The notes beneath the pieces were generated by a model, which was given only the letters and a program-made list of their open reading frames with translations, had not been told where the DNA came from and searched no databases. 64,000 bases of DNA from Ceratodon purpureus. Its lineage: Eukaryota; Streptophyta; Bryopsida; Pseudoditrichales; Ditrichaceae. Where the stretch lies: positions 3,918,624 to 3,982,623 of the forward strand of contig CM026428.1 of NCBI GenBank assembly GCA_014871385.1, written 5' to 3'. Of this stretch, positions 1-64,000 are shown piece by piece. Within the stretch, counting starts at the first letter, position 1. Each line of letters opens with the position of its first letter. Both the position numbers and the translations under genes were made by a program.

Positions 1-1376
1 GACGCGCTCCAACGCCGCACACATCACAATAAAATCGTGAAGATTAGAAGTTGGTCCTCGTCCATAACTTGTAGCAATTGGTGCAGTTAACGATGCCCCA
101 AATTGAGATGTCTCAAACTTCATGTGACAATCTTTGCTATGATCCAATAACCTTGACAAATTTGTGTAACGAGTAGAAATACTCCTAGATCTACGGTCGT
201 CTTGAATAATCCAAAAGCCATCAGCAATCAATATATCATCATTTGCACTCCTGATCCTCAATAATTCATGTGCAGAAGAAACATTGTGCTTTAGAAGCCA
301 CAATGTTGATGCGTCTTCGTCCTTCGTAGCATTTAATATACGCCAATATGAGTTACAAATGTCTGTACAAGCTTTAGACTTAGAACTTTTGCCCTTGAGG
401 TTTCGGAGCTCAAGCAACAAAGTGAGGAGGGATTTCCCACCAATATCTTCAATGTTGCGAATAAAGGCTCTAATATTACTATCAGAGGCCATGAACCAAT
501 TTCCACCTTCATCTTCAAACGGTTGTAGAAGAAAAGCCCCATGGTCATCTAGCATATGCTCTTTCAGAGCACATGACGATTCCTACACAAAAACAAAATG
601 AATGATTATGGTTCGTTTAGAAGATGTTTAAGATCATAATAAACGTACATGCCTACATACAACTAACTATGTTTGATGGGAAAAAAATACTAACCACACC
701 ACTTCAAGACACAATATTGCACATGCACCATAATGTAGGAAGACACATTCTACCAATGCCAAATCTTCTTTTCCCGTATCAAGCAAGTAAACAATATTGA
801 ATATACTTATGCAAATACAATACACAGACCTGTAATCTACTCGGTAGAAAAGAAATACTCAATAATAAAGAAAAAAAAAATGTACATATTGATATGAACT
901 CTAAACTAAATATGAGGAACATACCTTCTGCTACGTAAACCTACTATGCATACAATCCCCAATCTCCAAATGCTTTTCATATTTCTAAAATATAAATAAC
1001 ACGATAATTAGATTCAAATAATGCTATCACAATTCACTACAAGAATAAAAAATTCTGATTACATCATAAACAAAAAAAATATATACAGTTAAGACAATTC
1101 AAAAATGCATACATATAAATATCAAGTACATGAAAAGAACAACCTCGATCAAAGCTACTACTTTACTGTGTTGCTTGCCCACTTCATGATTGGCAGATTT
1201 CCGGCCCATTCGCTTACAAAGCTTACAATAAAACTCATCATTCCGAGGGGTTTTGTTAACAGCCTCTAGAGCCATTAGATGAGTTCCCGATTCTGCATGC
1301 TTAGAACAATGGTGTGCTGGAAGCTGGGTCATACAATCCAAACACAAGAAATTCACCCCAATACTGACATATGAAT
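1..1376 (-). CDS. Partial zinc-finger protein gene, continues beyond the left edge
   Basis: At least two exons are visible. The downstream exon (582 down to 1) is open throughout for 194 codons, starts after a T-rich acceptor ending GTGTAG, and runs off the window. The upstream exon (about 1376 to 1151) encodes two zinc-finger-like segments. The first begins FLCLDC and has following His residues. The second, FYCKLCKRMGRKSANHEVGK, is C-x2-C followed by two spaced His, like U1/matrin fingers. Joining LIE at about 1151 to ESSCALKEHMLDDHGAF keeps the frame. The downstream exon includes DDILIADGFWIIQDDRRSRS and SYGRGPTSNLHDF. I do not recognise this family. The true start and any exons above 1376 were not found; there is no ATG in the first exon, and an acceptor-like GTATAG precedes it. 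Nucleic-acid binding is inferred from the fingers only. Confidence 0.5.
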
Positions 1377-2687
1377 CCTATACAATTACACATTATACAC
1401 AAAAATAAAGAGAAGATGGCATTCACTCTGTTTACGAAGCAAAATAAAGAAAGCAAGACATGAAAATCTATAATGAATTGAGAATAAGAAAAATTTAAGA
1501 AATTGAACAACAAATCAGAAAAATTACACAAAATACTATTGCATACATAAATTCAAGCTAATTACAAGGGCAAAAATACTACAGAGATTACCCAAAAATT
1601 AGAACTTCATAAATTCAGTATACTATGATAAAAAAATTAAAGCCTAAACATCTAATTACCTCCTCGGAAGATACAACCCCCAAAAATTTAAAATTAACTT
1701 ACCATCTTTGAAAGGCAGTCCAAAACCACCAAAATCTCTCAATCCATTCAAGTACCACCTAATCACAAAACAATGAATCCAAAATAATTATTAATAACTA
1801 CATTCAATTCCTTAATAATGCCTTCTTCCATAAGAATTCATTTTCTATAACATTGTAAACAAACAGCCAATGTAGAAAGAAAAAAAATAGCATTCTTAAA
1901 AAAAACAAACTTCAAATGACTAGAATAATAAAGAACATTGCACGAGTGAAATCTAGTCACTACAATAGAAGGAAGTTAGATAATTCGTAGTAAGTGAACA
2001 TATATACACAACAGATTGTTGGCACCAAGTATACTCCACATTCAAAAAATGAAATCCACAAAATCCAGAACCAAATTCAATTCAAAAAGAAAATATACTT
2101 TTAAAAATAAACAAGATAACAAAGTGTAAATGAATTCAATATAATGTAAACCCAATTTAGAATGATCTTATCATAAAAAACCCTCACAAATACCAATGCC
2201 AAACAAACATGATAATAAAACAAATTAACATGCCCTAAATATTGGAAAGAAAAACTTATAATTCATATTCAAGACACCCAGAGGGTTTGCAGTTGAAACT
2301 CCCTCCAAAAATAGCATACAAAACATGCATATAACCAAAAATGTATTTTGTTAAAAAAGCAATGAAGAAGTTAGAGTTCAAACAATGAAGATAAACAACG
2401 ATGAAGTTAGATGTAGAGCAAAAATTTAAACTTTTGAATTACAAAGAGCAAATTACACAACAACAAATAATAAACTTACCTCTACAACCAGCTCACCAAA
2501 ACTTTAAAGACTCCAACATTCACGTACAATAAAATAATACTTCTACAATATATATCCAGAATGGTTTTTAATAGTGACATAGCTATTCATTCCCAAAACC
2601 ACCTATTTCCAAACCTAAAGATTTAACCATTCCAAAGTAAAAATAAAATAAAAAAATCCTTCAAATGTAAAAATAAAACAAGACTTC
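1377..2687. other. AT-rich spacer, no gene seen
   Basis: Short A-rich runs and no reading frame with recognisable protein character. It may contain introns or 5' exons of the minus-strand zinc-finger gene ending at 1376. Confidence 0.4.
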
Positions 2688-3130
2688 TGGCGGCAAGTGA
2701 CCTTATCACCCACAAAGCCTATACCCAACCCTACAAACTACGAGCAAAAGTGCAATCCAAGGCAAATGACCAAAATCTCCAATAAATCCAAATTTCCAAG
2801 AACAAATAGAATGCACAATTCACATAAAAGATAAAATCTCTACAACACCAAGCCCAAGAACACAGGTGTTGGTGGCAAGTGACCTTGTCACCCGCAAAGC
2901 CTATACCCAACCCCACAAACTACAAGCAAGAGTGCAATCCCGAGCAAGTGACCAAATCTCCAACAAAAGCAAGTTTGCAAGACCAAATAGAGTGCACAAT
3001 TCACATGAAGATAAAATCCCTACAACACCAAGCCCACAAACACGGGTGTTGGCGGCAAGTGACCTTGTCACCCGCAAAGCCTAAACCCAACTCTACAAAC
3101 TACAAACAAAAGTGCAATCCGGGGCAAATG
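2688..3130. repeat. Tandem repeat of about 180 bp, about 2.5 copies
   Basis: The block beginning with GGCAAGTGACCTTRTCACCC recurs with GTGACCTT at about 2698, 2879 and 3059, a period of 180-181 bp. The rest of each unit also repeats, for example TGCACAATTCACATRAA and CAACACCAAGCCCA. Copies differ at scattered bases. The overlapping open frames across it are products of the repeat and not genes. Confidence 0.85.
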
Positions 3131-3486
3131 AGCAAGTCTTGATCTAAACCTTGGACATATCAAGAAATATTATCACATAAGTAGATAGATGATAGAACTG
3201 TTGTAGCAATGAGCTATTGCTCTGGATTACACAAGATTGGTAAATATAGAAAATATAATAGTCATCAAAGTATAAAGACAGCTGAAGAGGTATGATCAAA
3301 CAAAAAATCGGTGCATCTCAGCACAAAGAGCCATAGATTTGTCAAATCCTCCTCTCTTCTTATTCTTATCACCTGAAACACAAAGCGCCTATGCAAGTCC
3401 CTCCTACAAAATCGCCAATCTGTTGACAAGCACTATTGTGTCAGAATTCATACTTTTACAAATGCACCCAGATAACAAACATGCAT

Positions 3487-3932
3487 TAGGGGAAAAATCA
3501 GGTCTCCAACGGGCCTTGTAAGACAGCCCGGATTAGCTTAGCTTCTTGCCCGCTGACACTTCTCTTCGAAATCTCATTGGTCGATATCCTGCCCGCTAAC
3601 AACAAAATTCGCCCCGCTGACAACAGGATTCACTGACAACAGGATCCGCTGACTACAGGATCCGGTACTGTCCAATGGGGTGATAGCAGTGGGCACACGG
3701 TTGGTGACAGTGTCATTACTGCTTGTATTGTCCAATGGGGGGGTGGGGTGGGGTGGGGTGGGGAAGGGAAGCGATTGGCTGAACCCCCCAAATGCCAACT
3801 GCTGGCACTGCTGGCAGCATTTGGCGACCTGCTGGCACCATTGGTGCCAGCAGGTAAAGTGCACGGGCATGGCAAAAATTCAGGCACAGAAAACATGGAA
3901 AAGGCCCGTTGGAGACCCCAAACTTCCCCTAA
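3487..3932. mobile_element. Inverted-repeat element (MITE-like), copy A
   Basis: A 446-bp element bounded by TTAGGGG at the left and CCCCTAA at the right. The terminal inverted repeats are about 32 bp; the inner part GTCTCCAACGGGCCTT is identical in both arms. The interior holds short repeats (GCTGACAACAGGATCC), a run of GGGGTGGGGT and a GCTGGCACTGCTGGCA palindrome-like segment. It is closely related to 34054-34504 and more distantly to 36346-36746. It has no coding capacity. A direct target duplication could not be fixed, so superfamily is unassigned. Confidence 0.8.
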
Positions 3933-5121
3933 AGTTTACCAATCAACGAATACTCCTCCAATGTGGTCAATATCTGAATCCCGAGGATAGGAATGAATCA
4001 TCTGGTCATCTCATGCCCAGACCGCAAAGCTCGGACTTCTATGATCCCCATTTGGTTCTCTTCTAGCAATACGAACGCTCCTCGCTTCTAAGGGAGAAGG
4101 TACAATGAAAGACACAAAGCTGCTTCAGAGCCGAATCCATCCAGGAGCCTTTCATTTGTAACTCGGGAAATATAAATAACAATGTGAGTGAACAAGAGAA
4201 GTAAATCCTTCTTGCAATCACTGTGTTTGAAATCCATGCTCCGAGGGTCAAAGCCAAAAAAAAAATTACAAAATCAGAATCTTGAACTATACAACACAAA
4301 AATAAGTTGAAACAAATTCGCTTCCTTACTGAGATATATTTAATTCGTAATTCAGCTCAACTTAGAGGAAGAAAGAATTGCAAAAAAATACTAGGCTGCC
4401 ATCACTTTGACTTATCTTCAAACATTGGAAGTATTAACTTCATTAAAAAAGGTCCTAACTTAGTCTACACCATAGCCAAATGACGATCCTAAGTCAATCA
4501 TGCAGTACAATAAGTTAGACCAGGGACATCAATACGACCAGAGCAAAGTGAACACATGAAAACAGACAAGCACATTATACAAGTGTGTAATTTTGCTCAA
4601 GCCACGGCAACTTGGATCCTGCTCGGCGAATAGAAAAGAGCGAATTTTCCGAGCCAAATTTTAAGATTATTTAATGATTCTATGTCATGTGTATAGCAGA
4701 AGTGTCTTTGTTGTTGTCAGACTTGTTATTTTTGATGTTATTCTTGATCTTTAAGATTTTTCCTATCTTGTTAATAACGTTGTTTTGTTTGTCTTGGTCA
4801 TCTTGTTGATTATTTTGGTCCTATTAATTGTGGTAAATGTGCTAATCTTGATGGCTGCTGATTGTGATGTTGCTGATTTTATTAATTCTAGTAATCTTAA
4901 TGTTTTTGCTAATGTAAATGATTGCTAAACATGATATTGGTATTTCTAATCTTGCATGACCTTGTTGTTATTGTTGTTGCTGAATTTGCTGATCTTGTTT
5001 GTATTGATAATGTTGATCTTGTTGATTTTAATGATTTTGTTGATGTTAGAGATTATTTTGATCTTGTCCGTGTTGTCATTATAACTTATTCTGATATTGA
5101 ATCCAATGTTTTTTTTCAGGA
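3933..5121. other. Spacer with TTG/GAT-rich low-complexity DNA before the zinc-finger gene
   Basis: From about 4690 to 5100 the sequence is dominated by imperfect TTGTTGAT and TTGATCTTG words. A long T run followed by CAG at about 5111-5119 sits just before the ATG at 5122 and looks like the acceptor of a 5'-UTR intron. No other gene is seen. Confidence 0.4.
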
Positions 5122-6661
5122 ATGGCAAGGCGTAAGAATGGGCGTTCAAAAGGCCCTGCCACCCTTTACACATGTAGAATATGCCCACATTGTCCACCAT
5201 TTGCTAACAATGTGGAGCACATAGCGAGGCATGACAATGGGGAAAAACACAAACGCCTACAGACTTTACTCTTAAACAGAAGAGTATTAGAGCAATATTG
5301 CGTTTCCTATCAAGAGGAGACATGCACGTACTTTTGTACCATATGCAAGGAGAATATGGAGCTGAGTTTCAAGAAAATGAAGGGACATTACAAAAATCAG
5401 CATCAATTGCCTCCAACACCACCTAAGCAACGGGTACTTGAGGTAACTAAAGTTTTTCAAACGAAGACTTATTATGATAAAGTCTACGATTTTGAGGGTG
5501 ACAAAGATAATTTTGTCACTGAAGTAGGACTAGTGATTTTGAAAGAATGTATTGGGAATTGTGTTGGTATTTTGCGATTGGACGTCATTCCAAACAATGA
5601 CAAACGACGACTATATGCTATGGCATCGCTTCTTAAGCAATATGGAGAGGCAAAACCTAGAGGGAAGAAGGTCGGTGGTACCAGGATGGTTATGTATGGG
5701 GCATTTGAAAATAAACAATGTGGCTGATAACTAATCGAACCTACATCCCTTATTAGCTTTCTACTTTTAATATTTTGTCTTATGTTATCTAATTGTTTGA
5801 ACTTATTATCTTGTAGAATAATCAATTGATCTTTCAATGATGGTGTTGTTTTTTAGGTTCAGTCACTTAAACCCTTGTTTGTATCACTTACCTGAGGTAT
5901 TTGTAAAGGAGATCAGTGACCACCTACGCAATGCATTTGGTCCAATGATGGATAGGTTGGACAAAATTCTTTTGAATGAGGGTCTCGTTGAAGATCATGG
6001 AAGATTTGGTAATACTCCTTTTACATGTTTTTCAATAACAAGAAACTATGAGTGTAGACCACATGATGATCCCACGGACTACGGCTATGGAGTTTTATTG
6101 TGGCTATTCCCTGGTATGTAACCCAAATACATTTTATTGTATTTATTGAGATAAATTAAATGTGTATTGTATTGCATTTAAAAAAAAATTGTTATTAATT
6201 TTAATTTTTATTGTGCTGGAAAAAGATGGAGACATCAAGCTCAGCGTTAGACCAATGATATGGTTGCCCGAGTATCATGTGCGTTTTCAACCGCTTCATG
6301 GATCGGCGTTCTTGGTGAACTGTAACAGTATGGTTCATTGTACAACGCAAAAAAAAAAAGTTCGTGCATTGGGTTTGGCATTTGTCCAGAAACGCAATTA
6401 TATCGTGGCATTGAAAAAAGCAATGGACAATCCTACATGTGCACTTGGTGGTCTTTATTTGAGAGCGAAAAAAAGATATGAAAGTACACGGGTAAGATCT
6501 CATCTTCATAAAGAGTTGGGAATTATTTTTCTATATGAAGTACTTCCATGTTCTTTCAATCTCGTTAATACACTCTATACAATCCACAATGTATCAATAG
6601 TATATATTGATTGTAGGATGATAACCAAGGTATTGGCGTTGCAGCTACATTTTACAACTAA
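5122..6661 (+). CDS. Zinc-finger protein with a possible 2OG-Fe(II) dioxygenase-like C-terminal domain
   Basis: Four exons, 5122-5693, 5857-6113, 6226-6491 and 6617-6661, join in phase to an uninterrupted 379-aa protein. The N-terminal third has two Cys/His fingers: YTCRICPHC with later His, and YFCTICKEN followed by HYKNQH. A linker with the motif RRLYAMASLLKQYG follows. The C-terminal half reads TRNYECRPHDDPTDYGYG, then after a splice DGDIK, then WLPEYHVRFQPLHG and NCNSMVHCTT. An HxD motif followed about 45 residues later by a His after a PLHG strand, with a nearby Arg, is the layout of the double-stranded beta-helix 2OG-Fe(II) dioxygenases, including TET/JBP-like ones linked to transposons. 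That assignment is inference. All introns begin GT and end AG, so the gene looks intact. Its tandem-finger layout resembles the gene at 1-1376. Confidence 0.55.
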
Positions 6662-8240
6662 GTCTACAATATGGCTGCAATTGAAAGCATTGGTCTACTA
6701 TAGTTGGTGATGAAATCATGGCCAACTTATTTACTGTAGTACTCTCTAGACATATACATATAATTATCATTTGGTAAATTATTGTTTTATTGTACTTTAT
6801 TTTGAAATGATATATGATGTCGATGAAGGATGCACATGCCATCTTGTCTTATATATTTCGTTTATTTGTGTTATATCTTTCGTTTATTTGTGTTATATAC
6901 CTTTCGTTTATTTTTGTTCGATGTTCTCATGGCTAATGTTATATAATTAAAATTGACAAATATTAGATTATGTTGTGTAATGTAGGATGGTATTTTGTAT
7001 ATTTATCGTGGTAATGAATTTTGTACATGTGATCCATTTGTACTGTCCATGCAAATTCATCCACGAAGGACCACCAACTTATCTTTGGCAAATATGAGCA
7101 TAAAGCTCCAAGATCCATTTCACTCGATTTGCTTGTAGTAAAACGTCCCTGCTGCCTGACACCTTACTCTGGCCATGTGCGAGTGTTCTGTACAGAAACT
7201 TTCGTTGATACCAGTAACTTAATGCGAGTGCAATTTGTTGACTAGGCGGCTGGGTTACAAACTACACAATCTGGTCTGCACAAAACAAGACCTAACGATC
7301 AGATAAATGTTCCAAAGGTTTATGCTCTATCTATGCATCATGACGATTACATGGCATCCCGTGCTGCTCCTCAAATAGCACACACTAGGAAGGTTGACAT
7401 TCCGTGAAGAAAAAAAATAATTCCAAGACAGGACAAGACTTTGAAACTAGTATGTATTGGCATGCTGGAGTTGGTTGAGGTGATTTGCGGAGTGCAAGAA
7501 GTGTTGTCTCGACAACTGCTCTGGTTCTCGGCTCCTGAGGATCAGGTGCGCGGTTAACGCCAGCAGACAAGCTCAAAAAAACGCCACAACATCTTTTCAC
7601 GGAGCTCAAAATAGATTGAAATTTCGTAGATTCCACCAATATGAAGACACAGAGTAGCTTGTAGCTGAGCAGCAAGCCTTGCAACAATATATTGCATTGC
7701 GAAGCGAAAGCAGTAAGGTTCATACATATACCACAACTCAGACACCTGGTCAAGCTCTCTAAGTTCACCGCTCGAGACTCAAAATGCATCAACCACTCGT
7801 GCACAACGTTCGGAAAGCGAACGTTGGTGCATCGGTGCGGAGTGAAAATCTACAGAATGGCTACCACAGTGTTGCCTCCCGAATCGAAACTACTTGCACT
7901 CCAAACAAGTCATCGATGTCATACCTGAGTAGCTGCGCAAGCCTACTCCACAACTTGCATAGCGTCGCGAACCCTACCTATCAATAATAATTAACACTAT
8001 AGATTGGTCTCGATTAGATAAGTTAAAGTGTATTGCAATTAAATTTCAAGCCTAAAATGGATTAGCTCAATGCCTCGTGGAATTGGATGGTGTACATATA
8101 ATTATTACTCCGCTGCGTCGATCCTTATGTTGAGAAGATTATATTAATAAAATAGGATTTTGCAGTGTGATTATGGAAGCTATAGTTGATTATAAGTGTT
8201 GTTTTACTTATGTTCATGCAGCACTCTCGGGGTGTAATCA
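6662..8240. other. Spacer, no gene seen
   Basis: No conserved reading frame. The only structure noted is the hairpin at 7801-7830. Confidence 0.4.
7801..7830. repeat. Short perfect-arm palindrome
   Basis: GCACAACGTTCG, a 5-base loop GAAAG, then CGAACGTTGGTGC. The arms pair except for one extra base. Confidence 0.6.
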
Positions 8241-8623
8241 TGACTTTGGTACATTTTCAACATAACAAATTTTATAAGTTGGCTACAAATGGATAAATTC
8301 GTAGATTAAATAATAGGCCTAGTGCTTTTATTCCAGATGTTGATATAAAAGTCTACATTATTACAGATAACGCTTATTCTTTAGCACCATGGCTTATAAC
8401 ACCATTTGAAGCAAGTGATCATGCTATGGAATTAACAGAAAATTACAAATTGTTTAATATACATCATAGCTCAATAAGAATGGCTGTACAACGCAATTTT
8501 GGAATTCTAAAAGCAAAATTTTAAGAATTGGATAACAAGACAAAACTGAGGGTGCAGTTTGTTCTGAAGGTTATTAAGTGTTGTACTATACTGCACAATT
8601 TCTTAATTCAGAGCAAAGATTAA
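8241..8623 (+). pseudogene. PIF/Harbinger transposase fragment, inactive
   Basis: Translation in one frame gives the C-terminal half of a DDE_Tnp_4 (PIF/Harbinger) transposase. It shows IITDNAYSLAPWLITPF (second catalytic Asp region), FNIHHSSIRMAVQRNFGILK (third catalytic region) and CCTILHNFLIQ (conserved end). Stop codons interrupt it after LATNG and after LKAKF. The glutamate usually found in the VE-x-x-FG motif is glutamine here. The N-terminal half with the first Asp is not recognisable. It is therefore a decayed relic of an autonomous element. A Harbinger-type MITE with TTA target duplication lies about 1 kb downstream. Confidence 0.8.
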
Positions 8624-9591
8624 TCATTAACGGAAATTTTAAGATACTTGAAAATTCTTGGTGATTTTTATACATGAAGAGTTCATTTTGGAGATGAACA
8701 TAAGTATAGTGCTAGATTTGATAAAGAAGCCATTATGGACTACATTATATGGACAAATAGAAATTAATAATTATATAAAAATCTAATGTTATCCTATGCA
8801 AAATCTACAATTCACTATAAATTATAGTAAATTTGAAGAATCATTTCAAATACTTTCTAAGCTGATTTATGAATTGAGCAAAAGTATCGTAATGGTGATG
8901 GTCGCAAAAGTTCAATATAACTACAATTCCAAGTCCTATTGATGAATTCAAAATCTCCATCCTTGTTGACAGAGTTTTATTTATTTCATTCAACTAATAG
9001 GCAAATTTTCATTCAAATATAATTACTTCATCAAAAATCTATATTTAAAATAATTAATATATAAAAATGGTCCTTAAATTCATTCAGTTTTTTATTTATT
9101 TTTGGCTTTCCAAAAAGACATTCGATAAAGATGGACAATTTCAAAGAATTCATGCAAGTCGAGTGTTAATCTAATGAAGTGTATAGCAAGACAGTGTTAA
9201 TCTCCTAAAATTATATAGAAATTACACAATTACGGCATTGTCCACTTCAAGCTTGGCTGCTATTGCCCTTGCTCTACCACAAAATTACATGACACAAAAA
9301 TTTGAATTATGGATTACGGAAAATAAGGGCAGCATTTTTGGTGAACACATGAGAGAAATTATCTAATTTTCTATAGGCATGAGTAAAAGACTTCACTCAA
9401 TGGTCAAGGAAGCCCCATTGAGTTTCGTAGTGTATTTTTCAACTATAGGGTGGGGGACCACAATAAAGTGAGTATTTTTCTCGAGTTCAATTGGACCTCC
9501 ATATGCGGCCTCCAGTTGAAATCAATCTCAACCAGAAAGCACCTCAAATCTCAGCTCCTCAAATATCAACTAGATCGCCTTGAGCATCCCC
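8624..9591. other. Spacer, no gene seen
   Basis: AT-rich; possibly more remains of the Harbinger element whose transposase relic precedes it, but no ends could be placed. Confidence 0.35.
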
Positions 9592-9977
9592 TTAGAGCAT
9601 CTCTACCCCTGCTCCACCACTGCGCCCGATGCGGGGCCGCGGAGGTTTGTTACGGGTCCGAACAACAAATAGGCACCCACCGGGACTCTCCTCTTCGGCA
9701 CTTGACTTGCAGGCTCCTGAAAAAACCTCGCGGGGTCCTGAATTTCACGTATTCCCCTTCTCTATAGCGTGTCCTAATTTTGACATTTCCAATATGTGAT
9801 GGAGATGTTGGGCAAAGTAAATGTGGAGCATCACCATTCGAAGCGGGTAGATGGTGTCAGGGATTTTACCGCAAAGGGGTGGGGGGCGATTTTTTTGCAA
9901 GCCACAGGAGGCTACGAGGACCCTCAATAGAGGGTTTCGCATGTATCATGTCAGGCGCAGGGGTGGAGATGCTCTTA
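9592..9977. mobile_element. PIF/Harbinger-type MITE with TTA target duplication
   Basis: A 380-bp element (9595-9974) lies between direct TTA copies at 9592-9594 and 9975-9977. Its ends are GAGCATCTCTACCCCTG and the inverted CAGGGGTGGAGATGCTC, differing by one base. A 3-bp TTA duplication and GAGCATC ends are typical of plant Tourist/PIF elements. The GC-rich interior has no transposase. Confidence 0.88.
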
Positions 9978-10370
9978 CCTAACTTATACTTCATCCAACA
10001 AAGATGAACCATACATATCCTGAAATTCGGAAGAATCCTTGAAGATTCTATCTTGGAAAATAGTTTGGGACATCGTTGGGTTGCACCTCAACATTAACTT
10101 AGAAAATTTATAATTTATAATTTTCAAATAGCGGCATCCAACTGAACCCTCATGCTTGAGGACTGGGTGAACGGTCATCTCAGTTGACCTAACAAATTGT
10201 AGATTGTTATTCAACTGAACATTTTTATGTGCAACAACACACAAACACAGAATGTCTACACATGTAAGATTCTAAGCTGTACAGTTCGATGCAGAAAGAC
10301 GGATGATTTAAGTGGGAGTTGAAGAGCCAGCAGCAATGAATGCCTGAATCCTGTCCCGCTTAGGTTCCTT
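9978..10370. other. 3' flank of the NECAP gene
   Basis: No gene. It probably contains the 3' UTR of the minus-strand gene that ends at 10371. Confidence 0.4.
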
Positions 10371-12823
10371 TCAAGCAGCCTGAAAATCACCAAAATCTTC
10401 GTCCAAATCATCCGCAACGTCCCCTAATAAAGCAGGTGCAGACACAGGTGCACTAGGCTTGACCAATGATGGGGTCTTTAGAAGCGGGGAAGGAGATGCT
10501 TTAGGAGGGGGCTGAAGTACTGGCGGGGGCGGAGGAGGCACAATGCAAGGTACTCCTGAACGCTTGGGATAGTTTTCTGGTGTGTCAGGGTTTGGCATCG
10601 GTTCTCTTGCTCCCGAGCCATCCAGAGTCTTTTCCAACGACTTAGATTTCAATCCGCTTCCAGATAACTTCGTCTGATCCACAGCATGGATAAAATTGTC
10701 AGCCTACTATTAAAACAAGGTTAACAATCACAACCGAGATGTCAGAGCAAAAAAATAACAGACGAATACCACGTGGAAAGCACATTAGATATGAAATACT
10801 TGAACAAGGCCGATTGATTTTAGAGCACTTACATTTTTCAACTGCAACCGCAGAGTCTCTCCTTCCTTAAGACTGTAGTCCGCTGAAGGCTTTGCCTCAT
10901 ATTCCTGTGTAATCTCTTCGGCTTCTTTTTTCTTATTGAGATATCTTGCAATAAATTGTCAAGGGGTTCAACATTCAAAAAAAGGTTGGTGGCAGTTCAC
11001 TACCGTTTCACAATTACACCTTATCAACATAGATGCACAGGGTCACAACAATCAACATTTCATCTGTACTCAGAACTCTATATATCAAGGAGAGGAAAAT
11101 ATTCAGAAGACCAAGCATACAAAGAGAGAAGCAGCAGAGCTTATGCATGCTTCATCAATGAAGCTCATATTCCCGGATTGAAAGCCTGACCTGACGCTGC
11201 AAATACTTTCGACCTTCTGCATTAATATACTGCAGAATGAACAGAAACTCTCAACAATATATATTTCTCAAAAAGGATACTTCAAATGGTCGAATACAGC
11301 TGCTTGAAAGTCGTATGCTTGTGGCCTTTCACGAAACCCGAGGCCAAGAAAAGCATGCTTAGTCTTTCCATCTGCACTTATCATACATGCTGTATTGTAA
11401 GTGGATTAAGCATACCCTGCTATCCGATACTTTCAGGATACTAAAAGATCTACAAACGCATCAACAACAAATAAATTCCATTACGAGATCATACAAATGA
11501 TACTTACTTGATTCTTCCTCAACCCGTAGTACAAAAAACCTGCAAATATCACATACCCCTCAGTCAATGTGGAACAAGCGAGAGATCCCACATACAAGCG
11601 CTATTAAACCACATGCTGAGAACAAGTCCAACAGACTGTGATGCTCAATCAACTAGTGTGGTACCTGCTACTGTCAATGACAGCTTCCACAGGCAGGGGC
11701 TGGTCCTGTCTTATTGGTGCTTGGGCATATAAGTCTCCTGCACCACAGCCAAAACACAATCAGTGTATGGGAGACTGTTGCATTCTCCATTTTCTAGTCA
11801 AAAGGACAGTGGCAAAGGCCAAAACTGACCACTTAAGTATCCGTGAACATGATCTCACATGAGAAAATTCAAGTAGACTACAAGACTGAATCGACTGTGA
11901 ACTGATTGTTTACCTGTCTCTTTATCTTCCAGTCTAATGGAACAATTTTCACCTTTCGACACAACCTTCAAGACGCCCTCCCACGCCCACTTGTTGATGT
12001 CCCATTCATCCGCCCTACAATCAGCACAGATTATCAAGGTAACTACACTTCCAGTAACAGACTAATCAAATCCACCAAAAGATCCCTGCTGTAAATTCGA
12101 AGCAGAGCACCTTCCTGGTCGACTATTTACCTGTAAGAAGCTGCACTTTTTCTTGGAGGTATCTGTGACAAACAAAATAAACATGCTACTCCTTTAGCCC
12201 GGTATTACAAACAGGAACAAAACCATACTAACAGGCTCAATATTGTACTTTGAAAGCCGGCAAGTCGAATCCTAAAAGTTCCAATGCAGAATGTAAAATT
12301 GACGAAACGGAACTCACGACTTAGTTAAAACCACGACAATCGCAATGTCTTGTTGATTTCAAACTAAGTGATCCAAAAAGCAACACTAATATACACTCGA
12401 CATCCTTAAAAACAAAGTGATTCTCAAAAACAACTCCCATAAACCACACATGCAATTCACAGTAAACCCTACAAACACATCCAACTCCTAGAAACACACA
12501 AACTCCAAAAATTACACAAAACCCAAAAGAGATTGTTGAAAGCAAAACCTAAACCCTCTCACTTCACGAAACTCTGAAACCAGTCCAACGAAGCAACAAA
12601 ACGACCATCTGGTGACAAACTCCAAGACCGTCTTCTAAAACCCTGACCACCGGGCTCAAAAAAACCACAACAATCACACACAGCCCAATTCAACCCAAGT
12701 ACTGAATTTCAAAATCCAGAGGTTTCATACCATATACACATAGCATTCCTTCACTTGGAAGAGCACCAACTCCGCATTGCTCTCCTGATCATCAACCGCG
12801 ACGCTCTCCACCCCTGCCGCCAT
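10371..12823 (-). CDS. NECAP-like adaptin-ear-binding coat-associated protein
   Basis: Eight exons (12823-12731, 12162-12131, 12014-11914, 11734-11665, 11539-11508, 11371-11281, 10944-10833, 10703-10371) join in phase to 287 aa, close to the usual NECAP length. The N-terminal PH-like NECAP domain is complete: VYMIPPRKSAASYRADEW, WEGVLKVVSKGENCSIRLED, YAQAPIRQDQPLPVEAVIDS, HAFLGLGFRERPQAYDFQA and SLKEGETLRLQLKN. A proline-rich tail follows, ending DEDFGDFQAA; acidic-Phe/Trp motifs of this type bind clathrin adaptor appendage domains. The expected role is accessory protein of clathrin-coated vesicles in endocytosis at the plasma membrane. The start at 12823 follows GAAAAC and gives MAAGVESVAVDDQESNAELV. 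The intron after exon 6 was placed by homology; a nearby in-frame-looking stretch at 11190-11240 was rejected as exon. Confidence 0.92.
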
Positions 12824-14450
12824 GTTTTCGAAATCGCGATTCCCCAATCATGCAACAACCCACTCACCAATATACCCCGATGTACACACCCAATTGCCCA
12901 GATCGACAAACACAACGCTCTCAGACCAATCAATCCTCCCAAGCGCTTCCGCTGCTCCGAGCGTGAACAATAACCCTAATCCAGGGGCAGGCGAGAGACG
13001 ATCAGGTGCTTCTAGAAAATGCGAATCGCGCCACGACCCAATCGACAATGGACCCCAATGCAGCCACCCAATTGCTCAGATCAAGGAGATTGGCGTGCCT
13101 CGGAGGGTGGATGAAAGCTCTGAGAGGGAGGTCGCGGGGGGTGTGGGAGGATTGAGAGGGGGTGGTGTTTTGGGTGCAATTTGAAGGCTGTCGATGTGCG
13201 CGTGCGATTGACTAAGTGGCGATTGAAGCGATTGATCGCCGGATTGCGAGCAGACATGGGCACAGTGAGTAGTCACGTCGCGGACGACCACAGTGTTGTT
13301 GAAGCTTCCCCGACGTGGCTCCGCGGGAAGGAGGCTCATTCCCAACACCGTCACTGCGCTTAAACCCGACAGTGTCTGTTATCTGTGACTTCAATCGGTA
13401 GTTCTCAGGCTAATGGAGTAGGGAATGTTACTCCTCTAAGTCAAAGTAGTTTGACTTGTGTTTTGATAGGGGAGAAAGGAAAGTTAGCAATGAGGGGTGG
13501 ATAGAATTAGAATTTTAAAGGGAAAAAGGTTATTTTGGATATACTTATTTGGACATGGCTTATATTTATTTGGACATCTAGTTTAACCCCTAAAATTCGA
13601 GGCCCGTTTTTGCCAATTTTCACTTATAAAATGCTGAAAATTTCAAAAAAATCCCTTTTTTATTTTTTATTTTTTTAAATGCTGAAATTTCAACCCATAA
13701 AGATTCTGATTTATCATGTTCACTAAAAAAATCTTGTCAAGAAATATTAAAAATCCTAACTGTGGTAGCTTGCAGAAGTTCCCTGCAACCCACTTTGGGT
13801 TTTGTGGAATTTTAGGGGTTAAATGTAGGAGTTGGTTATGGACTTTGTATCCATTGAAGGATGAGAGTTCAGCGTTGTTCTTGTGATGTGACATGTATCT
13901 CAATTAAAATTAAAAGGAAAGTAGTCCTTCAATACTTTGATGGAGTGAATTGATATTTAAATATGAAGATCTAAATGTATGGAAAGTTATTTACAAGTCA
14001 ATAGTCTACTTTGTACTGCCATATGTAACAAAATGGCCATGGAGGAGCAGGTTTAGTTCTTTATGACTTCTTTGTTGTAGTTATCATGTGAAGATTTTTT
14101 CTTAGAAAGCCCACAAGCCACATCAACAGAGTTTAAAGTCATTTGGCATTAAAGAGCCTCAAGAAAGGAAAATTGCGGTCAGTACCTATGATTGTATTTG
14201 ATCTTAAACAAACAATATCTATCACTTATTTACATGTAGAAACGTGAATATAATTTATATGATTTTATTTTTTTTAAGGATGTTTATACTCAATACCATA
14301 GAAGTGCTTAAAGTCAATGCTATCTACGTTGATTTTTTTTTATGTAGATGCTTAAAATTTGAATAAGTAAAATATGATGTTGATTTAAATTAAAGTTGGT
14401 TTTCATAAGTTTTAGCCTTATAATTTTGGCTATAGGAAAGTTTAGTGATA
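12824..14450. other. NECAP promoter region and spacer
   Basis: The first 550 bp above 12823 are GC-rich and would hold the NECAP promoter. Overlapping open frames there on both strands show no conserved protein. From about 13450 the DNA is AT-rich with no gene seen. Confidence 0.4.
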
Positions 14451-14651
14451 CTCCCTCTGTTTCTGAAAGAAATGGTGTTTTCCACAAAGTCTTTGTTTCA
14501 CAAAGAAACAATGGTTTCATCATTACTAGGAAGTCCACCGTTTACAGGTTGGCAGGTTGGCAGCTGATGCATTTACAGAGTCAAGGCGGCGTCACTGTAC
14601 CTAATCCCGGCCTAAAATGGAAAACACCATTTCTTTCAGAAACAGAGGGAG
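14451..14651. mobile_element. Stowaway-like MITE
   Basis: A 201-bp element with near-perfect inverted ends of 34 bp: CTCCCTCTGTTTCTGAAAG at the left and its complement at the right, continuing into AAATGGTGTTTTCCA. CTCCCTC ends preceded by TA are typical of Stowaway (Tc1/mariner) MITEs. TA precedes the left end; the right flank reads AATA, so the second TA seems mutated. Confidence 0.88.
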
Positions 14652-15878
14652 AATATTGTTAAACTATTATTTATCATGCGGCTTTAGATTTCAAAGAATT
14701 TTCCTCTTGTCAAGATATGCAACTGAATGATATCTGAACTTGGTACCTATTTAAAATATATTTTGATATACAGTTCATTCTTAAGGGTTAAATTAACATT
14801 CAAAATGTTATAAGTGCTCATAAGGAGATATTGTATTTCACATGACATCACCAGCACACTCAAAAAGAGTCAATGCATTGAACAATCCATAGATTACATA
14901 CATTTGTGTAGACTCCGTGACACTAATGCTGCATATTGTAACATAGAATGCCTTCTTACCAATGAATATGATCTAACAGATACATCATGCTTATTTTTTC
15001 ATTTATAGAACATTCATTACTTCCTACAAGATTAGGGTATACACAGTTTGCAAAAAGCCATATCCTGGGGGTATAAGGTTACACAGAAACAACACAAGTG
15101 ACTGCAAATATAATCATGTTTCAACTGCAAATATAATCGTGTTTCAACTGCAGATATAATCATGTTTCATATAGATAGAACTTTGTGTGGAATTGCACTC
15201 TGATGGACAAACACCCCACACAGCACACAGAACATGATAATTGTGTGCATAATATTGCCGGGAACTTTCAATTCAGACCTATTTCACAATCTGAATTGAA
15301 TGCTCTCCATGAAAACTTAAGGAAATCATTCTATCCCAGGAAAGTTTTGATATTCAGCAAAGAAGAAGTTGTGAATACAAAGATGATCTCACAATCTAGA
15401 CACAAAAAAACTTGTTCAAATAGGAATTAGAATTGAATGATTTTTCTTTCCGAAACAGAACCAAACCAATTCACATACATTCTGCGTGAGTTCCCGTCTT
15501 ACACTCATCAACTACTCCAAAACCTATGCGACACAGAAATCAACAAAAAAATTCATTCCTCTGACGAACAGATATGTGTAGGTGATGCATACTTAGGTTC
15601 ACGAATCTAATAGCTTTTTTCTCTTCACCACCAAATCCCCAGAATAATGAATTACCCCTAGAATTCAGTCCCTATGCAACCAATTCCGAACAAAGAAACA
15701 TGCCACGAGTGCACATGAGCTCAACAATAGCCATGGATGGATTCCAGGGATTTGCTTCTGGTGAGTTGAAAACCTTTTTTCCTCTTTTTTGCATACTAAT
15801 GTGCGTTGAGTACATGCCCAAAATTTCTACGAATTTCATGGAGTTCCCCGCGAAGGCCTAAAAGAATATGACACTAAC
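14652..15878. other. Spacer and bL28 3' flank
   Basis: No conserved gene seen. It includes three near-identical short words (TGCAAATATAATCATGTTTC) around 15100-15170. Confidence 0.4.
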
Positions 15879-16359
15879 CTAGTAGTCAGCCAGATTGATA
15901 CCGGCCTTCTTGGCCATGGCTGCAAGGCCGTTCCGCTCCACAGTCTTGAGCGCCTTGGTGGAGAGGCGCAGCCTCACGAACCGGTTGCCCTCCTCCCACC
16001 ACAGCCGCTTGTACTGCAAGTTAGGCTGCTGCAAATGCTTGGTCCTCTTCTTGGAGAACGACACCTTGTAGCCATTGTTCGCCTTCTTGCCCGTCAGGTC
16101 GCACACCCGGCCTACCACATCCCAAAACAACCCAACCACATCAACAAACAGAAACTCCAGCACACACACCTAATCATATCCGAGGAAGAGGATGATGAAA
16201 CTTACTGGCACGCGGTTGCACCAAGACGGGGAATGCAACGGAAGCAGCAGGCTGGGCGGAGGAGCAGGAGAGGGTGGTGCCGGAGAGCTGGGCCTGGCGA
16301 GAGGCGAGGAACTGGGGCGCCGTGGAGACGCAGAGCGAGGTCGCCAGGAAGGTCGCCAT
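15879..16359 (-). CDS. RPL28: Plastid 50S ribosomal protein bL28c
   Basis: Two exons (16359-16206 and 16111-15879) give 128 aa. Residues 1 to about 50 are rich in Ser, Ala and Thr with few acidic residues ([20 protein letters not shown]), as in a chloroplast transit peptide. The mature part is a clear bL28: [20 protein letters not shown], then [19 protein letters not shown], then [18 protein letters not shown], ending AGINLADY. It is a structural protein of the chloroplast large ribosomal subunit encoded in the nucleus. The splice joins codons as S/R within SRVCDLTG; the donor is GTAAG. The start was chosen as the first in-frame ATG; upstream codons lack an ATG. An 18-bp minisatellite lies about 270-385 bp upstream of the start. 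Confidence 0.95.
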
Positions 16360-16630
16360 CGCTGCAAGAGATGGAATTCTCCAAGCAGGGGAATTCTTTC
16401 GCAAAACTACACACAAACAATGCAGATTCAGTTCCCGCGAGGGTCGTGCTTCTTACGAGCGAGAGGGACTCTCTTCACTGGATAAGGCAGCCTCCAGCCT
16501 CGACATCCAGCCCTGCCTGGGGCTCCATCCCGCCGTCCAATGTGATGGGCTCACGGAGAGCCGCCGTTGGATCGCCTTCGATGGGGACTTGGGCTGGAGG
16601 TCTTGCTGGACTTCGACTAGAGCACTTAGT

Positions 16631-16744
16631 GGACTTGGGCTGAGGAAGGGACTTGGGCGGAGGAAGGGACTTGGGCGGAGGAAGGGACTTGGGCGGAGGA
16701 AGGGACTTGGGCGGAGGAAGGGACTTGGGCGGAGGGAGAAACTT
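16631..16744. repeat. 18-bp minisatellite, six copies
   Basis: The unit GGACTTGGGCGGAGGAAG repeats six times at exact 18-bp spacing (ACTTGGGC at 16633, 16651, 16669, 16687, 16705, 16723). The last unit is diverged. It lies in the upstream region of the plastid bL28 gene. As a multiple of three it gives long open frames that are not genes. Confidence 0.9.
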
Positions 16745-19700
16745 GGAATTGCTTTGAAGCTACACAAAACAGTGTATTTATAAGATTATTATGAGGTTAT
16801 TATAAGATTAGATAGTATTATAGATTTTTACATTGAACAAATCCAATTGCCGTAGACATTGAGTCCAATATTGTTGAAACATCCCCATTTGCAAAGTTTA
16901 AGCCAACTACATATTACTTGATTTTTGAAAAGAAAATAATTTAAATTCAATTTTAGAAATGTTATATTTTAGATTTTAGAATGTATAGTATTTAGTTTTT
17001 GATTTGGATTTTAGATTTTAGATTGCAGATTTCAAATTCAATTTTAGATTTTAAATTTAGATCTAAGTTTAGACTTTAGATATTATATTTTAGACATATT
17101 TATAGACTTCAGATTTTAAATTTTAAATGTGATTTTAGACTTCAAAATTTAGTTTCAATATCTAATTTTAAATTTTAAACTAGACCCTTTGCACTAAAAT
17201 CTATGCCATTTTTGAAAAACATCTTTAATTTTATTAAAGTTACCACCACTAAAGCTAGACTCTAATCATATTTATGAGGCATATTAAAAAAGATAATATT
17301 TTAAGTTCTTAGATTTAACAAACAATTTATGAATTTTGAGTTTTACTATGCAGGTATTGCCTAAGAGTATAAAAAATTCTATAAACCTATTTCAAATGAA
17401 GAACAATGAAATATTATTAAAAAAAAATTAAAAAGTTATATCGGATGAAATAACGTTAGAGATTTTTTGACTTTTAAAACAAATAGAAAATCATTAAAAA
17501 CAATATATGGATTTAAATATTATGTAAATGTTAAATAAAAAAACAAAAAAAATTAAAGGTAATAACTCAGATTTGATAACTTTAAATCAAAATCAAAATC
17601 AAATGAATGACAAAAAATATGAAGATGATAAATTAAAAATGTATACCTCACATAAAAATTCATAATTGTATAACACAATATTTAAAAAATAAAATGAATT
17701 AAATCCTTAAAGATTAATATATACACTAAGAAAAAAAAATCATAGAAATAAAGTAAATTAAAAAAGTAAATTAAAATTTTTAAAAACAAAAATTATAATA
17801 AAATTGAATTTCATTTTAACTAGGAAATTACATGTGATATAAACTTTAGATATGTTACAGCCAATGGGTACATGAAATTTATTGTTCAACTAAACAATTT
17901 TACTATTTCACTCATTGTATTTGTTGTTTGTCCATATCCTCTTTAAATGCTTTAAGAAATATGAATGCTCTACAAATACATTGCTTTTGTATACAACTAA
18001 TTATTCAAATTAAAAAAATTAATGTATAATTTTTAATATTTAAATAATTATATAGAATGTTTGTGAACTTGTTCATATAGGTTTATCATTGAACTGTTCG
18101 CATAAATTTCCCGTGTTCATTACTAATGCCTTTTTTTTGAGTAATATACGCGAAAAGAACCAAAACACTGTCTTGTATTTCAGCGCATGTTCTTTCTCAA
18201 AGCTCAAACTGTCCACCCTAGTCCAATGTCCATCCTAGCATGGATCGGAGATAGAAAGACAAAAAGATAACGTATGTACAAAACTAGTAATTTGCATTTC
18301 GTATAATATGTAAAGCCAGGTAGGAAAACTATGCTCAACAATAGTAATGTACTTTGAACCATTTGCACCAAACAATGATATGTGACAAGTGCTTTTACTT
18401 CCACCAACAGATTCCACCACCATTTCCGGAGGTAATGCTGGAAAGTATGAAGTTATGTTAGTGATGGTGCCTCCATCAAGGATAATACCCCTCCTTGAAT
18501 CTTTGTTTTCAATTTTCTAAAATATTTAATGAGATTTTTATTTTTTAATTACAAATTATTTTTAAATTAATAAAAAAAAACCTTCAATTTGAAACAATAT
18601 ATTTCATATTATTCTTTAATTATCTCTTATATGATTTATATTAATTCCATGTATCTATATTTTATTTTAATTTTTCATATTTGTATTTTCCATTCTATTT
18701 TAAATTTTTTAAATTTTAAATTTTTTAAGTATATAAAAACTTCTTATATATACAAAATTAATAAAGGTGTATACAAAAGTTTTTCTATAATAAGTAAATA
18801 CTAAAACAAACACTATATAAAAAAGACTAACTAAACCCAGTCTTATAAAATAAAATGTATCTAGTTTTATAAACTTATAATCTTATTTGAACTTATAAAC
18901 TTATATCTTAGTTTGAACGATCCATATGAAATGAACATATGTTTCACAAGGGCGACAATTGGCAACAATGGATTCCTCACGGTCACAAATGTAAGAGAAG
19001 AGCCCATTGCATTATTGTTCGAGCGCAACTAACTTGACTCCGATGAGCATTTACTATATAAATACTAAATTAAAAGACCAAAGTTTCTTTTGGGAGTGAG
19101 TGAGTGAGGGAGTTACCTCCCTTTTCACAAACCTAAACTACAAAGATATCACCAAAGACTGTGCAATCTGGAACTGGGAACGTACTGTGCCAAAGTCCAT
19201 CTTGGATGCAGGTACGCGAATGTCGCCTCTGTTCGGAGCCTTGGGGTTGTCCTTCTAGTAATTTATAAAAATCTGGTGTTTATGATACATACCAATGCAT
19301 ACATTTCTTTTTCTTTTGTGAAACGTCTCTCCAATGGCTTTGGATGGGGGAACCCTTTGTAATTTTTGGAGGCTGCCCTTGTAAAATTGGTAACTTTTTT
19401 GACTTGGGTCACTTTGGAATCTTTTGGCTATGAAAATATTTTTAGTTTTTATTTTTGATAGTTCAATTTTGTAGTTATTAAAAACTTTAAAATAACTTTA
19501 TATTTCATATTTGGTTTAACATTATTTAAACCTTAAAATGACATATTGTACTGCATGGCAAGATTGGCAAAATTTAAGTTCGTTTTTGAGATACCAGAAA
19601 ATCCAATTTTTTTTTTTTAAATATGAAAAGTCATATATGTACTCAAAATAACCAGAATCACAACTAAATTAGATTTGCCAAATTCAAAATTAATTAATTA

Positions 19701-21100
19701 TTTGGCACTACAATGTCGAATTGGCCATGCAAGTACGGTAGTTGATAAGGTGTTTGTTTGTTCCACATTTAGTACTTTAGAGTATATAGAGAATATCCTC
19801 GCCTCCGATCATGTTTTAACCACATGTTACAATCATTAAAAATCCAAAGACTTTCTTGTTTGTTTTATTTTTTATTTTTTATTTATTTTTGGTTGTTGTT
19901 GTTGATGTGGTTTGTTTGTTCCTCAATTTGTGAGTTTATATAATTTCGAAATTGAGTTTTGATCCAGATGTGGATGATGGGGTTGAGTTACCAGAGCTTC
20001 AGATCGTCCTCGGCCACGTTTTAATTAGAGGTGGAGGTGCGATTCTATGCACTGTAAGAACAAGTGTAATGAACACCAAAACCACGATGAAGTCTTCCAT
20101 ATTTTTTTAAGGATGGTTATGTAAGGGATGCTTAAATGCCCAACACATCAAATTTGTGACATAGAAGGCTTTGTCCATGAAAAACTCATTTGGCAAATAA
20201 ATGATGAATATCATACATGTAACTTGCATTTTTTAAAGGTTGCAATATTATTTTCAAGCATCTATGAAAATATTTCTTCAAAACCTAGACCATGAGGGAG
20301 ATGATTAGTTATCAAAAATAGTGATCTATTTTTAAAAAATCATTAGTTTATTTAGTCATATATATTAAAAACCTATAAAAAATTATATTCCAATTAGAAC
20401 AAATATTTTTTTTAATCAAATATTTTTTAAATTTTAATTTTTTTGGATGTATTTGTGAAAAAAGCTGTATTGGCATTCCTTATAAAAGATGTAATATAAC
20501 TATTTATTATATATATATACTAGATCATATAATAAAAATTCATTATGTCTACCTTCTATTAAATTATATATTGACAAGTTGGATTTAATTTTTTTAATTT
20601 TTTAATTTAATTTTTTTAGAATTAAAGTTAAAAACTTTAAATATATACATTAAGTCACAATTTGACTTTAAACTTAAATTTAAAATATTTATTTGAAGGA
20701 AATTAAAGTGAATTAGGCTGTTGGTTTGTTCCACTTTTAGATTTATGTTAACGAGACAAATGAATAAAAGTAAAGGTTGAAAAAAATCATTCGTGCATTT
20801 ATGAAAAGAATTGGGTGATAATATGAATATATCAAGTATAGATTGATTCAAGAAATACATAGATTTTTAAAGAGTTTCAAAAAATATAAAAACAATTCTT
20901 TACATAACAAATAAGATTGCATGTTTGAAAAAATTGGACAAACACATGGACTTGGATTAAGGAAATAAATATAAATAGTATGAATAAACAATACATGACC
21001 AAAACAACTTATTTAATCATAACTTTTGTTAAACACGTTAGGATACTTCATACTATAGCCAAGGAGACTGATTAGTGAAAATCTAGACCAAACTAAATCG
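16745..21100. other. AT-rich gene-free region
   Basis: About 4.4 kb of low-complexity AT-rich DNA. At 16970-17180 there are many degenerate copies of TTTTAGATTTTAGA-like words. No reading frame has recognisable protein character, and no element ends could be placed. Confidence 0.5.
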
Positions 21101-21104
21101 AGGG

Positions 21105-21600
21105 TTCTGCAACTTTTGGACTAAAAAAATGTATTAAAATAGTCCATTTGAAGCCTTTGGCAAGATATACTGTAAAGCCTCAAAGTGCAAGTTTAAAGGC
21201 AAAGACATCTAAGCCGAATATTTGAAAATTAAAAAAATTAAAAATAAATTTTGTAAAATGGATGGAGGTATAAAAAGTAACGATGAACATTCGTAGAACA
21301 TTTTCATCAATAAATTCATTGTCATGACAAAATTATGATTAATTGAAATTCAACTTATTTTAGATCAACATGAGTGTAGTGTCAATGATTATCAAAAGAT
21401 TAATTTATAGAACATGACCAACAGTTAGTAGCTCAAAAGCCTTATCTTCTTATGCATATTATGTTAAAAAAAATCTGCTATTTGTTGAAAAAAGTCTACG
21501 TTAAGCTTTTTGCTCAGCCAAAGTTTTCTTCGAAAGGCAATCATCTTGGCACCATAACTTCCAAAGAATGCTACCACGTAGGCTTTGTTAGAATTGAAGG
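21105..21600 (-). repeat. Dispersed repeat, diverged copy (pair with 41745-42300)
   Basis: The reverse complement aligns by eye with 41745-42300. Shared words include TTATGGTGCCAAGA, ATAAGTTGAA followed by TTCAAT, GACAATCATTG-like, GCCAAAGGCTTCAA and GGAYTATTTTAATA. The order of words is conserved, so it is one repeat in opposite orientations. Confidence 0.7.
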
Positions 21601-22140
21601 CCTCTTCACCTTCAGTTATCTTGACCTTCAGTTACAATGTGAAGCACCTCTTCCACCTAGTTAGCGACACTATTCATTGGTAGATATCAAAACTCCCACA
21701 AGAATTCAGAATCCACAGTAATTTGAAACCAACATGAGTAGTTTAAAAATCACTGTTTTAAATGCCGGAATAAATGTGTGAACTTTTGCCACGAATGATG
21801 ATGATGATGAAGTTTGAAGGTGCAGTCAGGAAGCTGCTCATTTTCATCTCTCTCACGTGAAGAATTCCAAACAGATCTGAAAGCTCAACACAGACACACA
21901 CACAGATGGAGTGCAAGCTCACTGAACCCATGGAACAAAGATGGCGAGAGAGAGAGAGAGATGGGGACAGAGATGGAAGAGAGGTGGGAGAGAGAGAGAC
22001 CAGGAAAGGAACAGAGCTGTAGGTTGTGGAATGAGGATGCGAAGCATGTGATGGGAAGATGATCACCAGGTGGGGTGGAGGGGACTGAAATCAGTTTGCG
22101 AAATCTGTTTGGGTGAAGCTGGGAGGGGAGGTGGGTGGTG
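21600..22140. other. Upstream region of the TAF1B-like gene
   Basis: Contains a GA-rich tract (GAGAGAGAGAGAGA at about 21948-21961 and repeated AGAGATGG/GAGAGAGAG words to 22005) just upstream of the start at 22141. Such purine tracts are common in plant promoters and 5' UTRs. Confidence 0.45.
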
Positions 22141-24839
22141 ATGTCGGGGCTGTGCAGCGTGTGCGGCTCCACGGATTTGTCAGCGGGCGGGGATGGATTC
22201 TCCTACTGCAACGTATGCGGATCGCAGTCGCAGTTCTACCAGGACCAGGCGTTTGATTACGACGACACGCACGTCTACAATGCCAGGAATGTGCGGGAGC
22301 GGGGGATTGCACGGAAGGAGTCGCAGCTGGCGACGCAGGCGTCCCAATTGCAGCAAACGCTGGCGACGCAGGGCTCGCAATTGGCGACGCAGGAGGATCT
22401 CGCGTACTTCCAAGCCTCGCAGTTCCAATCGCAGTACTTGTCGCAGTTTGGCGATGACACGATGCCGTTCTCCCAGGCGCTGGGTGCTTCTCAGGTGCCG
22501 GTGGGCACGTTGTCGGAGTCGGAGGATTTGGGGTTGTCGGATAGGGTGAGGAAAGTGTACGTAGAGGGCGTGCAGATGCTGGTGCAGATGCAGTGTGAGG
22601 CGTTGGTGGAGAGATTCGGGGTCACTCCGCTGGTGTGCGGTATTTTGGGACCCGTTTGGATGAAGTTTGTGAGCAGCACTTGTGTGTATGAGAAGGAGTG
22701 GGCGGAAGAGGCTCTGTTGGTGGCGGAAGCGCAGCATGAGAAGTCGGACAAGGAAGACATGGATGAGGAAGACGAGGAGGAAATTTGGGCAGGTTGGACT
22801 TCGTTAAACCCTAAACCCTTACATGCTCTGGCTTGCGTGATGGTGAGTTGAAGTGGAGAGCTTGTTGTAGAACGCTCACGCAGATTGGCTCATTCTTGAA
22901 TGGTTTCGAATTTAGGGTTTAGGGTTTAGGGTTTACTCATCCTTGTGATTCTGTAATTCATGACTTCCTTTGGTATGTGAATTTAGGTTTGTTCGTAATT
23001 TGCAGGGACGGATGAGAAACCTGTAGTTCAAAAACTGGCTAAGCCGAAAAGGAAGAAAAGAGTTAGCGGTGAGCCTTGGACCACTTATGGGGAAAGGACG
23101 CGCTTCGTATGGCTTCGAAGTTTGAAGGCACGAATTCCTCTGCGCGCTTCCCTTGCCATCTCGTTCCTAGTATGCCATTTGGCTCGAGAGCCAGTCCTTC
23201 CTACTGACATCATAAACTGGGCATTTGAAGGAACTTTACCGTACTTGAGTGCGTACACCGAGATTGAGAAGCGTTCTAATTGGGGCTCTCAGCTGCAACT
23301 GTTCAAAGCTAGTAAGATATTTAAGCCTCAAAGAATGACAAATGCTCGAGTGGTGGAGTATCTGGCTAGCCTGATTGGAGATCGAATGGGCTTAGAATTG
23401 CCTCCCATCAATTTCCATGCAATCTCCAGGCGGTTCTTGAAGGAGCTCGATCTTCCCGTTGAGCGATTGGCACCTTATGTCTGTAGATTATATGAGTGGT
23501 TTCCAAGTTCGGGATTGTGGCTTACGAGTCAAGTGAGTAAATTCCCCACTCGTGTATACGTTATGGCAATGTTGGTAGTAGTCTTCAAGATTCTTTATAA
23601 ATTGGATGGGAGGCACAGATTGCCAAGCAAAGATCGTGACGCTGTTAGTGGAGTTGAGGCGGCAACGGAGATGTTAGGAGTGCGAGAGGAAGAGCAGTGG
23701 AATTCGGAGGATTTTGTGGCAAAGATAAAGCTTATATTGCAGGATGATACCGACCAAGTTGGTGATTTTTCATATCTTTCATCTTTCCCTCTTCTGCTTG
23801 GTTTGAGATTTCTATTTTATTAGTACTTGTTAAGTTTCTTGTAGTCCCGAGAAAGGATTTGCTTAGGAAGGTGTGATTTCAGATTGACAATCATGAATAC
23901 CGGAGCTGTGGAGCGTATCGTTAATACGTGAATTGATATAGATGACCAGGAGCAGCTTACAGAATACTTAAAGTACTGCCGAGAAACCATTTTTGCGAAT
24001 GAAGGCATGTCGAATGATGAAGACCTACGCGACCACTTTTGGGAGCTTTATGAAAAGTCTGCTAAACAGGTCTTGCATTATCTACCTTCACTTCTTTCTG
24101 CATTTGCTGAAGTGATGTGTAAATGGACATACCAATTTTTCTAGTGCTTTAAAAGATGGCTTAGCTTATTTCATCTGTATAAATGGTATTCACAGCCTTC
24201 CATTACATTCATCATTTTTATGAGTAAAAGCTTGTGATAGTGCTGGAAAGATTCATCCTCTTTATGTGCATAGAACCCTTTCTTGGCACTACACCTTGTT
24301 GTTTCCAAGTTTCTTTGCTCGCTGTTTGATTGATTGTCTTGCTATTATTTTATTTCCTGCAGGGGGCTTTGAGAGGAACCATATCTAAAGAATCTGAAGA
24401 CGTGGAGTCCGATGTTGACAGAAATGGATCACAGCCTTTAGGTTCTGATGAAAGTACTCGTCATAAACAATCGAAGGTTGGTAAAAAGTCAAGAAAACCT
24501 TTATCAAAGTTACGGACAGATCCATTACTAAGAGGGATGGAGGACCTTGGTTTTTTCCTCCTTGACCCTCCTAAAGAAGTTCCACGGGAGGATGAGTATT
24601 GGACTTACATAATCACCAGGGATGATATGCGGCCTGTCCATGAAGATTATCTCTTTGTGCTGAGGGCATGTGCGAAAATTATAGACGTTGACCCTCGTGT
24701 AATGCACCTTGCAATTTTGAACGTGGAAAAGGGTATTATTGAAGCAGAAAAGAAAGTTTTGAAGTTCTTGGCCATGCGGGAAGGCAGATCATTAGATGAG
24801 GCTGCCCATGGGTCTGAACAAATGGAGGAGGTTGACTAA
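22141..24839 (+). CDS. TAF1B/Rrn7-like RNA polymerase I initiation factor subunit
   Basis: Four exons (22141-22792, 23006-23761, 23942-24069, 24363-24839) join in phase to 670 aa. The N-terminal zinc ribbon is CSVCGSTDLSAG then YCNVCGSQ, with Cys 5, 8, 23 and 26, as in the TFIIB-related Pol I factors TAF1B and Rrn7. Then come Gln-rich repeats (SQLATQASQLQQTLATQ, residues about 63-85), an acidic stretch (DEEDEEEIW), a basic patch (KPKRKKR), and a cyclin-fold-like region with LPTDIINWAFEGTLPYL, RRFLKELDLPVERLAPYVCR and ILYKLDGRHRLPSKD. The expected role is promoter recognition for rRNA transcription in the nucleolus. ATG at 22141 is the first ATG of the frame. Intron 2 uses GTGATT as donor; a stop-containing stretch just upstream of exon 3 is intronic in this model. 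Intron 1 contains inverted telomere-type repeats. Confidence 0.82.
22806..22935. repeat. Inverted pair of telomere-type repeats in intron 1
   Basis: AAACCCTAAACCCTTA at 22806-22821 and TTTAGGGTTTAGGGTTTAGG continuing to 22935 are plant telobox/telomere motifs in opposite orientation about 90 bp apart inside the first intron of the TAF1B-like gene. Confidence 0.9.
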
Positions 24840-26666
24840 TTTGCCCTGGATTGTCGAAATCATTTCAAGAATATTAACAACAGGGTTGCACCTTGAAGCT
24901 CACAAGGCGTACGAGCGAGTCATTGACGCATTCATTCAGAGCTCGTAGAAGTGGAAGCCATCGCTGATATCGACACTGTTCTGGTAGTGCAAAGGTCATA
25001 TCTAGGATGAAAACGCCACTGGCGCACTTCAACCTAAGGTAGGGGTTCTTATGCTTGGTACTAGCTCTCGATCTAGTTATATTTTCCCTTTTTGGTGAAA
25101 GATAACCAGCTAACGAGGCTTCTGAAGTTCATGAGAAATGCATATTGCTAGGGTAAAACACTGGTGTCGTAAGTAGATGAATTATCACGTGGGGCCTAAC
25201 AGATCACCTGCGTTCTGTGACAATTGTCTTCAGGTTGAGCGCTCAATGTGTGGGTACCATACTCTCCAACAAATTGGATCATGGCTGCAGCGGCATGTGT
25301 CCGTTCGATTCCCTTTTGGCAACATGATATGGATGAAAGTCGATGGAATCGAAATGCAGCTTTAAATTGATACTGGGAGATAATTTCGCTGTTTTACAAC
25401 CCATGTGCCGGAATTTGCTTGCAAGAGGTAGTTCCTCAATAAATTCACTGCTTTCAACACATTTGTAGAGATGAGCGTCAACGTATGATATCATAAAAGC
25501 ATCTCATACTGGCAGATTCCATTTTAGATTTATAAACAGAACTTGATTGTAGAAAGATCCCACGTATATTAGAAACAAAATTAGGTGGAAAAGCAGACTT
25601 TATAAGAGAATGAAGTGTTTGAAAGGAGCTTCGGAGGAGAAGAATGCATTAAAGTTGAAGGTGTTGGCCTGGTGTAATACATTCTTGAAATGCAAACAAG
25701 GTGGGTGTGTATTCTGCATAGCATTTGTGCGCTGGTTTCACTATGGTAGAGTCTTAAGGTTGTAAAACCTGGGTCTTACTCCAGTTTATTGAGCACCTTC
25801 ATTATGACTGGAGCAGTTTATTGAGCATCTCCACTATTAGCTGTTGAATGTTTATTGCGCGTTGATCACCAGTCTTCGAAAACGAACGTTTCGAACTAGT
25901 GTAATAACGAAGTTAATGTAAGCTGTCGCTTGCGAGCAACAGTTGCCAGCTGAAGCGAACGTTCTCCATGTGCTATGATATTTCTGCTTTCTCTGTGGTG
26001 GTCTTAGGAATTTATTATGTGGTGATTAAAGCTTGGCTGTGTGGAACTTTCTCTTAGTTGGTGCCTGCAAATCTTGCACGTGGCTGTGAGTTCACACATC
26101 TGCAATTCGTTTGCAACTCCGTCAGTGGTTGGTCATGGCCAGTCTATTTCAGCTACATGATCCGAGAGAATGCTGCTTTAGAATCAATGCGGATCGAGTG
26201 AGTCAATACGAGGAGCGGGAGTTTTCTAGACATGCAAAGACTATTCACAGGTAAAGTTTTCTCTCTTATGTCGGGTTTTTCTTTCGTTGGGCAGAGGACT
26301 GGTTCATGCAGGAAGTGCGTGCGGATGGATGGGTGTGCCCTCATTTGGTGGTTATTATATCCTCTGGATTGCTTGCATCTGGGGTTTGAAGGGCTACAAC
26401 CTCTTTGGATTGTCTTTGGGCGTGTGAAAGGTCACTGCCTCTTCGCCTCGAACACAGCAAACAAGGAGGATGAAGAATGTGGAATTAATTTAAAGGTGCA
26501 AGAACAGGTATAGAGTAGATTGATCTCACGCTATTGAAGCCTGAGATTTTTGCCCGGGTTTCTTGGAATTTTCTAGAAAGCAAGCTCTTCATTTGTGTCG
26601 CAGGTTTTCCTCAATTGGCCGGGAGCTTCGCATTGAGAAGAAAGGAGTGACATAACGCACGCCGAC
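24840..26666. other. Spacer between the TAF1B-like and coiled-coil genes
   Basis: Probable 3' UTR of the upstream gene followed by the 5' region of the next. No conserved reading frame. Confidence 0.4.
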
Positions 26667-28794
26667 ATGAGTACTGACCCGAATGCACCCCAAGACTTGA
26701 AGCCCCTGCATTGGGATTTGCGGTGCAAAGTAGGAGAATGGGATCCCAAGTGCAAGAATGCAGGGCCGTGTCGAGTGGCCGGCTGTGGATCGCGACCCGT
26801 GCAGTCGCCGCTCACCTTCGACTTAGACATGCGACTGGGCACCTGGGATTCGGAACTCTCGGATCCCTGCCCACAGCTCGCGGGAGAGTGCGGTGGAACG
26901 TGGGTAGCATCAGGCACCAAAGGAGGCCCAGTCGGTCGAGGCCCCATCTTCACCCTAGATTTGGCCCCATGCGATGACCCTGGCTCCCCGCCGTCACCGA
27001 CCTCACCCAAGGTTCGGATAGTTCCGAGTGTGTCCAAGAAACTTGTATTGGCATACCGTGACAAGGAGTCGCTGGTAGAAGAGATCATCGATCTCAAGCG
27101 CGCTGTACAAGACCAGCAAATGCACCTCAGGCATCACAAAATCCAAGCTAGCATTATCGAGATGGAGAACAGGTGTGTTCTTTCATACCTACTTAAGTTT
27201 TGGCTCTTGATCCTCAGACGCTTCAAAGGATGGTTGATTGTTGCGTCCCTAACTAAGCTTATCTATGCTTAGGTCTGTCCTCAACCCCATGGTATACTCT
27301 ACTTGATTATGGTGTTATAGTGACGTTCGTGGGCTATGTGACCACGTTCGTAAACTTCCGTGTCATTGAATGCACCTACTTGTCACTCCGTCTCTTGCAG
27401 GAAAATGATTAGGGATATTGAAGACATGGAGAAACCCAATTGCCAGTCCAAGTCCACAAAACCACAAGGGACTGTGCGCCTGCGTGCCAAAATTACAGGC
27501 TAGCTTCTACCTCTGTATCTAACCTCAGCTGCAAACTAGCGGTAGTCACTAGTCACACCATGCTACACTTCCCACTTCACCACCTTTAGTGAGGAAATTT
27601 CCACTTCGCCAACCTAGGTGAAGATGTGAGCCTGTTGCATGCAACTAGTAGGATTAATTCCTTTACATGACCATCGTGACAATCCGAAATAGTGGGTATC
27701 AAGATGGCGGAGTATTTTACCGCTCAGGGCTATAACAAATTTAAACCCTGACTAAAACCAAATCCATGCGTGAGTATCACACCCGCTTCACCTTCCAGTG
27801 TTCCTTGTACGCCTCCCTGCTATGTGACTACCAATACTGTATCTTAGTTCAGCCAAACTACATATCAGGTGGGTATGGAATGAAGCATGACAAGCCTATC
27901 AGCCAGGCTTGCAGCACTCGATGCTTTGATCTATTTGGAGAATGAATCACATATGCGGATTTTGTTTAAGTCATCTAACTGATGGAGACTTCTGGGCATT
28001 TCCAGGTTTGAAGAACAAGATTACGGCGTTGCAACATAAGGCCGAGGCGCAGAGCGACGAGATCAACCGGCTTCGTACTGATGCCCGTGTATCTCATACA
28101 AAAGTACGTTCCTGAATTTTCTCTAACAGGATTTTCACTGTTGTACTTAATGCATTCTGTTACTGCCTTATGGATTAAAATATAGTCTCGTTTCTTAAAA
28201 GCGTTCTCAACTTGAAACTTCAGGAAATTGAGTTCGAACGAGATGTCTTCTCGGGCGAGATCGTGAGATTGACTGCGCTTGTGAAGAAGCTCAAGCAACT
28301 CTGTAATCATGCTGCAACTTTGGAGGATAGGAGTCAAATTGGATCCATGACTGCCAAAGCTAAAAGCTTGGAAGACGAGAACAAGAAACTTGAGGACGAG
28401 AACGCAGTATGTGCATTTTCAAAAGCTTCCATCTTCACATCCTTTTTCCTCTATCAATATAAGCTTTTGAATTTAATCACTGAGCCAGTCATTGAAGAAT
28501 ATTTTTCTAGTGTTTGAATGCGTTCTCGCTTAAAGGACGTTTGTGGATTGTGTTCGACAGAAACTCGAAAAAGAAATGGCGAAAACAGAACATACTTTGA
28601 AATGGAATCGTATCAAAGCCGGCGAGGATATGATGGAAGCAAGGAATGCTGAAAAGAAATGTAGAGATTTGGAACACAAAAATATCAGAATGGCAGCAGC
28701 AATTGAGAGAACTAAAAAGAATAACAAAGTTCTTGCAAAGCAGTTAAAGAAGACAGAGAAGGCGTACAAGAAAGCCAAGGGTAGCTTTTTCTAG
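26667..28794 (+). CDS. Coiled-coil protein, possible IQCE-like ciliary protein
   Basis: Five exons (26667-27172, 27401-27498, 28006-28103, 28224-28406, 28561-28794) join in phase to 372 aa. Residues 1-120 contain repeated D/N-LD and GTWDSELSD-type segments (WDLRCKVGEWD, FDLDMRLGTWDSELSD, PIFTLDLAPCDD). The rest is almost all coiled coil: AYRDKESLVEEIIDLKRAVQ, LKNKITALQHKAEAQ, GEIVRLTALVKKLKQL, KSLEDENKKLEDENAKLEKE and NKVLAKQLKKTEKAYKKAK at the end. The YRDKESLVEEIIDLKRA segment and general layout recall IQCE-type coiled-coil proteins of the ciliary base, which would fit motile sperm, but this is a weak recognition and no IQ motif is seen. The exon 2 donor is unusual: either GC-AG, or GT 15 bases earlier; both keep the frame. 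Confidence 0.6.
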
Positions 28795-31538
28795 ATGAGG
28801 GCACTTCCTCGAGAGGTTTGTAAAAGGAGGTGGTGTACATTCTGCGGCCTTGCTTTTTAAGTTGGCTCCAAACCATGGGGATTTGGATGAGCATAGTTGT
28901 TTAAGAGTTGCTTATTAGAATTCAGACTCCAGTGCTTGATAAGAGTCTCTTTATGTCATTTAGTTGTGGTCTAGATTGTCATCTCCCTCATGTAAATTAA
29001 CAGGTCTTGCAAGTCGAAGATCTGTCTATAGCATGGAATAGTTGTGAAGAAACGTAACAAGACTTATCTTCAAAGAATGTTGCTCCTGTGACAAATGACT
29101 TTTTCCTGGACATTCTGAGTATGTTGGGGTAAGGACAAGAAGGATGTGGAGGTTGTAGAGTTGTGAATAGTTCTATCATGTATGAGTTGCCTTTGTGAAA
29201 CAAGAATCGAATTGGTCTGACCTCTTGAATCCGCATTGACAAGGATTCAAACAATTTCTGAATTGGTGTCGTCATGTAAATGTAAATGCACTGTTGATTA
29301 CACATTGCTGCGGTGGAATGTTATCTTGGTTTACACCGTAAACTTTACATTAGAAAATCCAATATTAATGCAAGCTGAAACAATCATCCAAAAACTTCGT
29401 TCGACAAATTTCTTCCAAAATTAAATATGTAATTCAAAACACCATCTAGAATTCTATTATCCATGCTACATTCTTGATCCAAAATTTGTGCATTAGATTG
29501 AACTATTCTGCAATAGTATAATCCAGTAGTACATGCCAAGAAAAACTCTTATTCAACTGTGCTGTCAATAACCTTTGTCAGCAAATAACTTGTCATCAAC
29601 ACAAAAAGTGTATGTGCACGTAAAAGGACATCAGCCATGGTAAAGCTCACAGAAAAGTGTTGAAAAACAATCTCTCTCTCAATTCACCATGCAATAATAA
29701 GTTGAATTGAGTGCAGCACAATTTCAAGACAACCTTCATGCATGCTGCACTCTTGCACTTTCCAAGGGCTTGTTCCACTAAGGTGGTTTCCCCATTCCCA
29801 ACTGAATAAGAAATACAGATATGAGCCATTGATATTATTTGGTGTTGTTATTTTTTAGAGGTACGCAAGAAAAAATGGAATCCAACACAAGTTGAAACAT
29901 AATTTTTGGATGAAGAATGAATTAGTTATAAATTTTTACAAAGTTGCAGTATGACCCATCCCATTCACATCATATAGGTACACCTCTTTCTGTGTACTAA
30001 AGATGCTTAAACCAACTACAGCAAATCCATAACCACACTTACATGTGCTAAAACCAACAAAAGAAAACCCACTACCAACTGGAACTCATGCTACAACCAA
30101 CATCATTAGAGCATTGATTGCGGAAAATATTCCTAGCTGTTGGTGAAAGGAGTCAATTGAGAATGGGGAAACCACGTTATGAAATATTGAGGACAGGGTT
30201 TCGGAGTGCGTCACTCCCAGTGCGCATAGCCCTGTCAACTGGCTGATTCAGAATATGAAAAGACACTGGTCATGTGGGGGAAGGGGATGGAAACTAACAT
30301 TCATGTTGGCTTCAATGAAATTTACGGTTCCGAATTGTGTAATGTGCCCATTCCTTTGGAGAAAAATCAAGAAAAATAAATTAATAAATAAATTTAATTA
30401 AGCTTTATAAATAAAATATATATTTATCACAAAAATATCTGAGCAATACTAGGCTTTTCAAACCCATCGAGCGGAGCGAGAATGGTTTGAATAAGGGCAA
30501 CGGGTCCCGTAAGACCCGTTACCCGTTAAGTAATTTTAGGGTTCACTCAAAACAACGATTGCGGACTACTTCGGGTTGATCTCATTAAATTTTGGGTTTC
30601 ATAGCCCCTACATTCATCAAAATAATGTCAAAAATATTTAAATCTCAAACTTATCAAAATCAAAAAATTAGGATGCAAAAAACCATACATACAAATTCAT
30701 TTATCAAAGAAATTCACTTGATCCAATCACTTGAATTAATTTTTTTTCATTAGAAAATCATGAACGTAATAGTTAAATTTTAAAAAGTTAATTTTATGAA
30801 TATATTTTTTACAAAACTTATCAATTAAAATATTCAGTATATCAAAAAATAAATTCAAAAAATGAATGAGTTTGAAGGTTATGGCTTCACTACGGCACAT
30901 TCATTCCTCATTCATCCCGTCTGTTCAGTCATTCATGTACTGCAGCAGAGGGGCAAGCTATTTCCCAACAGATCCGGCCTATACTCCGCCTTGGTGAGGC
31001 TATGTGCACCCCAAACGGTGCACTGCGAAACTACTACCTCTGAAATATCATACCCTCGACTTGCCACTCTTATATCTTCATCAACGTTGAAGTGAAATAG
31101 AAGTTTGAAGTTTGCACCTGTTAACCCTTTTGTGACGATGTCACCACTCAGCAAGTCACTAAGTGCATATAGTTCTATCGGAATGTCAGCGATTGACTCA
31201 TTTATCGAAACTCGATTCTATGCAAAGGGACCCGGGCCCGTGATACCAGGCGGTTTCAATGCCTGGTTCCCGGGTTTTTGTTTCACTTCTTCATTTCTAA
31301 CCTTGGTGGAGAATTGAAGGTGCATGTAGTCCTAACTAAATCCGAACACTTAAAAAGAATTGGATTTTTAATTGCACATACCAATACAGTATTCAGTTCA
31401 CTAATATCACCAGATATTGTGATCATGTATTTTTTATCAAACTACTTGCTAAAAATAATGTGACAATTTTCATCCAAGTTTGATGAAAATTTATCTAATT
31501 CAATGAATATACACTAATGGAAACCATGCTTGGAATGA
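28795..31538. other. Spacer, no gene seen
   Basis: Contains the 3' UTR of the coiled-coil gene and AT-rich DNA. A short palindrome AACGGGTC/GACCCGTT lies at about 30499-30520, and another GC-rich inverted repeat (GACCCGGGCCC with TTCCCGGGTT) at about 31229-31276. No conserved gene. Confidence 0.4.
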
Positions 31539-33501
31539 TGTTAACTAGGAAATTACGGCAGTAAAACTATAGGAGGTAGTAGAATTGTTGTTACTAGAGG
31601 CAATAAAATTGCCAGTTCTCATCCTCTTATGGAAAAACCAACATGGTTAAAAATAGAAATTTAGGATCCTATTATCAAAATTATAGTATACTTGTAAAAC
31701 TAAATTTCTAAATGATTAGCAAAAAAATCAAATTTCTATTTTTAACCAGTTTGATTTTTCCATAGAGGGTGAGAGTTACTGTTCTGAACAGTAGTAACTG
31801 TATCATGGATGGAAACTCCTCGACGGATGAAAACTGCCGATGAATAAAAACTGGTGGATAGATGATTGCCGCCAAGGTTAGGGCTGGTGGTGGCTAGGGT
31901 TTGGCTGGGGGTGCTTAAGAAAGGGTGCTCAAAAGAGGGGCTGAGGGGCTCCTTCTCTCTCTCTCTTGGCTGTGAGCTCTTAAGTGTATATAAGTGTGTG
32001 GGCAGAGTTAGAAGTTAGAGGTTAGGATGTGTGTAAGAAGATATGGTTTGGGTTTTGATTTCTAAAGAGCGTGGAGGATAAATGCTGGAGTGTTAGTAGG
32101 AAGCACCGAGTTGTAGAGCCTTGAAGCATTGAAAAGAAAAGTTATTGCAGCTTCTTTGTGTGTGCACTGATGAATAAGGGTGAGGGTTAGAGAAGGTGGG
32201 TTGAATGAGTATTATGGAGGCTGAGTTACTAACCGGACGAAGACATGGACTGCAGTTGTTATAGAGCAAGAGTTCGAGGTTCTAGAAAGGAAAGTAACTA
32301 GGACAAAATCATGTGATACTCAAATTTTTGTGGGTTTAGCAGTATTTAGTTGAATAGGATAGGATTTAAAGGAATAAGAAAATATCTCTTTAACAAATGA
32401 CTAAAACTCGTGACCATGAATGTGACGATTTTCACCAAATTTTGGAAAATATGGTCAAAATTATCGCACTTTTGGTTTCGAGTTCTACTCATTGCATGCA
32501 TGGATTCTACTAGTAACATTTGTAAGAATCATGGACCCACAATATATGGTGGTTTTAGTATAGTAGGAGCCCTTTGTCTTGGAAAGGGGAAAATAATGAA
32601 TTCATTACATTCATTGTTTTAGAATCCATGTAGCATCAAATAATGATGCAATAAAAGAAGATTGTTGAGGTGGCTCTGTTTAATGATTCATTGCAATTGT
32701 TATTTGGTTATAATTCCTTTTCTACCTTTAGAATCATTTTGTCTTAGAAGGGAATTTTGAGATTTTGGACAGCCTCTTACAATGTCAATTTCATCATGAA
32801 TTCCTAAAAATATCATGGTGATGTTGCTTAATAGAAGATTGATTTTTTTTCTTCTAAGGAACCTTAAGAATTATTTTATGCTTTCTACTTTTGTTTTTCT
32901 TAATGTTAGTATTCTAATAAAATTATCCTTCTTTATTACACGGAACAAACTTTGCTTCTTTGTGATATTATTAAAAAAATCCTTACCAATGAAATATTAT
33001 TTCATTCAAATAGATGACAACATAAATTTGTCACATATTGTTTTACCTTGTCCAGGAAGATGGCAAAGATTTGAGGCCTTTTAGATAAAATAGTTTCAAT
33101 ATGCCAAAGATTTCTTTTAGACAATCATGATAATCATTCATTGTATTAAAAAAACAAAATGCAACAAAAGGGCATAGAAAAGAAATTGGCAAGAATTTAT
33201 TGGATTGCCAAACATTGAGATAAATCAACATTGAACAATAAAACTTCTTTTCTAGAATGGAAATTATTTTTCTGTAAAGCTGAATAAAAGTCACAATATT
33301 CCACGAGCCACAATATTCATGGAAGGTATTAGAAGTTTTTATTTTCTATAAATAATGTAGTTAAAAAAAAATTGAATTGAAAATAATTTGTCTTATTTTC
33401 ATCATTCAAATCATTTCTGATTTTGAAATGGCTCTAAATATTATAACATGAAGAGATTTTAGAATTTGTAAATGGTACTTAAAAGCATATAAGTGATAAC
33501 A
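31539..33501 (+). mobile_element. Solo-LTR-like repeat, copy 1
   Basis: A 1963-bp sequence starting TGTTAACTAGG and ending AAGTGATAACA, that is TGTTA...TAACA, the usual LTR ends. It matches 44061-45901 over its length in direct orientation. It contains CT microsatellite and a TATA-like GTATATAAG at about 31986-31994. A MITE (31618-31773) is nested in it. Flanking pentamers (AATGA left, TTTGA right) do not match, and no primer-binding site, gag or pol is seen beside it, so a solo LTR or truncated element is likely. Confidence 0.65.
31614..31777. mobile_element. Small MITE nested in the LTR-like repeat
   Basis: A 156-bp element (31618-31773) with inverted ends CTCATCCTCTTATGGAAAAA and complement of CTCACCCTCTATGGAAAAAT, continuing through GGTTAAAAATAGAAATTT. 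It is flanked by AGTT at 31614-31617 and 31774-31777. The other LTR-like copy has the uninterrupted site (GTTAGTTACTG at about 44150), so the insertion is confirmed by an empty site. Confidence 0.85.
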
Positions 33502-34053
33502 TTTGATTGGCATCTACTATGGGTTTGTTGACTTCAATCTTGATTTCAAATTTGAGCCCGATTTTTTCACAATATTTAGCTGCAAGGGCTTTGCTTATTG
33601 TAATTGTGTTCTAACAGCATATGATACCCATGTTTCTCAATGGCATGCATTTACCTGGAAGTTTAAGAATGTGTTTAATTTGTATAGATGTGTATTAAAT
33701 TATATTCATGTTTTTCACGTTGTATTAATTGCCTATGTTAGAAGACTTGAGGTAATTTTTAATTCCGTACCGTTTGATATTAGTGAATATATTTGACAAA
33801 ATGAAGGTTTAGTGCATGCAATTGATCGATCATACATTTATGCTTCAAAATTTGTCATACTTCAGGAGATATTTAGGGTCAAAGTTTGATGAGGGTATGC
33901 ATAAATTTGCCCAAACCTGTGGTGTATATTCATTTATTCTCAAATTCCGCCCAAAATCAATTAGATCATAAAAACTCTCAAATTTCACCAAACATTGAAA
34001 CATAACTTTTTTTCAAGTGACTCTTGTTTTTTTACATGAAGAAGAGTTACCCA
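33502..34053. other. Spacer, no gene seen
   Basis: AT-rich DNA directly downstream of the LTR-like repeat; no primer-binding site or gag-like frame recognised. Confidence 0.4.
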
Positions 34054-34504
34054 TTAGAAGAAAAATCAGGTCTCCTATGGGCCTTGTAAGACAGCCCGGA
34101 TTAGCTGAGCTTCCTGCCTGCTGACACTTCTCTTCGAAATCTCATTGGTCGATATCCTGCCCGCTGACAACAAAATTCGCCCCGCTGACAACAGGATTCG
34201 CTAACAATAGGATCCGCTGACAACAGGATCCGGTACTGTCCAATAGGGTGACAGCAATGGGCACACGGTCGGTGACAGTGTCATTACTGCTTGTATTGTC
34301 CAATGGGGGGGGGGGGGGGGTGGGGTGGGGTGGGGAAGGGAAGCGATTGGCTGGACCCCCCAAATGCCAACTGCTGGCACTGCTGGCAGCATTTGGCGAC
34401 CTGCTGGCACCATTGGTGCCAGCAGGTAAAGTGCACGGGCATGACAAAAATTTCAGGCACAAATTCCGACCAAAGGCCCATAGGAGACCCCAATCTTCCC
34501 CTAA
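34054..34504. mobile_element. Inverted-repeat element (MITE-like), copy B
   Basis: A 451-bp element closely matching 3487-3932 in the same orientation. Its arms contain GTCTCCTATGGGCCTT on both sides where copy A has GTCTCCAACGGGCCTT on both sides. The left terminus reads CATTAG and the right CTAATG. The interior G run is GGGGGGGGGG-rich at 34305-34320. No coding capacity. Confidence 0.85.
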
Positions 34505-35729
34505 TGAAGGCATAATCTCATAGTTCAGAGTTCGAAACCTATAATTTTTCACATGCCTTTTTAATTGTCAAAAGACCGGCCTATATATTTGAATTTCAGC
34601 ATATACAGACATATTCCTAACTCACCAAGGAACAAGAATATGAAGAGATTCAGTACATAATTTCCTTCCAAAAATGGTCTTTTTGGCTCTCAAGACATTG
34701 CTTACCCTTTCTACAACAAGAGGAAAAAAAGTTATTTTCAACTTTGAACAACTTAAGCCTAGAGCTTAGGTTATCACACACATTTGAAAATTAGACATGG
34801 ATCATCTGGAAATTAGAACATGATCATCTCCATCCAATAAGAGGTCCAAAACACCATCACAATTCTAACTAGACCTTGAAGATTCAAATTTTCTAAATTT
34901 AGAAAACTATAGGGCGGAAGCCAATTGAGTCTTGACAATATTTTTTATAACTCTTACAACCTCTAGAAAACATCATTGCAATGCCGTAGCTTTTTACATA
35001 ACATATCAATCATATTACATTAAAAAATAGTAAAATCTTTGATTTGGAGTGTCTAAAAATATGAAAATAATAAAGATTATCCATAAACAATATTTTGCAT
35101 AGAAGCAAAATTACATATATCTAATTAAATTTTAAAAAACAAAGATAAATATATATTAGTTAGTGGTCATATTACATAGTGTGATGGTTTTATATTGATA
35201 TTCCTTACACACTCCACATGAGTTGAAAAACAATGATGACAACAATATATGGTTTTCCTTGTAATAAGGCTATAATAAGCAAACTAGGATTTCTCTAGTC
35301 ACTAGTAGCCTCTAACGCCGTTAATTTATACTTCTTTAATTTATAAATTTTGAATATTGTATTGGAAAATGAATGCATGAAGTCTTCAACAACAAGCTTA
35401 AAGGATATATATAGCCACAATATATTACTCTATGCGCTTAGGATAACTAATTGTAGAAAATGAGGTTGATTAAAATATTTTTTAAAATACCAATATATCT
35501 TACTAAAGTTTCTTAATTATGATTAAGATATATTGATGGTTTCTAAATGTCAATCAACCCTAATGTTTAGCAATGAAAGTTCATTGAATTTTTGACTAAT
35601 CACCAAGATTTTAATGTGTTTTTGAAGTGATTCCAATGATATTAGTATGTGAAATCCATTTTTTAGAGAAATATAAAGGGTGATATGACTGGCTTTATAA
35701 TTTACAACCATGCAAGACTTGGAAATGTA
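34505..35729. other. Spacer, no gene seen
   Basis: AT-rich; no conserved frame. Confidence 0.4.
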
Positions 35730-35949
35730 CAGTACCCTACAGGAAAAATAAGTGATTTTCTGAATTTTTTTGAAACATGTACAAAATTGTTACTTTGGTA
35801 AGCTCATACGAAGTCAAGATTTCATGGAATATTGTGCAAAAAATTGTAATTGGAAGCTTTTAAACCCTACTTTAATAATAAAAATTGCCCACATAAGAAA
35901 AAAACAAAATCAACACACAATTTGCTTTCTCCTATATAATGTTCAAAAT

Positions 35950-37373
35950 CTAGTACGACCACCTTTTGCACTAATTACTTCCTTCATATGTGCAGGCATA
36001 GTAGCAAGGTTTTGCAAAAGGTCTGAAGGTATCTCTCCCTATACTCTATGAAGAGATTCCACCAATTCTTCTTTATTGTGTTCCCGAGATGTACTCTGAA
36101 CTTCATCTATAATTATCATCCATAAGTTCTTATTGAATTTAAATATGGAGTGTCAACTGGCCACTTCAACTTCTTCATACCATGAGCTTCTCTCCACTGA
36201 TTTTGCAACCTATTGCGGTGACATGGAGCACCATCCTCTACGAGTATCATGTCGTTTGGATGATCATGGAGAAAATAAAACCGACACAAAGTGCCTTTGT
36301 AAATAATTTCAACAAAATCACGTGCAATTTGCTTCTCCAGAGATACATTAGGTGCAAAACGGGGTCTGGAAAAGGCTGTGTAAGCCTGCCCAAAGTAGGT
36401 GAACCCCCTGCTTTGGGCACCTCTGCCACTGGCAGCAGATGCCAGAGTTGCTGCCCGCACAGAACTGCGAGGCGCACTGTGAACAAATGGCAGCGGAATA
36501 ATAGTTGAGACATGAATGACTTGGCTCGAGGTTTGGTCCCAAGTGGGCAGATGGTGTCAGCCTGGCACTGTAACTTGTGCCCTCTATACGCCTCGCGGGG
36601 AGGTCATTGGTTCGAGCCCCCACGGCGGTTGTTGGCACCATGGAGGCACCTTCGGTGCCATGTCAAAAAGCACGCGGGCGACGGCCATCTTTTTCTCTCA
36701 CGTGCCGCTTACACGGCCTTTTCCACACCCCGTTTTGCACCTAATGTGATTACCAAATGAGCTTTATGAAAGCCACTAAAAGCACCCAAATCATCACCAA
36801 AGTACGCCCAAACTTGAAAGTTGGAGCTAGACATTTCTCTGAATATCTCTCATAAGCCTTTAGCCACACTCTAATTTGTCTAAGACTCCTTTCTATTTCA
36901 AAAGATGATTCATTAGTCCAAATAACCTTCTTCTAGTCCTTCTCACTCCAGTTTTGATATTCTCTCGCAAATGCTAGTCTATCTTTCTTGTGCTTCTTAC
37001 TGAGAAAAAGTTTTTTTGCTGCAACACGGCTTGTGTAACCAAGAGTTTGCAAAGCATTACTGACAGTATTAATACTAACCTTTGTAGTTCGTGTCATCTC
37101 ATTTGTAATTTCTGGGAGTGGTCTACGACGATCTTTTTAAACGAGGCGCTCTAACAGTCTCATGTCACGCTCTGTCAATATTCAAAGCCTACCCGATGGC
37201 TTTGGTGACACTACACATCTTCGTTTTTTAAATCTTTTTATAACACCATAAACATTGGAAGATGGCATCCCTAACCTAATTGCTATCTCCACACCTTTCT
37301 TTCCAGCTTCATGCATTCCAACCACTCCTCCTTTCTCTGCATTTGTCAATGCTCTAGTCTTCATCTTTCTCAA
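35950..37373 (-). pseudogene. Tc1-like transposase, broken by stops and an insertion
   Basis: Read on the minus strand: an N-terminal helix-turn-helix (KTRALTNAEKGGVVGMHEAG, then VEIAIRLGMPSSNVYGVIKR), a second HTH segment (INTVSNALQTLGYTSRVAAK), the first catalytic strand VIWTNESSFEI, the second ILVEDGAPCHRNRLQNQWRE, the third WPVDTPYLNSI, and a C-terminus near NLWMIIIDEVQST and MKEVISAKGGRTRF. The first catalytic Asp, normally in W-[ST]-DES, is Asn. Stop codons (after LLERLV, NWSEKD and LHRV), at least one frameshift and the nested element show it is dead. Confidence 0.85.
36346..36746. mobile_element. Inverted-repeat element (MITE-like), copy C, inside the Tc1 transposase
   Basis: A 401-bp element with inverted ends of about 36 bp: CATTAGGTGCAAAACGGGGT, continuing to GGAAAAGGCTGTGT, against the complement of GGAAAAGGCCGTGT at the right end. 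It is related to copies A and B in general plan (CATTAG ends, GCC/GTGTAAG block after the left arm, GGTGCCA...GCACGSGC block before the right arm) but the sequence is diverged. The interior has GGTTCGAGCC at 36609-36618, a perfect match to the tRNA B-box core. Confidence 0.85.
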
Positions 37374-37845
37374 AAGATTATATTACTCAACTTACCCACA
37401 ACACCAAACAAGCTTATTTCAACAAGAATAATACACCTCACGCTAAACAAAGTCACGCAAATACATACAATCATCTCAAAAGTGAATCCAACAACTTATA
37501 ATGCAATCACAACTCAATATTACATATATATCTTCTTAAAAAACAGTGGTCCAAAACATTATTATACCACAATAAGGCCTAATAATAGCCAATGCATGAA
37601 AAAGGTGTAGACACACTTTAGATAGGGCAATGGAGAGCTATCATTTTACATGGATTTTTTTTACAATTAGCCACATGTAATTTACTTTTTACAACCTTAC
37701 TCATATTTCTAAAAATAGATAATAGTTCCAAGGCAATTGCTCATAAAGTGAATTTATAATGGTCACTTGAAGTTCTTTGTATGTACTCTAGTTTACTTGG
37801 AGTTCACTAAAATCACTTACTATATCCTTCATGTAGGGTATTGTG

Positions 37846-38886
37846 CATCTATTCATTTTGTAGAGAAATATGACTAATTTGATTACAAGCTACATAAATT
37901 TGCTTTCTACACGAGACATGATGGATTTTTAAAGGTCTTCTACAGCCACCAAAAATTGCCTAGATGACTTAGTCCACAACAATAAGACATCCCGATTTCT
38001 TTTTTTAACTTTTTAAAATCCCACACTATTAGCCCTTAAAGTTGAAAGGCCTCATAACTGCCAAAAACCCTCAAAACACGCCACTTTCAATAAAAGGTGA
38101 ACGTTTTCAAGTTTTGATATATGTTGGGAGGAAATAAACGTAAGATCTAGTATTGTACTCGTACATGTACATGTACTCCAAATCATAGATTCAAATCCTT
38201 TACCGTTTGTGAGATCATAATGTTTAAAGTTAAAAAAAAAAGGTTTTTTTCCCTTGTTCCAAAATGGGTTTGAAGTGTTTAGTGACTCAAAAAGATCAAT
38301 TTCAAAAGAAAATTTGACTTGAGGCTCTTCACATTCTTGCTGCTAGATAGGTTAGGAATATGTTTATGCACTTTTATCCTCATACAACCTATAAAGTCTA
38401 AATAAATGCTTGATTATTCAAATGGAGGTATGCTGAAATTCAAATACAAAAGCCAGTCTTTAAAAGTAAAAAAGACATGGAGAAATATTGGATCTTAAAA
38501 CTCAAATTTTTGGTGAATTTAGGAAAGTATTAAGATCTAATTAAAATTGGAATTTTGAGGATAAATGAGCATAAACTGCAGTTTTTGGCAGATTTCAACA
38601 TGCCTTCATAGTGTTTAAGAACTTAAATTGATTGTAAATACCTTCTACAGTATGAGAAATTTTGAAGCATGAATTACCTTCTTAAAAAGATATGGGAAAA
38701 CTCCAAGATGTGAAAAAAATTCAACTTCATATGATCTATATTTAATTACTGAGACCTTTACCAAAGTCAAATCCACCATGTTAGAGCTACTTTAAACCTT
38801 GGGGATTAACTTTTCATTCTTTTGACCTAAAAGGACCATTTTCAGAAATAAATCTCCAGGTGCACGATAGACACCTTGTAAACCAT
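37846..38886. other. Spacer, no gene seen
   Basis: AT-rich; includes the 3' flank of the SDR gene that ends at 38887. Confidence 0.4.
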
Positions 38887-41204
38887 TCACCACTCCGCTA
38901 TTCCCCAGTTCTTTTGCTCCAGATACTTCCCATGTGGACCTCCAACTGGGTGCAGAGCCAGCCAAATGCCTGTCATGGCTGCCTCTTGAAGAGTGTTGGC
39001 TTGCAGAGTGCTGAGACCTTGGTAATCATTCAAGTTGGTTTTTGTGAATCCTGGATTGAAGCAATTCACGTACACCTTCTCCGTTTCTGGCCTTACCTCA
39101 CGGGCCAACACACTTGTGTATGCATTCAGAGCAACCTTGGTGTTTGAGTAGTCACGAATCATGTCTTGCCACCCTCCAGATTTCCATGTGCCATCTTTCA
39201 ATTCTCCAAGATATTGCTGGATGAAGTGGTCAATTTGATCTTCTGTGATTTGGTCACGGTCCTTCCACTCGTCACGATATTTGTTGGAGAGGCGCTGAGA
39301 TTCACAACATACATTGATAATAGATATCTGTTAGTCATAAAGTGTAAGATTCTAGTAACAGAAATGCAGCAACCATATTCTAGATAATGGTAGAATGGGA
39401 GAGTTAGCCTTTGCACCACTTTGTAACGAAGTACAAGAACAATATTCGTGGAATAGCAACCATGTTATGAATGTGCCCATGTAGCCTCTTTTGAATCACG
39501 GATTTGAGTCAGGAAAAGTCGCATGGTAGTATTTGTTTAATGGGAAAGCTAGTGCAACACACCTCCCCATTTTGACGTTCCTTTATGTTTTTTATCTAAG
39601 GAAGCCATCATTCTTGCAAGGGTTGAGAAGCAACAATCACCTTAAGTACGCCCAAGTCGGAGGTTACGTTGATGACACGAGCACCTGCAGGGGAGGGGCG
39701 AAGCAGTGGAAGGATTGCTTTGGTGACACGCTTCACACCATAGTAGTTGGTATCAAAAATCTTTTCTTCAGTCTCAGCACGAGATATGGCCGCATTGTTC
39801 ACCTGCTCTTCCCAGAAATCACCAAAATTAATCAGACTGTGATCACACCCAAAATATCATTCAAAGTTTATTTTGAGGTTTGCATGAGCCTTGGATGTCC
39901 CTACTAGCTTACAAGTGCAAGATCATTCGACAACACAATCTGCAAACATAGTTTACTTTCCTATAAACGGAAGAGAAGACCCTCTGTTAGAAGAGAGGAG
40001 TGAAACATACGACCAGGAGTGGCACTTCGAAAAAGATGGCAATAAGGAAGAGATGAGTCAGGGCAATTTCCATGGGCAAGTTGGAAAGGAGAAGGAATCT
40101 CTCTTTTTCTTCGCTGAGAAGCATCAACAGACTAAAATCTTGATATAGATCGCAGAGAGCATGGCACATTATGGAGGACGATAGTATGGATTCCAGGACT
40201 CAGCTCATATCTAATATGACAAATATATATAGTTCATGTCGAATCACATCGTTCAAAGTTAATAGACTTTGAACTGATATTGCAACTCTGAAGCGCACTT
40301 AGGGTGTGATGCAAAAAAACTGCGACGTACCAAGATGTCAACTCCCCCAAATGTTTGGCGTAGCCATTGAGCAAGAGCAGCCACAGATTCATCACTGGTG
40401 ACATCGAGAAGATGGAATGCAACAAGCTCTTGATCCTCCGTTCCAAGTTCTTTCCTCAAAGCCTCCACTGCGGCTTTCCCTCGCTCTTCACTGCGTGCAG
40501 TTGCCACCACGGTAAGCCCATTCTGAGCAAGCTGGCGTGCAATCTCGTAACCAATGCCCTGGTTGGCGCCTGTGATTACCGCGACTGTATCCTTTGACCA
40601 CCACCTGCACATCCAGATGCAAGTCAAGTGTCAAACATCTTTCCAACCTTCTTCATTACACCTCATAGAACCTTGGAGGGTTATGTACACAGCAACTAAG
40701 AAAATCAAAAGCTATTCTGCCCGTAACCAGTAACAAATTGTTATGAATGATGGCCCGAGCATAAATTGCGAATTTCGCATATAGCTCGTCCATCTCTCGG
40801 GATAACAAACATCAACTGAACCCCTCCACACGTGAGGCACATACGTTTTCAAGAATCCGCTCAAATTATAACAACCAACATCACAATTCTCCCCAACAAA
40901 GCTCTACTCATATCGTCACCATCAGAGTATCGGTGAGCGAGAAGATGCAAAGTTCAATTAGATGACAAACTGATCTCAGACCCCGGGCGCCATCCCTTTC
41001 TCCGCAGACAGTCACCGGCACCCATCTGGTTCAAATCTCTCGTTGATGATCATAGCAATAACATAGTTCAGTTCTAGATCTGCAACACGGCATGATCCAA
41101 ACTAGTACTAATCCTCAACTAGCCCATACAACCACCTAAATGCAATTGTACAAGACTACATTTCAGAAACAAGATCATTACTTGGTTGGTGTTGACGTTG
41201 CCAT
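38887..41204 (-). CDS. Carbonyl-reductase-like short-chain dehydrogenase/reductase
   Basis: Four exons (41204-41182, 40604-40331, 39802-39641, 39294-38887) join in phase to 288 aa. The classical SDR signature is complete: cofactor motif VAVITGANQGIGYEIARQLA (TG-x3-G-x-G), an Asp in LDVTS that contacts the adenine, the NNAAI motif, an Asn in FDTNYYGVKRV, Ser in INVTSDLG, and the catalytic YSNTK. A TARSE segment after the second strand suggests NADP(H) preference. It ends GGPHGKYLEQKNWGIAEW. Proteins of this class (SDR21C-like carbonyl reductases, plant relatives include menthone/neomenthol reductase-like enzymes) reduce ketones or aldehydes; the substrate cannot be told. No targeting signal is seen, so it is probably cytosolic. 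The 23-base first exon encodes MATSTPT. Confidence 0.93.
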
Positions 41205-41744
41205 GGTAATGGAATCCGGTTCAGATAAACTCCCAGACAACCAAGATGGCTCAGACAGCGTTTGCTAGCTGCTTGGATTCAAACACAGGTTGTTACAACA
41301 ATTGAGAAGAAAGCATGTACACGGATCTATACTATGAGGTGCCTTCAATTGCAAGGCGACTCGGCGGATGGAAGCAACTTGGACGACACTGAGGAGTACG
41401 CTTCATGAGCTGATATAATTGTGTACTGCAGGGTCCTGACCATTTATCCATCGCACGAGGGTGGAAGGAACCCCTGAGTACAGGTCAATCGGATTCTCGG
41501 AAGTTTTCGTATTCACACTAAGGTAGGATGCTGCAAAATCGTACACATCGGAAAACCGTAAACATCCATAACGTATGTTCATTTCAAATTGATAATGTAG
41601 CTTTTTAGTATATGGCTTATTTTTTAGGTCACAGAAAATAAGGCATGTAACGCGGGAATACATTCCTACTTTAGAATGAACAAATGTGTTACATGTTTAT
41701 GATTTTCAGTCGTGTTAGGTTTTGCAGCATCTTACCTTAAAGGC
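41205..41744. other. 5' flank of the SDR gene
   Basis: Presumed promoter region; no other gene seen. Confidence 0.4.
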
Positions 41745-42300
41745 CGAAGTCCAAAGGACGTCGCTTCCAAAAAAGTATAGGTAGCATTACTTTTAGGAAA
41801 TTATGGTGCCAAGAGTTCGGCCTCTCGAGCAAAGTTAGGGTCAAGCAAAATGCTCAACCTAAACTTCCTTCGAGAGGCCAAACTTTTATTTGATTAAAAT
41901 ATGCGCAAAAAGACAAGGCTCTTTGACTTTTAAGAGTTGGTCATGCTCCACAAGCCTTGTCATGCTTCATCAATGAACCTTTTGACAATCATTGGCATTA
42001 CACAAATGCTAGTCATAAAATAAGTTGAACTTCAATCAGTCATAAGTTCATAACCTCGTCATAGCAATATATATATTTGCTGAAATTTTTTCCACACATT
42101 CTTCATTAGTTTGTACACTTTCCTTATTTTTTTCAGAAATTATATTTTGATTGTTTTTTTCAATTTTCTATAAATGTTTAGATATTTCGATCATAGGTCT
42201 TGGCCTTTGGACTTCTCCTTTGGGCCTTCACACTATGATCGGCCAAAGGCTTCAAGTGGATTATTTTAATATACATTTTCAGCCGAAAGGCTTCTGCCCT
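41745..42300 (+). repeat. Dispersed repeat (pair with 21105-21600), with internal hairpin
   Basis: Matches the reverse complement of 21105-21600 in ordered blocks. At 41814-41884 it contains a long imperfect palindrome, AGTTCGGCCTCTCGA against the complement of TCGAGAGGCCAAACT. The region from about 41715 (GTTAGG) to 42380 (CCTAAC) may be the whole element, since GTTAGG...CTTAAAGGCCG and CGGCCTTAAGCCTAAC are roughly inverted. Confidence 0.65.
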
Positions 42301-42384
42301 TGTCATAGTTTAGGCCAAAAAAGAAATGCGTCTCTTCTCGACTTTGGCCCATTGTGAACCGGCCTTAAGCCTAACAAGTCATGC

Positions 42385-44060
42385 CTAAGCTACAAATCTT
42401 TTTTAAAAAAAACTTAATGTCCAGTACATTACACATGCATGGTTGAGACTCTCCAAGTAAGGAACTTGCAATCAATATAACTCTCAAGAAAGATAAACTG
42501 TTGAAATTGCCACCTAACTACCCACTAACATTGCAACTACTTATGAAAATAACATTAATAAATCCAATAATAGTAAGCTACAACAACTATTTATGAAAAT
42601 GACAACAATAAATCCAATAATAATAAACCATAACATACCTACAAAGAATAACTCTTCAGACACTGAAATTAAAACAAATCCAGCTCAAAACAATTCTTTC
42701 ACCGACCATGTACTTTGTGTTCAATTTAGCTTACTAGCATCAAAATAATCATGACTTACAAACAATAAGGGAAATATTGTGATTGAACTTAGATAGCATA
42801 TGAAGATTTTGTTGTAGAACAACCCTTACATAAACCAAACGAGTCTAAGAGGAGATGGAAAGATTTGAGACGGAACGCTCTAAGATGGGATGGCTTACTC
42901 AATTATTTATATTGCTACTTTTGCTTTTCTAAAAAAATAAAAAATTGCCAGGTAAATCAAGTGTAAAGTGATAATCTTGGCTCCATTCACAAAATTTCCT
43001 CTTTTGTTTCAACAGACACTAATTCGCAACACCCTCAATATTGACAGTGATTTGAAAGATCAACTAGTAGATTTGAAGGTAAGGGTCCATTCCTTGTTAA
43101 TTTCGATAAAGCTAACCACACTTGGTTGCAAAAGCTCCAAAATATCCTACCTTAGGCTCTAAAGTTTTTTGGTGTTTTTGGAGCAAGAACAATAAAAACT
43201 GACTCCTTTTTACTTCAGGCGTATCAAATATCAATCTAAGTATTTTTGGTAAATTTACCTATAAGATCTTAAAATTAACTTAATATACTACTTATGTGCC
43301 ACCTTTTGATTTTTCTTCATTTGTGAGATCATAAAGATTAAGGTGGATTAAAATTTATTTTCAAGCAATTGTAAAACTTTCTTTTGTCAAAATTTGAAGC
43401 CTACCTTTGTAATACTCATATACACTTCAACTTAAGTAAGTTGGTAGTTTGTGTAGGAATTTATTTAAGAATACATTACAATAAAGAAATTCAAATAATA
43501 CCATAAAAATTAAAAAATAAATTGCTACTCAAATTTAAAGAGAAAAAAAAGTTAATCAATGAAAAAATTTCTAATAATAAAAAAATATTATTAAAAAATC
43601 ACACAATCAATTTGCAATAAAAATATCATCCTAATTTTTTTTATACATGAGAGTATTTCTTTTTATTACTTCATCTACACTACCCATAACCTCAAAACCA
43701 GAATTAGATTTATAGGAACTTTAGGAGTTAATCCCAATAAATTTATATCCGGGCCTTTGGAAACCCATTAATCAAAAATTAGCATAAAAATAAATAAATT
43801 TATACACTAGTCAATAATACAAATATGATTCCATCACACAACCTGATTACAAAAGTAAACACTTTCCACTAGCCGAAGGTAGCACGGCACATTCTTGCCC
43901 GGGTCCAATTTTTGTACTTTATTGTTTTGGGAATACGGGACAGAAAACCAGCCCACTTAATTTCAAAAAGTGTCCAAGAATGTTTTAATTACAACCATAC
44001 TTGGGTCAACTGAAAGCTTCTCATTGATGAAGAACCGGTCTATTGAGAACTTCTCATTGA
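42385..44060. other. AT-rich spacer, no gene seen
   Basis: No conserved reading frame and no purine tract of retroelement type immediately before the second LTR-like copy. Confidence 0.4.
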
Positions 44061-45901
44061 TGTTAATTAGGGAATTACGGCTGGAAATTATAAGGGCAAT
44101 ATAATTGTAGGGGGTAGTAGAACTCTTGTTACCAAGGGCAGTAAAACTGTTAGTTACTGTTCTAAACAGCAGTAACTCTGTCATAGTTGAAAATTCCCAG
44201 ACAGATGAAAACTGCCGATGGATGAAAACTGGTGGATAAATGACTACGGCCACGTTTAAGGCTAGTGGCGGCTAAGATTATGAGGGTGGCGGCTAGGGTT
44301 ATCAAAGTGGCGGCAATTGCTTGGCTTGGGGTGCTTAAGAGGAGGGCTGAGGGGCTCTTTCTCTCTCTCTCTCTCTTGGCTGTAAGCTCTGAAGTGTATG
44401 TAGGTGTGTGGGCAGAGTTAGAAGTTAGAGGTTCGGATGTGAGTTAGAAGATATGGTTTGGATTATGATTTCTAAGGAGCTTGGAGAATACATGCAGGAC
44501 TGTTAGCAGGAAGCACTGAGTTGTAGAGCCTTGAAGCATTGAATGGAAAAGTTATTGCAGCCTCTTTGTGTGTGCACTGATGAATGATGGTGAGGATTAG
44601 ACAAGGTGGGTTGAGTGAGTATTATGGAGGCTGAGTTCCTCAGCACACCAAGAAAAGGAACTGTTGTTGTTATAGAGTAGGGGTAGTAAGTTCTAGAAAG
44701 GAAAGTAACTAGGACACAATCAAGTCGTACTTAAAATATTGTGGGTTTTGCAGTATTGAGTTGAATACGGCAGGATTTAAGGGAGTAAGAAAATATCTCT
44801 TTAACAAATGACTAGAACTCGTGACCACGAATGTGACGATTTTCACCAAATTTTGGAAAATATGGTCAAAATTATCGCACTCTTGGTTTCGAGTTTTGAT
44901 CATTGCATGCATGGTTTCCACTAGTAACATTTGTAAAAATCATACACCCACAATATATAGTGGTTTTAGTATAGTAGGAGCCCTTTCTCTTGGAAAAGGG
45001 AAAATAATGAATTCATTACATTCATTGTTTTAGAATCCATGTAGTATCAAATAATGATGCAATAAAAGAAGATTGTTGAGGTGGCTCTGTTTAATGATTC
45101 ATTGCAATTGTTATTTGGTTATAATTCCTTTTCTACCTTTAGAATTATTTTGACTTAGAAGGGAATTTTGAGATTTTGGACAGCCTCTTACAATGCCCAT
45201 TTCATCATGAATTCCTAACAATATCTTGGTAATGTGAGAAGGTAATTGCTAAATAGAAGATTCAATTTTTTTTCTTCTAAGGAACCTTAAAAATTAATTT
45301 ATGCTTTCTATTCTTTTTTTCTTGATATTAGTATTCTAAAAAAAAAATTATCCTTCTTTATTACACGAAACATACTTTGCTTGTTTGTGATATTATTAAA
45401 AAAATCCTTACCAATGAAATATTATTTCATTCAAATAGATGACAACGTAAATTTGTCACATAATTGTTTTACCTTGTCCAGGAAGATGGCAAAGATTTGA
45501 GGCCTTTTAGATAAAATAGTTTCAATACGCCAAAGATTTCTTTTAGACAATCATGATAATCATTCATTGTATTAAAAAAACAAAATGCAACAAAAGAGCG
45601 TAGGAAACAAATTGGCAAGAATTTATGAGATTGCCAAACATTGAGATAAATCAACATTGAACAATAAAACTTCTTTTCTAGCTAAATAAAAGTCACAATA
45701 TTCCATGAGCCACAATATTCATGGAAGGTATTAAAAGTTTTTATTTTCTATAAATAATGTAGTTAAAAAATTTGAATTGAAAATAAATTGTCTTATTTTC
45801 TTCATTCAAATCATTTCTAATTTTGAAATGGCTCTAAATATTATAACATGAAGAAATTTTAGAATTTGTAAATGGTACACAAAAGCATATAAGTGATGAC
45901 A
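44061..45901 (+). mobile_element. Solo-LTR-like repeat, copy 2
   Basis: An 1841-bp direct repeat of 31539-33501, beginning TGTTAATTAGG and ending AAGTGATGACA. It lacks the nested MITE and has several small indels and many substitutions, so the pair is not recent. The flanking pentamers are ATTGA and TTTGA (4 of 5 alike). Confidence 0.65.
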
Positions 45902-48673
45902 TTTGAAAGCAAATAAAATAGAGCACAAATAATCATCACCTATATTTGGTGTATTAAGTATAATGGAGCAAATAATAAGTTGCTCTTGAAACCAGTCAGT
46001 CAATTTTTTACTACAAATTCCATGTCACTCCTTGTTTAAGGGTTTACGAAGATGAACTACTCTCATATCCAATGCATTATGTTGTTGGATTATGAGCAAA
46101 TAGTTCTTGATCTCAAATTGTTATAGTATCCAAATTTCAGACATTTCACTTTGAAGAGCCATGTATTTTTCATCTAGAGTTCAATTACAATGAGTTTTCT
46201 TGGCTTTAAATTTGATTTAATTTTCGAGTCTAATGTATGTGGTAATAATCTCATCTCCAATAAAAAAATGCTCTCAAGTTTTGGCAAGTATTTGAATTTT
46301 TAATAAAAAATTTAAATTAGAAAAAGAAACCTATAATGATGTTGTTTAATTCAACAAATGTTACTATCCTTCTTAGCTTTAATAAAATTGAGAAAAATTG
46401 GTCCAAAAAATTTATAATAGATATAGTATATATGAAATTAAAGAAGAGAGAATGAAAATAATACTCATAAAGAGCAATCATACATTAGTATTTCGTTCAT
46501 TCAATCCATCATAAATCACTCTGACGCTACAATCAATTAAGTAGTTCTAGCTACAAAAATACAATAAAAACACCTAGAATATTACAATGTTGGTATTTCC
46601 ATATTAATTTAGATTATTACAATGCTAACATTATTAATATACTATTACAATGCTAATTTTCTACATTATCTCCCATTATATATAATAATACCATAAAATA
46701 TTACAATGCTAGTATTCTATCTGATGTTATGTTATTGGATACCAGCCCCTTGCAATAAACCTCGACCTCGTCTAAATGACAAGGTTGGCCCTGTCTCTCC
46801 TCTTTCCCTCTCTTAATGTTTCCGATTTTTGGGGCCTGCGACCTCCGTCTAGTAAATTTGATGTTTTTTGGAACCATAGACCACATATTAGTCTAAGGGG
46901 GCCATCACATTAAGACCAAATTAATGTGGGGTGTTTTATAAGAATATGAATAAATATCTTATATTTTTTGTAAACAACCACTCTTAAGTATTGGCTATTG
47001 CATGAATATTGTAGAGGTATCATCCAAGTATCGCATATTTTATTTTGGTTTTTAGTTGAAAACTTTTTATATCAATCATTTTTTTGGTAAAATTAGTTGA
47101 CCAATTTGTAACTAGCCGCGGGTTTATCTCGCTCGTTGGTTAAGGGCCTCTTTACACTAGTGACCAAGGGCCGTGGCCAAGGTAAAATCTGCAATATGAT
47201 TGGAAGAGAAGAGCCGGCGGATTCGAGTACACTTTACACTAGCCATAAAAGGAGGAAGTGACCAAGAAGGAAAACGGATGAGAAAATGACATGGAATTCT
47301 ACATGTCCAGAAATGGATAAGGTTTCATAGTCACCCGGACAATGCGGCGAGACCACCAAAAGAGGTTCTCTGGCCACAATATCCGGGGACCAAGAGCTGA
47401 AAAATGGAAGAACCAATGGAATTTTTTTTTAATAACAATTTTTTAAACAATGAAAACCAGGACCCTATGAGCGGTTAGTAGCCATTCTAAGCGACTAAAA
47501 AATCCATAAAAATTTACAGAAATGTTCAAAAAATGAATTTTTTCTGGGATACCTTGACAATAACTTTGTGGAGCACCCAAAAATCATAAATATTTTCTTT
47601 CACAAGTCTAAGTATGCAAACCTGAAATTCGGAGAAATTTGGACGGGAATGTGGTCTACCTTACAACATGAGAGGCCAAATTGAGGCTCCAAAACGTGAG
47701 CCCCACTCAGAAGCCAGCCATGAATGAATGACTGAGTCACAGACCAACCCATGAGGTGATGAAACATAAACATGAGCATGAGCATGAACAGGAACATGAA
47801 CATGCCATGCTGAGGCCATGCAAGTGCGCAGCAGAAGCAGAATGAGCAGAATGAGCAGAAACAGAAGCAGAAGAATCCTCTCACTCCAGGTTGCCAAGGA
47901 TCTGCAATCACTGCACTCGAGCAACCAGGCATGGCCACCGATCTCACGCGCTGCGCCTGCGCCTGCCCATGCCCATGCGCATGCGCGTCCCGAGGATTGC
48001 CGTGCCCCGGAAGCCAATGCCAATCCCTCCCTCCAGGAGGACCACCACGCCACCACCATCAATATTTGGGCACCACTCCATGACTGCACTGCACTGCACT
48101 TCTGGTGAGTCTCTGCCCTCCCCTCCTGCTATGTATGTTGATGTCATGTGATGATTCATTGGAGCACTTGTTCATGAGAATTTGATCTGTGATGTGGGTT
48201 TGTTAGGACTGTTGTGATGGGTTTGTTTGTTTGCGATTTTTTGCTGTTGTTTTGAGAAGTGGGTTTGGTTTTTTGTAGCATGATAATGGCGAGGGGATGT
48301 GTGGAGGGGTTTGAGGTGGTGTAGCGGACTCTTTTGTGTTGTGAAGTATACTGGTGGAGCGCGAGGAGGATCACGGCGTGCTGTGCGAGCATCGAATTTG
48401 GTGTATGTGACCTAATTTGGGGTGTAACAGGTTAGGCGAGGTTAGTTGTGTTTTTGGGTACTTTCTTTTAAGTTTGGAGTGGGCACGTTGTGTTATCTAC
48501 TCGTTGGTTATTGGGTGCATTTGTTGCTGCTTTGATGGAGTTTAGGGCAGAGTGGTGGAAGGGTAGGGTTGAGAGTTTAGCCCCTGCATTTGATTTCAGG
48601 GTTTGAAAGGGAGTGGATGTTGATGTTTTGTTGGAATTGCATGTGACGGCAGTGTGATTGGCGAGAGGGGGCG
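45902..48673. other. Spacer and ELMO-gene upstream region
   Basis: No gene to about 47700. From 47760 to 47880 there are hexamer-like repeats (GAGCAT, GAAGCA, GAATGAGCA), then GC-rich DNA. CTTCTG followed by GTGAGTCTC at about 48104 looks like the donor of a 5'-UTR intron ending before 48674. Confidence 0.4.
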
Positions 48674-49624
48674 ATGAATCCGGGAGGCTCTTTGCGGAGG
48701 AGAATACACCATGAGGATGTTGGAGGGCGGAAGTATGACCGGGAGGAGTCATCAGCAGTCGATGGTTTGAGCGAGCCTCTGTTAGGTCATCGCAGCAGTG
48801 ACGACGATGACGATCGTGAGTGGAGGGAGACGAGGAGAGAGGAGCAAGTGTGGGCACATAATGTGTCCAAACTCCTGGCGCAGTGGGCGCAGTGGTTCTC
48901 CACGGTGGTGGTAGCGGGTGGTTTCCGGGTGGGCAACAATTTGTTCATGGCGGTACTTGGTCGCCAAGCCAATGGCGCTGACAAGCCTGAATACCACCTC
49001 TCTCCTGTTCAAGAAGGGCGGTTGGAGAAGCTTCAGCAACGCCTTGGGGTGGCTTTCGATGGATCGTTGCCCCAGCATCAGGATGCTTTGAAAGACCTGT
49101 GGAAGGCAGCGTTTCCAGGCAGAGTCATGCCAGGACTTGTATCACCTCAGTGGAAGGAAATGGGTTGGCAAGGCAATGACCCTTCTACTGATTTCAGAGG
49201 AGGAGGATTTATCTCGCTGGAGAACCTGCTCTTTTTTGCGCACATATTTCCAGCAGTGTTTCAGAGATTGTTGCATAAAGAAGAAGGAAAAAGAGCGGAG
49301 TGGGAGTATCCGTTTGCTGTTGGGGGGCTCAACATCACCTTCATGCTCATACAACTGCTCGATCTCCGTGCAGCAAAGCCCAGTTCGTCTTCAGTGACGA
49401 CATTTTTTAACATCTTGGCTACGGATGAAGATGCCTTTGACATGCTGTATTGTGTAGCATTCCAGATGCTGGATGCACAGTGGTTAGCATTAGGGGCTTC
49501 CTACATGGAGTTCAACGTCGTTCTGCAAGCCACTCGGGCGCAGCTCGAGAAAGAATTGGCATTGGAGGATGTAGATCGTGTTGAAGACCTTCCGTCTTAC
49601 ATTGCTCTTGTGAATTCCACATGA
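48674..49624 (+). CDS. ELMO/CED-12 domain protein
   Basis: One uninterrupted exon encodes 316 aa from ATG 48674. Residues 1-60 are polar and acidic with a DDDD run. The ELMO domain spans roughly residues 105-290: LSPVQEGRLEKLQQRLGVAF, LKDLWKAAFPG, WKEMGWQGNDPSTDFRGGGF (the hallmark W-x4-WQ-x-xDP-x-TDFRGGG), ISLENLLFFA, VGGLNITFMLIQLLDLR and FDMLYCVAFQMLDAQW. Plant ELMO proteins have been linked to small-GTPase signalling and to cell-wall/pectin adhesion functions; animal ELMO domains act as scaffolds or as Arl2 GAPs. Which applies here is not shown by the sequence. A plausible 5'-UTR intron lies upstream. Confidence 0.93.
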   Translation: MNPGGSLRRRIHHEDVGGRKYDREESSAVDGLSEPLLGHRSSDDDDDREWRETRREEQVWAHNVSKLLAQWAQWFSTVVVAGGFRVGNNLFMAVLGRQANGADKPEYHLSPVQEGRLEKLQQRLGVAFDGSLPQHQDALKDLWKAAFPGRVMPGLVSPQWKEMGWQGNDPSTDFRGGGFISLENLLFFAHIFPAVFQRLLHKEEGKRAEWEYPFAVGGLNITFMLIQLLDLRAAKPSSSSVTTFFNILATDEDAFDMLYCVAFQMLDAQWLALGASYMEFNVVLQATRAQLEKELALEDVDRVEDLPSYIALVNST

Positions 49625-52600
49625 TTCAGTCATGTTCTGTATCACTATTGAAGACATTTGTAACAATTTTCTTTCTGTCCCTTACGGGATTCTCTACCAA
49701 GGTCAATGTCTGGCCATGCTTTTCTTCAAAGTAGTGGCTGTTGTCTTATTGGTGTTGTTAGGTCAAGCAACAAGGTACCAGTATCACTTTCTTGGATTCG
49801 TTGCACTATAGTTGGTGAAATTGTTTGTATCTCTGGATGATAGTTCTTGAAATCTTCAGAGAGAAGTTTTGGTTCCTTTATTTAATTATTGATGTCTTTT
49901 TTCCAGAACTGCGTCAATTTCTGCAGTCCTTTCCTCAAATTCTTTGAGAACCAGATTAAAACTGTCGTAGAGGTTGCCTGAAGCACTGATTTCTACAGCT
50001 ATTGCTTACTGGTACTTATCCTGTTTTGGTTGACATGTGCACTCGAGATCCTACTTGAAAAGTATTAGAAACAGGCAGACTTGCACAAGTGAAATCACAC
50101 TAGTGGCGTAGCATCTTGTAACTAGGAATGGCTTGAAGCATGACGAGCAGGGTTTCAATGTGCTTTGTTGTAAGCGACTTGCGATATTACTGGTGTTGGT
50201 GAATATCTCTAACCTGCTTGTCATTTCACTGCTACATCTCTGTGTATTGTATCCTAGAGGTGCGGAACTCGTGCTTGTGGGTTTTTATAACTTTTTATAC
50301 TGAACCGTTGCAAGTTAAAAGCCGGGGAATCCCTCGACGAAATGTAGATGGTGAGTGATTTCAGAACCCACAGTCTGGCACCTGCACTAGTACGTTTTAC
50401 GGGAGTAACAAAGCAAAGTCCAACTTCCTGGTGCTTGGTGAATTAGAGCTTCTATTCTCAAGGTATACTTACGCTCATGTTGTTAACCTTCAGTAATGCA
50501 AAGGGATAGCAAGACTTTCTACTTGACCTGAATCCCCACAGACTGTTTCTACCCAGTATTCAGTCAATCTGGCTTGTACTGTACTGTACATGGTTCTTCA
50601 GTGTCAATTAGAGTAATGGCAGGTGGTCATTTGCAGTGCTTACAACTTTAACACCTTTCAATCAGCAAAATTTTACACAAAAGTCATCAGTGAGACCTGA
50701 GCTAAAGATCACAAATGTGGCATGAAAAGAGTACAGATCTCTTCTGGTAGTATCATGGAATTGTGTATCTTGCATCCAATAATATGTAATCTGTTCACAA
50801 ATCATACTTGTTCGATGGCAAAGAATGTGTGCCAGCTTTGCATCCAAATCTTGGGGACCTGCACATATTTTGTTGCAACTCACACCAGTCACACCATTGT
50901 TCATGGGAATTTTATTGCTGTTGATGACCAGCACAGCATGTTATCCAAATCCCTAACACCATCTCCAGCATGTAAACAAGAAGCCTTAGACAGCTACTTT
51001 GATACATCCAACCCTCAGATTCAGATTTAAGATACTGTAGTGCTAATTACCAGATGCACGGACACAGCACAAAGCCACATTCAATGCAACAGCTGGCATG
51101 GCAAGGAGAGAATGTATTCCTCAACCCTGTAACTTAACATGTGGGCATTGGGCACTGGAATACTGCCCACACGGGATCTGCATCCCAATCCCCAATTCCC
51201 AATCCAATATTCCTTGAAATGTGTAGCCACTGCACGCTATCTGGCTGGGTTGCATTTCAGTGAGTCAAGTTCTATGATTCTGCCTTCCAACTTGCAGAAC
51301 TTATCCTAAGGGTGGGCACTCACCCTAAAGTGGCACTGCGAAAGCTTGGAAGACAAAAACTTTGGCTTCTACAGGGAGTAACTGCACTGCTTTGGCCAAA
51401 ATGTTGCTCAATCAACTTGCAGTATTGCATAGTGTGTAGCACGTTCTCTTTGTGAAGAACTTGGTGGTCATCTTGTAGAATTTGACGTACCCCATACAGA
51501 GATACTGTTAAATGTCAACTTTGTCTAAGTAAATTCTCTAAATGGGCGTGTTTAAATACAATTTTCTAAGAAGGGAGTTTGCGAGCATTAACTATGGCAA
51601 GGAATGACAACAATCAATTTTACATGAGACAAAAATACCACACCCATGGCAAAAATATTGATTGAAAAACTTTGAATAGCACATGTACCTTAATGCAATG
51701 TCATTTTAGTAGATAGCACTCTTTATGCATCAATGATTGAACACATTTAACCAAAAAAATCCATAGGGTTCTACAAAGATCCAAAAGACTACCAACTAAG
51801 GTAATCATTTGATTATAGGCCCACTTGACTTCCGAAGCAAAGGGTACTTCAACTTTGTGTCAAGAAATGAGCCGTGCCAACTTCCAAGGAATCAGGTTTG
51901 TGCGGTTAATCTATCATGATAAAATTGCACAACTTATGTGAGGTTGAATCCCTCATGTACAAATTTATTTAGTGCAATATTTCAAGGCTAGATTGGCATT
52001 TTGCATACGGGCTAAAGCAATTCTGGTCGTGAATGCAACGGCAGAAATAGCAACATCAACTCTCTTATGAAACCTCTTTTTCCCATCATCAGTGGTACCG
52101 GTATCATGCCTGGTGATTCAAAGAAACAATGATTTTACAGAAAAAACTCATAATGTTTCAAATAAAATAACCAACGCATTAAATTTCTTTCTCCAGCATG
52201 AGAAGTGAAGAATGAAGAACTTCTGGAGATGATGGAGAATGAGGTTGGCTTATAAATGTTGTGGGAGAATGATGGTCACTTGCCACCTCACCAAGCATTC
52301 TCCCAAGTTGGAGAATATTGTTTAATGTCACACCCGTGTCATCTATGGTTCCTACTACGCCTCTTCTGAACAGCTTCCTGTCCTAAGGGAAGTATGTTTG
52401 GATATGCCAAATCCCAATAGGAGCAAGACGGCATAAGAGCAAGCAGCCGTCCGGACTCTAGCCCGGTGGTCAAGAAACTAGCCCTGCATAGTCTACTAGA
52501 TGACCCATCACAGGCTTTAGTGTCTGTGTCCTTCTCGCTAAGTTAGCCATGGCCACTTTTCAATGAGTGGCCTTATTTCATCTTCTGTATACCAACTTTT

Positions 52601-53593
52601 AACTATTTTTTGTGGGTTCTAGTGTCCTGCAAACTCTTTCTCCATGTCAATGACTTGGAACTGAAGCAGCTATGCTTTGTTTTATTGAGACAGAAATGTA
52701 CTTGTTTTAATCACTGCATGAGAGGACAGTCTCAAAAGTTTGGCCACACCAGCCCTCAGGCACACACTAGTGGAAAATGGCTTCAACTACACTGAACAAG
52801 TACACCGAAAAATCCTTATGGTGTTCATCTAAAACGGGAGCTTCAACGTCATTGGTTGTTAGAATTTTTCGGTGTACACTGTCTGACATCTTCATGGAAT
52901 ATTTTGTTTGTGGCACATATGGGAAATGGGGAACCGTGCGTCCAATGGGAGTCGACCCCGGTATTGGGCGGTTCTAGAGAACTGTTCAATTACCACCCGG
53001 ATTCAATGCATGTTACTTCTACAGTACCCATGTCACTTTTGGTTTTTTTTAACAGAGACTTATTGACGCCGCGGATGAAATCCTGCGGATTGAAAGTGCG
53101 ACTCTGTTGCTACGGGCTGACGTTGATCGGGGGTGTACGCGTGGAAGTCCAGGTGGCGTATTCTCTACTTCGTTAATGTGCAGACGGAATGCTGTTGATG
53201 AAATGTGATTCATTGGCCTTCATTCGTATTTACTCTGTTCGATGAAAGGCAGGTACGACGCTTCCATTGAGTATGGGTTAATAAGTGCTATTTCGGCTAT
53301 ATTGTATTCCAAGTGCAAAACGAAGAGAACCAAGTGGTTTAGTGTAGAGTTCGACGTCCTGGACTCTACGCTTCAAAGGAGCTTCACAGTGGCAGTGTTT
53401 CAAAACGCTCGTGGAATTTGTCCAATACACTCAAAATTCCTTACAGTAAAAACCGTAACAAAGTCTGATCCATACAGCTAACATTCCGAAATGAATTCCG
53501 CTGCATCTACATCTCCTACTCAAAAAAATTTACAGGGAACGACTGCGTTTTTTCTATAACAAAGAAGCAACCGGGTCATGCGAATTCTCAAAG
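49625..53593. other. Long spacer, no gene seen
   Basis: Includes the ELMO 3' UTR. A short inverted repeat of GTACACCGAAAAAT lies at 52800-52876 with arms about 80 bp apart. No conserved protein frame. Confidence 0.4.
52800..52877. repeat. Short inverted repeat, possible mini-MITE
   Basis: GTACACCGAAAAATCC at the left and GAATTTTTCGGTGTAC at the right, separated by about 45 bp. No clear target duplication. Confidence 0.55.
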
Positions 53594-55000
53594 CTATCGT
53601 CGAAGTTGTGCAATTAAGTCCTTTACAGCTTGAAGGTGGTCCAGTTTCCCTTCGAAGACATGGCAGGCGTGGATGTAGCGAGTCTCCTCCTTCGATAGTT
53701 CCTCTGAGAGTCGTTCAACCATTGCCGTCTGGCGCCTCTTCTTGAAGTCCCATCCTGCAAGTCTGGTGGCCGAAGTTTCGATATTGTCCTGCAGAGATTT
53801 ACAAAGACTTTCGCAATTTTTGACAACCGGTTTGCCTTCACGTTTCTGCTCCACAAGCCGCATCTGCGCTTCCTCCAGTGTTGCACCGGCCATGATGTTC
53901 CTTGCGCTCTCCCACTCTCCTATCGTCCTGTTATGATTGTCTCTTTTTTCTATCACCTTGCGCTCGACGTACTTGAGGCGATCCTTCTCACTCTTCAGGC
54001 GTGCACGGCTCTGCTCGAGCTGGTTCAGGGCCTCGTGTCGAGCTTCCATTACTTTGTTTCGCTGAGCGTCAACCACATCCTCAACCATAGACCGAACTTC
54101 GAGCAACCCTCTCATGGCCAAGCACATTAGGTCCTCGTCTATTTCTCCGTTGGGGCAGAGTCGAGTTAGGAAGCCGTCACGTGGAAGAGGGTTGTCCGCA
54201 CGGGTGACAGGGGCTGACACTGCTTCCGAGGGACCCGACCTTCGAAGGCGAACATTCCAATCGGGAGAGGTGTGGACAAGTCCGGAAGCGACTGAGGCTG
54301 TGCGGTGGCTACCTCGTCATCATCTCCCGACATTTCTTCAGGGTCCGTCACAGGAAGCTGCAAATTTTCCATAAAGGAGGATAAGCGACTCATCTGGTAA
54401 AAACAAGCAGTCCCGAAATATTTCACATGATTAATCAATAGCGACAGTTAAAATATCATGCATCAGATAGGAGACAAACTAGCAAGAAAATCAGTTGAAG
54501 TGGCTTGGAAAATGAGCCGAACAGTAAATTACAAGGTGTAAGTGTCATTTACAAAGTCATACCTCGCTATCAGGGCCGGGAGAGACCTTCGTTAGGGGCG
54601 GGAGAGGTTCCTTAATTTCACCATACTCTTCGAGAACGCGAGGTACCCCGGAATGGCTCTGATGGGGGTGGGTTGCCTTATAGGCAAACTCTGCCCAATT
54701 CACATCCAGGCCCACTGCTTCCGCCAGCACTCCACGTGCGAAGTGAAAGGGGAGCACAGCAGTCAGAGGCCACTCGACCTGTAACACACGCCGATGGAGT
54801 TCCCGGATGTACAACTCGTAGTTGGCGTTGCCATGGTTATCGAAGGTGTAGCCGGAGTTCGACTTCGGACCGAAGAAGCTGGCCATCTCCTGTCGGCTCG
54901 GGAGGTACACCGTGGGGGTGACGGTGGGAGTGACACCAAAGTTGCCAAGCCGCATGTACTGCACGAACCAATCGATGGAAGCAGGTTCAGGCGTAGACAT
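53594..55000 (-). CDS. Unrecognised coiled-coil protein
   Basis: Modelled as three exons (55000-54563, 54393-54240, 54144-53594), in phase, 380 aa. Exon 1 from ATG 55000 starts MSTPEPASIDWFVQYMRLGN and is globular in character, with VEWPLTAVLPFHFARGVLAE. Exon 2 (MSRLSSFMENLQLPVTDPEE) is acidic and proline-rich. Exon 3 is a long coiled coil, RSMVEDVVDAQRNKVMEARH, LEQSRARLKSEKDRLKYVER and RLSEELSKEETRYIHACHVF, ending VKDLIAQLRR. I do not recognise the family. The exon 2/3 junction is the weak point: the coding frame changes between 54240 and 54144 and I explain it with an intron of about 95 bp having a CTAAC branch-like motif and GT donor GTCGGG. The alternative is a frameshift, since the exon 3 frame stays open upstream to about 54320. 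Confidence 0.55.
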
Positions 55001-56847
55001 TCTGCACGACGACGAGCGAAGTAATATAGGGGAATTCGCCGTGAGGACGGAAGGAGTCAGAAGGGACCCAAAGAGTATACTCAGAGTACTGCGAGAGGAA
55101 GATGGATGCGGTGATCCCACCGACGATCACAACGATACTAGGCAGCGGTAACTTGGAAAACAACAGTCACATATAAACAGGGCCGAGTCCGCTGGCCGGA
55201 AATGAGATAACAAAAGGCAAGTCCGCTACCACCTCGACATAGCAAATGTTCACGAAAGCAGAAGCAGCATTACAAGAGAGACGAAGCAGAGTTCTACGAC
55301 TGGATTGTAATGGTCACATACCTCGGCCCAATGGGGATTTGTAGCAGACATGGTGACCTAGATCATCAATCGCTGCCAAACTTCATTGCCATGCAGCCAT
55401 GGCCGAATCTGTGAAGATCTCCTCCGCATGCAATTTTAGTACCACCTTGTCAAATCCTGGAATGATGTCTCGAGGTTTAGGGTTTAAGGCTTCAGCCATC
55501 ACGTCTCATACTTGGAGAACTTCAGTTCTGTGATGATGCACAATCATGAGACATCACAATTCCCAGTGAAAGTGGATTCACAAAGAGAAATAGTAAGATA
55601 AGTGATAGCATCACCACAGACGATGACCCCATGCACCATGCAGATGAAATGAACAGAATCGACGAGATGGGTACGGGAAATCGGTGACGTCGCGTCAATC
55701 AGTTCCCATTTCGTTCCCATAAAACCTAGGGAACTGGCTATGTTCTGAACGCATGACCTTACCTAGCATGAGATCCCGGACATTAGTACCGGGTGGTTAA
55801 GGGTATTGAGTAGGGATGGGTATGCATCAGGGTATGGGTATGTCACACCTGGACAGTTGATACATAGGTGTAGTCCCGGGTTTGAAGCGCCTCCGGTCTA
55901 CTGATCACCTCCTTCAAGAATTCGAGCGAGGCCGACGGGGTAAACATCTAAGAGCTCATCCACAGGTCAAACAATACACAAGGCTTCAGCACGATACAAA
56001 TTAATCATTGAAGAATGGCAGATGGCCTCAGCCGATTAGAATGGAAGCCGTCGTTCTTTCTGTAAGGTACATATAACATTGTGGACAGGCAACGAATCGA
56101 CGAGGGAATCAGCAAATTCGATAGACGGAATGTGTACTATCTAAGCCACACTTGCAGGTACTGTGCGATTCAGGGACTACTTCAATAACCGAAGGTGAAA
56201 CTGCCGGCAATTGTATGAGTTCAACCTCTCTGGATCGAGAACAACTGTCCACAGGAAATGTCTACAAAGAGATGCAAGCTATGCAGCATATTCGACTTTG
56301 ACATTACGGACAATATATCTAGGTATCTCGCGAATCCACATAAACAGCGCAGTGCAATTCAAGGACAGACAGGAGCTTAATGAATATACGAAGTGCTTAA
56401 GCGAAGTGGGAAAGGGATTCACCAGTAGTGGAAGAGTATCATGAAAATAGATAGAAAAAGTAGGCAAAGGCAACAATAATAAAACCATTACAGAATAGAA
56501 AACGTCAACATACCAACACTAGGACAATCCGAAAGCTCAAGGTTGACGCTGCCAGGAGGTTGCTCAATGCCATTACGCACTGCCATGTAAAATACTGCCC
56601 TTGCTATGTCTCTCCTAACCAGGGTTGTCTATTCGGACGGACATGGGCAAAATTTCCGGACATAGACGGACGGACGGACGGACAGACCGGTCGGTCCCCG
56701 GACATAATCGGACATTGAGGGGAGGAGGAAAATTACTAAGTTAGTTTTTTTTTTTTACAACTTACCTATAGGGGAAACATATTGATGACATGGACAACGA
56801 ACGATGACGGGGAATTCCACATATGCAAAAGGGGTGCCAGCATGTGT
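55001..56847. other. Spacer, no gene seen
   Basis: Presumed promoter of the minus-strand coiled-coil gene and spacer. At 56665-56690 there is a short GGAC tetranucleotide tract (ACGGACGGACGGACGGACAG). Confidence 0.4.
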
Positions 56848-57003
56848 AGGGGGCGAGAGCGGGTACAGGGGGGGGCGCGAGCGGGTTCAGGGGGGGCGCG
56901 AGCGGGTTCAAGGGGGGGCGCGAGCGGGTTCAGGGGGAATGGGCGCGAGCGGGTTCAAGGGGGGGCGCGAGCGGGTTCAGGGGGGGGCGCGAGCGGGTTT
57001 CTC
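56848..57003. repeat. G-rich minisatellite, block 1 (3' side of RING gene)
   Basis: About seven units of GGGGCGCGAGCGGGTTCA with variable G runs. The strand reading G-rich is plus. It ends about 250 bp beyond the stop codon of the RING gene. The open frames across it are artefacts of the repeat. Confidence 0.92.
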
Positions 57004-57255
57004 GTGCGGCCCATTTTGTAGATAGTAAATTTTTGACAATGCAAAAAAACCTAACATTTTCATCAGAATAATATATTGGGGCTAAGCGCAATGACAAATG
57101 TGTAAATTCAGATACTCGTGAGCCAAAATACATGGACTTTGCAATGTTGTATACATTTATGAAAGTAAAAGCATTTCATTACCAATTCAAACCAAAACAT
57201 TACAAAAACTGTAGTATATGAAAACTAGTCACTTAGTACTAAGTTGTAACTATTC

Positions 57256-59637
57256 CTATTCATCTGCATCTACTCCCGCTGTGCCACTTGGTCCCGCTCC
57301 ATCGTCCAGCGTCAAGCTGCGCCTGGCTCTCGTCCGTGTCCGCCGGAATGGGCCATCACCTTCACTGAGAGAACGCAAAATTTGCGAGTTCCTCAATTCT
57401 CTCAATGTACGCAATGTCTGTGGAGAGTGTTCCTCCAGAAGAAAGTCAACAGCCTCATGCTTGAAAATTAACTTCCACTCCGAAAGAGACATTTGGACTG
57501 CATCTCGGGCGGTCAAAGACATGAATTGACCTTCGAGGTCTGTAACCAATTCCCCGTCCTTGTTCCATATGAGGCCTTTTGGGTGATTACCAAGTTGGAA
57601 CTTCCTATGCTTCGGATCCCAGTATCCATTCAAAGTCTGATAGAAGAAATTTCGTTTCCCTTGGTCCTCCTTCTTTGATCCAATTATCTTCTTTGCCACC
57701 CTCACAATCTGATTGGGGTCATCCTCCCACCCCAACTCGTCACTTACATTGCTCTTGAAGACCGAGTGAGTCTGGGCCCGCCAACTCCAAATCAAATCTT
57801 CCCCCCACATGTTGCGGTATTGTTCACCTGGTGTGTTTTCGGGATTTCTCTCATGGCTTGGTGGCATGTATGGAGTGAGTCCAAAAACCTCGTACAAGCG
57901 TTCATGGAACGGGGATTTGCACACCGGGCAAAATCTCCTTACCAAAAAAATGTTAATTAAACACATTGGATGGAACATGTGGGTACATGATCCAACTGCC
58001 CATCCACCCTCAGGACCAAATGTATTTAGACACACACTACATTCTTTTGAACCATCCATCACCCACGGTTGAGGATTTGGCCAAAGCTTTCTGCTATTAA
58101 CTCCTTCCTTCATTTGAAGATCATGGCACGAAGTTGCGTTCTTCACATCGAAATTCAACTGGGCCCAATCTATGAGTTCAGGATTCGATTCTTGCTTTGG
58201 CATGTTATCTGGATACATATCATCTGCGCTAATCCATGAAGTGAGGCCAAAATTCCTTCGTCTGTTGTGTTGCAAGTACGATTCGTCGATCTTCTTGAAC
58301 TCTAATGCAATTTGGCGACCGCGATCAACGCTGAGAATGGTTGCCACTTTCCACTCGTAGTATGCTTTAGCAAACTTTGAAACAAGGAGCCGCAATTCAT
58401 TATTGGCTCTCATCAATGTCTCCACTTCTCCCGTTCGAGCATTGGGTGGAAATGACAAGGAATCTTGACTTAATGGTCCATCGATGTCCACATAGGGTCG
58501 CGGGTATGGGGCTGGTGGAGGCAATATCACTCCAACTCGTCGTCGTTTTGCTGGAGTGGAAATATTCTCCAACACACCGGCCGTCGCAACATCAACCGTG
58601 TTGTTGATGTAAGATTCATCCACCAACATTGGATCTTGAACTACAGGTATATCATTGGCTTGAGAAGACTGAGGTCTTTCTCGTTCTTGCAATTGATTGC
58701 GCAAATCTGATATTACTGCATCTTTTGCTGCTGATTCCAATCGTAGTTTTCGGATGGTCTCTTGTAACTCTGCAATGAAGCCATCCTTTTCTATAACCTG
58801 TAATTGCAACTCCCCGACCTCCTCGGTCTGGTTAGAATGGTCATTTCTAACTAGAACCGGCATGCCAAGAACCATCGTAGGTTCAGTTCCGACCACCTCC
58901 AAATTAGCTGCCGTATTTGGATCGTTTTCCACGAAGATGGTGTTCGCATCGTCGTGAGGTTCTATGACGTCCGCTGGATGGTTCACTGAAGGCTCTACAG
59001 CCATATTTGCTGGTGCTGCAATTCTACGTGGCACTCTTTCTCCACGACGACCATCGGAATCAGAATCTGGTTCAGACTCTGCTGTATCAGGCTCCCGCAC
59101 TTGTGTTTTTTCCTTCATTTTTTTCCCCAGGCCACCATCTGCGTATTTCCTTTGTTTCGGAATGTCACGCTCTGTCGGCGCCCTAACACTCGGCGTGGAT
59201 TTGATGGTGGACCAATCCACCACTTTGTGAAGCACCACCTCAGCACACACCATTCTGCAAATGAACAATGGTACTTCATTGCGTTCGACACATCGTTGCT
59301 TGTATAGATGCTGGTAAACTTGTATAGAACGTTCAACAAACTCCGCATTCAAGCAATAATAGAGGTTAGCCTTGTCTGAGATCCTGTGTTTTCTGTGCCG
59401 ATCATGTGGAAATATTTTTGTGATGTGGCACCACTCAATGAATTCCTCGCATGTGGAATATTTCCACGGTTCCGGCTCATCTTGCCAACCTCTAAATGCC
59501 AACTTCGTCGGGTTGTTCAGCACATGAAGCCGCTTCTTCATCTTCTTACCACCACGCTTCCGTTCACGATCTCTGATTTTTTTCTTTTCGGCCTTGGTGA
59601 GTGGCCTTTCCTCCGCCGGATCTGGGTTTCCCTCCAT
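57256..59637 (-). CDS. Intronless 793-aa RING-H2 protein, probable E3 ubiquitin ligase
   Basis: A single uninterrupted frame of 793 codons from ATG 59637. The N-terminus is strongly basic (KAEKKKIRDRERKRGGKKMK). Residues about 50-135 form a Trp/Tyr/Cys-rich segment (YSTCEEFIEWCHITKIFPHD, ANLYYCLNAEFVERSIQVYQ). An acidic Ser/Asp stretch follows (DTAESEPDSDSDGRRGE), then a coiled coil at about 270-318. A RING-H2 finger at about 533-574 reads CSVCLN, SCTHMFHPMC, then FCPVCKS, giving C-x2-C...C-x-H-x2-H-x2-C...C-x2-C. The last 200 residues (WGEDLIWSWRAQTHSVFKSN, FFYQTLNGYWDPKHRKFQLG) are conserved-looking but unknown to me. RING proteins usually transfer ubiquitin from an E2; that role is inferred. 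A TATA box lies 334 bp upstream beside a G-rich minisatellite. No introns, unlike the other long genes here, except ELMO. Confidence 0.85.
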   Translation of the reverse strand: MEGNPDPAEERPLTKAEKKKIRDRERKRGGKKMKKRLHVLNNPTKLAFRGWQDEPEPWKYSTCEEFIEWCHITKIFPHDRHRKHRISDKANLYYCLNAEFVERSIQVYQHLYKQRCVERNEVPLFICRMVCAEVVLHKVVDWSTIKSTPSVRAPTERDIPKQRKYADGGLGKKMKEKTQVREPDTAESEPDSDSDGRRGERVPRRIAAPANMAVEPSVNHPADVIEPHDDANTIFVENDPNTAANLEVVGTEPTMVLGMPVLVRNDHSNQTEEVGELQLQVIEKDGFIAELQETIRKLRLESAAKDAVISDLRNQLQERERPQSSQANDIPVVQDPMLVDESYINNTVDVATAGVLENISTPAKRRRVGVILPPPAPYPRPYVDIDGPLSQDSLSFPPNARTGEVETLMRANNELRLLVSKFAKAYYEWKVATILSVDRGRQIALEFKKIDESYLQHNRRRNFGLTSWISADDMYPDNMPKQESNPELIDWAQLNFDVKNATSCHDLQMKEGVNSRKLWPNPQPWVMDGSKECSVCLNTFGPEGGWAVGSCTHMFHPMCLINIFLVRRFCPVCKSPFHERLYEVFGLTPYMPPSHERNPENTPGEQYRNMWGEDLIWSWRAQTHSVFKSNVSDELGWEDDPNQIVRVAKKIIGSKKEDQGKRNFFYQTLNGYWDPKHRKFQLGNHPKGLIWNKDGELVTDLEGQFMSLTARDAVQMSLSEWKLIFKHEAVDFLLEEHSPQTLRTLRELRNSQILRSLSEGDGPFRRTRTRARRSLTLDDGAGPSGTAGVDADE

Positions 59638-59754
59638 CGTGGTGTACTGGTAAAGTTTTGTGTGTTAAAAAACACACCAACTCCTCAAAACTTCCCCCAA
59701 TTGATTTTACAATTTTCCTACGTGGTTGATTATGGTATTGTAACTATACTTTGT

Positions 59755-59926
59755 GGCCCACCCAAGTATTCAGCAATAAGCCACCGTGAGGTAGTTTAGG
59801 GCCCGAATTCCCGGATGAGCGTACAAAATACGGTTGAACGAGGTACGTGGCGTTGTCAAAATGCTGTAGACCCCACCCAAGTACTCAGCAATAAGCCACC
59901 GCGAGGTAGTTCAAGGCCTGAGTGCC
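59755..59926. repeat. Duplicated block in the RING gene 5' leader
   Basis: CCCAAGTATTCAGCAATAAG followed by CCACCGTGAGGTAGTTTAGG at about 59760 recurs at about 59876 as CCCAAGTACTCAGCAATAAG and CCACCGCGAGGTAGTTCAAG. The spacing is about 116 bp. It lies between the TATA box and the start codon of the RING gene. Confidence 0.85.
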
Positions 59927-59946
59927 AAGGTGGAGCTTAAAAAGTG

Positions 59947-60100
59947 GGGGGGGGGGAGGGCGCCCCCTTCACTTATATAGTCGGGGGGGGGGGGGAGGCG
60001 CGAGCGGGGTCAGGGGGGGGGGCGCGAGCGGCTGAGGGGGGGGGCGCGAGCGGGATCAAGGGGGGGCGCGCGCGGGTTTAGGGGGGGGCGCGAGCGGGTT

Positions 60101-60135
<35 letters not shown>

Positions 60136-60262
60136 CGCGAGCGAGTTAGGGGGGCGCGAGCGGGTTTGGGAGGGGCGCGAGCGGGTTCAGGGGGAGGTGC
60201 GCAAGCGGGTATGGGGGGGGCGCGAGCGGGATCAAGGGGGGGCGCGAGAGGGTCCCCCCCTT
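59947..60262. repeat. G-rich minisatellite, block 2 (upstream of RING gene)
   Basis: A dozen or so units of GGGGGGCGCGAGCGGGTTCA with variants CAAGG, GTCAGG, TTAGGG, and a G run of over 30 at about 60102-60135. The RING TATA box is embedded in its left end. Confidence 0.92.
59971..59982 (-). promoter_or_regulatory. TATA box of the RING gene
   Basis: On the minus strand GACTATATAAGT, with poly-C/G minisatellite directly upstream (59983 onward) and the ATG 334 bp downstream. It is nearly identical to the kinase-gene TATA at 61910. Confidence 0.75.
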
Positions 60263-60659
60263 AAAACAAGATCTCATTTCCTTAGGAGTAGCATTGAAGA
60301 AGGTTGGAAGACAATAATAAAAACAAATGCAATGGATTTTTTCACCATTTCTCTCAAAAATAAAATTAAAAATTAAAAATTAAAAAGAGATATTAAAATA
60401 AGGAATACTGATTTGAATAATTTGGGGATGAGATATCAAATTATAGAAAAACAATCATGACTATAATAAGGGACTCGGGATAAAAAGGGATGAATAACAT
60501 GGGATGAAAGAAGTTATCAAGATGAATAAATCTCATGGTGATTAGAAACTGAGTTATGCCATAACGGAATACTGATCTAATGCACCATGAATAATATAAT
60601 GTTGACTATAAAAAAATTAGTGTTTTAATATTAGAAGAGATGTGGAAATCTAAAAAAGA
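60263..60659. other. AT-rich DNA between minisatellite and satellite
   Basis: No gene seen; poly-A/T words such as AAAATTAAAAATTAAAAATT. It may be diverged satellite. Confidence 0.4.
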
Positions 60660-61560
60660 TAAAACATTGGAAGAGACGAAGGGAATAAAATAAAATCAAT
60701 ATCATTGAGAGGAAGAGATAAAAGGAATAAAATAAAATCAATAGCATGGTGTGGAAGACAGTTGAATTAGAGTTCAAAACAAAAATCTATATATTTCATT
60801 GTACATACGGATCCTACAATGCTCTAACATATAATTAAAAATATAAAGAATCATAAAGAAGGGCTCGATGCAATTGGTTTGGCGGATAAACGGAATAAAA
60901 TTAAATCAATAGCATGGAGTGGAAGAGATAAAGGGAATAAAATTAAAAGAATAGCATGGTGTGGAAATACGCAGGATTAGAGTTTAAAAAAATAAAAAAT
61001 ATAATGCATTGTACATACGGATCCTACAATGCTCTAACATATAATTAAAAATATAAAGAATCATAAAGAAGGGCTCGATGCAATTGGTTTGGCAGATAAA
61101 CGGAATAAAATTAAATCAATATGGATGGAGTGGAAGAGATAAAGGGAATAAAATTAAAAGAATAGCATGGTGTGGAAGAGAGTTGGATTAGAGTTTAAAA
61201 AAATAAAAAATATAATGCATTGTACATACGGATCCTACAATGCTCTAACATATAATTAAAAAAAAAAAAAAAAAAATCATAAAGAAGGGCTCGATGCAAT
61301 TGGTTTGGCTGATAAACGGAATAAAATTAAATCAATATGGATGGAGTGGAAGAGATAAAGGGAATAAAATTAAAAGAATAGCATGGTGTGGAAATACGCA
61401 GGATTAGAGTTTAAAAAAATAAAAAATATAATGCATTGTACATACGGATCCTACAATGCTCTAACATATTATAAAGAATCATAAAGAAGGGATGGATGCA
61501 ATTGGTTTGGGAGATAGACGTTTTAAAATTAAATCAATAGCATGGAGTGGAAGAGAGCTG
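60660..61560. repeat. AT-rich satellite of about 210 bp, four copies
   Basis: The landmark GTACATACGGATCCTACAAT starts at 60801, 61011, 61222 and 61438, spacings of 210, 211 and 216. The rest of the unit (GAAGGGCTCGATGCAATTGG, ATAGCATGGTGTGGAA) repeats with it. One copy has an A run of about 20 at 61259. Confidence 0.93.
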
Positions 61561-61707
61561 AATGAGAGGTTGTGCATGTATAAAATCCCAATAGTTTCTA
61601 TTTTTTAATTTGTTTTATTTTATTTTTTTCTCTTAGAAAGTAGTGTAGAGATTTGACTATTTCCAGAAGAAAAATAGAAAATAAACAAATAAGTTGGAAA
61701 ACAAAAG

Positions 61708-61908
61708 GTGGGGGCGCGAACGGGTGAAGGGGGCGCGGACGGGTACGGGCGCGAGCGGGTACAGGGGCGCGAGCGGGTCGGGGGGCGCGAGCGGGTACGG
61801 GGGGGGGGGGGGGGGGGGGGCGCGAACGGGTATAGGGGGGGGGGGGGGCGCGAGCGGGTACAGGGGGGCGCGAGCGGGTTCAGGGGGGGCGCGAGCGGGT
61901 CCGTGGGG
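61708..61908. repeat. G-rich minisatellite, block 3 (upstream of kinase gene)
   Basis: About nine units of GGGGCGCGAGCGGGTACAGG with long G runs, ending directly at the kinase TATA box. It is the same family as blocks 1 and 2, with the G-rich strand on plus. Confidence 0.92.
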
Positions 61909-61909
61909 G

Positions 61910-61920
61910 ACTATATAAGG
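61910..61920 (+). promoter_or_regulatory. TATA box of the kinase gene
   Basis: ACTATATAAGG sits directly after the minisatellite and 149 bp before the ATG at 62069. The downstream sequence GGAGAAGCTCTCGCCCCCCT resembles the C-rich repeats at the right edge of the window. Confidence 0.8.
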
Positions 61921-62068
61921 TGGGGAGAAGCTCTCGCCCCCCTCACTCCTTCCCACTGCGGCTCCTTGTCCTGACGTGTGAAAACACGCCTTGCTTGGAA
62001 CTGCTTATGTGGGAAGTCTTCATTGGGGCGGGGGGGGGAAGTTGTTGATTACAGGGATTTACTTTGCG

Positions 62069-63649
62069 ATGTCTTCTAGACAAGGCTCCGGCAAGCGGCC
62101 TATGTATGAGGACTTGGATGCTCCAGATGCGGTGGACCCTATGAGTTGCGTAAGACCTCATGGTTCTACTGGTTCTACTCCTTCATCTAGCTCGAAGGGT
62201 AAAAAGAAGAAGAGTATTCCAGCGCACGAGAAGGATGACGGTTATCCACCATTGGAGTATACGCATTTCATCAGGAAGGTGACCGTCGAGTACTACAAGG
62301 CCCGTACCATACGAATGTTGAAGGCAATGTACCTTGATCACGGAGAGAATGGTATCTACAACCTCCAACGTGATTTGGAAAGGGAATTTTGGAGCGCATT
62401 GGAAGAATCAGAGTTGTACATGGATTGCAAGACGAAGTATTTTCACAGCCCGAAGTGGTTGACACAACAAGTGAGTAGTGCTACGACAAATGTCATTCAT
62501 GTGTTCGAATCACATGTGAAGAAACCACAAGGCGAAGAATGGAGCAACCAAGACAAAGTGTTTATTCAAAAACTGACAACGGTTCAGGAGGCATGTCAGA
62601 GGTGTTCTAAAGGGAAAACAAAGATTATGCCTTGGAATGAGCAAGCATTGAACTCAGCATTGGAAGCACACATGTATGGTGCATTGATATGGATTCCGGT
62701 TACGGCCAAGGTTGTGCCATTATGTGGCTTCAATGCCGAGGGGGGGTATGGCAAAGTGCGAAAAGTGCGAATAGCCAATATGAAGAAAATTCCAATTCAC
62801 ATAGAATTTGCGGGAAAACTTTCCAAGGCTAAAACCGAAGTGAAGAAGCGGGAGGAACGGGCGATTGAGGCCACAGTTAACCCCGTAGAGCATCCGGGTG
62901 TGATAAAATTTTGGGCCATTCACTCGAAGACCATGGAAGCTTATACCCTGTGGTGGAATGGAGATTGCCTCCGCAACTTCCTCAAATTAAATGAGAAGGC
63001 AAGCGAGGCAATAGATTACAAAGAAATTTTGAAGTCGAGGGATATGCCCATGGAAGAGTGCCAAAGAATTGTTGCCTATCAAAAGAACCGGGGAATGTTG
63101 GCGTGGAGTCTCATCTACGTTATGGACATAGTACATAAGGCTGAAATCCTCCACAACGACTTAACGCCATCCAACATTCTACTTCACTTTCCACCTCATG
63201 ACAAGGATAAAGTATATATTGGTGTGTGCGATTGGGGTGTGGCAAGCAGAGTCATTGAGAAGAAGGCCTCCCCTTATGGTGTGATGGACCCCGATGAACT
63301 TGTACAAGTAAAGGAGAGGAGGGTAGGAGTTGCACCGGAGTTGTTCTTTTTATATGGCAAGAAAGATGATGAGGAACGGAATTTGGAGCGCATGAAGAGG
63401 ATGCATCCATGTACGACGCTATCTGATGCATTTTCGGTAGGCCATTTGGCAAAGAAGATATGGAGAGAAGAAGATTGCCCAGAACTCTTCAAGGATTCAA
63501 TCTCAAAGATTGTATTCTCATCAAAGTTGGATGGCTTGCTTAACGAAGATCCTACAAAGAGGCTTTCACTTGCAAAAGTTGTGAATGATTTGATGAGCCC
63601 CCCTTACAACTTCCAAGCTCCCAATGGTTGTTTTAGATACACATTGTAG
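62069..63649 (+). CDS. Intronless divergent protein kinase
   Basis: Single exon, 526 aa from the first ATG (62069). Residues 1-50 are Ser/Lys-rich and disordered (STPSSSSKGKKKKS). Residues about 55-215 are a domain I do not recognise (YPPLEYTHFIRKVTVEYYKA, DLEREFWSALEESELYMDCK, NEQALNSALEAHMYGALIWI). The kinase domain spans about 218-520: Gly loop AEGGYGKVRKV near 225, Lys in FAGKL near 250, catalytic loop HNDLTPSNILLH near 362, GVCDWGVAS near 388 (DFG as DWG), APE near 422, and the late Arg in DPTKRLSLAKV. The invariant Lys, both Asp residues and Asn are kept. HRD is HND and the usual Lys after it is Thr, so activity is possible but not certain. The TATA box and minisatellite lie upstream. 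There are no introns in 1.6 kb. It is divergently arranged with the RING gene. Confidence 0.85.
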   Translation: MSSRQGSGKRPMYEDLDAPDAVDPMSCVRPHGSTGSTPSSSSKGKKKKSIPAHEKDDGYPPLEYTHFIRKVTVEYYKARTIRMLKAMYLDHGENGIYNLQRDLEREFWSALEESELYMDCKTKYFHSPKWLTQQVSSATTNVIHVFESHVKKPQGEEWSNQDKVFIQKLTTVQEACQRCSKGKTKIMPWNEQALNSALEAHMYGALIWIPVTAKVVPLCGFNAEGGYGKVRKVRIANMKKIPIHIEFAGKLSKAKTEVKKREERAIEATVNPVEHPGVIKFWAIHSKTMEAYTLWWNGDCLRNFLKLNEKASEAIDYKEILKSRDMPMEECQRIVAYQKNRGMLAWSLIYVMDIVHKAEILHNDLTPSNILLHFPPHDKDKVYIGVCDWGVASRVIEKKASPYGVMDPDELVQVKERRVGVAPELFFLYGKKDDEERNLERMKRMHPCTTLSDAFSVGHLAKKIWREEDCPELFKDSISKIVFSSKLDGLLNEDPTKRLSLAKVVNDLMSPPYNFQAPNGCFRYTL

Positions 63650-63864
63650 TTCCATAGTGAATTACGTTTGGAACATTTTGATTGCCTATGTGGCCTTGTT
63701 TGCACATTTCTAATATTTTAATAAATCGTTTTTTCGGCGTATACATGCCTTGGTGGAACATGAAATGGTATTGTTGGTTTTGTAATGGAATGAACAATTG
63801 TTTTTAAAAAAAAAAATTAAAAAACTGTATGGTCCATTCACCGGGACTGCCCCTCGTACAAGGG
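63650..63864. other. 3' flank of the kinase gene
   Basis: AT-rich, with AATAAA-like words (TTTAATAAATCG at about 63717) suitable for polyadenylation. Confidence 0.4.
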
Positions 63865-64000
63865 TGCCTCCCCCCCCTCTGGAAGCTCGCGCCCCCCTTT
63901 GCAGTAGGTTGCGCCCCCCCCCCCCCCCCCTTGGAGAAGCTCGCAGGCCCCCCCCCCCCCCCCCCCTTGGAGAAGCTCGCCCCCCCCCCCCCCCCCCCCC
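63865..64000. repeat. C-rich minisatellite at the right edge (block 4)
   Basis: Three units of TTGGAGAAGCTCGCCCCCC-like sequence separated by C runs of 10-20, running off the window. It resembles the kinase leader just after its TATA box (GGAGAAGCTCTCGCCCCCC at 61925-61943), so it may lead to another gene of the same kind. Confidence 0.85.

Follow-up and report, generated by a model that had tools for sequence, protein, structure and literature searches.

The right-hand end of the window, the whole 64,000-nucleotide stretch of moss DNA analysed here, almost certainly carries the left part of a cut-and-paste DNA transposon of the hAT superfamily. The element is ~11.75 kb long and has three intronless genes, encoding a RING-H2 protein, a divergent protein kinase and a transposase. 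Our high confidence applies to identity and anatomy; the steps proposed below for an accessory role and for anti-silencing fall outside it. In the window copy the left end alone is visible. Its remainder would lie within a 10-kb run of N (window coordinates 64001-74000, from C8:3982624 onward), and we infer the right end and transposase from other copies. A sequence-only reading had assigned the RING and kinase genes, possibly with more to the right, either to one repeat-bordered gene family or to a mobile unit with its own promoter. The hAT anatomy, the dispersed copies and the presence of all three genes in one unit elsewhere bear out the mobile unit. The third gene escaped that reading because its place in the window copy is taken up by the assembly gap.

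Table 1. Features of the element in the window.
Feature	Position	Strand	Remarks
hAT-type element, left part	56620..64000	+	~7.4 kb of ~11.75 kb
Presumed left target-site duplication CTCCTAAC	56612..56619	+	From sequence; partner would fall in gap; duplications present in other copies
Left terminus CAGGGTTGTC	56620..56629	+	9-bp perfect terminal inverted repeat with right end in C3 copy
Left terminal region with GGAC repeats	56620..56828	+	Kept in L001, 77% over 214 columns
Left subterminal minisatellite array	56849..56999	+	TRF; 22-bp unit, core GGGGCGCG; position steady in 25 copies
RING-H2 protein gene, intronless, single open frame	57256..59637	-	793 aa; Pfam zf-RING_2, E 4.1e-6
Second, slightly different copy of conserved 5'-leader element	59757..59785	-	
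Conserved 5'-leader element GGTGGCTTATTGCTGAGTACTTGGGTGGG	59872..59900	-	Identical in L001
RING gene TATA box ACTATATAAG	59972..59981	-	Exact match
Minisatellite array upstream of RING promoter	59990..60252	+	TRF
AT-rich tandem repeat (210 bp) separating the divergent RING and kinase promoters	60682..61556	+	Other copies have the repeat too
Minisatellite array upstream of kinase promoter	61711..61900	+	TRF
Kinase gene TATA box ACTATATAAG	61910..61919	+	Exact match
Divergent protein-kinase gene, intronless, single open frame	62069..63649	+	526 aa; Pfam Pkinase, E 1.9e-10
Start of reversed C-rich array, cut by gap	63867..64000 (TRF block 63892-64000)	-	Spacer differs; core equal but reversed

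The full layout is seen in a gap-free copy on contig C3. This copy is 11,750 bp long and runs from a CAGGGTTGTC terminus through the RING gene (678-3059 of the copy, - strand), the kinase gene (5394-6974, + strand) and the transposase gene (7858-10506, + strand) to a AACAACCCTG terminus, ending at 11750. Both ends carry CAGGGTTGT, a perfect 9-bp terminal inverted repeat. A CAGGG-type start is typical for the short terminal inverted repeats of hAT elements. The C3 transposase, which is shorter than in most copies listed, matched DUF659 (E 7e-33) and Dimer_Tnp_hAT (E 1e-6), both above the Pfam cut-offs, and, among PDB sequences, Hermes (E 2.4e-4). A BED finger was not among its Pfam matches at E up to 0.1. 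As in other members of the family, the transposase very likely recognises the element ends, perhaps together with the subterminal arrays, and would so bring about cut-and-paste movement. In the window, homology between copies stops at 56604-56620 among the plus-strand copies listed, and the element starts at 56620, 228 bp to the left of the segment first described. The minisatellites had been regarded as borders. This view is replaced here; the true borders are CAGGGTTGTC and AACAACCCTG, flanked by 8-bp duplications. Rfam and tRNA scans of the window found none.

Copies of all three genes are abundant in the moss's own genome. We scored at least 57 RING copies (96-100% identical, contigs C1-C13, from 1685 first-look candidates), at least 82 kinase copies (96-100% identical, 1414 candidates) and at least 51 transposase copies (99-100% identical, 1426 candidates), the query's own locus being counted in each list. 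The RING and kinase searches scored near-identical copies only. The scored copies are the best protein matches, so figures for intactness and selection are biased upwards. Internal stops nonetheless occurred in 11 of the 57 RING genes scored, in 6 of the 82 kinase genes and in 3 of the 51 transposase genes. Gene order was consistent wherever the three lists overlap. Thirty-two divergent RING-kinase pairs were no more than 6 kb apart (57 RING genes and 82 kinases scored), and 37 kinase-transposase pairs were on the same strand at 739-935 bp (82 kinases and 51 transposases scored). A single RING-kinase pair within 8 kb had another arrangement.

Of 30 fetched RING copies, 25 had the exact terminus at the expected position; the printed flanks vary from copy to copy. 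Both ends were located in seven copies. Target-site duplications matched at 8 of 8 positions in four of these (L014, L015, L024 and L030), for which the chance probability is ~2e-5 per copy. They matched at 7 of 8 in two (L012 and C3) and were absent from one (L033). Twelve right-end windows were fetched, and in five of them no end was found. Many copies, and tandem repeats beside transcription units, would also be expected of a host multigene family spread by segmental duplication, with the minisatellites as recombination hot spots. We dropped this explanation as highly improbable. It is contradicted by the target-site duplications at precise ends, by the scatter over 13 contigs and by the transposase at a fixed place.

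The RING and kinase genes are each a single long exon, as the sequence-only reading had stated. The kinase has EFAGK, HND and DWG motifs; an AlphaFold2 model of the kinase alone had a mean pLDDT of 33 and was set aside. Searching the PDB by sequence with the kinase and RING proteins gave generic kinase and RING matches only, and NCBIfam and PHROGs returned nothing convincing. A plasmid tblastn search with the kinase as sole query found no relative. Large DNA viruses commonly have intronless kinase and RING genes, and an inserted large eukaryotic virus could have brought both. Against this stand the full hAT anatomy, which led us to drop the viral origin as the least probable of those considered, and four IMG/VR scans (kinase, RING protein, kinase core and RING alignment). 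In these scans, whose reach is close relatives only, there were matches to the patterns, none of them encoding a relative. A connection with RING repeats of the Marchantia Y chromosome was likewise dropped, nothing relevant being among the entries listed.

Two diverged relatives of the element were identified. The first, L001, comes from another source, labelled as a cyanobacterial MAG, and its RING protein is 65% identical to that of the window. Terminus and layout are common to the two, and the repeat unit is not. What is visible of L001 is limited to the RING gene and a single end. No second CAGGGTTGTC was found in L001, whose contig may stop before the kinase, and a kinase search of its genome, run without a positive control, gave no match. 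The second relative, seen in one copy and not as far as its left end, lies beside the window. Identities are 36% for the transposase, 29% for the kinase and 26% for the RING protein. This element has minisatellites, a candidate end, AACAACCCTG, and, upstream of some genes, TATA-like boxes; its first ORF matches zf-BED with an E of 0.0098, which is below the cut-off of that model. RING and kinase genes co-occur in two divergent elements, and recurrence of the trio at 26-36% identity makes the association look old.

We also considered the minisatellites and their relation to transcription. The first three blocks in the window are G-rich on the + strand and the fourth is C-rich. Array orientation with respect to transcription differs, and blocks lie beyond the 3' ends of both genes, as had been noted. 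Exactly two matches to ACTATATAAG occur in the 64 kb, compared with 0.07 expected, and 0 of 100 shuffles reached two. Both adjoin an array, in agreement with the box-at-minisatellite arrangement described earlier. With up to 3 mismatches allowed, GGGGCGCGAGCGGGT has 28 matches (0.15 expected). Twenty-seven fall inside the first three blocks, so the remaining window is essentially free of the repeat; the statement that it has none needs amending for one weak match at 54595. Searching for many intronless ORFs with the same start had been suggested as a check. Consistent with that suggestion, ACTATATAAG lies 342-353 bp upstream of the ATG, adjoining the array, in 27 of the 30 RING copies fetched; in L021, L027 and L028, the remaining three, no such box was found.

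The distance from the last core to the TATA box is 6-51 bp in 27 RING copies, and the RING promoter has 4-12 cores (30 copies). In the C3 copy, all three genes have an upstream minisatellite that stops at a TATA or TATA-like box; the reversed array lies before the TATA-like box and ORF of the transposase. Array units differ between the window family, L001 and the second element. An array ends close to the TATA box in L001, with another repeat unit, and close to the TATA-like box of the second element's kinase; the RING gene of that element has no clear TATA box. Both the position of the arrays and the fact that diverged relatives keep array and TATA together suggest that the arrays are likely promoter-proximal elements of the three genes. 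A different, rather doubtful, reading is that they serve only as subterminal repeats for transposase binding, spread inward through unequal exchange and without a role as promoters, with expression governed by the TATA boxes and by host factors. Subterminal repeats near the terminal inverted repeats are present in most hAT transposons, according to excerpts of PMC10368747. Furthermore, the outermost cores of the C3 copy are ~250 and ~239 bp from the two ends, in inverted orientation, and the corresponding ranges are 230-260 bp on the left (25 copies) and 235-273 bp on the right (7 copies). Inward spread does not sit easily with an array of its own near the TATA or TATA-like box of every gene (27 RING copies; kinase and transposase in C3), nor with the same placement of other units in L001 and at the second element's kinase.

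Comparison of the RING gene in the window copy with that of L001 gave dN 0.27 and dS 1.16 over 789 codons, and a dN/dS of ~0.23, a rough ratio since dS exceeds 1. Among the RING copies themselves, mean dN was 0.0071 and mean dS 0.0228, a ratio of 0.31 in a biased sample of 252 pairs of stop-free copies. These ratios argue that RING is under purifying selection. Conversely, an ordinary hAT transposon could have captured two host genes, in the manner of Pack-type elements, and carry both unused. The host families of kinases and RING proteins are large, and some copies contain stops. That plant DNA transposons take up foreign genes is recorded in excerpts of PMC6446971. We consider this passenger role unlikely given the selection on RING, the same three protein types in the second element and the promoter design that the RING and kinase genes share with the transposase gene in C3. 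Instead, RING and kinase are likely to be working accessory proteins of the element, because the frames are open, RING appears to be under purifying selection, the trio recurs in an element that is highly divergent, and RING also occurs in another source. Their role is probably to counter silencing or to regulate transposition.

How they might act is suggested by analogy. Substrates of the RING and kinase proteins could be host factors of chromatin, silencing or repair, or else the element's transposase, and one of the element's proteins could bind its arrays, much as in the anti-silencing system of VANDAL and VANC; we regard this mechanism as a whole as possible, though not the expected outcome. 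More tentatively still, the elements may form an old moss lineage of three-gene hAT transposons. In such a lineage, a ubiquitin ligase and a kinase would be dedicated counter-defence proteins, directed at the fast-changing minisatellite promoters and ends of their own element. Such a system would be an independent counterpart of VANDAL/VANC acting via post-translational modification. If the lineage keeps kinase and RING under selection, it would help to show how plant transposons use phosphorylation and ubiquitylation to evade or direct host control, with targets made predictable by the element-specific arrays. There is also a warning for annotation: near-identical intronless 'RING' (at least 57) and 'kinase' (at least 82) copies of this kind are transposon genes and not host signalling families.

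Literature searches, made without Repbase, turned up no element of this kind, and to our knowledge described hAT elements encode only transposase. Hermes, Ac and Tol2, of the hAT superfamily, are alike in having an 8-bp target-site duplication, a short terminal inverted repeat, a hAT dimerisation domain and repeats inside both ends (excerpts of PMC10368747). The moss element differs in its added RING and kinase genes, its ~11.75-kb length and its GC-rich, variable arrays before each gene and near the ends; in Hermes, the ends flank the transposase gene (same excerpts). Arabidopsis VANDAL elements with VANC are similarly multi-gene plant transposons. However, they belong to the Mutator superfamily and make 9-bp duplications, and excerpts of PMC6446971, from which this account is drawn, do not identify VANC as either a kinase or a RING protein; the moss element has a hAT transposase and 8-bp duplications. 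Anti-silencing has been shown for VANDAL/VANC, whereas for the moss element it is a proposal. Pack-type elements are also DNA transposons with non-transposase genes. Unlike these, the moss element has full-length open genes that recur in a diverged element, with RING apparently under purifying selection.

The sequence-only reading had located the ORFs, two ACTATATAAG boxes and minisatellite blocks in the window, and these placements were borne out, far above chance expectation. The fourth block has a spacer unlike that of the others; its core is identical but reversed. The window occupies C8:3918624-3982623 in a 362.5-Mb assembly, which we searched with protein queries. First-look candidates numbered 1685 (RING; not a copy count), 1414 (kinase) and 1426 (transposase). 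Only the best were scored; hence, the following counts, each including the query's own locus, are lower bounds tilted towards intact copies. There were at least 57 RING copies (96-100% identical, each covering at least residues 3-793), 82 kinase copies (96-100%) and 51 transposase copies (99-100%). Stops interrupted 11/57, 6/82 and 3/51 scored copies, respectively. Of 30 fetched RING copies, 23 were stop-free, and these had a mean identity of 98.97%, dN of 0.0071 and dS of 0.0228 (252 pairs). The promoter region contained 4-12 cores in the fetched set, with ACTATATAAG at -342 to -353 in 27 copies.

The gap-free copy on contig C3 reads, as adjoining stretches, RING (-), kinase (+), transposase (+) and the end AACAACCCTG at 11,750. 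Among the listed copies, this order recurred in 32 divergent RING-kinase pairs less than 6 kb apart and in 37 pairs in which kinase and transposase share a strand and are separated by less than 5 kb; RING and transposase were divergent and less than 12 kb apart in 16 pairs. The single differently arranged RING-kinase pair within 8 kb was in a cluster on C11. Incomplete pairing fits lists limited to best-scoring copies; truncated copies may be an added cause.

We next consider the element ends. Among the copies listed, plus-strand copies compared in full lost left homology to the window at 56604-56620, and in L022 and L036 homology stopped earlier, within the left array. The exact left terminus was placed as expected in 25/30 fetched RING copies, and printed flanks outside it varied. 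The right end was located in 7/12 fetched right-end windows; in L036 it was present and the left end was not recognisable. Both ends were located in seven copies, including C3. The target-site duplication was exact in four of these (L014, L015, L024 and L030) and matched at 7/8 positions in L012 and C3; L033, with both ends located, had none.

Because of this anatomy, it is nearly certain that the first element belongs to hAT. In Pfam, the C3 transposase matched DUF659 (7e-33) and Dimer_Tnp_hAT (1e-6); among PDB entries it matched Hermes (2.4e-4). At 882 aa it is below the length of most listed copies; the reported frame was 1109-1112 aa in 42/51 scored copies.

Features and loci, in window coordinates unless a contig or locus is named
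Feature	Position	Observation
ELMO/CED-12 family ORF	48647-49624 (+)	E 2.7e-49; left of element; presumably a host gene
Flanking ORF pair	53594-54316 (-); 109125-109925 (+)	Near-equal proteins (by eye); probably part of another repeat; first ORF without Pfam match
Fourth minisatellite block	63867-64000	
N run	64001-74000	10 kb; second element to its right
AACAACCCTG	90789-90798	Candidate right end of second element
CACTA-type transposase ORF	101498-103177 (L005:7722-9401)	Transposase_21, E 9.6e-71
Kinase copy	C8:4137174-4138751 (+)	~156 kb right of window kinase, protein 100% identical to it; either very recent local jump or assembly duplication
Two RING copies on C11	C11:11139919-11142297 (+); C11:11143597-11145975 (-)	Tail-to-tail, two stops each; flanked by two kinases, one stop each; as in palindromic duplication of a single element
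TIR and NB-ARC-like host ORFs	C3 element coordinates 14412-16290	~2.7 kb past right end; translation judged by eye
Inverted arms of L001	L001 816-910; 4832-4906	93-96% complementary; right arm starts 2 bp outside CAGGGTTGTC terminus; possibly another repeat that received the element insertion

The second element is known from one copy. Identity to the first element is 36% for the transposase C-terminal ORF, 29% for the kinase and 26% for the 1060-aa RING protein. A further 500-aa protein is related to the RING N-terminus. The minisatellites are GC-rich, with a sequence unlike that of the first element. An array is directly adjoined by CTATATAAG at the kinase gene. At the transposase gene GTATAAAAG lies ~110 bp past the TRF-called array. 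For the 500-aa gene the sequence is GCATAAATGG; the RING gene offers no more than CATATATGG. Because of this distance and these boxes, the TATA rule holds less well than in the first element. The kinase motifs EFAxK, HND and DWG are kept in both lineages; APE was detected only in the first. Both lineages also keep the RING ligand pattern.

When GTDB genome contigs were scanned with a segment of the RING protein, a single locus emerged: L001, 4906 bp long, on a contig that carries the label of an uncultured Synechococcales MAG. Its sequence suggests a plant contaminant, probably moss, within a soil bin. The RING gene is full-length, intronless and 65% identical to that of the window, with Cys replacing one ligand His. 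Across 789 aligned codons dN was 0.27 and dS 1.16; the ratio of ~0.23 is rough because dS exceeds 1. The design is as in the window, but the repeat differs: its 21-bp unit contains the core CGCGCCCC, and the final core stops 7 bp upstream of ACTATATAA. The two genes share a 29-nt element in the 5' leader. Past the 3' array of L001, a 210-bp conserved stretch stops at CAGGGTTGTC.

Selection, for RING alone, and the presence of all three gene types in a divergent element suggest that RING and kinase serve the element; the manner is conjecture. We found no description of such a three-gene element in the mainly open-access literature searched, and an earlier description is possible.

In the C3 copy, GGGGCGCG cores share one orientation in the left subterminal, RING-promoter and kinase-promoter arrays, and take the opposite orientation in the transposase-promoter and right subterminal arrays. 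The transposase array terminates beside GTATAAATG. The outermost core is separated from the left end by 230-260 bp in 25 copies, and from the right end by 235-273 bp in 7. In these positions the subterminal arrays resemble the subterminal repeats of hAT elements that are bound by BED domains (PMC10368747). In being variable and element-specific, the arrays resemble the VANC targets contained in VANDAL elements (PMC5735166).
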